From positions 1 to 35,404 of the forward strand of contig JAFGQO010000188.1 in the NCBI GenBank assembly GCA_016935615.1: a stretch of DNA of 35,404 nucleotides, written 5' to 3'. A program made the position numbers and the translations under genes. A model generated the notes under the pieces. The model made no database searches and was not told the origin of the DNA. It saw only the letters and a list, made by a program, of their open reading frames with translations. The stretch comes from Bacteroidales bacterium. GTDB taxonomy: Bacteria; Bacteroidota; Bacteroidia; Bacteroidales; UBA10428. Shown here piece after piece: positions 1 to 35,404 of this stretch. How positions within the stretch are numbered: position 1 is the stretch's first letter; every line of letters begins with the position of its first letter.

Positions 1-2
1 AG

Positions 3-2234
3 GAAGGGAGGGCCGGAATGTCCACAACCAGTGGAGGCAGAAGAGATTTTAATGCAATAAATGCAATTGAACAAACTTATAGTGCCTACAATGAGATGCA
101 TGTTGTCCAATCGGCTGAATTGGTTGAAAAGGCCGTTAGAAACCTGAACTTTAATGTTTCTTATTTTTCCAGGAAAGATTTTATTACCAGGGAATTGTAT
201 AAAAATACTCCCTTTGTAGTGGTATTTGATCCCTCGTATCCGCAACCTGTAGATGTGAAATTTACACTAAAATTCCTGAATAAAAATACATTTGCATTAA
301 AGATCAATGAAAAAAACGTTGAAATATACAGTTTTAAGGATGAAAGGACACTCTATTTAATGGATAAACTTTCATTTGATGTACGGGTCAAAATCGGACA
401 GGATATCAAAACCAATTACTGTAGTTTCAAGATTCTGCTTAACAATGGGTATAGTCAGGAAGAATTGACCAATAAAAAATTCTTCTTTTCTTTCAACTCA
501 ATGCCTGATCTTGTTTATCAATATGGTAATTCTCTCACAGCATCTACAACACATCAGTTTGCATCCGTTCTGGTAATTGACATGAAGTCGAAAAATATAA
601 ATAAGGGGATCGATTTTTTAAATGAATTGATGGATCAATACATGAAAGAAAATCTTGAAAAGAAAAATCATTATGCAAATATTACACTTGAATATATAGA
701 AAGTCAGCTTGGCCAAATTTCCGATACGTTATCCTACACTGCAAAAAGAATGCAGGATTACCAGGCTCGTTATCAGATCATTGATATCCCAACAAAAGCA
801 GGAAGTCTGACGCAACAACTTCAAACCTTAAGAGGACAAAAATCTGATGCAGAAATCAGATACAAGTATTATCAATACATCAATGAATACCTTACCAATA
901 AAAATAAGGACATTACAGATTTGGTTGCTCCCTCGTCGATGGGAATTGAAGAATCGTTATTAAATAACCTGATTCAGGAATTGGCAACACTGAATGCCGA
1001 AAAGAAGAGCCTTATTGATAATAACCAGGAACTCAATCCTTACCTTAATACGATTGAGTCAAGAATTGATAACATCAAGAAAACCATTATTGAAAATGTT
1101 AAATATAGTTTGAACACTTCCCAGTTGGCCATACAGGATCTGAACGAAAGAATAAAAAATATCTCACAAGAAATAAGACAGTTGCCCGCAAATGAACGTG
1201 AATTGGCGGATATCAGGAGACTTTATAATTTGAATGACGCCGTATATACGAACCTTCTTCAGCGTCACGCGGAAGCACAGATCTCCAAAGCTTCCAATCT
1301 GCCCGATAATTCGGTAATTGAAAAAGCCAGAATGATAGGTGATTCCCCTGTTTTTCCAAAAAAGAAAGCAAACCTGGTAGTAGGTTTGTTTCTAGGCTTT
1401 ATAATTCCCATAGGAATTATACTGTACAAAGAGGCTAACCAGGACAGAATTGTTGACGTATCCGAAATTTCTAATTATACCGATTTTTCGATTATTGGTA
1501 CAGTCTTACGGAACGATACCAAAAGCACTCTTGTTATGTCAGAATTCCCTAAATCTGCCATGGCTGAATCCATCAGATCGATTCGTACAAATCTCCAGTA
1601 TTATGGCAGAACCAACAAGAGCCAGGTCATTCTTGTCACCTCTTCCATTGGACAGGAAGGAAAATCAATGGTTTCCGCAAGTCTTGCTTTATCCTATACA
1701 ATGAATGACTATAAAACCCTGCTCATTGGTTTTGATTTGCGCAAACCTATACTAAACGATTACCTTAAGATTAATTCTGCGCTTGGAGTAAGCACTTTTT
1801 TAATTAATGCTGCTACGCTGGATGATATCATAGTGGAAACCCAGCACAAAAATCTTCATTACATTGCTTCAGGTGATCTGCCTCCAAATCCTGCTGAGTT
1901 AATCCACTCTCCCGAAACAAAAGTATTGTTTGACCTGCTACGTGAAATGTATGACTATATTATTGTCGACACGGCTCCCCTGGGTTTGGTGTCTGATACA
2001 TACATGCTTATGAATCATGCAGATATTAACCTGTTCCTTGTTCGACAAAATATCACACCGCGGAGTATATTCAGTCAGATAATGGAAGAAATTGATAATA
2101 AACAAATTAACAATTTAGCTCTTGTTATGAATGATTTCAGTATCCCACGGAAAAGTTATGGCTATAAATATGGTTATTATCAAAAATCAAAAAAGAAAAA
2201 AAGGAAGCAGCACAGAAATTCAGTTTCTGTTTAA
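3..2234 (+). CDS. wzc: Wzc-like polysaccharide co-polymerase / tyrosine autokinase (5' partial)
   Basis: Inner-membrane chain-length regulator and BY-kinase of capsule/exopolysaccharide export. The frame is open to the left edge, and the ATG at 18 falls inside the periplasmic Wzz domain, so the true N-terminus with the first membrane helix lies outside the window. Numbering from that ATG, a long coiled-coil region covers about 210-400, a GNVR-type segment about 394-435, and the second membrane helix about 450-470. The kinase follows: Walker A SSIGQEGKS near 541-550, A' motif IGFDLRKP near 575 with the first Asp replaced by Gly, as is common in Bacteroidota, and Walker B YIIVDTAP near 645. The C-terminus has a tyrosine cluster (YGYKYGYY) followed by a Lys/Arg-rich tail, the usual autophosphorylation site. 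It heads the flippase-polymerase operon. Family assignment is secure; the exact polymer is inference. Confidence 0.93.
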   Translation, partial: EGRAGMSTTSGGRRDFNAINAIEQTYSAYNEMHVVQSAELVEKAVRNLNFNVSYFSRKDFITRELYKNTPFVVVFDPSYPQPVDVKFTLKFLNKNTFALKINEKNVEIYSFKDERTLYLMDKLSFDVRVKIGQDIKTNYCSFKILLNNGYSQEELTNKKFFFSFNSMPDLVYQYGNSLTASTTHQFASVLVIDMKSKNINKGIDFLNELMDQYMKENLEKKNHYANITLEYIESQLGQISDTLSYTAKRMQDYQARYQIIDIPTKAGSLTQQLQTLRGQKSDAEIRYKYYQYINEYLTNKNKDITDLVAPSSMGIEESLLNNLIQELATLNAEKKSLIDNNQELNPYLNTIESRIDNIKKTIIENVKYSLNTSQLAIQDLNERIKNISQEIRQLPANERELADIRRLYNLNDAVYTNLLQRHAEAQISKASNLPDNSVIEKARMIGDSPVFPKKKANLVVGLFLGFIIPIGIILYKEANQDRIVDVSEISNYTDFSIIGTVLRNDTKSTLVMSEFPKSAMAESIRSIRTNLQYYGRTNKSQVILVTSSIGQEGKSMVSASLALSYTMNDYKTLLIGFDLRKPILNDYLKINSALGVSTFLINAATLDDIIVETQHKNLHYIASGDLPPNPAELIHSPETKVLFDLLREMYDYIIVDTAPLGLVSDTYMLMNHADINLFLVRQNITPRSIFSQIMEEIDNKQINNLALVMNDFSIPRKSYGYKYGYYQKSKKKKRKQHRNSVSV

Positions 2235-2258
2235 GGAAGTATTCTCAAACTCACTTCT

Positions 2259-2468
2259 TTGTTAATCAGCAAAATGATCTCCTACAAATCATATGAAAAT
2301 TTCATAGGAATACATTCCATTGCAAATAAATCATTTTTTAGATCAGGTACAGATGTTAGTCAAATTTTAGCAGAGAATATTTCAAACAAAGAATCAGCAG
2401 GCAATTCAACCGGGGCCAGAGGTTATCTAAAAAAATACCGGCAAAACAGGACTTATTCAATAGTATGA
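2259..2468 (+). CDS. Small hypothetical ORF between wzc and the flippase
   Basis: A 69-codon frame from a TTG at 2259, or 64 codons from the ATG at 2274. It fills the 230-bp gap between the kinase and the flippase. Its TGA overlaps the flippase ATG by 4 bp (ATGA), an arrangement often seen in translationally coupled genes. The product is polar, rich in Ser, Asn and Lys, with no membrane segment, signal peptide or motif I recognise, and no clear ribosome binding site precedes either start. It may be a real small operon protein or a chance open frame in leader sequence. Confidence 0.3.
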   Translation: MLISKMISYKSYENFIGIHSIANKSFFRSGTDVSQILAENISNKESAGNSTGARGYLKKYRQNRTYSIV

Positions 2469-4015
2469 AACTTTTTCAAAGAGAAACCTATAAGCGGGGA
2501 ATAGTTTTATCATCTCTTTTTAGTGTATTTGCAAAAGCACTTAACTTCCTTCAGACTATTGCTATAGCATTTTTTTTCGGAACAATCAATAGCCAGGTAG
2601 ATATTTATTTCTATTGTTATGGAATAATCTCCTTATTGTTCACCTCTATTTCCTTGTTAAATTATACAATCATAGTACCGGAAGCATTAAGGCTAAAAGC
2701 GCAGGAAGGGGAAAAACAATCTATGTATTTCCTTAACAAATGGTTGTATATTTATTTGGGAATCGGTTTCATTTTTACTCTGGTTGTGGCTTTTTTCCCC
2801 GTTAATACATATACTCTGATATCTAAGTTTAATACCGAATTGCTTGAAAAAAACACATTAATTATTTACCTGAGTATCCCTTTATTTCTGTTGATGGTAA
2901 TAAATCAGTTTTTCGTATCAATCCTGACCCTTTATAAGTTCTTTACCATGCCGCAACTGGTAAGAATAATAAACAATACCTTTGCACTTACATTCCTGAT
3001 TTTATTTCATAAAATACTCTCTGTAAACAGCATTTTGATCGGTTTGTTGCTAGGATTCTTAATAAACCTTGTAATACTTGTCAGAATGCTGATCAAACAA
3101 TGCAACTGGAGTTTTAAATATCATGCGTACAAATTGCCCATAAGAATCATAAGAGATGGGATTTTATCATTTTTTGGTCATTCCTCCAAGATTTTTTCAA
3201 ATTTCTTTGGCAATTATCTATTGAGTGGATTAGGATTGGGTGTTATTGCAGCCATGAATTTTGGTAACCGGGTTGCCGGTATTGCCAACGAAGTTGTTAC
3301 ACTTCAAACCGGGCCTGTTGTCGGTATTAAACTTGGTGAATTATTTGCTAAGAAAGATTACAATGGCATAAATAAATTATTTATCAGAACAACCAGTTTT
3401 CTTAATTTTGTCCTTATACCCATCAGTACACTATTCTTTATTTTTAGTGATGAGATCATTGCACTATTATTCCAGCGTGGAGCATTTGATTCCGGATCCA
3501 CACTTATGGTTTCATCCTATATGAGACAATTTGGTATCAGCCTGTCGTTGGTCTCAATTAATCTGATGGTCTCTGAAGTTTTTCAAAAAGCACAAAAAAT
3601 GAAACAATATTTCTGGTATCTCATTACGAAAAACAGCTTACTTACATTGTTAATATATTTTGGCGTAAAACGTTTTGGAGGAATAGGTTTTCCGGCAGCA
3701 ATCAATACTTCTGACTTTTTAAATCTGTTCTACTGCTTTATCATCATGAATTTATATTTTCCTTATATTCAATATAAAAAAATCATTTTGAAATTTTTTT
3801 CTCTTTTGGCAATAAATGTTCTGATAGGATATGGTATATATTTGTTTAGTAAATATATTCCGTTTCCAAACGTTTTAGTAAAAGTGATAGCCTGTTGCGG
3901 CTTGTACGGATTGATTCTTCTTATGCTCACTTATTTATTGGATTTAAATAGTGATGTTATTGAAGCTTTGGATAATATAAAAAGAAATTTATTGGTTAAA
4001 CTTGGAATGAAATAA
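2465..4015 (+). CDS. MurJ/MVIN-family lipid-linked oligosaccharide flippase (Wzx role)
   Basis: A 516-residue polytopic membrane protein of the MOP exporter superfamily, predicted to flip undecaprenyl-diphosphate-linked repeat units across the inner membrane. Hydrophobic segments run through nearly the whole length, consistent with 12-14 helices. The segment LLFQRGAFDSG near residue 337 matches the conserved MurJ 'LLFERGAFT' signature, so this is MurJ-like rather than classical Wzx/RfbX. It sits 3 bp before the polymerase gene and after the chain-length regulator, which suggests polysaccharide transport rather than housekeeping lipid II export. The start overlaps the stop of the preceding small ORF. 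The family is confident; the substrate is inferred. Confidence 0.88.
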   Translation: MKLFQRETYKRGIVLSSLFSVFAKALNFLQTIAIAFFFGTINSQVDIYFYCYGIISLLFTSISLLNYTIIVPEALRLKAQEGEKQSMYFLNKWLYIYLGIGFIFTLVVAFFPVNTYTLISKFNTELLEKNTLIIYLSIPLFLLMVINQFFVSILTLYKFFTMPQLVRIINNTFALTFLILFHKILSVNSILIGLLLGFLINLVILVRMLIKQCNWSFKYHAYKLPIRIIRDGILSFFGHSSKIFSNFFGNYLLSGLGLGVIAAMNFGNRVAGIANEVVTLQTGPVVGIKLGELFAKKDYNGINKLFIRTTSFLNFVLIPISTLFFIFSDEIIALLFQRGAFDSGSTLMVSSYMRQFGISLSLVSINLMVSEVFQKAQKMKQYFWYLITKNSLLTLLIYFGVKRFGGIGFPAAINTSDFLNLFYCFIIMNLYFPYIQYKKIILKFFSLLAINVLIGYGIYLFSKYIPFPNVLVKVIACCGLYGLILLMLTYLLDLNSDVIEALDNIKRNLLVKLGMK

Positions 4016-4018
4016 TCA

Positions 4019-5272
4019 ATGCTATCCCAAGAATATACATACAAAAAAAGCATGGTTTATGGCCTGTATCTGGTACCGGCAATAATGATCGGATTTGATG
4101 TATTGCGCAGTTTTTCTTCTAAGGGTATAGGAACTTCGGAAATGTTCCTTTTTCTTCTGTATACAATAGCATTAACTGTTAAGGCTTTTCGAAAAACATT
4201 GAATTTTAATCCGTGGGTTTATTTGTTTTTTGCATATCTGCTTATTTTAAGTCCCTATACATCTCATCACGAACGAACCTATCGTAATCTTTCCTGGTTG
4301 ATTATTAGTATATCTATGCTTCCTCTGGGATATGCATATATCAGAGATATATATCAGTTCCGCAAATTAAATCAAAGCATATTCTGGGTATTAATTCTTT
4401 TTACAGCAAACGCTTTGGTAACTTCAACTCTTGGAATTGGTGAAAATCCTTACGGCGGAGCGTTGAAGATGGGAGCCTTTATATATAGCGTTTTATATTC
4501 CGGATCTATCGGTTTGTTGCTTCTGCCATTATTACTGCCATATATTAAAAAGCCAATTCCAAAAATAATCCTTTATGGAGTATCAGTCCTTGTATTTGTT
4601 TTTCTGGTTTTGTCGATGCGCCGAACAGCTATGGGAATACCTGTAATTGGTTATTTTATTTATTTTTTCTTTACAAGTTATAAAAAACAAATTGCAAGCA
4701 TATTCCTTATTACAGCAACAATTCTGGCTCTTACCTTCCCTTTCTATCAAGAGATTCTGATGGATCAGTTCAGTGCCCGTGAAAATGTTTTTGGAAGCGA
4801 GTATAATGTTGAAGAAGAACTAAGGTGGCTTGAAACCCTGGCTGTGGTTAACGAAAGATGGCTGGATGATATACCATGGTCCAGAACACTTTTAGGATCC
4901 GAATTGTTTAATTCTTCCGAAAGATATGCAGGCGGTGCATTTGGAAGACGTCCTTTACATGTTGATTATAACAAAATATTATGGGGAGCAGGTTTGATCG
5001 GTATGCTTCTCTATTTGGCCATTTACGCCGACATGGTGATAAAATTGATCAGATACAACAAATACCTTCCTGACCGGAGGTATTATAAAGAAATGAAAAA
5101 CATATTTATAACACTTCTTATTGTTAGTTTATTCATTTCGACACAGGGAGGAATGTTTACGGTAACATTCAGGGCAATGATCTTTATTTATTTCGGTGCC
5201 ATCCTGGGTGTTTTCAGCAAATTTTATGAGCGTGGAATTAAGCACCCAAGAATGGAATTCAATCAAAAATAA
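4019..5272 (+). CDS. Wzy-like O-antigen polymerase/ligase family membrane protein
   Basis: A 417-residue integral membrane protein, predicted to polymerise or ligate repeat units on the periplasmic face. About ten hydrophobic segments are visible. A large hydrophilic loop covers about residues 245-325, the usual position of the periplasmic loop in O-antigen polymerases and ligases. The segment SMRRTAMG near residue 200 resembles the conserved basic motif preceding a helix in Wzy/WaaL proteins. It starts 3 bp after the flippase stop, so the two are almost certainly co-transcribed. Wzy-type proteins diverge strongly in sequence, so the role rests on topology and context; polymerase versus ligase cannot be settled here. 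Confidence 0.75.
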   Translation: MLSQEYTYKKSMVYGLYLVPAIMIGFDVLRSFSSKGIGTSEMFLFLLYTIALTVKAFRKTLNFNPWVYLFFAYLLILSPYTSHHERTYRNLSWLIISISMLPLGYAYIRDIYQFRKLNQSIFWVLILFTANALVTSTLGIGENPYGGALKMGAFIYSVLYSGSIGLLLLPLLLPYIKKPIPKIILYGVSVLVFVFLVLSMRRTAMGIPVIGYFIYFFFTSYKKQIASIFLITATILALTFPFYQEILMDQFSARENVFGSEYNVEEELRWLETLAVVNERWLDDIPWSRTLLGSELFNSSERYAGGAFGRRPLHVDYNKILWGAGLIGMLLYLAIYADMVIKLIRYNKYLPDRRYYKEMKNIFITLLIVSLFISTQGGMFTVTFRAMIFIYFGAILGVFSKFYERGIKHPRMEFNQK

Positions 5273-5430
5273 TTTTTGTACAATGAAGGTTTAAAACAGT
5301 AAGGTTCAATAAAAACATAATTTTATATTGTCATAGCAAAAGGATTCGGAAGATAAAAAATAGCCTTTTCAATCAAATACCGTTTGTTTCATTATTTATT
5401 GTTAATTTGAAACTGCGAAAATAAGTCAGT

Positions 5431-7284
5431 ATGTGCGGAATAGCAGGCATAATAAATTTCACTAACAAACCGGTTGAACAAGAAAAAGTTCAATTTATGA
5501 TGAATACCCTTAAACATCGCGGACCGGATGATGAGGGTATTTTTATCAAAGATAATTTTGGCCTGGGTCATGTTCGTTTAAGCATTCTTGACCTCTCATC
5601 GGCCGGTCATCAACCCATGTTCTCAAATGATGGAAGATATGGTATTGTTTTTAACGGTGAGATCTATAATTATATCGAGCTAAAAGAAGAGCTTAAAAGT
5701 AAGTATAGTTTTAAAACAAGAACTGATACTGAAGTGATCCTGGCAGCTTATCAACAATGGGGAGAAGCCTGCCTGGACCGGTTTAACGGAGATTTCGCCT
5801 TTGTAATATATGATAATAAGGAAAAAGAGTTTTTAGGTGTAAGGGACAGGTATGGAATAAAACCTTTCTATTATTACAAAGATCAGGAACAATTCATATT
5901 CGCTTCAGAATTAAAGGCTATTGTTCCTCTTTTAAAGAAAAAAGCCCCCAATGAGAAGCTTATTTTTGAATACCTGATTTACAACAGGACAGATCAATCA
6001 CTGGAAACATTCTTTGATGGAATAGTGAAGCTGGATCATGGGCATTATTTTAAAATTAAGAACAATAAATTTTCTACTCATCAATGGTATAAACTGGCAG
6101 ATAAGATTCATCCATTGGATCTGTCTCCTGAAGAATACAGGGAAGAATTACGGTCTACTTCAAAACTGCGATTACGCAGTGATGTTCCTGTGGGTATCAG
6201 TTTAAGCGGCGGAATAGACTCATCTGCAGTAACCAGTATTCTTTATCATGATTTTGGTCTTCATGAAATTAAGTCGTTCTCAGCTGTTTACGGAAAAGAT
6301 AAATGGGCTGATGAAAGCAATTTCATCGATGAATACAATTCTCAATTAAAGAATATGTTTTTTACCAATATTGATGCAGATACCTTTTTCAATGATTTTC
6401 AAAAATTCCTTATTGCACAAAATGAACCTGTTGCCGCCATCGGTCCTTATGCACAATATAAAGTTATGGAACTTGCTCATGGAAATGTTGTTGTAACACT
6501 TGACGGTCAGGGTGCAGACGAACAATTGGGAGGTTATCATTATTTCTTTGGCGGATATTTTAAAGAATTGCTTCGTACAAAACAATTGTTGCGTTTTCTT
6601 TCTGAAGCATCGTATTACTTAAAAAAACACAAATCTTTCTACGCTTTTAAGTACCTGGCATTTTATCTGCTTCCGGTAAAATATAAAAAGAATATCGGAA
6701 GTAAACTATTTGGAAGTGTAAACAAAGATTTTTACAACCGGTTAAATTCCAGGTCAACAATAGATGAGGATTTATACAACCCGAATACTTTAAATGAATC
6801 GTTATTACAGCATTTCGAACATAAACTGGAACATTTACTGAAATGGGATGACCATAATTCTCTCGCATTTTCCATTGAATCAAGAGTACCATTTCTGGAT
6901 CATAACCTGGTTGAAAAAACCTTATCCACTCCCCCGGAAAGAAAAATATACAAAGCAGAGACAAAACATATTTTGCGGGAATCGGTGAAAGACATTCTTC
7001 CTCACAAAATTTATAAAAGAAGAGATAAGAAAGGATTTACAACCCCCGCGGATGAATGGTTCAACAATGAAAAATTTGTTGCCTATATAGATGATTTATT
7101 GAATTCGGAATCATTCAGGACAAGAGGCTACTTTAACGCAGAGGATTGTAAAAGAAAATTTGAATTGCATAAGAATCTGAAAGCAGATGTGACAAAAGAT
7201 ATCTGGAAATGGATCAACCTCGAATTCTGGTTCCGGACTTATATCGATAATAGTAACATCAAAATCAATGATACCATGCATTAA
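5431..7284 (+). CDS. asnB: Asparagine synthase-type glutamine amidotransferase
   Basis: A 617-residue, two-domain AsnB-family enzyme that transfers ammonia from glutamine to an adenylated carboxylate. The start is fixed by MCGIAG, with Cys2 the class II glutaminase nucleophile after Met removal. Glutaminase residues HRGPDDEG (near 31), FNGEIYN and the GDFAF block follow. The synthetase domain carries the PP-loop SGGIDSS near 258-264 and GQGADEQLGGY near 360. Length and context resemble polysaccharide-locus members such as WbpS, thought to amidate uronic acids, more than the shorter housekeeping AsnB (about 554 residues). It follows the polymerase after a 158-bp gap and lies 37 bp before the next gene. 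Whether it makes asparagine or a uronamide cannot be told from sequence. Confidence 0.9.
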   Translation: MCGIAGIINFTNKPVEQEKVQFMMNTLKHRGPDDEGIFIKDNFGLGHVRLSILDLSSAGHQPMFSNDGRYGIVFNGEIYNYIELKEELKSKYSFKTRTDTEVILAAYQQWGEACLDRFNGDFAFVIYDNKEKEFLGVRDRYGIKPFYYYKDQEQFIFASELKAIVPLLKKKAPNEKLIFEYLIYNRTDQSLETFFDGIVKLDHGHYFKIKNNKFSTHQWYKLADKIHPLDLSPEEYREELRSTSKLRLRSDVPVGISLSGGIDSSAVTSILYHDFGLHEIKSFSAVYGKDKWADESNFIDEYNSQLKNMFFTNIDADTFFNDFQKFLIAQNEPVAAIGPYAQYKVMELAHGNVVVTLDGQGADEQLGGYHYFFGGYFKELLRTKQLLRFLSEASYYLKKHKSFYAFKYLAFYLLPVKYKKNIGSKLFGSVNKDFYNRLNSRSTIDEDLYNPNTLNESLLQHFEHKLEHLLKWDDHNSLAFSIESRVPFLDHNLVEKTLSTPPERKIYKAETKHILRESVKDILPHKIYKRRDKKGFTTPADEWFNNEKFVAYIDDLLNSESFRTRGYFNAEDCKRKFELHKNLKADVTKDIWKWINLEFWFRTYIDNSNIKINDTMH

Positions 7285-7321
7285 CAGAAAGAATCCATAG
7301 ATCAAACTATCAAAGAATATC

Positions 7322-8338
7322 ATGTTAAGGTGTTTAAAATATATTGGTTATGGTATTATATTCTTGCTGGTTTCCCTTTTCTCAGGCATTTTATTTGCTC
7401 CCTCCTTCCTGGCTGTAAATAAACCCGTTAATTCAAGAACATTGGTAATCGAAGGATGGATATCTCCTATAGTACTGGAAGGTTTGGCAGACACCCTGGA
7501 TCCTCTGAATTATGATCATATCATTATCACCGGAGTTCGGAAACCTCCTTATAATAAAGCATTTATCTACAATCAACAAAACCAAACAGATAATGTAAAT
7601 CCTGTAATATTAATCAAGAAAAGTATATTGATCTTGCCAATATCAAATCCTGAAGAAACAATTGATGCTATTTCTATTTATACATCCACTGATAGTATGA
7701 CGGATACTGAACCTCATTGTACGCTTTTTCTTGACAGTTTAATGTTGGGAGGTTGTTTTGTTAATCAGAAAATAACCGAATCTGTTTTTTACGTAAATTC
7801 TCATATTGCTGAAAATGCCAATCTTATTATCTATTATGATAATGATATTTTTACCGGGGAAAAGGACAGAAATATGATAATACATGGTATTTCTGTGAAT
7901 CATAAGTATATACCCTTAAACTCCGGTGGTTTAATAAAAACAAAACAGGAATCCTCTTTTCCACAACATCCGGTATTGCAATCATCTGCATTTTCTGCCC
8001 TGAATTATTTAAAAGAACTTGGGCTGTCTTCAGAAAATATGATTGCTTTGGTAAATGTTAATAACACGCGTAACAGGACACTCGGATCGGTTCAGGAATT
8101 TAAAAACTGGGCCGATGATCATCTTGCGAATAAAAATTTTAACGTGATTTCTTTGGGAATTCATTCAAGACGATCATGGCTGACATACAAAAAAGTAATG
8201 GGATCTTCATTTGAAGTTGGCATTATATCTTCAGCAGATCCTGATTATTATTCTGCCTCGTACTGGAAAAAAAACACAATTAAAGAAGTAGTAAAAGAAT
8301 TTTTCGCATACCTGTATGTAAAAATTTTTATAAAATGA
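7322..8338 (+). CDS. Membrane-anchored YdcF/DUF218-like protein with inserted CBM60-like domain
   Basis: A 338-residue protein with an N-terminal membrane anchor (about 8-30) and the rest probably periplasmic. The first soluble part (LVIEGWISP near 41, then HIIITG near 63) resembles the start of YdcF/ElyC (DUF218) domains. Residues about 125-215 look like a Ca-dependent xylan-binding (CBM60) jelly roll, with the typical stretch YDNDIFTGEKDRNMIIHGI near 171-189. From about 220 the YdcF-like part resumes (LKELGLSSENM, then TLGSVQEFKNW and a C-terminal basic/hydrophobic segment). The carbohydrate-binding module thus seems to sit inside the other fold. It is close behind the amidotransferase and probably shares its transcript. 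The catalytic role is unknown; a saccharide-binding step in capsule assembly is inferred. Confidence 0.6.
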   Translation: MLRCLKYIGYGIIFLLVSLFSGILFAPSFLAVNKPVNSRTLVIEGWISPIVLEGLADTLDPLNYDHIIITGVRKPPYNKAFIYNQQNQTDNVNPVILIKKSILILPISNPEETIDAISIYTSTDSMTDTEPHCTLFLDSLMLGGCFVNQKITESVFYVNSHIAENANLIIYYDNDIFTGEKDRNMIIHGISVNHKYIPLNSGGLIKTKQESSFPQHPVLQSSAFSALNYLKELGLSSENMIALVNVNNTRNRTLGSVQEFKNWADDHLANKNFNVISLGIHSRRSWLTYKKVMGSSFEVGIISSADPDYYSASYWKKNTIKEVVKEFFAYLYVKIFIK

Positions 8339-8619
8339 TTTGCCAAAGTACTTACTTGAGCTGATTTGGCACGCATAACCACACGAATATACCAGATGTG
8401 TTAATAAAGTTGATAAACATAAGGATCAATTTGACAAACAAGTTGTTATAAAAAAAACAGAGATATAATTTTACATTACAAACTCTGTCTGTCTGCCTAA
8501 ATGATTTTTCAACCGTAATATGGAAGCAAGTATTTCACCTTAAATCAATAATCCATTAACAGATATGTTAGATGTAAAATTCAATATTGTAATCCTGTCT
8601 GTTCTAAGTTAGTATCTGA

Positions 8620-10563
8620 ATGATGAATACAAGCATAAAATGGTACCTGGCTCGTATCGGATCAATGTCTCCACAGGAATTTGTTTACAGACTGAGAATT
8701 GCCTTGGTGAATAAGCTGGCTGAATTTAAGAAAGGCAAGAATTTCAAGAATTGTTACTATACAGGTTATAATACAATATTCAATCCTGATCACATCAATT
8801 ATGATCTGGATATAAGCAGTATCAGACTATTTGATCTGCAAATACCATTAAAGAACAAATACAACTGGCACTTCGATCCCTATTCCAAACTCGAATTTCC
8901 AAAGGTTTTTTCAAAAAAAATCAATACCCGCGGATTTAATAATATGAGCGCAAAGCATGTATGGGAACTGAACAGGATGCAATTCCTGCCACAGATTGCT
9001 CTCAAGTTTCGGGTTACAGGCGACAAGAAATATCTTGATCTGATAAAGGACCTTATGTTATCATGGATAGATGACAATCCCTATATGATAGGAATTAACT
9101 GGTATAGTAATATTGAACTGGGATTGAGGCTCATTAACTGGGCTATTACATGGGATATCCTTGATATACAATCAATAACAGGAAAATCGAAAAGCTTTGA
9201 TCATTTTATAACTCAAAAATGGTTTCCTGTCATATATGCCCATTGCAAACGGATCCGGCAATCACTCTCACGGTTTTCATCTGCCAACAATCACCTGGTT
9301 GCAGAATTGGCCGGACTATTTGTTGCATCCAGTTTCTGGCATTTTAAGGAATCCGGGAAATGGAAAAAATTCAGTAAATCCGAATTGGAGAAAGAAATAA
9401 TCAAGCAACACTCCAAACATGGGATAAACCTTGAAGAAACTTCCGGCTATATTCAATATATTACGGATTTATTTCTCCTTTCCTGGTTTTATGCAGAACG
9501 AACAAGAAACAGTTTTTCAAATCAATACGATGAACGTTTGCGTAATATATTTCATTATATATTTCAACTTATTGATAGTAAAGGGAATCTGATACGATAT
9601 GGCGACGCAGATGACGGACATGCTTTGTTTCTTGAAAATGATGATTATTTGTATAATTTTAAATCATTGCTTACAACGGGATCAATTTTGTTTAACGAAC
9701 CGGTTTTTAAGGGCAAGTGTTCCGGATACGATTGCAGAAATCAACTATTCTTCGGAGAAAAATATCAAGCAGAATTTAACGATGTGGACTCATTAGTGCC
9801 GGCTAATGAAAAATCAAAATTTTATCCGGATGAAGGTCACTTCTTTTTTAGAAAATCTCTGGCAGATAAGGAAATCCTGTTGCATTTCAATGCGGCTTCT
9901 CTTGGCTATCTTTCGATTGCAGCTCATGGTCACGCAGATGCCTTATCGTACGTTCTCCATGTCGATGGTATTCCAATAATTGTTGATTGTGGGACATATA
10001 CAATACATACTCAGCAAGACTTTCGAAAATATTTTAAAGGAACACTGGCCCACAATACCATCAGAGTTGATAACCAGGATCAGGCATTATACAAAGGCCC
10101 GTCTCTCTGGAATGACCATTACAGAACTAAAGTCCTCCATTATAAGCTGAATGAAGTAACAGAAGAAAGCAGGGCAAACCATGATGGTTATCTGAAAAAT
10201 GGGGTTATACATATGCGCAGTATTCGATTCAATAAAGCTGAAAACAAATTTCTAATACAGGATACCCTGAATATTTCGGATGGTAAACTTCATCAGTTTG
10301 AATTGTGTCACCATCTTTCGCCTGATGTTACAATCGAAAGAAAGACTAATAATATACTTTTATTAAAATGTTCGCCTGCAAGAGTTACCGAAATAAGAAC
10401 CGACAAACAATTGAATATTGAATTGATAAAAGGTCAGAGAGATCCAATTCTGGGATATTATTCATCAGGTTTCCACTCCATTCAGGATACAACTGTAATA
10501 TATTCTAAATTTGAATCATCCAAATCAATTGTTATTTATACAGAGATATTCGTCATCGACTAA
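8620..10563 (+). CDS. Heparinase II/III family polysaccharide lyase
   Basis: A 647-residue protein with the two-part heparinase II/III layout: an N-terminal alpha/alpha toroid (to about 370) with SSANNHLVAELAG near 221 and an ETSGYIQY segment near 275, then a beta-sandwich domain with AHGHADALSY near 436 and LAHNTIRVDNQDQ near 477. These Asn, His and Tyr blocks correspond to the catalytic and metal-binding regions of PL12/PL15/PL17-like enzymes, which eliminate next to uronic acid residues. I see no convincing signal peptide; the N-terminus resembles cluster-encoded homologues in exopolysaccharide loci, where the enzyme is thought to process the nascent polymer. It begins a three-gene run with 25- and 16-bp gaps. 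ATG at 8623 is an equally possible start. Confidence 0.87.
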   Translation: MMNTSIKWYLARIGSMSPQEFVYRLRIALVNKLAEFKKGKNFKNCYYTGYNTIFNPDHINYDLDISSIRLFDLQIPLKNKYNWHFDPYSKLEFPKVFSKKINTRGFNNMSAKHVWELNRMQFLPQIALKFRVTGDKKYLDLIKDLMLSWIDDNPYMIGINWYSNIELGLRLINWAITWDILDIQSITGKSKSFDHFITQKWFPVIYAHCKRIRQSLSRFSSANNHLVAELAGLFVASSFWHFKESGKWKKFSKSELEKEIIKQHSKHGINLEETSGYIQYITDLFLLSWFYAERTRNSFSNQYDERLRNIFHYIFQLIDSKGNLIRYGDADDGHALFLENDDYLYNFKSLLTTGSILFNEPVFKGKCSGYDCRNQLFFGEKYQAEFNDVDSLVPANEKSKFYPDEGHFFFRKSLADKEILLHFNAASLGYLSIAAHGHADALSYVLHVDGIPIIVDCGTYTIHTQQDFRKYFKGTLAHNTIRVDNQDQALYKGPSLWNDHYRTKVLHYKLNEVTEESRANHDGYLKNGVIHMRSIRFNKAENKFLIQDTLNISDGKLHQFELCHHLSPDVTIERKTNNILLLKCSPARVTEIRTDKQLNIELIKGQRDPILGYYSSGFHSIQDTTVIYSKFESSKSIVIYTEIFVID

Positions 10564-10588
10564 TGCCTGAAAAAAACTCTTTTTAAAT

Positions 10589-11611
10589 ATGAAAATTTTA
10601 ATAGACCTCTATCATATTCCACAGTTCAACTTTTTTAAGAATACAATACTAAATCTTGACAAAGATGAAGTTGATCTTTGCTGTATCAATCGAGGTCGTT
10701 TAGTAAAAATAATTCAGAAAGAATGCCCGGGCTATAATCTGATTGTATTAGGTGATTATAAACACAATAAAGGTCGGTTTTCCATGTTGTTCAGAATTAT
10801 GATCCCTCGTGTATATGCTCTTCACAGGATGATTCGCCGTAACAAATATGATTTTGTGATCACAGCACACTACCAGGCAAACCTGGCTGCCAAATTAAAC
10901 AGGATTCCGAACATAGCACTCATTGATGACCCGCGTAAAATAGCTTTTGATATTGATAAGTTTTCAACGAACGAGCTATACATACCATGTTTCAGCAATG
11001 ACATACCAAAAACCAGGAAATTTAATGCACTTAAGGAATGGGCATATCTGTCCCCAAAATACTTTAAACCCAATCCTGAAATTTTACACGTTTATTCCTT
11101 AAAGCCAAAAGAATACATATTTATCAGAGAAGTTGATACCAGTACAAGCAATTATCTATCACAGGATAAAGACATAATTTTGCAGCAAGCTGAAAAAATC
11201 AGTGAGTTACCGCAAAAAATCGTGTTATCGCTTGAAAAGAAAATAAATAAACCGCTATATCCAGCGGACTGGATCATACTGGAGGAACCGGTTTCTGATA
11301 TTCATTCCTTGATGTATTATAGCAAACTCGTCATCTCCAGTGGTGATAGTATGGCTCGTGAAGGAAGCATGCTGGGCGTTCAAAGTATCTACTGTGGCGA
11401 AAGAGAAATGCCAGCCAATCATGTCTTAATCGAGAAAGGAATGCTCACAAAAGTACTGCCTGAAAAGCTGATTGATTCCTGCAGGGAAATTTTAATCAAT
11501 GACAAACAATTTATGGATCAGGATAAATTCAGAATTAAGCTTGAAAAGGACTGGGAGGATGTTACAAATTTCCTGATCAATAAAATAAAAATGTATACAA
11601 AACAAATCTAA
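10589..11611 (+). CDS. DUF354-family putative glycosyltransferase (GT-B like)
   Basis: A 340-residue cytosolic protein with no membrane segment. It begins MKILIDLYHIPQFNFFKN, the typical DUF354 opening (an MK-I-hydrophobic-D stretch followed by P.. FFKN), and has the C-terminal block LVISSGDSMAREGSMLGVQSI near 250-270, equivalent to the 'GGGTMNREAALLG' nucleotide-sugar site of GT-B enzymes related to UDP-GlcNAc 2-epimerase and MurG. DUF354 proteins occur in many capsule and archaeal polysaccharide loci, but donor and acceptor are not established. It is 25 bp after the lyase and 16 bp before the dehydrogenase, so co-expressed. Glycosyltransferase is the best reading; epimerase-like activity is possible. 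Confidence 0.72.
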   Translation: MKILIDLYHIPQFNFFKNTILNLDKDEVDLCCINRGRLVKIIQKECPGYNLIVLGDYKHNKGRFSMLFRIMIPRVYALHRMIRRNKYDFVITAHYQANLAAKLNRIPNIALIDDPRKIAFDIDKFSTNELYIPCFSNDIPKTRKFNALKEWAYLSPKYFKPNPEILHVYSLKPKEYIFIREVDTSTSNYLSQDKDIILQQAEKISELPQKIVLSLEKKINKPLYPADWIILEEPVSDIHSLMYYSKLVISSGDSMAREGSMLGVQSIYCGEREMPANHVLIEKGMLTKVLPEKLIDSCREILINDKQFMDQDKFRIKLEKDWEDVTNFLINKIKMYTKQI

Positions 11612-11627
11612 AATAAAACATTTAGTT

Positions 11628-12932
11628 ATGGATATTTCTATCTTCGGATTGGGTTATGTTGGTTGTGTCAGTATCGGATGTCTTGCGGCCAATTCTCATA
11701 AAATCATTGGTGTTGATATTAACAAACACAAAGTTGACCTCATTAACAAGGGCAAACCGACTATCATTGAAGCCGGAATTGATGAATTGATTGCAACCGG
11801 ATCAAAGAAAGGTTTGATTTCAGCAACAAATGATGCACGACAAGCTATTCTCGATACCGATATCTCTTTTATTTGCTCCGGAACGCCTTCATCACCTACC
11901 GGTCATTTGAATTTAAACAGCATATACCATATTGCAACCAATATCAGTCGTGGTATCAAAGAAAAAGATCGCTTTCATATTGTTGTGATACGCAGCACAG
12001 TAATGCCAGGCACAAATAGAAAAGTCGCCGAGATTATTCAAAAGGAAAGCGGAAAAAAACGAAACGAAGATTTTGCCGTTGTTTCAAATCCGGAATTTTT
12101 ACGTGAAGGATCCGCTGTTGCAGATTATAACAATCCTGCCGTGACCGTGTTAGGAAGCGACAGTCCGAAAGCACTGAAAACTATGAATGATCTGTATTCC
12201 TTTATAGATACTACCATTATTGAAACCAGTATTGAAGTTGCTGAAATAATAAAATATATTAATAATTCATTTCATGCACTGAAAATCACGTTTGCCAATG
12301 AAGTTGGAAACATTTGCAAATCATTGAAAATTGACTCTCATGAAGTAATGAGAGTATTCGGTACAGATAATAAATTGAATATCTCCACAGCCTATTTTAA
12401 ACCGGGTTTTGCATATGGCGGATCTTGTTTGCCCAAGGATCTGCAAGGACTCGGTACAATTGCTCATGATGCATACCTGAAAACTCCCCTGTTAAGTTCT
12501 ATACACGAATCGAATGAATACCAGAAAGAAATTGCTTTCCATCTTGTAACCAAATACAACAAACGAAGTATTGGTGTATTAGGCCTGAGTTTCAAAAAAG
12601 GAACCGATGACCTCAGGTACAGTCCTGCTGTTGATCTCGTTGAAAAACTCATAGGAAAAGGGTACACTGTATCGATATATGATAAAAATGTAAATCTTTC
12701 CAATATTACCGGAACAAATAAAGCCTATATCGATGAACATCTCCCTCATTTATCAAGTCTGATAACCGACGACCTTAAAAAAGTGATTCACGAGAATGAA
12801 GTATTGGTAATTACCTACAGAGAACATGAATTTGAAAATCTTATTGCTAATTATCCTGAAAAAATATTTGTGGATTTGGCTAAAGTCACCGAAGATACTA
12901 CACTGATTAATTACGAAGGCATTTGCTGGTAG
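11628..12932 (+). CDS. algD: GDP-mannose/UDP-glucose 6-dehydrogenase, AlgD-like
   Basis: A 434-residue NAD-dependent sugar-nucleotide dehydrogenase that oxidises C6 twice to make a uronic acid donor. The Rossmann start FGLGYVGCVS, the block NPEFLREGSAV near 154, and the catalytic Cys267 in YGGSCLPKD are all present. Resemblance to Pseudomonas AlgD is unusually extended from memory: VSFIC.GTPS, VRSTV.PGT, ANE.GNI.K, LGLSFK.GTDDLR.SP near 318 and even the terminal residues EGICW match, which favours GDP-mannose, yielding GDP-mannuronate, over UDP-glucose. Last gene of the lyase-glycosyltransferase-dehydrogenase run. The superfamily is certain; the GDP-mannose preference is likely but unproven. 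Confidence 0.9.
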   Translation: MDISIFGLGYVGCVSIGCLAANSHKIIGVDINKHKVDLINKGKPTIIEAGIDELIATGSKKGLISATNDARQAILDTDISFICSGTPSSPTGHLNLNSIYHIATNISRGIKEKDRFHIVVIRSTVMPGTNRKVAEIIQKESGKKRNEDFAVVSNPEFLREGSAVADYNNPAVTVLGSDSPKALKTMNDLYSFIDTTIIETSIEVAEIIKYINNSFHALKITFANEVGNICKSLKIDSHEVMRVFGTDNKLNISTAYFKPGFAYGGSCLPKDLQGLGTIAHDAYLKTPLLSSIHESNEYQKEIAFHLVTKYNKRSIGVLGLSFKKGTDDLRYSPAVDLVEKLIGKGYTVSIYDKNVNLSNITGTNKAYIDEHLPHLSSLITDDLKKVIHENEVLVITYREHEFENLIANYPEKIFVDLAKVTEDTTLINYEGICW

Positions 12933-13166
12933 GCTTTTTCATTACTCTTTATGCTTTCATTGTATTATTTCAGGAAATACATGCAAAGAATGAATTGATT
13001 TTCAATAGAAAGACAATATTCTGAATCGGAGTTTCACTCTTTTTCATTGTTTACCTCCGGAGATTGCCAATAGTTGTCATTGAGATTTTTGTTATTAATA
13101 ATTTTTATCCTAATCTTTTGCTTTTTTATTATTAATTAACTTACAATGGATTTAAAGGATAGATCT

Positions 13167-14609
13167 ATGAAAAAAATAATTCTACTGATTATGGTTATGT
13201 CTTTCATAACAGCATATGGCCAGAACAACTGGTATATTGATAATATTATGAAAAACGGTAGTGGTAGTTTTAAAGATCCTTTCAACAATTTTCTCTCAGC
13301 CATGCAGATACTCAGACCCGGAGATACTCTACTAATTATGCCCGGCACCTATTATCTTACATCCTTTATACTTCCGGTAAATTCAGGAAGTGCTTCGAAA
13401 TGGATAACTGTCAAAGCGTATAATCAAAATGACAGACCTGTTCTGAAAACGATTGCTGCAACAAATGCTATTCGAACAATCAACGTCGGATACTATAGAT
13501 GGGAAGGTATTGATATCGACGGTGACTTTTTAAATGGAGTATATCCGTTAATCAACTTACGGGCAGGTACACACCATTTTACATTTTATAACTGCAAATG
13601 GTATGAATCACATACCGACGGATTGGTTATCGAAGAAACCGATTATGTAAAGATTGATAGTTGTGAAATATACTATTGTGTGCATTATAAGGCAGAAGGT
13701 AAAAGGAAAGATGCTCATGGTATAATGTTCAAGAGCGGGAACAAGCTTACTGTCAACAATTGTAATATTCACCACAATTCGGGAGATTGCATACAATCAG
13801 GAACTTCGTTAACTTTTCCAACATGGGATTCGCTTATAATAACCAACAACCATTTATGGTCAGGCATGATCGACACAGTAGTAAATACCATGCCCTCACA
13901 CACATACTGGAGTGAAAATGGCATTGATACAAAGACACCCGATAGTGCAGATATTGCTCAATCTGAAGATCCTGACTGGAGAGCTTATGTCTATATTGAC
14001 AACAATATATTGCATGGATTCAATGGTGATTATGACTGGCCTGCAATAGCCATTAACATGGCGGTGGATGCCACGATTAAGAATACACTTGTATATGAAA
14101 GTGCAATTGCATATCGTTTAATGGGACCCAGTATCATCACATCAACCGGAACAATATCGAAAGGGCCGATTGTGAAAATGATAAATTGTATATCTTACGA
14201 TACCTTCTGGTCAGCCTTGTGGCCTCAAACCAATGTTGATTCATTGAGAATCTGGAATTGTACTTTTGATAATAGCATTGATACACTATGGTGGCCGGGA
14301 ATTCATGTTCGGGCACCTTCCTACTTTGATGACAGGGTGTCGTTCAATAAAGATAATTTCGATATGCGAAATACGATTTTTGTCAATTCAATGCCACCGG
14401 AACTGGCAGGTATTGTGAATAATACTGTATACATAGCTAATCCGGCTGATTTTGTTGATTATGAACATCATAATTATCATTTGGCTGAAACCTCAGGAGC
14501 TGTAAACAGTGGTGTTACAATTCCTGAAGTTACAGTTGATTTTGACTGCAATCCCAGAATTGCAGGAGAATATGATATAGGTGCTTTTGAGAAGCAACAT
14601 GATGAATAA
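13167..14609 (+). CDS. Secreted right-handed beta-helix protein, paralogue 1 (no sorting domain)
   Basis: A 480-residue exported beta-helix protein, first of three tandem paralogues. I chose the ATG at 13167 because it directly begins a signal peptide (MKKIILLIMVMSFITAYG, then QNNWYI); the upstream ATG at 13146 would add seven polar residues. The mature protein has pectate-lyase-like coils with ends typical of DUF1565/choice-of-anchor-Q proteins (CNPRIAGEYDIGAFE). Blocks shared with the paralogues include DAHGIMF, NIHHNSGDCIQSG, SENGIDTKTPD and a W-P-A-I-AINM segment, which probably line one active or sugar-binding face. It stops just after the helix cap, with no Big2 domain and no T9SS C-terminal domain, so it may remain periplasmic. 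Plausible roles are polysaccharide lyase, C5-epimerase or binding protein; substrate unknown. Confidence 0.8.
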   Translation: MKKIILLIMVMSFITAYGQNNWYIDNIMKNGSGSFKDPFNNFLSAMQILRPGDTLLIMPGTYYLTSFILPVNSGSASKWITVKAYNQNDRPVLKTIAATNAIRTINVGYYRWEGIDIDGDFLNGVYPLINLRAGTHHFTFYNCKWYESHTDGLVIEETDYVKIDSCEIYYCVHYKAEGKRKDAHGIMFKSGNKLTVNNCNIHHNSGDCIQSGTSLTFPTWDSLIITNNHLWSGMIDTVVNTMPSHTYWSENGIDTKTPDSADIAQSEDPDWRAYVYIDNNILHGFNGDYDWPAIAINMAVDATIKNTLVYESAIAYRLMGPSIITSTGTISKGPIVKMINCISYDTFWSALWPQTNVDSLRIWNCTFDNSIDTLWWPGIHVRAPSYFDDRVSFNKDNFDMRNTIFVNSMPPELAGIVNNTVYIANPADFVDYEHHNYHLAETSGAVNSGVTIPEVTVDFDCNPRIAGEYDIGAFEKQHDE

Positions 14610-14947
14610 TAATGTTTTTTTTCTGATAAGTTCATTGTATCACCATATACAATGCAATAGTCTATGTTATCAACATTGTTCTATACCTTATTTAAAGACA
14701 GTGGGGTTTAATTGTCAGTATGATTGATTATCAGTAAAGGAAATGTGCAGTTCGGAATTTGCATTATTCTTTCATAATATTTCAAATACTACCAAAGCAC
14801 AAACCTGAATCGCTTTGGTCAAAAAAAAGCAACATTTTTGATTTTTTTACGTATTAATTTCAAGCGGTATGCTATGCATATTGCAACGATTAACTTGGGC
14901 AAGTTAATTGAAAATCAATTAATTACAAAACTACTAAAAAACTAATA
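14610..14947 (+). other. Intergenic region between beta-helix paralogues 1 and 2
   Basis: 338 bp with no credible gene. Shortly after the upstream stop there is a perfect 8-bp inverted repeat (CATTGTAT 14633-14640 / ATACAATG 14647-14654, 6-nt loop) without a following T tract; it could be a weak terminator or mRNA 3'-end stabiliser. Around 14800-14850 the sequence is A/T-rich, but I do not find a convincing Bacteroidota TTTG / TAnnTTTG promoter pair. Two overlapping hairpins near the downstream start are listed separately. Confidence 0.5.
14889..14922 (+). promoter_or_regulatory. Two overlapping, mutually exclusive inverted repeats in the leader of beta-helix paralogue 2
   Basis: The first repeat is ATTAACTTG (14889-14897) / CAAGTTAAT (14900-14908) around GG. 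The second is TTAATTGA (14904-14911) / TCAATTAA (14915-14922) with an AAA loop. They share 14904-14908, so in RNA only one can form at a time, and the second ends 25 bp before the ATG at 14948. As DNA the first could equally be a dimeric regulator's operator. The geometry is seen directly; a regulatory role is inferred and neither stem is followed by a T tract. Confidence 0.35.
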
Positions 14948-17749
14948 ATGAAGTTTAGATGGTTATTTTCAGTTTTACTTATCACAACAACTTGGGCATT
15001 TGGGCAAAACACCTGGTATATTCACAATGGCGGAAGTAACGGTGATGGAAGTCTGAGCAATCCTTTTAATTCCTGGTCAAGCGCTATGAGCGCTTTAAGT
15101 GCAGGCGACACACTCAGGGTAATGCCTGGCACTTATTATCTTACAACGTATATTAATCCCACGAATTCTGGCAATAGTTCAGAACGAATCACTATTAAAG
15201 CTCATGATTTAAGCGCCAAGCCTGTTTTGAAATCAACAGGCACCAATATAATTCGGGCTGCCAGTAGTGTCACACATTATACCTGGGAGGGAATTGATAT
15301 GGACGGGGATTTTAATAATGGGGCAAATCCTTTAATTCAATTGAGAATTGGTTCGGATTATTGGACATTCTACAATTGCAAATGGTATGAATCTCATACT
15401 GATGGTTTAACCGTAACGGAATCGGATCATACTGTGATTGACAGTTGTGAAGTTTATTATTGCGTTAATCATGAAGCTGAGGGAGTAAGAAGAGATGCGC
15501 ATGGCATTATGTTCAGGAGTGGTAATCATATGGTTGTTAACAATTGCAATATTCACCACAATACAGGAGATTGCATACAATCGGGAAGCTCATTAACTTT
15601 TCCGACATGGGATTCTCTGATTATTACGAATAATCATTTATGGTCCGGAATGCTGGATACAGAGGTTAATACTCTTCCTGCAAATACCTACTGGAGTGAA
15701 AATGGCATTGACACAAAGACTCCCGATGCCAATGAGATTGCAAACAGCTCAAATCCAAACTGGAAGGCATATATATACATAGACAACAATGTCTTGCATG
15801 GATTTAACGGAAAACATGACTGGCCGGCTGTTGCTATTAATATGTCAGTAGATGCCACCATCAAGAACACAATAGTTTACGAAAGCGCTATAGCTTTCAG
15901 ATTGATGGGAGCTGATATTATCGCACAAACAGGAACAATGTCCGGACCACCACTTGTTACTATGTGGAACTGCATAACATACAACACGTTTTGGTCTTCA
16001 GTATGGATTGAAGATGATTTGGATGATGTGAAAATTTGGAACTGCACTTTTGACAATAGTATAGATACCTTATGGTGGCCGGGAATTCATGAACGGGCAC
16101 CTTCTTATTTTGAAGCCAGAACAAACATCGGGGATGACTTTGATATGCGAAATTGTATTTTTATAGATTCAGTACCTCCTGAATTGAATGGTCTTGTGGG
16201 CAACACTGTATACACTGCCAGTCCTGCTGATTTTACAGATTATGAAAACCATGATTATCATTTGGCATTTAATTCAGGCGCTGTGAATACAGGTGTTAAT
16301 ATTTCTGAAGTTGAGACCGATATTGAAGGCAATCCAAGAATTTCTGACCATTACGACATCGGCGCTTATGAAGCCGATTTTTCCGGCCCTCCCGTTTATG
16401 TTACCGATATAAATATTAGTTCTCAGAATGGTTCTGCAATCATAGAAAGACCAGGTGAAACTTTACAATTAACAGCATCGGTTCTGCCAACAAATGCAAC
16501 ACTAAAAACAGTAACCTGGTCAGTTATCAATGGTTCAGGAGAAGCTACAATCAGTACATCAGGGCTGGTTTCATCTGTTACTCCCGGAATTGTCACCGCA
16601 AGAGCAACAGCAAATGATGGATCCGGTATATACGATAATTTTGAAATTACTTTACAGGATCCACCTGTGTTAGTATCGGAAATAATTATTACAGCTTCAG
16701 GTGGTGCTACATCCATTGATCTGCCGGGAGAGTCATTGCAATTGACAGCATCAGTACTTCCATCAAATGCAGCAAATAAATCTATCACCTGGTCAATGAT
16801 TAATGGTAGCGGAGAAGCTACAGTCAGTACATCAGGACTTGTTACTGCCATTTCATCAGGAACGGTAACTGCAAGGGCAACAGCAAATGACGGATCTGGT
16901 ACCTATGGCAATTATTCCATAACCATTTTGACTCCGGAATACGCCGTAGCCAGTATCAATGTTACATCAGCCGGTGGGTCATCCACTATAGATTCTCCCG
17001 GCGGAACATTGCAATTAATTGCCAATATCCTGCCTGTAAATGCTGCCAACCAGAGTGTAACATGGTTAATGATGAACGAAAGTGGTGAAGCTACAATTGA
17101 TCCTTCAGGACTTGTTACTGCAGTTTCTGCAGGAACTGTAACCGCAAGAGCAAAAGCCAATGACGGATCCGGCATCTTTGATGATTTCACAATTACAATT
17201 CTGGATGCGATAATCTCTATTGAGAGTATCTATATATCTGTTGCAGAAGGATTGGAACCTGAAGTTGCGGTTGAACAAACCCTGCAGCTCCAGGCCGAAA
17301 TTTATCCTGCCAATGCAACAAATAAAACGGTAACATGGTCAATAAAAGAACATTCAGGAAAAGCTTCGATTGATGTCAATGGCCTTGTAACCGGTGAAGT
17401 TGCCGGAACTGTAACAGCTGTTGCTCTGGCCAATGACGGCACTTCGGAATATGATTATCTGGCACTAACCGTTTTAAGTCCGAATTCAGTGATTGATCCT
17501 GGTTCTGACAGTTGGGAGGCAGGCATCATAATCAATTATTCATATCCTTATCTGAGTGTTCGGTTTGAAAATCCGGATGAATCTTATCAAAGTGTATCTC
17601 TGTATACTATGAATGGTGTATTGCTATTAAAACAAGATCTTCATTCAGATGACTTTGAATACGAAGTATCAGGTTTTCAACCGGGATTATATTTTCTTGA
17701 AATAAGAGGAGAAATCCACAGGAAAATTTCTAAAATTGTTATATACTAA
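14948..17749 (+). CDS. Secreted beta-helix protein, paralogue 2, with four Big2 domains and T9SS sorting domain
   Basis: A 933-residue exported protein. The signal peptide is about residues 1-20 (MKFRWLFSVLLITTTWAFG, then Q). The beta-helix covers about 21-478 and shares all conserved blocks with its neighbours (DAHGIMF, NIHHN.GDCIQSG, ENGIDTKTPD, RLMG), capped by GNPRISDHYDIGAYE. Four Big2 bacterial Ig-like domains follow (about 483-845), each with a SGLV..V..G.VTA.A.ANDG signature. The last roughly 80 residues form a T9SS type A sorting domain (VSLYTMNGVLL, then GLYFLEIRG and a basic end), so the protein is expected on the cell surface or in the medium. The Big2 stalk probably holds the helix away from the cell. 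The terminator at 17817 ends this transcript. Enzyme activity is unproven. Confidence 0.85.
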   Translation: MKFRWLFSVLLITTTWAFGQNTWYIHNGGSNGDGSLSNPFNSWSSAMSALSAGDTLRVMPGTYYLTTYINPTNSGNSSERITIKAHDLSAKPVLKSTGTNIIRAASSVTHYTWEGIDMDGDFNNGANPLIQLRIGSDYWTFYNCKWYESHTDGLTVTESDHTVIDSCEVYYCVNHEAEGVRRDAHGIMFRSGNHMVVNNCNIHHNTGDCIQSGSSLTFPTWDSLIITNNHLWSGMLDTEVNTLPANTYWSENGIDTKTPDANEIANSSNPNWKAYIYIDNNVLHGFNGKHDWPAVAINMSVDATIKNTIVYESAIAFRLMGADIIAQTGTMSGPPLVTMWNCITYNTFWSSVWIEDDLDDVKIWNCTFDNSIDTLWWPGIHERAPSYFEARTNIGDDFDMRNCIFIDSVPPELNGLVGNTVYTASPADFTDYENHDYHLAFNSGAVNTGVNISEVETDIEGNPRISDHYDIGAYEADFSGPPVYVTDINISSQNGSAIIERPGETLQLTASVLPTNATLKTVTWSVINGSGEATISTSGLVSSVTPGIVTARATANDGSGIYDNFEITLQDPPVLVSEIIITASGGATSIDLPGESLQLTASVLPSNAANKSITWSMINGSGEATVSTSGLVTAISSGTVTARATANDGSGTYGNYSITILTPEYAVASINVTSAGGSSTIDSPGGTLQLIANILPVNAANQSVTWLMMNESGEATIDPSGLVTAVSAGTVTARAKANDGSGIFDDFTITILDAIISIESIYISVAEGLEPEVAVEQTLQLQAEIYPANATNKTVTWSIKEHSGKASIDVNGLVTGEVAGTVTAVALANDGTSEYDYLALTVLSPNSVIDPGSDSWEAGIIINYSYPYLSVRFENPDESYQSVSLYTMNGVLLLKQDLHSDDFEYEVSGFQPGLYFLEIRGEIHRKISKIVIY
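16394..17481 (+). repeat. Four tandem Big2-encoding repeats
   Basis: Four in-frame units of about 270 bp, starting near 16394, 16666, 16939 and 17209, each encoding a roughly 90-residue Big2 domain. Units 1-3 are clearly similar at nucleotide level, with near-identical stretches around the ANDGSG codons; unit 4 is more diverged. The single Big2 unit in paralogue 3 (about 19588-19855) is closest to units 1 and 2. Such repeats can expand or contract by recombination. Confidence 0.8.
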
Positions 17750-17816
17750 GATGAAATGCAAACATACAAGCCTATTGAGATAAAGCAAAATCGATATACC
17801 TAAAAACAAGAAATGG

Positions 17817-17857
17817 AACTGGAATACAATATTCTCTATTGTATTCCAGTTTTTTCT
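17817..17857 (+). terminator. Strong intrinsic terminator after beta-helix paralogue 2
   Basis: A perfect 15-bp stem: AACTGGAATACAATA (17817-17831) pairs with TATTGTATTCCAGTT (17837-17851) over a 5-nt loop TTCTC, followed directly by a T-rich run interrupted by one C. It lies 68 bp after the stop at 17749 and should separate paralogue 2 from paralogue 3. Confidence 0.85.
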
Positions 17858-18151
17858 TTGACTTTATTCTTTTATTTCATACATACAATTCGCAAAGAAT
17901 GGTCAGATTCAAATAAATTAATAAAAACAACACAAAATCAGTTCATAGTTTTATTTTTAATACGACATTTTAGATATATAAATCAATGCAATTCATGGTA
18001 AATAAGAATAATTTTGTTATGTGGTAAACAAAAACCGTTTGAGTTGAATGAAAGTCAGGATGAACCAGTCCTCCGAATTATCTCTGATCATTTCATAAAT
18101 GCCTATGAAAATTAATTGTAACTATAATCATGCTCCCAAAACCTTTTTATC
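17858..18151 (+). other. Leader region of beta-helix paralogue 3
   Basis: Together with 17750-17816 and the terminator this makes a 402-bp gap with no credible gene; a 62-codon frame at 17813 merely starts inside the terminator stem. Because the terminator isolates it, this stretch should contain the promoter of paralogue 3. I see no clear TAnnTTTG match. An AATTAATTGTAACTA stretch near 18110 resembles A/T-rich leader sequence before paralogues 1 and 2. Confidence 0.4.
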
Positions 18152-20137
18152 ATGAAAAAAACAGTTTTAATATTGCTTTTGTGTAACGCAGTATTCTGGT
18201 CATTCGGACAAAAAAACTGGTATATTCATAATGGCGGCAGTAATGGTGATGGCAGCATATCCGAGCCATTTAATTCCTGGCCGGATGCTATGGATGCATT
18301 AGCTCCCGGGGATACTTTAAGGATTTTGCCTGGAACATACTTTTTTACCAATTATATACTTCCTGTACATTCCGGAAATGCTTCAGAATGGATAACTGTT
18401 AAAGCCCATGATCTTAATAACAGACCTGTCTTTAAAATAACTACCGAAACAAATGCTATTCGAACAGCTGATATCACATATTATCGATGGGAAGGCATTG
18501 ATATAGACGGAGATTTTTTAAATGGAGCCTATCCACTGATTGATATGAGGCAAAATTCAGATCACATAACATTCTATAATTGTAAGTGGTATAAATCCCA
18601 TACAGACGGTTTAACCGTAACCGAATCTGATAATACCGTGGTTGATAATTGTGAAATTTATTATTGCGTGCATCATGATGCCGAAGGAGAAAGGAAAGAT
18701 GCCCATGGTATTATGTTTAGAAGTGGGAACCACATGATTATCAACAACTGTAACATTCATCATAATAGCGGAGACTGCATACAATCAGGAAGTTCCTTAA
18801 CTTTCCCGACATGGGATTCTCTGTTTATTACAAACAATCATTTATGGTCCGGGATAGTAGACACAGAGGTCAATACTCTTCCGGCAAATACCTACTGGAG
18901 TGAAAATGGCATTGATACAAAGACGCCTGATAGTGCTGAGATTGCAAACAGTCCAAACCCGGACTGGAAGGCATATATTTATATCGATAACAATGTATTG
19001 CATGGGTTTAATGGTAAATATGACTGGCCGGCTGTAGCAATTAATATGTCGGTTGATGCTACGATCAAGAACACTATAGTATATGAAAGCGCAATAGGTT
19101 TCAGATTGATGGGGCCTGATATCATAGCCCAGACAGGAACAATGTCCGGACCACCTCTTGTTACTATGTGGAACTGTGTCACATACGATACGTATTGGTG
19201 TTCATTATGGCCTGAAGATAATATTGAGAATGTAAAAATTTGGAATTGTACATTTGATAACAGCATAGACACAATGATGTGGCCGGGAATTCACGAACGA
19301 GCTCCTTCCTACTTTGATGCCAGGGTGAGTTTCAATGAGGAAAATTTCGATATGCGAAATACAATATTTGTTGATTCTATGCCCCCTGAATTGAATGGTG
19401 TTGTAGATAATACTGTGTACATAGCCAGTCCGGATGATTTCGTTGACTATGAAAATCATGATTATCACCTGGCATTTAATTCAGGTGCTGTGAATACAGG
19501 AGCAACCATTCCGGAAGTAGAAACCGATATTGAAGGCAATCCCAGAATTTCTGACCATTATGATATTGGTGCCTATGCATACATTCCTGTCAGTGCAACC
19601 GATATTATTATAACAGCTTCAGGTGGCGCTACAATGATAAGCAGGCCTGGTGAATCATTGCAACTAACAGCAACGGTGCTGCCGGCAAATGCAACAAATA
19701 AAACGGTATCCTGGTCTATAATCGAAGATACCGGGGAAGCATCAATTAGTTCTTCCGGTCTGGTTACTTCGGAAAGCCCCGGAATAGTCACTGCAAGAGC
19801 AACAGCGAACGACGGGTCCGGTATTTATGACGATTATGAAATAACATTGCTCAACATAACCAAATTGGATTCAGCAGAAATTAATACCGGAATGATCTTT
19901 CCTAATCCGACAAACGGAGATCTGTGGTATGTATTTGTCAGAGATTCTCATTCAGATCAGGGAAAGATTAACTTTAAAATAACCAATCTTAACGGAGAAA
20001 TTATAAAAGTTCTCTCTCAGACGGTTTTAGAAAACGACATTATGTATTTGGATGTCTCACATTTATTCACAGGAATATATTTTCTTACTGCAAGCACAGG
20101 ATCATCAGCAAAAAGTTATGTTTTCGTGAAAGAGTAA
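18152..20137 (+). CDS. Secreted beta-helix protein, paralogue 3, with one Big2 domain and T9SS sorting domain
   Basis: A 661-residue exported protein. The signal peptide is MKKTVLILLLCNAVFWSFG, then QKNWYI. The beta-helix (about 20-475) is very similar to paralogue 2, with ENGIDTKTPD at 251-260, the same DAHGIMF and GDCIQSG blocks and the cap GNPRISDHYDIGAYA. One Big2 domain follows (about 480-568), then a T9SS type A sorting domain that starts with the typical MIFPNPTNG and contains ITNLNGEI and GIYFL. It converges on the NRPS gene with only 59 bp between stops. Surface display or release is expected; activity is unknown, with lyase or epimerase on an acidic polysaccharide the leading guesses. 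Confidence 0.85.
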   Translation: MKKTVLILLLCNAVFWSFGQKNWYIHNGGSNGDGSISEPFNSWPDAMDALAPGDTLRILPGTYFFTNYILPVHSGNASEWITVKAHDLNNRPVFKITTETNAIRTADITYYRWEGIDIDGDFLNGAYPLIDMRQNSDHITFYNCKWYKSHTDGLTVTESDNTVVDNCEIYYCVHHDAEGERKDAHGIMFRSGNHMIINNCNIHHNSGDCIQSGSSLTFPTWDSLFITNNHLWSGIVDTEVNTLPANTYWSENGIDTKTPDSAEIANSPNPDWKAYIYIDNNVLHGFNGKYDWPAVAINMSVDATIKNTIVYESAIGFRLMGPDIIAQTGTMSGPPLVTMWNCVTYDTYWCSLWPEDNIENVKIWNCTFDNSIDTMMWPGIHERAPSYFDARVSFNEENFDMRNTIFVDSMPPELNGVVDNTVYIASPDDFVDYENHDYHLAFNSGAVNTGATIPEVETDIEGNPRISDHYDIGAYAYIPVSATDIIITASGGATMISRPGESLQLTATVLPANATNKTVSWSIIEDTGEASISSSGLVTSESPGIVTARATANDGSGIYDDYEITLLNITKLDSAEINTGMIFPNPTNGDLWYVFVRDSHSDQGKINFKITNLNGEIIKVLSQTVLENDIMYLDVSHLFTGIYFLTASTGSSAKSYVFVKE

Positions 20138-20176
20138 GGATTTTCTTAATTGTATTCTTCTTGTCCCGTTTCAACT

Positions 20177-20192
20177 ATCCTTAAGAAAGGAT
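20177..20192. terminator. Small hairpin between convergent genes
   Basis: A perfect 6-bp stem ATCCTT / AAGGAT with AAGA loop in the 59-bp gap between the convergent paralogue 3 and NRPS genes. It also takes part in a longer-range pairing TTTCTTAA (20142-20149) / TTAAGAAA (20181-20188). It may be a weak bidirectional terminator; no strong T tract follows on either strand. Confidence 0.3.
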
Positions 20193-20196
20193 GTTA

Positions 20197-23100
20197 TTAT
20201 GATCGCACATCCGTTAATGCTGGTACTTCGCCCAGGTAATTTGTGATTTCTTTTGTCACTATCTCTTTATTCACTGGTAAATCGATAGCATCCAGATGCA
20301 CACCTTCCAGCATAATAGCTTTGACTTCTTTAGCATGAGGACCCCAGCCCAGATATTCATCCTTAATGGAATTATCTTTGACTTTAAATAAAAGTAAAGT
20401 GCCATCATATATTCCGGGTTTGTATTTGCCATAGATTTTCATACTGTTCAGTAATATTTTTCGCCTTCTTAAATATGCAGGTAATTTTTGATTGCTCCGG
20501 CTTAACACAGTAACGAGCAGTTCCTCTGTCTTCCTTTTGATCAAACGGGGTGCACCACGAAATAACCTGTCATACAACATGTACCCAATACCGTGATTTT
20601 TAGCAAGATGCTTGTATTTTTGCAGTTTTCTTACATTTTCATTGGGGTGTATACAATCCAACAAAGCCAATAAGGGCACCTTATACCCCTCATGCTGCAA
20701 TTGCGAAGCCATCTCCATAGCTACCAGGCCTCCAAATGAAAATCCAATGAAGTAATACGGACCTTCAGAATTAATTTCTTTTACCTGTCTCAGGTAAGCT
20801 GCTGCAACCTCTTCTACGGAATCCATCACAAAATCTTCAGCATCAGTACCTGGCCAGACAAAGGCGTATATGGGACGTGTAGATCCCAGGTAACTATCAC
20901 CGGACAAAGCACGTTCTCCATAAATACTAAAAAGTGGCGGCAAATGACCTTCCTGCTTAATACAATATAAATGGTTAAACTTACCTTTTTGATGCATTTG
21001 TTTTTCCTGTTTTTTTAATTCAGACTGTGTGTTTTCGTCAAGCAATTCGGCAAGTTTCTTAATTGTATTGTATTCCGCCATAAAATCGCGAAAAGCAATT
21101 GTATATCCAAATTGCTTTTCGATCCTTGAAATCAAGGTAAGAGCAAGCAATGAACTACCTCCGACATCAAAGAAATTATCTGTACTGGTAAAATTATCAT
21201 GTTTCAGGATCGAAGAAAATATAGGTAGGATCTTCTTCTCTGTTGCCGATAAACTTTCTCTGTTACCAGTTGTTTTTTTCTCGAAGAAGGAAGAATCAAC
21301 AATTAATTCATTTCTATCGATTTTTCCGTTAATGTTTTTTGGGAAACCATGCATAAAGCAAAATCCGGCAGGGATCATATAGACAGGAAGTTTTTCTTTA
21401 AGAATCCTGATTAATTCTTCTTCCTTCATTGAAAAGTTTTTAGGAACATTCAAAAAAGCGTAGAGTTGAATGACTCCTTTATTTACTGCCACAGGTTTAA
21501 TTACTGATTCGATAATTCCTTCCATATCATTCAGCACAGCCTCTATTTCCATAGGCTCAACCCGAAAACCCATTATTTTCAATTGACTATCGATTCTTCC
21601 ATGAAATTCAATTGCACCGTCATCCAACCACCTTGCCCTATCACCCGTTCTAAAGAGTCTTTCTCCCGGATTGTATGGATGTTCAATAAATTTTTCTTTG
21701 TTTAAATTCTTATCATTAAGATAAGCTCTGGAAAGACCATCGCCTCCAACATAAAGTTCACCAATTATGCCCACCGGACAATAATTCATATACTTGTCAA
21801 ATATATAGGCTGTTGAGTTACTAATGGGTTTCCCGATCGGAATACTTCCATCATACTCTTTATCTATCCTATGGCAGGTGGAAAACGTTGTGTTCTCTGT
21901 TGGCCCATAACCATTTATCACTGTAAGACCAGGATTTTCATGCCGTACTTTATTAATATGTTCAACAGAAAGAATATCTCCTCCCACAAGCAGTGATCTA
22001 AGCCCTTTGAATATTCCGGAATTAATTTCTGCTATCTGTGTAAAAAGTGAGGACGTAAGCCAAAGTGTTGTAATTTTGTTTTCTTTCAATTCCTGCCCCA
22101 ACTTTGAAGGTGTAAGTATTACTTCTTTATCTACTATATACAGTTTTCCTCCATTGAGAAGTGCGCCCCAAATCTCAAATGTAGTAGCATCAAACCCGAT
22201 AGCCCCTGTAAGCAATATTTTATCCTTTTCAGTTAATTCTATGTAATTGGTATTTCTTACCAGCCGAATTACACTTCTGTGTTCAATCATGCTGCCTTTG
22301 GGTTTTCCCGTTGTTCCTGAAGTATACATGATATAAGCCAGACTGGTAGCACTTATGGATACTGATAGTATTGAGGCATCTGTCTTATAAACATCAGGAT
22401 CATCGATCAGAAGCACTTTATGACACTCGACAGGATTGTTTTGGAGATGCTTCTGTGTTAATATTATCCTGCACTTTGCATCCCGAATCATGTAGTTAAT
22501 CCTTTCAACCGGATAATCCGGATCCAGAGGAAGATAGGCTCCGCTAACTTTCAGAATAGACAGCATAGCCACTATTAAATCAAGAGATTTGCTGCAAAAC
22601 AAACCTATTGCATCTTCAGGATGAACTCCCATCTTACTTAATTGAGCCGCTAACTGATCAGACTTTTTATCCAGCTCCGAATAAGTAAGGTTCCTGTTCT
22701 TGTATTGGACTGCTATTTCATCAGGCCTTAGATTAACCTGCTCCTTAAATAATTGGACTATGGAAACATCGCGAGGATATGCTCCGGTATGCCCGCTAAA
22801 ATCTTTTAATACTTTTATATTCTCATCTGTAACAAGAGAAATCTCAGCAATCGGAGCCTCAAAATTATCGGTAATATTTCTAATCAGTCTGAGAAAATTC
22901 TCCTTAAATTGCAAAATAGTTTTTCTATTAAGCAAACTAATGTTATATTCAATTTCTGCTTCAATAATATCCCCATTCTGCCACATGTACACTGTTATAT
23001 CAAAAGGTGATATTCCATCTGTCATTGCAACTCGTTTTCCGGTGGCGTTCTCGAATTCAATTGAACTGCCGGCATTGTTTTGCCATGCAAATGCAATCTG

Positions 23101-26100
23101 GAATATTGGATTATACATCAGAGATCTTTCAGGTTGTAAACTTTCTACTATCTTTTCAAAAGGTAAATCCTGATGTGCTATTGCATCAAGAACGGTTTTT
23201 TTTGTGAAATTGACCAGGTCTTTAAACGTTTTAATTCCGTCAAATTGTTGACGAAGAACAATTGTGTTTACGAACATTCCGAAGATCTTCTCAAGTTTGC
23301 TGTTTGGTCTGTTTGAGACAGGAGTTCCTATGCAAAAATCAGATTCACCGGAGTATCGTTGAATAAGCATACTGAATATCGAAAGCATAGTCATAAACAG
23401 CGTACTGTTTTCACTTTTACCATACTTTCTGAGTTTCATTGCATCCTCTTCAGGAACTTGCAAATAAACTTTGCTACCATGCCCGGTTGGTGGACCGGTT
23501 CTCGGCCTGTCATAAGGGAAATTCAATAGCGGCGAGACATCTTTCAGTTGTTTTTTCCAAAAATCCTTGAGTTCATTTTCATTTTTTTGAAGATCGTGTT
23601 TAGCTTGCCAAAAAGCATAATCATATGCCTGTATCTCTAATATATCCAAATTTGGTTCCTTCCCATGCAAAAGACTGTTATATATCTGGCTGAGATCTTT
23701 AACCAGGACCTCCCATGATAAACCATCAAAGACCAAATGATGGATTGTGGAATGAAAATAATATTCATCCTTATTTGTTTTAATAAGCATCAACCTGTAT
23801 AAGGGACCATTTTCCAGATCAAATATCTGTCTTGAATCATCGGCAACAATCTGTGTCAATTTTTCCGTCTTTTCATCCCTGCTTAAACCGGAAATATCTG
23901 TTCTTTGTATTTCGATATTCGCAGGGCGTTTTACTTCGCAATAAGGTTCTCCGTCAATATCATTAAAAACACAGAATATAATATGATGGCGCTCAAACAA
24001 TAGCTCTATGCTTTTTTGAAACAATTGATAGTCTACCCGCCCTTCAAACCGATACGTAGTGGGTATGTTGTATGCCGGGTTTTCTCTATCCAGTTTTGCT
24101 GTAATCCAAAGTCTTTTTTGCTCAGAATAAAGTGGTAAATGCCCCTTTTCTGAATTGTGTATCAAATCATCGTAATTGACCTGATGTTCAATATCCGTAA
24201 CTGTATCCCTGATGATTTTCTCGACATATTTTATGGTTGGATCGCTTAAAAATGCTTTTAGTGATATTTCAATGCTGAAAATTTCTTTTACACGCGATAA
24301 TATCTGCAATGCTAAAAGAGAATGGCCTCCCATTTCGAAAAAATTATCACGAATGCCAATGTTATCAGTACCCAAAAACTCCTGCCACAGAGTTTTTAAT
24401 TTACTTTGTATCGGATTACTTAAATCCTCTGCATCATCACTTTCAATGATCTTTTCCTCAACAGGCTTTTCAACATTCGAAACATCAAACTGTTCTTCTT
24501 CAGAATACGTGTCACTATATTTTCTAACCACATCAATCCAGTACCTTTTTCTTTCAAACGGATACGCCGGAAGAGTAACTATGCAGGCTGTATTGTCTGT
24601 ATGAAATTTATCAAATGCAGGCTTAACTCCTTTAATCCACAAATTTCCAAGAGATTTGAAAAAATTAATATATTCACTCTCATCATCTGGTTTCCCAAGC
24701 GAACTGACAATTGTTGTTTTATCAACAATATTATCATTTTGAAGCAGCATAGAAGAAAGATGTGTACTGGGACCAACTTCGAAAAACAGCATATCTCCCG
24801 TTTCAGTTAAAACTTTGATCCCGTGATTGAACCGAACAGTTCCACGAGATTGTCTTGCCCAATAATCACCTGATACAGCCTCTTCATTAGAAAGAAATGC
24901 ACCTGTGTATGATGAAATTACAGGCAATCCGGGGACATTCTTTTTGAAAGAATCAACAAAAGCTGCAAACTCATTCAAAAATGGATCACAATCAGATGAA
25001 TGAAATGCTTTGTTCGTATTTAACTCAATAAAGTCAATCTTTTTCTTCTCCAACAGGGCTGTTATCTCACCGGCTTTTTCGGGCTTAAATGAAATCGTTG
25101 AAGCCTTTGGGGCGTTTAGTGCACTGATATCAAATAAACCTTTATTAATTTCTGTCAACTGTTGCTCACCGGCTCGAACAGCCATCATATTTCCGGGGGG
25201 CATCGTCTGCATTAACTCACCACGCTTGATAATGATCCTCAATCCCGCTTCCGGATCAAAAACACCGGCCAGACAGGCTGCAATATATTCACCCGTACTA
25301 TGACCGATCAGATAGTCAGGACGTATTCCATAATGCATATAAAGTTTTGCCAGACTGTACTCAATACAAAACAAAGCCGGTTGAGTATATTCAATTTCAG
25401 TAAGCTGTTTCTCAGCTTTAGCATCCCCTTTATCACCAAAGATCATTTGTTTCAGATCTTTACCTGTAACTGATTTATAGATGATAAAGCATTTATCTAT
25501 TTCTTCTTTAAAAACAGGTTCATTCTCATACAATTCTTTTCCCATTCCAACAAATTGAGCTCCTCCTCCCGGAAATGAAAACACAAGTTTTGACTGATGC
25601 TCATTGGGAATCCCTTTTTTGAATTCATCAATATGGATTTTCTTACCTGGCCCGGCAACCACATAAGAACGGAATGGCATATGTGTCCTGCCAAATTGAA
25701 GTGTATAAGCAACATCTTCAATATTCCCTGCAGTGCTGTTTAAGTATTCGACAATATTTTTTTCAAGTTTGCTTAGTGAAGATTCCGATTTTGCACTCAG
25801 AGGTATTAACTGAGGCGTGTTCCCTGATTTCTTCTTTAGACTTTCATGGAGATATTCCTGAACAACAACATGAGCATTTGTGCCTCCAACTCCGAAAGAA
25901 CTTACACCCATAATAAGCGGAAGATCATTCTTCTTTTCAACGATCTCGTTTGCAATATAAAAAGGGCTGTTCTCTATATCCAATAACGGATTTGGTTTTG
26001 TACAATACAAGGTGGGCGGTATCTTTTTATAATAGGATGACAGGGCTATTTTAATCAAACCGACTATTCCCGCTACAACATCCAAATGACCAATATTACT

Positions 26101-29100
26101 TTTAATTGTGCCTATCCCGCAAAACTGATTTTTCCCGGTCTTTTTACGGAATGTATTGACCAGAGCTTGAAATTCAATTGGGTCGCCCAATTTAGTCGCT
26201 GTACCATGAGTTTCTATATAGCTGATCTGCTCCGGATGCATTCCTGCCATATCCTGAGCTTTTTCAATTACTTGCTCCTGGCCTTCGATACTGGGAGCTG
26301 CAAATCCAATTTTTCGGTTTCCATCATTATTAACGGCCCATCCCTTTATGACTGAATAAATACGGTCTCTTTCCTTTATTGCATCTTCCAAACGTTTTAA
26401 AACAACAACTCCCACACCATTGCTAAATACAGTACCCTGACTTTTCTCATCAAATGCCCTGTTATGTCCGTCAGGGGAAGTTATAGCTCCTTCCTGATAC
26501 AAATAACCTGTTTTTTGAGGAGTCTGGATTCTCACACCTCCTGCCAAACAAACATCCGACTCATGATTCAACAAACTACTGCATGCCTGTATTACTGCGA
26601 CCAATGCCGTAGAACATCCTGTTTGTACATTAATAGCAGGTCCCTTAAGATTAAACGCATAGGAAGTTCTGGTAGCAATAAATGATGGATCATTATTTAA
26701 ATATTTCTGAAAACTCTCGAGAGTCCTTAAACATAAATAATCGCTTCGGCTTGCCGGATCTAAAAGTATATTATTCAATAAATAGGTATTTAAACCCGTA
26801 CCTGCAAATACTCCGATAGCTCCATTGTACGAATATGGATCAATACCGGCATTTTCAAATGCATGCCATACGGTCTCTAACCATATCCGATGTTGCGGGT
26901 CCGTATTTTTTGCTTCATAACTTGTAACACCAAAGAAATCAGCATCCCAATATTCAATATCATCAATTATTCCTTTTGCCCTGACATAATTTGGATTGTC
27001 TTTGAATTTTTCCAGAAATCCTTCCATTTCCTCTAATTCTTCATCGCTGAAATGTGAAACAGTGTCTTTTCCTTCAACCAGAACATCCCATAATTCTTCA
27101 ATATTTCTTGCACCCGGGAATCTGCCGGCCATTCCGACAATCGCTATATCATTTGTCTGATTGTAGCGATCTTCATTCAATGACAATCTGTCTTTTTTTT
27201 CCTTAATTTCAATTGAAGTCTTGTCCGATTCAGAAATTGAGGATGCCAAAGATCTTATAGTAGGATATTTGAAAAGATCCAGTGTTTTGATCTCTATATT
27301 GAATTCCTTCTTGAGTTTGCCAACAACAGACGGAACCAGGACAGAACTGCCTCCAACATCAAAGAAATTTGAATCAATACCTATCTTATCGGTTTTTAAT
27401 ACGGATTTCCAGACTTCTGCCAGCAATCGTTCTGTTTTTCCTGATGCCTGAACCACAGTGTTTTGTTCTGCATAATCAATATCAGGTAATGCTTTTCGAT
27501 TTATTTTACCACTTGAAGTCAGGGGCATCTGATCTAAAAATTGATAATGAGCCGGCACCATATATTCAGGCAATTTCTCTATCAGGATCTTTTTTAGATC
27601 CTGAGCACTGACTTTGGATCCTTTTTTCAAGCTCAAATATGCTGCCAACTGAGGATTTTCTGCGTTAGATCTGTTTACAATTACAGCACAAGAATTAACA
27701 GATGGTATTTCTAATAGTTTCGATTCAATATCTCCGAGTTCAATTCGATATCCACGAATTTTCACTTGGTTATCAATACGCCCAATGTAATAAATATTGC
27801 CGTTTTCACACCATTTGGCAAGATCACCGGTTCGATAGGCTCTTATCTTTGTCCCATCCAGATAGTCTATGGAAACAAATTTCTCTTTATTTAACTCATC
27901 TCTGTTCAAATACCCCCTGGAAAGATTTACCCCCGCAATAACCAATTCACCCGGCACTCCAATTGGTTGAATCGTGTTCTGATCATTAATGACAATCAAT
28001 TTGGTATTGTCTATGGGTTTCCCAATATATACAGTTTCGTTATCTATAGTATTGGAACAATGATAATGAGATACATCGACCGTAGCTTCTGTCGGACCAT
28101 ACAAATTAATCATCTCTGTTTTCGTATCATTTCCGACCAGAGAATAAAAATCAGTTACCATTTTTGCAGGAAGTGCTTCACCACTCAGAAAAATTTTTCT
28201 CAGAGATGTTATCTTTTCATGCAATTCAAAAGCATCCAGGTGATTCAGAAATGCTCCGAACATTGAGGGAACAAAATGTATGACAGTGACTTTGTTTTTT
28301 TCAATGCAGTCAATAAGTGTTTCAGGTTCCTTTTCGGCACCCTTCGGTAATACTACCAAACCCGAACCTGTGAAGGCCCACCAAAAAAGTTCCCAGACAG
28401 ATACATCAAAAGTTACAGGTGTCTTCTGTATTAAAATGTCAGAATCATTTAAGGGATATTCCTTTTGCATCCATCCTATCCTGTTTAGTACGGAATGATG
28501 CTCGATAAGCACGCCCTTTGGCTTGCCAGTAGAACCTGACGTATAAATAATATAAGCCAGATTTCGCGAATTAATATTTGTATCAGGATTGTCATCATTA
28601 TCAGATAAGGGATTTGTCAGAAGGTTATCCAGCAGTATCTTATGATCTTTATCCGAAGGCAAATTAAGTGATGATTCAGAAGTAGTTAATATTAACTCAG
28701 GTTGAGCATCTTCAAGAATGTCTCTGATCCTGTCCCGCGGTGAATCCGGATCAACAGGCAAATATGCACCTCCGGCCTTTAGGATGGCATAGATAGCTAT
28801 CATAAGTTCCGGTGAACGTTTGATACAAACAGCGACCTTACTCTCAATATGAATACCTTGTGCAATAAGAAAATTAGCCAACCGGTTTACATGTTGGTTG
28901 AATTCCTGATAAGTGAAGTTCTTTTCTTCACAAATGAGAGCCAATCGATCCGGGGTTAATAACACCTGCTGTTCAAGTTTTTGATGGATACAAACCTGGT
29001 TTTCGTATGGAGCATCGGTAGTATTCCATTCTTGAATTTTCTGTATATCAGGATGAGGAAGTATGTTTATCTTCCTTACAGTCTTTTCAGGTTGAGAAAT

Positions 29101-30363
29101 AAACTCATTGATTAATGATTTATATACTTCTACCCATCTCTTCATCGTAATATCAGTAAAAAGTTGAGTATTGTATTCGGCATATCCACTGAAACCAGAA
29201 TCTTTTTCCCATATAGTAAAGAAAAGATCAAGCTGAGATCCCTTTCTCACTATCTCCAAAGGCACAATTTCCATCCCCTTGAAATTAAGCTGCATTTGAG
29301 GTTTAAATGTAAATCCTGCCTGAAAAAATGAATTTGACGAACTTCTGTTCACTTTCACGCGATTCACAAGATCCAAAAGTGGGATTTCCTGTCTGTCAAG
29401 ATTTAAATTCAAGGCATTGTTTACTTGTTCAAGAATTTGAATACAGGTTGGATTTCCCGTAAAATCAATTTTTATCGGAAGAGTATTAACAAAACAACCC
29501 ATTGTTTCTTTTGTGAAATCCTGCACTCTGTTTGTTAAAGGTACTCCTACAATTATAGTTTCCTGGTTTGTAAGCCTATGCAGCAATGTAATATAACTCG
29601 CCAATAGAATCCTGAATGAATTGAATTGCGTCTTTTTTTCGAAGTTTTTGATACCGGAATAGAGCTTACCATCAATGGTATAAAAATCGCCCTTGCCTTC
29701 CGGGTAATATTCCGGAGGTTGAGAAAAATCTGAAGGCAAAGAAATTCGTTCCAGTGAATCAGAATACTCAAGTATCCAGTCAGCCAACTTTTGCTTGTTT
29801 TTGTCTGAGTCATAAAAAGATCCCATGTACTCAATATACTTTGAGTACTGAAATTGAACCGGTTTTAACCGGGGATTCTTCCCTGCGGAGAGATCATTAT
29901 AAACTGCACTTAATTCATTTGAAAACAATCCTTCTGAACGCGTATCAATTATAATATGATGAAAAACAATGGTGAGAACAGAAGTATGATCTGTTAAAGT
30001 AAACAGTTTTATTCTAAATAAAGGCGGAGTGCTCAAATCAAAAGGCAAATTAACTTCACCAACAACCTCCTTCGGAATAACGTTTTGGGCAGAATCTGTA
30101 TTTATTTTTATTGATGGTATTTTGAAATCAAATTCATCTTCTGAATGGATTACCTGTAGTGCTTTTGAATCAGATTGGAGAATGGATGATCTTAATATTT
30201 CATGGCGATTAAGAATGATCTTAACCGCTTTTTCCAGGAGATCTATATCAGGAACAAGGTTAATTCTAAATACGGAAAAAATATTGTACGCTGAATCATC
30301 CGGATTTAAATTATACAACAACCAGAATTGTTCTTGAATAGGAGATAAATTCATCTGTTTCAT
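20197..30363 (-). CDS. Hybrid NRPS-PKS: C-A(Ser)-PCP-KS-AT(malonyl)-ACP-C-A(Val)-PCP-TE
   Basis: A 3388-residue assembly-line enzyme. C1 about 1-430 (HHIIID at 135-140, followed by Thr where Gly is usual). A1 about 450-960 (YTSGSTGKPKG near 605; specificity residues D-V-W-H-F-S-L-V-D read by eye, the EntF-type serine code). PCP1 Ser1006. KS about 1070-1500 (Cys1250 in TGCSTA; HGTAT and KSNIGH histidines). AT about 1595-1890 (Ser1689 in GHSTG; AFH at 1786-1788, malonyl type). ACP Ser2015. C2 with HHLVFDG at 2208-2214. A2 about 2520-3030 (D-A-F-W-L-G-G-T-F, valine-like). PCP3 Ser3070. TE Ser3209 (GFSFGG) and His3356. There is no KR, DH, ER, methyltransferase or epimerase, so the ketide carbonyl should survive. 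The N-terminal C domain suggests an acyl starter. Predicted chain: N-acyl-Ser-C2(keto)-Val, released by TE hydrolysis or by cyclisation to a tetramic acid. No MbtH gene is in the window. ATG at 30354 is an alternative start. Confidence 0.95.
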   Translation of the reverse strand: MKQMNLSPIQEQFWLLYNLNPDDSAYNIFSVFRINLVPDIDLLEKAVKIILNRHEILRSSILQSDSKALQVIHSEDEFDFKIPSIKINTDSAQNVIPKEVVGEVNLPFDLSTPPLFRIKLFTLTDHTSVLTIVFHHIIIDTRSEGLFSNELSAVYNDLSAGKNPRLKPVQFQYSKYIEYMGSFYDSDKNKQKLADWILEYSDSLERISLPSDFSQPPEYYPEGKGDFYTIDGKLYSGIKNFEKKTQFNSFRILLASYITLLHRLTNQETIIVGVPLTNRVQDFTKETMGCFVNTLPIKIDFTGNPTCIQILEQVNNALNLNLDRQEIPLLDLVNRVKVNRSSSNSFFQAGFTFKPQMQLNFKGMEIVPLEIVRKGSQLDLFFTIWEKDSGFSGYAEYNTQLFTDITMKRWVEVYKSLINEFISQPEKTVRKINILPHPDIQKIQEWNTTDAPYENQVCIHQKLEQQVLLTPDRLALICEEKNFTYQEFNQHVNRLANFLIAQGIHIESKVAVCIKRSPELMIAIYAILKAGGAYLPVDPDSPRDRIRDILEDAQPELILTTSESSLNLPSDKDHKILLDNLLTNPLSDNDDNPDTNINSRNLAYIIYTSGSTGKPKGVLIEHHSVLNRIGWMQKEYPLNDSDILIQKTPVTFDVSVWELFWWAFTGSGLVVLPKGAEKEPETLIDCIEKNKVTVIHFVPSMFGAFLNHLDAFELHEKITSLRKIFLSGEALPAKMVTDFYSLVGNDTKTEMINLYGPTEATVDVSHYHCSNTIDNETVYIGKPIDNTKLIVINDQNTIQPIGVPGELVIAGVNLSRGYLNRDELNKEKFVSIDYLDGTKIRAYRTGDLAKWCENGNIYYIGRIDNQVKIRGYRIELGDIESKLLEIPSVNSCAVIVNRSNAENPQLAAYLSLKKGSKVSAQDLKKILIEKLPEYMVPAHYQFLDQMPLTSSGKINRKALPDIDYAEQNTVVQASGKTERLLAEVWKSVLKTDKIGIDSNFFDVGGSSVLVPSVVGKLKKEFNIEIKTLDLFKYPTIRSLASSISESDKTSIEIKEKKDRLSLNEDRYNQTNDIAIVGMAGRFPGARNIEELWDVLVEGKDTVSHFSDEELEEMEGFLEKFKDNPNYVRAKGIIDDIEYWDADFFGVTSYEAKNTDPQHRIWLETVWHAFENAGIDPYSYNGAIGVFAGTGLNTYLLNNILLDPASRSDYLCLRTLESFQKYLNNDPSFIATRTSYAFNLKGPAINVQTGCSTALVAVIQACSSLLNHESDVCLAGGVRIQTPQKTGYLYQEGAITSPDGHNRAFDEKSQGTVFSNGVGVVVLKRLEDAIKERDRIYSVIKGWAVNNDGNRKIGFAAPSIEGQEQVIEKAQDMAGMHPEQISYIETHGTATKLGDPIEFQALVNTFRKKTGKNQFCGIGTIKSNIGHLDVVAGIVGLIKIALSSYYKKIPPTLYCTKPNPLLDIENSPFYIANEIVEKKNDLPLIMGVSSFGVGGTNAHVVVQEYLHESLKKKSGNTPQLIPLSAKSESSLSKLEKNIVEYLNSTAGNIEDVAYTLQFGRTHMPFRSYVVAGPGKKIHIDEFKKGIPNEHQSKLVFSFPGGGAQFVGMGKELYENEPVFKEEIDKCFIIYKSVTGKDLKQMIFGDKGDAKAEKQLTEIEYTQPALFCIEYSLAKLYMHYGIRPDYLIGHSTGEYIAACLAGVFDPEAGLRIIIKRGELMQTMPPGNMMAVRAGEQQLTEINKGLFDISALNAPKASTISFKPEKAGEITALLEKKKIDFIELNTNKAFHSSDCDPFLNEFAAFVDSFKKNVPGLPVISSYTGAFLSNEEAVSGDYWARQSRGTVRFNHGIKVLTETGDMLFFEVGPSTHLSSMLLQNDNIVDKTTIVSSLGKPDDESEYINFFKSLGNLWIKGVKPAFDKFHTDNTACIVTLPAYPFERKRYWIDVVRKYSDTYSEEEQFDVSNVEKPVEEKIIESDDAEDLSNPIQSKLKTLWQEFLGTDNIGIRDNFFEMGGHSLLALQILSRVKEIFSIEISLKAFLSDPTIKYVEKIIRDTVTDIEHQVNYDDLIHNSEKGHLPLYSEQKRLWITAKLDRENPAYNIPTTYRFEGRVDYQLFQKSIELLFERHHIIFCVFNDIDGEPYCEVKRPANIEIQRTDISGLSRDEKTEKLTQIVADDSRQIFDLENGPLYRLMLIKTNKDEYYFHSTIHHLVFDGLSWEVLVKDLSQIYNSLLHGKEPNLDILEIQAYDYAFWQAKHDLQKNENELKDFWKKQLKDVSPLLNFPYDRPRTGPPTGHGSKVYLQVPEEDAMKLRKYGKSENSTLFMTMLSIFSMLIQRYSGESDFCIGTPVSNRPNSKLEKIFGMFVNTIVLRQQFDGIKTFKDLVNFTKKTVLDAIAHQDLPFEKIVESLQPERSLMYNPIFQIAFAWQNNAGSSIEFENATGKRVAMTDGISPFDITVYMWQNGDIIEAEIEYNISLLNRKTILQFKENFLRLIRNITDNFEAPIAEISLVTDENIKVLKDFSGHTGAYPRDVSIVQLFKEQVNLRPDEIAVQYKNRNLTYSELDKKSDQLAAQLSKMGVHPEDAIGLFCSKSLDLIVAMLSILKVSGAYLPLDPDYPVERINYMIRDAKCRIILTQKHLQNNPVECHKVLLIDDPDVYKTDASILSVSISATSLAYIMYTSGTTGKPKGSMIEHRSVIRLVRNTNYIELTEKDKILLTGAIGFDATTFEIWGALLNGGKLYIVDKEVILTPSKLGQELKENKITTLWLTSSLFTQIAEINSGIFKGLRSLLVGGDILSVEHINKVRHENPGLTVINGYGPTENTTFSTCHRIDKEYDGSIPIGKPISNSTAYIFDKYMNYCPVGIIGELYVGGDGLSRAYLNDKNLNKEKFIEHPYNPGERLFRTGDRARWLDDGAIEFHGRIDSQLKIMGFRVEPMEIEAVLNDMEGIIESVIKPVAVNKGVIQLYAFLNVPKNFSMKEEELIRILKEKLPVYMIPAGFCFMHGFPKNINGKIDRNELIVDSSFFEKKTTGNRESLSATEKKILPIFSSILKHDNFTSTDNFFDVGGSSLLALTLISRIEKQFGYTIAFRDFMAEYNTIKKLAELLDENTQSELKKQEKQMHQKGKFNHLYCIKQEGHLPPLFSIYGERALSGDSYLGSTRPIYAFVWPGTDAEDFVMDSVEEVAAAYLRQVKEINSEGPYYFIGFSFGGLVAMEMASQLQHEGYKVPLLALLDCIHPNENVRKLQKYKHLAKNHGIGYMLYDRLFRGAPRLIKRKTEELLVTVLSRSNQKLPAYLRRRKILLNSMKIYGKYKPGIYDGTLLLFKVKDNSIKDEYLGWGPHAKEVKAIMLEGVHLDAIDLPVNKEIVTKEITNYLGEVPALTDVRS

Positions 30364-30811
30364 TATGCGCTTATTAAGCTTTCCAAAAGATCATAAAACT
30401 AAAATATGACAATAACGTTCTTCCTAACAAAACTTCACTATTGTCATTTTTAAGATATTAATAAAACGGCAAATAAAATTATACAATTAAATAACTGCTA
30501 TTACGTATTTTAGACTATTCTTCAAATTAATTTGATTAATAATACCAGTTCATTGATGATGAATTCATAAGATGAAGTAAAGTTAGACATTAAAAAGAAT
30601 GATGTATTTTTTAAATGTCAGAATTATGTTTATGGAAAAACTTAATCATCATCATATATCCTCTATAAATAATATGATTAACCAAAAAAGAGAGTACCAC
30701 CAGAATTCATTGTTGACTAAGAAATGGGGACTTTTCAACCTATGCAATTAAGACAAATCGTTTTAAAAAGACAGTTTATTATATCCTAATAAATCAAAGA
30801 TAAATCTTGTA
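30364..30811 (-). other. 448-bp region upstream of the NRPS-PKS
   Basis: An AT-rich stretch between the start of the NRPS-PKS and the stop of the acyltransferase, both on the - strand. Its size suggests that the NRPS-PKS has its own promoter or a long leader. I found no convincing Bacteroidota promoter pair, no terminator with T tract for the acyltransferase and no riboswitch I can recognise. One short + strand frame is listed separately. Confidence 0.4.
30626..30751 (+). CDS. Possible 41-residue ORF antisense to the NRPS leader
   Basis: ATG at 30626 (or 30632) to TAA at 30749-30751. The peptide is polar and basic, contains an HHHIS stretch near its start and ends GLFNLCN. No ribosome binding site, signal peptide, known leader motif or homologue is recognised, and frames of this size arise by chance in AT-rich DNA. 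Listed only because it lies in a gap beside a biosynthetic gene. Confidence 0.1.
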   Translation: MFMEKLNHHHISSINNMINQKREYHQNSLLTKKWGLFNLCN

Positions 30812-31873
30812 TTAAGCACTTTTTCTTTTTCTTAATAATTTGTTTATTGGATTTTCAATATATGAATAAGCAAAATAACCACAGATCAGAGATAAAAGAA
30901 AAACAAAAATGATTAATAACATTACGCTATCGATCACTTCAAATCTTTTGTTTAGCCAGGTTACATATTTTATGATCAGAAAATGTGAAATATACAGACC
31001 ATAACTCATTCCACCCAGGATCATCAATAATTTGTTTGACAATAAAAACGATATCTTTCCATTTTGCATGGCAAACACCAATATTAAAAATGAAACAGGG
31101 AGCCAGTAATATATTGAATATCGTATCACCTGAGGCAAAAATATACCGACAATATACATTATAACAAGAAATACAATGGATGCCAACTCGAAATAGGTAG
31201 CCTTTGATTTGGATAATGGATGAAGCTTTTTGTATACATCATATAATACGATCCCAAGGATAAAATCAAAAATCCGAATGCCCGGATTAATATAAATTAT
31301 AGCATGGTCCAATCGGGATGGTAAAACATAGATGAGTATTGAAATACCTATTGAAATAAAAACAAATAGCACCAATTTCTTTATAAAATTAATTTTTGAA
31401 AAAAGAAGAATTATAAATGGAAAGGCGAGATAGAAAAAAAACTCATTCGATATACACCAGGAAACCAGATTAAAGGAGAAATAATGGTCTCTGATCGGGA
31501 CAAAACTCTGAGTCATCGTTAAATGCTCAGAAAATATCAGCAACCATGTTTTATGATCAGTCAGAAGTAACCCAAGCTTCAATGGAATAGCAAGAAGAAG
31601 TGTCAGAAAATACAATGGATAAATCCTGAGAAACCGCAACAAATAAAAATTTTTAATCTTTATTTTCTTTTGAATTATCTTTTCCTGATAAACATGTGTA
31701 AGGATAAAACCACTCAATATAAAAAAGAAGCAGACACCAACAGGACCTGCATCAGCAAATAACTTACAATACAAATCTCTGAATTTATTATCAGGACCTA
31801 TAACAAAACCAAGATGATGTGAAAAAACCAAAACGGCAAAAAGAAATCTAAGGGATATAAGTGGTTTGATCAT
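30812..31873 (-). CDS. Acyltransferase family 3 (OafA/YrhL-like) membrane protein
   Basis: A 353-residue polytopic membrane acyltransferase with about ten hydrophobic segments. Family marks are the start MIKPLISLRFLFAVLVFSHH (Arg in helix 1 and the conserved His pair), FFILSGFIL near 50, and a late basic motif after the last helix (YIENPINKLLRKRK). Members O-acylate sugars, lipids or small molecules, usually from acyl-CoA at the membrane. It lies upstream of the NRPS-PKS on the same strand, 448 bp away, so it could decorate the NRPS product (for example the serine hydroxyl) or, equally, the polysaccharide made by the first half of the window. Which one cannot be decided from sequence. Confidence 0.85.
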   Translation of the reverse strand: MIKPLISLRFLFAVLVFSHHLGFVIGPDNKFRDLYCKLFADAGPVGVCFFFILSGFILTHVYQEKIIQKKIKIKNFYLLRFLRIYPLYFLTLLLAIPLKLGLLLTDHKTWLLIFSEHLTMTQSFVPIRDHYFSFNLVSWCISNEFFFYLAFPFIILLFSKINFIKKLVLFVFISIGISILIYVLPSRLDHAIIYINPGIRIFDFILGIVLYDVYKKLHPLSKSKATYFELASIVFLVIMYIVGIFLPQVIRYSIYYWLPVSFLILVFAMQNGKISFLLSNKLLMILGGMSYGLYISHFLIIKYVTWLNKRFEVIDSVMLLIIFVFLLSLICGYFAYSYIENPINKLLRKRKSA

Positions 31874-32181
31874 TTGAGAAAATTTTTTTCTGCAATTGAT
31901 TGCATAATGCTTAATTCAATCAAGAATACAGTATATGCAGCAATGATTTATTGTCATTGATGTTGATAATCGTTTTTGATTCGGTATTGAGTGTAATTGA
32001 ATTATTATTAGAATATTCCAACAAAAAAACTGAACAGGATTAAATATCAAACAATATCAAATAGAAATTCAAAATAAGTAATTATTAAGGATACAAATCC
32101 GGGAATTTGATAAAAGAAGTCAATCAGAGGATAAAGATTTTCATTCTGCTGACAATCTATTTATTTCATGATTATAAATGA
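31874..32181. other. Intergenic region upstream of the acyltransferase
   Basis: About 300 bp, AT-rich, with no open frame of note. It should contain the - strand promoter of the acyltransferase and runs into the pseudogene remnant at 32182. I see no clear promoter consensus, terminator or mobile-element end. Confidence 0.4.
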
Positions 32182-32574
32182 ATCCCTTCTTCCGATCCTG
32201 ATCCGAATCTTATTCCACACTGGGCACAAAGAGGAGTTCATATGGCATTAATGGGTGATCCTGCTCTTCGTTTGCATGTGGTCAAACCGGTAAATAATCT
32301 TTCAGTACATCAATCAGGGAATTTAGTATAACTGAGTTGGAACAGACCTGAAGACTCTGTAGCAGGTTATAATGTTTACCGAAGCAAAGGTATGTTTTCT
32401 GATTTTCAGTAACTAAATCATGAAATAATCTCCAATACGTCTTCTACTGACTGTTCTCCATTACAGGGTGATAACATTTACATGGTCAGAGCTGTAAAAC
32501 TTGAACAAACCGGAAGCGGCTCAAATTATAATCAAAGCCAGGGAATATTTGTTACCCAAACCTTTTCTGAATAG
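32182..32574 (+). pseudogene. Decayed C-terminal remnant of a C25-like/fibronectin III secreted protein
   Basis: One continuous frame of 131 codons, interrupted by TAA at 32329-32331 and 32410-32412 and ending in TAG at 32572-32574, aligns without gaps visible by eye to the C-terminal part of the gene at 33672. Matching landmarks are RGVHMALMGDPALRLHVVKP versus RGIHIALMGDPTLRLHVVKP, LSWN.P, GYNVYRS, and YMVRAVKLEQTGSGSNYNQS. No start codon context or upstream portion is found, so only the last domain boundary and one fibronectin III module survive. It is evidently a duplicated, now inactive copy. Confidence 0.85.
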
Positions 32575-32671
32575 CGAAATTGCTTTCATCCTGAATAGTC
32601 CGGAGAATGCAGATTAATATGCCCAATGAGCCCATTTATTCCTTTATACAATATTGCTGACCGGTTAATTT

Positions 32672-33487
32672 TTGCTAAATTTGGATTCCAATAACCTGGT
32701 CTTTTTGCATGACCGAATTCATTCTAATTTGAACTGGTCATTTTTTGTTAAAATATCTTCAGCACAGGAGCAAAATAGCAGAGAAAATAATATTTTACCT
32801 GTATACATCGGCAATACTTCGAATTTTCATCAGTCTGTCAATAAATTTACCGGGCATTTATCTTCATTTGAAAGGAATCGGTCCAGAAAATTTATACATT
32901 CACTTCAAGCAGAAAACTATATTTTATCCCATTATTTTCTGAGACTTGAATTAGCTAAAATTCTGGCTTTAGCACCCAAAAAACTGCAAATTGAATACCC
33001 CCACGGGAAAAAACCATTTTTAGCAGGTTTTAATTTGGATTTTAGCATCTCACATTCTCAGGACTTTTTTGCCATCGCGATTTCCGATTCAGCTGATACA
33101 AGTGTAGGTGTTGATATTGAAAAAATCAATACTTTACAGAATTACGATGATGTCAGTAATGATTATTTCCACGAAGATGAGAAAAAATATATTCGGAAGC
33201 ATTCATTCACCGATCAATTAAAACGTATTCATTTTCTGGAAATATGGACACGAAAAGAGGCTTTCCTGAAAATGACCGGACTTGGTCTCACCAATCAACT
33301 ATCCAAAATTATAATGACTCCTCAAAACAATATTATAAGCATTGACATTCCCGATGACCTCAAAATAAAACATAAGAAAGCACATATTTACACAATGAAA
33401 GATGATCGGTTTATTCTCAGTTTATCATGTTCAGATATCAGAACTCCGGTAATTCATTCAATTCGTATTGCAAAAAGTGATCTTTAA
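32672..33487 (+). CDS. Sfp-type 4'-phosphopantetheinyl transferase
   Basis: A 271-residue enzyme that moves phosphopantetheine from CoA onto carrier-protein serines; the obvious clients are Ser1006, Ser2015 and Ser3070 of the adjacent NRPS-PKS. The three family blocks are present: FSISHS near 126, VGVDIEKI near 147 (Mg-binding Asp/Glu) and WTRKEAFLKMTG near 191. There is no in-frame ATG before the core; I use the TTG at 32672, but a TTG near 32729 or another non-ATG codon is possible, and the first 45 residues look unlike typical Sfp proteins. It lies 97 bp after the pseudogene, divergent from the acyltransferase/NRPS strand. Function is confident; the start is not. Confidence 0.88.
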   Translation: MLNLDSNNLVFLHDRIHSNLNWSFFVKISSAQEQNSRENNILPVYIGNTSNFHQSVNKFTGHLSSFERNRSRKFIHSLQAENYILSHYFLRLELAKILALAPKKLQIEYPHGKKPFLAGFNLDFSISHSQDFFAIAISDSADTSVGVDIEKINTLQNYDDVSNDYFHEDEKKYIRKHSFTDQLKRIHFLEIWTRKEAFLKMTGLGLTNQLSKIIMTPQNNIISIDIPDDLKIKHKKAHIYTMKDDRFILSLSCSDIRTPVIHSIRIAKSDL

Positions 33488-33671
33488 TTCACTGAGCAAA
33501 TCTTTCGATTCATTTATAAGAAGAATAGTTATTTACATTAAAAAATCTGCCTGAATTCATTTTTCATATAATCAGGAAATTAATTAAATTGCAGCCTATA
33601 TAAATCGCACTATTAGTCAGAGTAATTGAATTAAATTAATTTTTTTACAATCCGGACAAGAATTGAGTTAT

Positions 33672-35404
33672 ATGAAAACTTCCAAACATTGCAGATGTTT
33701 CATCCTGCTGACAGTTTTATCATGCTCGATACCTTTATATTCGCAGGAGACACTACCTAAAGATTATACAATACTGGTCAATACAACTTTACAGGAATCT
33801 CCTCCGCAAATCACTTTCAACTGGTCTAATGATCCAAATGCTACCGAATATATACTATACAGAAAGGAATTGAATACTTCCGGCTGGGGCCCATCTGTTT
33901 CAACACTGGCCGGAAACAGTACTCAGTATATCGATACCGATGTAGAAACAGGAAGAACTTATGAATACAAAATTCAGAAAACTACAAGTAGCCTTGCCGG
34001 TTATACATATATTTTAGCAGGAATAAAATCAAGCTTAAGTGAAGATAAAAAAAGTATTCTGCTGTTAATAGATAATACATACCAGTCAGCTCTCTCCGGT
34101 GAAATTAACAGATTAGAATCCGATCTGATAGGAGAAGGATGGTCTGTTTATAAAGAATATATCAGCAGGGATCTTTCAGTTGTTGAAGTGAAAGCGATCA
34201 TCAAAAATATATATTCGGCAGATCCTGATCTTGTCAGTGTTTTTATTTTGGGTCATATAGCTGTTCCGTATTCAGGAGATTTTTACCCTGACGGGCATTC
34301 AGATCACCGGGGAGCATGGCCTGCCGATGCATATTATGGAGATATGAATGGCACATGGACAGATAATACCGTTAACAGTACCGGCGGTGCTGATCCGAGA
34401 AACCATAATGTCCCCGGGGATGGTAAGTTTGACCAGTCGTATATTCCATCCGACATAGAATTGCAGATAGGCAGGGTTGATATGGCAAATATGCCATATT
34501 TTAATTCAGGCAATGAGATCACAACAACAAGAAAATACCTTGATAAAAATCATTCGTACAGACATGGAGAATACGATGACATTGGCATTAAGGGCTTGAT
34601 AGAGGATAACTATGGAGATGTTTACGGGGAAAATTTTGCATCGACCGGATGGAGAAATTTTTCAGCTCTCGTGGGTTCCGATAATGTCTATGAATTAGAC
34701 TATACCACAACTTTGTCTTCGGAGAACTATCTGCTTTCTTTTGGAAGCGGAGGTGAACTGTGTACTGATCACGACTGGGCAGAAAATTCCTACAACTCAA
34801 TATTCACAATTTTATTTGCAAGTCGGTGGGCCGACTGGGATACTTATAATAATTTTCTTCGTTGTCCGCTTGCATCTGACAGCTATACACTTACAAGTTG
34901 TTGGGGAGCACGTCCATTTTGGGCTATTCATCCTATGGGAATGGGAGAAACAATAGGATACTGTACCCGCATCACACAAAATAACTCGAGTTCAGGACTT
35001 TATGTTTCCGGCAATTATGCCAGAGGTATTCATATTGCTCTTATGGGAGATCCTACGCTGCGGTTACATGTAGTGAAACCAGTTTCCAACCTCTCGCTTG
35101 ATGAATCAAATGGCAGTATTATTCTTAGCTGGAATGCGCCAAATGATGATATCATCGGCTATGATATTTACCGAAGTAATAGTATTCAGGGCACCTTTGA
35201 AAAAATCAACAACCAGGTTGAGGAAAGCACCTCATATACAGATTCTGATCCGTTAACAGGCATTAATGTTTACATGTTACGGGCTATTAAACTGGAGCAA
35301 TCAGGGTCAGGAACTTACTACAATAAAAGTGTGGGTATAATGCAATCTATTGATCTTGGAGGCTCGGACACTCAGGCCCCTTCTGTCCCGACAGGGCTTG
35401 CTGC
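33672..35404 (+). CDS. Secreted gingipain (C25)-like protein with fibronectin III modules (3' partial)
   Basis: 577 codons are visible from the ATG at 33672, and the frame runs off the right edge. A signal peptide is followed by LYSQET (cleavage near residue 25). Residues about 35-115 form a fibronectin III-like module. Residues about 130-470 match the C25 layout: ADAYYGDM near 220, ELQIGRVD near 262, SYTLTSCWGARP with Cys410, and the closing LMGDPTLRLHVVKP. The strand that should carry the catalytic GHG reads FGSGGE, with Ser359 at the histidine position. Another fibronectin III module follows (about 475-560), then PSVPTGLA opens the next. A T9SS C-terminal domain is expected beyond the window. 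It is possibly an inactive protease fold used for binding. Confidence 0.75.
   Translation, partial: MKTSKHCRCFILLTVLSCSIPLYSQETLPKDYTILVNTTLQESPPQITFNWSNDPNATEYILYRKELNTSGWGPSVSTLAGNSTQYIDTDVETGRTYEYKIQKTTSSLAGYTYILAGIKSSLSEDKKSILLLIDNTYQSALSGEINRLESDLIGEGWSVYKEYISRDLSVVEVKAIIKNIYSADPDLVSVFILGHIAVPYSGDFYPDGHSDHRGAWPADAYYGDMNGTWTDNTVNSTGGADPRNHNVPGDGKFDQSYIPSDIELQIGRVDMANMPYFNSGNEITTTRKYLDKNHSYRHGEYDDIGIKGLIEDNYGDVYGENFASTGWRNFSALVGSDNVYELDYTTTLSSENYLLSFGSGGELCTDHDWAENSYNSIFTILFASRWADWDTYNNFLRCPLASDSYTLTSCWGARPFWAIHPMGMGETIGYCTRITQNNSSSGLYVSGNYARGIHIALMGDPTLRLHVVKPVSNLSLDESNGSIILSWNAPNDDIIGYDIYRSNSIQGTFEKINNQVEESTSYTDSDPLTGINVYMLRAIKLEQSGSGTYYNKSVGIMQSIDLGGSDTQAPSVPTGLA

Follow-up and report, generated by a model that had tools for sequence, protein, structure and literature searches.

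Three tandem beta-helix paralogues with different tails beside an AlgD-type gene in a Bacteroidales genome: possible cation-assisted lyases

Gene content of the locus

The window analysed here (35,404 nucleotides, contig JAFGQO010000188.1 of a Bacteroidales bacterium) carries three tandem genes, ORF1 to ORF3 (Table 1), whose beta-helix domains align end to end with 65-78% identity (309/474, 327/475 and 369/474 residues in the pairwise comparisons). What follows the helix differs from copy to copy: Big_2 is matched in four stretches of the ORF2 C-terminus (residues 482-565, 573-656, 664-747 and 756-838) and in one of ORF3 (479-562), in both cases together with a Por_Secre_tail (27.5 and 38.6 bits, respectively, Pfam cut-off 27), on which TIGR04183 concurs (24.6 and 31.4 bits, cut-off 23). 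No Big2 or T9SS match was obtained for ORF1 in the Pfam and TIGR04183 scans. Its open frame spans 13146-14609, with the ATG at 13167 as the likelier start, and tail loss or a frameshift was rejected, since the tails of ORF2 and ORF3 have no tblastn match in the 338 bases downstream. ORFs, domain limits and profile scores all agree with an earlier note on this DNA, which had described three tandem beta-helix paralogues, the first tail-less and the second and third ending in a T9SS signal after four Big2 domains and one, respectively. The low dN/dS of the helices (dN 0.215 vs dS 1.70 for ORF1/ORF3 and 0.142 vs 1.38 for ORF2/ORF3, dS being saturated for ORF1/ORF2) would fit any conserved function.

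That the copies may serve in different compartments had also been proposed, and the idea gains from the T9SS sorting tail in two of the three copies and from the presence in the same genome of PorU, the sortase of the T9SS (1173 bits, cut-off 420; 0/14 controls). Judged by their sequences, ORF1 is probably periplasmic, and ORF2 and ORF3 are probably delivered to the surface.

Table 1. Positions in the window of the genes and conserved blocks discussed in the text
Feature	Start	End	Strand	Detail
Wzc-like chain-length/export kinase	18	2234	+	GNVR and AAA_31 matches
MurJ-family flippase, putative Wzx-like role	2465	4015	+	PF03023 E 2.9e-22
Asparagine-synthase-like amidotransferase	5431	7284	+	Pfam scan
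Heparinase II/III family protein	8620	10563	+	PF07940 E 1.6e-38; PF16889 E 2.6e-15
DUF354 (glycosyltransferase-like) protein	10589	11611	+	PF04007 E 9.1e-13
AlgD-type GDP-mannose 6-dehydrogenase	11628	12932	+	phmmer to 1mfz E 7.8e-130, residues 1-434
ORF1: signal-peptide-like start (by eye), beta-helix, tail-less	13167	14609	+	480 aa
ORF1, DAHGIMF block	13710	13730	+	from residue 182
ORF1, GDCIQSG block; coil preceding proposed base coil (manual coil order)	13782	13802	+	GDCIQ from residue 206
ORF1, ENGIDTKTPD block; proposed cation/base coil	13914	13943	+	ENGIDTK from residue 250
ORF2: beta-helix, four Big2, T9SS type A tail	14948	17749	+	933 aa
ORF2, DAHGIMF block	15494	15514	+	from residue 183
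ORF2, GDCIQSG block	15566	15586	+	GDCIQ from residue 207
ORF2, ENGIDTKTPD block	15698	15727	+	ENGIDTK from residue 251
ORF3: beta-helix, one Big2, T9SS type A tail	18152	20137	+	661 aa
ORF3, DAHGIMF block	18698	18718	+	from residue 183
ORF3, GDCIQSG block	18770	18790	+	GDCIQ from residue 207
ORF3, ENGIDTKTPD block (E251, D255, K257)	18902	18931	+	ENGIDTK from residue 251

The dehydrogenase upstream of ORF1 shares 209/434 residues with the Pseudomonas GDP-mannose dehydrogenase, and among solved structures it scores 437 bits with AlgD vs 237 bits (E 4e-69) with UDP-glucose dehydrogenase. Full-length similarity to AlgD thus exceeds that to UDP-glucose dehydrogenases, as had been supposed. Assignment to the latter was rejected, as the NCBIfam AglM/TuaD matches fall below their cut-offs and the solved structures favour AlgD by 200 bits. 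The AlgD-type gene and the heparinase II/III gene are two genes apart, and the locus upstream probably makes a mannuronate-containing polymer.

Conserved blocks and predicted fold

All three blocks that had been called almost unchanged are present in each ORF, although this has to be seen against paralogues that are so similar overall anyway. In the single further family member found (genome G001, ~40% identity), DAHGIMF is identical, GDCIQ is retained and ENGIDTKTPD reads ENAFDTKTID; D208, E251, D255 and K257 (ORF3 numbering, used throughout) are invariant across four family members. Structure prediction places the blocks on, or next to, consecutive short strands (187-189, 210-212 and 254-256) of a right-handed beta-helix, and the predicted short-strand edge that holds them is the one at which the groove of such lyases is usually found. 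Identities are enriched in the groove segments (22/38 vs 159/395 elsewhere, Fisher p 0.04), a result that we gave no weight because the segments were picked after the blocks had been seen.

A second structure model (pLDDT 76.3, pTM 0.82), which had the EGIDxK group described below among its input, gave the alginate lyase structure 6kfn the highest target-normalised TM-score among the 50 matches listed (0.70; 270/298 residues, rmsd 2.2, Z 28.0), a score that was helped by the shortness of 6kfn; its query-normalised score (0.45) is below that of 5olr (0.52). With the first model the lead of 6kfn was slight (0.58 vs 0.57 for Pel9A), and Z values equal to or above that of 6kfn are found for RbmB, BT_1002, AlgE4/6, PL9 and others. 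Fold rank among beta-helices is thus non-discriminating here.

The second half of the enzymatic proposal in the earlier note, a C5-epimerase on a mannuronate polymer, was considered as a mannuronan C5-epimerase of the AlgE/AlgG type. AlgE4 and AlgE6 belong to the top matches by structure (Z 30.8 and 30.7, also 29.9 and 30.3), but the beta-helix fold of the AlgE A-module (Z 30.8) is common to many other families. The AlgD-type neighbour would suit an epimerase, and the DAH of the helix, which we take to resemble the D-P-H of epimerases, was also counted in favour; hhalign, however, puts D183 of this DAH on a calcium-ligand Asp column of PL9. The AlgE catalytic pattern is given as Y-x-x-D-x-H (Tyr149, Asp152 and His154; PMC7385640). 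It occurs in 0/3 ORFs, and no epimerase is found among the sequence matches of the family. An epimerase was therefore set aside on the missing signature despite the strong fold matches, and we regard it as most improbable.

Comparison with PL9

The family can be aligned with PL9 (Pel9A, 1ru4, and the rhamnogalacturonan lyase 5olq) over residues 1-366: hhalign of the family (A3) against four PL9-type proteins gives E 3.1e-18 over 326 columns, hmmsearch of the family profile reaches 1ru4 at E 2e-4, the PL9 pectate lyase being the only enzyme among this profile's sequence matches to solved structures, and PL9 structures are among the top Foldseek matches. According to PMC10992409, PL9 has a catalytic Lys273 and the calcium ligands Asp209, Asp233 and Asp237. 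The Lys273 column is occupied here by D255, and the ligand columns by D183, Gly207 and Gln211, so that one of three is kept. The Pfam profile of PL9, PF22842, found no match with a limit of E 10 for ORF1 and of E 1 for the other two ORFs. Plain membership of PL9, for which the N-terminal PelN match, 1ru4 and hhalign spoke, was rejected, since the catalytic Lys column carries Asp.

Comparison with PsAly through an intermediate group

PsAly (PDB 6kfn) is an endolytic polymannuronate lyase of PL31. Its cation ligands are Glu181, Glu216 and Asp219 and its catalytic residues Tyr184 and Lys221, with polymannuronate as the preferred substrate (PMC6796002). Direct hhalign of the family against PsAly and its homologues covers residues 44-204 only (E 1.5e-10); it recovers a shared G-[VI]-[HM]-F-R coil in which PsAly R156 corresponds to R190 (Lys in ORF1) and the His154 column holds Met188. 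Neither direct nor forced alignments to this set paired the catalytic coils, and 6kfn is not among the matches listed by phmmer or hmmsearch for the family.

The connection runs instead through five EGIDxK-containing beta-helix proteins from within the same order. These were chosen by motif, so that the motif within the group is circular, but the register is not. Hhalign of the helix family against this group (E 2.8e-23, 410 columns) lays I254-D255-T256-K257 on I-D-x-K, and the group in turn aligns with PsAly plus eight homologues (E 4.3e-15), with E193, E223, D226 and K228 of one member (L016) on PsAly E181, E216, D219 and K221. D255-x-K257, found in all four family members, is thereby equivalent to PsAly D219-x-K221, via the EGIDxK group only. 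All nine PsAly-type sequences, which were collected by similarity and not by motif, read E-x-[IVF]-D-[IV]-K. In pairwise alignments D and K fall on columns 255 and 257 in 4/30 ORFs; L032 has the motif, yet its D and K are off these columns, in L036, L038 and L039 the Lys at 257 is present but the Asp at 255 is missing, and two ORFs are too short to reach. Motif-like strings arise in 2-3% of shuffles.

Not everything in PsAly has a counterpart. Tyr184 is replaced here by Gln211 (manual coil order) or Met188 (other register), neither block containing any Tyr, and is also missing from the EGIDxK group (Ser in L016), one additional residue precedes I-D-x-K, and the proteins described here have a larger C-terminal part besides the Big2 and T9SS tails. 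In the alignment with the EGIDxK group, residues 203-214, which include D208, are unaligned, the E181-equivalent Glu lies beside H185/G186, and the E216-equivalent column faces N252 and not E251, with D208 and E251 nearby; the roles given below to D208 and E251 are for this reason our own reading.

On balance the register favours the lyase half of the earlier proposal. One may also consider a beta-helix glycoside hydrolase of the GH110/GH136 type with paired Asp/Glu, given that a GH136-type lacto-N-biosidase and GH110 are among the Foldseek matches (7v6m, 5gqc, 9beh; 7v6m ranks 6 for the second model) and that the groove region holds several invariant acidic residues. Yet the invariant Lys at Asp+2, in register with PsAly via the EGIDxK group, points to lyase chemistry, and the family profile finds the PL9 pectate lyase as its sole enzyme, which makes a hydrolase unlikely. 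A protein of the capsule or matrix that binds polysaccharide or has a structural role but lacks catalysis, perhaps adhesin-like, would account for the loss of Tyr184 and for the Big2 domains, which are common in adhesins, and the adhesin PfbA and NosD have the same fold; we consider it distinctly unlikely given the four invariant residues D208, E251, D255 and K257.

Distribution of the family and linkage to AlgD-type genes

The helix family is rare: it is found at full length in 2/23 genomes of its own taxonomic family and, in a phylum sample of 395 genomes, in its own genome only. In the order sample 43/393 genomes match at E 1e-6, and the matches listed besides the three genes of the own genome are partial, mostly covering the N-terminal third. 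A search of genome contigs for wider relatives with profile A2 gave none, and with profile A3 two, apparently the G001 contig and a 60-residue N-terminal match.

We also examined 13 AlgD-type loci of other genomes (L054-L057 and L068-L076, several cut by contig ends), with seven UDP-glucose-dehydrogenase-type loci (L077-L082 and L084, the last sharing a contig with L054) for comparison. Heparinase II/III is present in five of the 13 vs none of the seven, and in 3/11 once L054 and L055, the source of model sequences, are omitted; it is the sole recurrent link with AlgD-type genes. T9SS beta-helix genes occur in 2/13 vs 0/7, a count that says nothing on frequency because the two loci, L054 and L055, both supplied model sequences. 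The presence of any T9SS tail is not discriminating (L054, L055, L056, L070 and L072, or 5/13, vs L082 and L084, or 2/7). In a genome of the same family (G012), two PL14 proteins lie downstream in the AlgD-type locus, one with a T9SS tail seen, which we count in favour of the interpretation given below.

Discussion

We tentatively interpret the three proteins, at somewhat less than even chances, as cation-assisted lyases of a divergent, unclassified beta-helix family with ties to both PL31 and PL9, likely acting on the organism's own mannuronate-containing polymer; we infer the mechanism by analogy and the substrate from the neighbourhood. D255 and E251, from one coil, and D208, from the preceding coil, would hold a cation that neutralises the uronate carboxylate, whereupon K257 would abstract the C5 proton and beta-elimination would break the chain. 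The likely substrate would be the mannuronate-containing polymer of the upstream Wzx/Wzy-type synthesis genes. In organisms with AlgD genes, polymers are modified by enzymes such as AlgL, whose fold differs from the beta-helix, and AlgE. Tail-less ORF1 could have an AlgL-like clearing role in the periplasm. The two copies with T9SS tails would be active on the cell surface, where the four Big2 domains of ORF2 and the one of ORF3 would serve as long and short spacers. A producer's own exopolysaccharide is also what the Vibrio matrix lyase RbmB cuts (PMC11637428), and RbmB is a beta-helix match (Z 31.4); it differs in acting on another polymer and is absent from the family's sequence matches to solved structures.

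The same lyase chemistry might instead be directed at foreign algal or plant uronans as food, the adjoining synthesis locus being coincidental. In the G001 relative, the gene adjoins another T9SS beta-helix protein and lies outside any recognisable polysaccharide-synthesis locus (20 kb, by eye), and no AlgD-type gene was found in that genome, only a UDP-glucose-dehydrogenase-like gene (39% identity). Furthermore, the own genome encodes a PL9-type T9SS protein (L004), and flavobacterial T9SS enzymes with Big and PL31 domains act on algal alginate (PMC13235733). Among these, the characterised enzyme CelAly of Flavobacteriaceae joins GH5 and PL31 domains to Big domains, which vary in number, and to a T9SS tail; it resembles our proteins in the variable Big count and the sorting tail that accompany its PL31 domain, and differs in having Big_7 and not Big_2, a fused GH5 cellulase and brown-algal wall polymers as target (PMC13235733). 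Its architecture also speaks for the lyase interpretation as such. Against a role in feeding, Pfam scans of 13 proteins of the window, outside its NRPS/PKS-like ORF, recognised neither SusC/SusD nor any gene for uronate catabolism, ORF1 has no T9SS tail, and two further family members carry T9SS PL14 or beta-helix genes in their AlgD-type loci. We hold this explanation to be rather unlikely.

Action on the self-made polymer could be taken a step further, to a triplicated lyase with three addresses (periplasm, and surface on a short or a long spacer) that trims the polymer before export, at the surface and in the outer matrix, and that forms a new family with a PsAly-like D-x-K and a different acid; this fuller version is doubtful. 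Titles and the opening parts of abstracts on such polymers brought up no publication about a locus of this type. The EGIDxK beta-helix proteins may represent a broader group of lyases, intermediate between PL9 and PL31, that has gone unrecognised. If the interpretation as lyases of the own polymer is true, the locus would connect an AlgD-type gene with lyases secreted by the same Bacteroidales-type organism, and the three copies would be a natural series in which the tail alone varies on one catalytic domain, making the effects of compartment and spacer length directly testable.

Three tandem paralogues with different tails

The window corresponds to contig C24 in an assembly of 3.8 Mb and 225 contigs (completeness 95.6%, contamination 7.1%). 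As an earlier note had claimed, it encodes three tandem beta-helix paralogues with variable tails: the helix domain common to ORF1, ORF2 and ORF3 is 65-78% identical, the tails are confirmed by domain matches, and each protein has a signal-peptide-like start, judged by eye. Across the helices dN is low relative to dS. The two most similar paralogues are ORF2 and ORF3. Their DNA-level similarity extends through the first Big2 and stops before the tails, which suggests a copied unit of helix plus one Big2 and a later multiplication of Big2 in ORF2. Because the genome encodes PorU (1173 bits), the T9SS tails of ORF2 and ORF3 are probably usable by the cell; ORF1 would remain periplasmic. Variable tails of this sort have a precedent: in the PL31 lyase CelAly, Big domains occur in varying number together with a T9SS tail (PMC13235733). 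What seems unusual is the set, in which one domain stands in three tandem copies and one of these lacks any sorting tail.

Features of the window and of three loci in other genomes
Feature	Location	Coordinates	Strand	Remarks
Wzc-like protein	window, upstream of ORF1-3
MurJ-type flippase	window, upstream of ORF1-3
417-aa protein	window, upstream of ORF1-3			no Pfam match; polymerase-like from hydrophobic make-up (by eye)
Asparagine-synthase-like amidotransferase	window, upstream of ORF1-3
338-aa protein	window, between amidotransferase and heparinase genes	7322-8338		CBM60 match below threshold (25.3 against 28.2 bits)
Heparinase II/III protein	window, upstream of ORF1-3
DUF354 protein	window, upstream of ORF1-3
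AlgD-type dehydrogenase	window, upstream of ORF1-3
ORF1	window	13167-14609	+	beta-helix; ends with helix, no tail
ORF2	window	14948-17749	+	beta-helix, four Big2, T9SS type A tail
ORF3	window	18152-20137	+	beta-helix, one Big2, T9SS type A tail
NRPS/PKS-like protein, 3388 aa	window	20197-30363	-	judged from translation
Acyltransferase	window	30812-31873	-
Phosphopantetheinyl transferase	window	32672-33487	+
Heparinase II/III	L054 (G012)	7053-8978
AlgD-type	L054 (G012)	9043-10374
PL14, first	L054 (G012)	14067-17321
PL14, second	L054 (G012)	17641-20000
T9SS beta-helix protein	L010 (G001)	6133-8046
PL9-type T9SS protein	L011 (G010)	6585-9707

A rare domain with a predicted beta-helix fold

No Pfam or NCBIfam model fits the helix, apart from generic or partial ones, and the listings of a literature search held no paper on the family (literature consulted besides that cited below: PMC7385640, PMC6627557, PMC11637428). 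Full-length relatives occur in two of 23 genomes of the taxonomic family (its own and G001, of the same genus), and in samples of 395 genomes from the class and 395 from the phylum only in its own genome. The G001 copy is about 40% identical and has its T9SS tail joined directly to the helix; a second T9SS beta-helix protein directly adjoins this only other member found.

AlphaFold predicts a right-handed beta-helix from four sequences (pLDDT 70.5, pTM 0.78) and again from nine (pLDDT 76.3, pTM 0.82), the latter input including five EGIDxK proteins (see below) that may bias it towards the polymannuronate lyase PsAly. Both models have short strands at 154-156, 187-189, 210-212 and 254-256, readable as successive PB1 strands. 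Within these strands, or a few residues away, are D152, D183/H185, D208, E251, D255 and K257 (numbered as in ORF3); by register, rather than by measured clustering, these residues would line the groove edge of beta-helix lyases. Foldseek ranks PL9 and PL6 structures highest, with GH136-type structures and PsAly close behind for the second model. Since RbmB, BT_1002, AlgE4/6, NosD, PL9, PsAly and many others share VIA-align Z values of 28 to 31, fold alone decides no chemistry, and sequence profiles are more informative.

Filed under neither PL9 nor PL31

The helix-family profile matches four PL9-type proteins (E 3.1e-18). Set against the residues given for Pel9A in PMC10992409, however, the column of catalytic Lys273 holds D255 and those of Asp233 and Asp237 hold Gly207 and Gln211, so that only Asp209 has a counterpart (D183). 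PL9 membership was rejected, the defining catalytic Lys being absent. PL9-type helices do occur in T9SS proteins elsewhere: L004 (own genome, contig C55) adds an InlB-like repeat, and L011, whose polysaccharide-synthesis locus also contains a DUF354-like gene, adds cadherins and a second helix.

Direct alignments of the family with PsAly end at residue 204 or mis-pair, leaving the catalytic coil unmatched. The link runs through the EGIDxK group, five same-order beta-helix proteins (L016, L017, L024, L032 and L041) picked by the motif E-G-I-D-x-K among profile-matched loci; an E-[CA]-[IL] coil comes before their motif coil, and hhalign can align them with PsAly. The family matches this group over 410 columns (E 2.8e-23), D255 and K257 falling on its D and K, and the group matches PsAly plus eight homologues (E 4.3e-15). 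In the L016 row, two Glu, the Asp and the Lys fall on PsAly Glu181, Glu216, Asp219 and Lys221, and Tyr184 is replaced by Ser. According to PMC6796002, Lys221 is the proposed base and Tyr184 the acid, with a cation held by Glu181, Glu216 and Asp219. Because the G-D-C-I-Q-S-G-S coil preceding the base coil resembles, by manual comparison, PsAly G-E-G-I-Y-V-G-S, we read D208 as the putative counterpart of Glu181; the tool alignment omits this coil, places the Glu181-equivalent Glu beside H185/G186, and sets N252, not E251, against Glu216. In a pairwise test of 30 ORFs, two of them too short, D and K occupied columns 255 and 257 in four; L032 failed despite carrying the motif, the PL9-type (G-N-G-F-K) L004, L011 and L019 had Lys on column 255, and L036, L038 and L039 had Lys on column 257 and no Asp. 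Against PL31, the catalytic Tyr and direct similarity over the catalytic coil are both missing. As the defining features of both fail, we file the family under neither.

By analogy the family most likely works like PsAly: in the best-supported mechanism, that of a lyase, a uronate would lose its C5 proton through the action of a cation and Lys257. The earlier proposal of lyases or C5-epimerases on a mannuronate polymer is partly supported: the register of D255 and K257 with PsAly, through the EGIDxK group, favours the lyase, and the epimerase is disfavoured. We consider it fairly probable that these are uronan lyases of some kind.

The polymer locus and the substrate

The neighbouring dehydrogenase is AlgD-type, as previously suggested: it matches Pseudomonas AlgD over its full length (E 7.8e-130, 437 bits, 209/434 residues identical), against 237 bits for the best UDP-glucose dehydrogenase. 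The upstream gene set, including this dehydrogenase, therefore suggests a polymer of Wzx/Wzy type that has mannuronate among its sugars; a homopolymer like alginate is less likely. The NRPS/PKS-like gene downstream on the other strand is apparently unrelated and forms, with the acyltransferase and phosphopantetheinyl transferase genes, a probable small-molecule cluster.

Heparinase II/III genes accompany AlgD-type genes at five of 13 other loci (3/11 after dropping loci that trained the model) versus none of seven UDP-glucose-dehydrogenase-type loci. At L054 both precede two PL14 genes, the first encoding a T9SS-tailed protein with CBM60, cadherin repeats and a beta-helix; CBM60 is also the sub-threshold match of the window's 338-aa protein. 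At L055 (G014) a T9SS protein with beta-helix regions lies a few kilobases from the AlgD-type gene. The AlgD-type neighbour and the PL14 proteins of L054 favour the cell's own polymer as the substrate of a uronan lyase, a reading we hold tentatively, at somewhat under even. Against this reading, G001 keeps the helix enzyme though a search of its genome found no AlgD-type gene; and of the other two genomes of the taxonomic family with an AlgD-type gene, G009 (L056) has no heparinase and no beta-helix match within 20 kb, and in G015 (L057) the contig ends at the gene. Beyond this family, the EGIDxK beta-helix proteins may form a broader group of lyases that have so far gone unrecognised.
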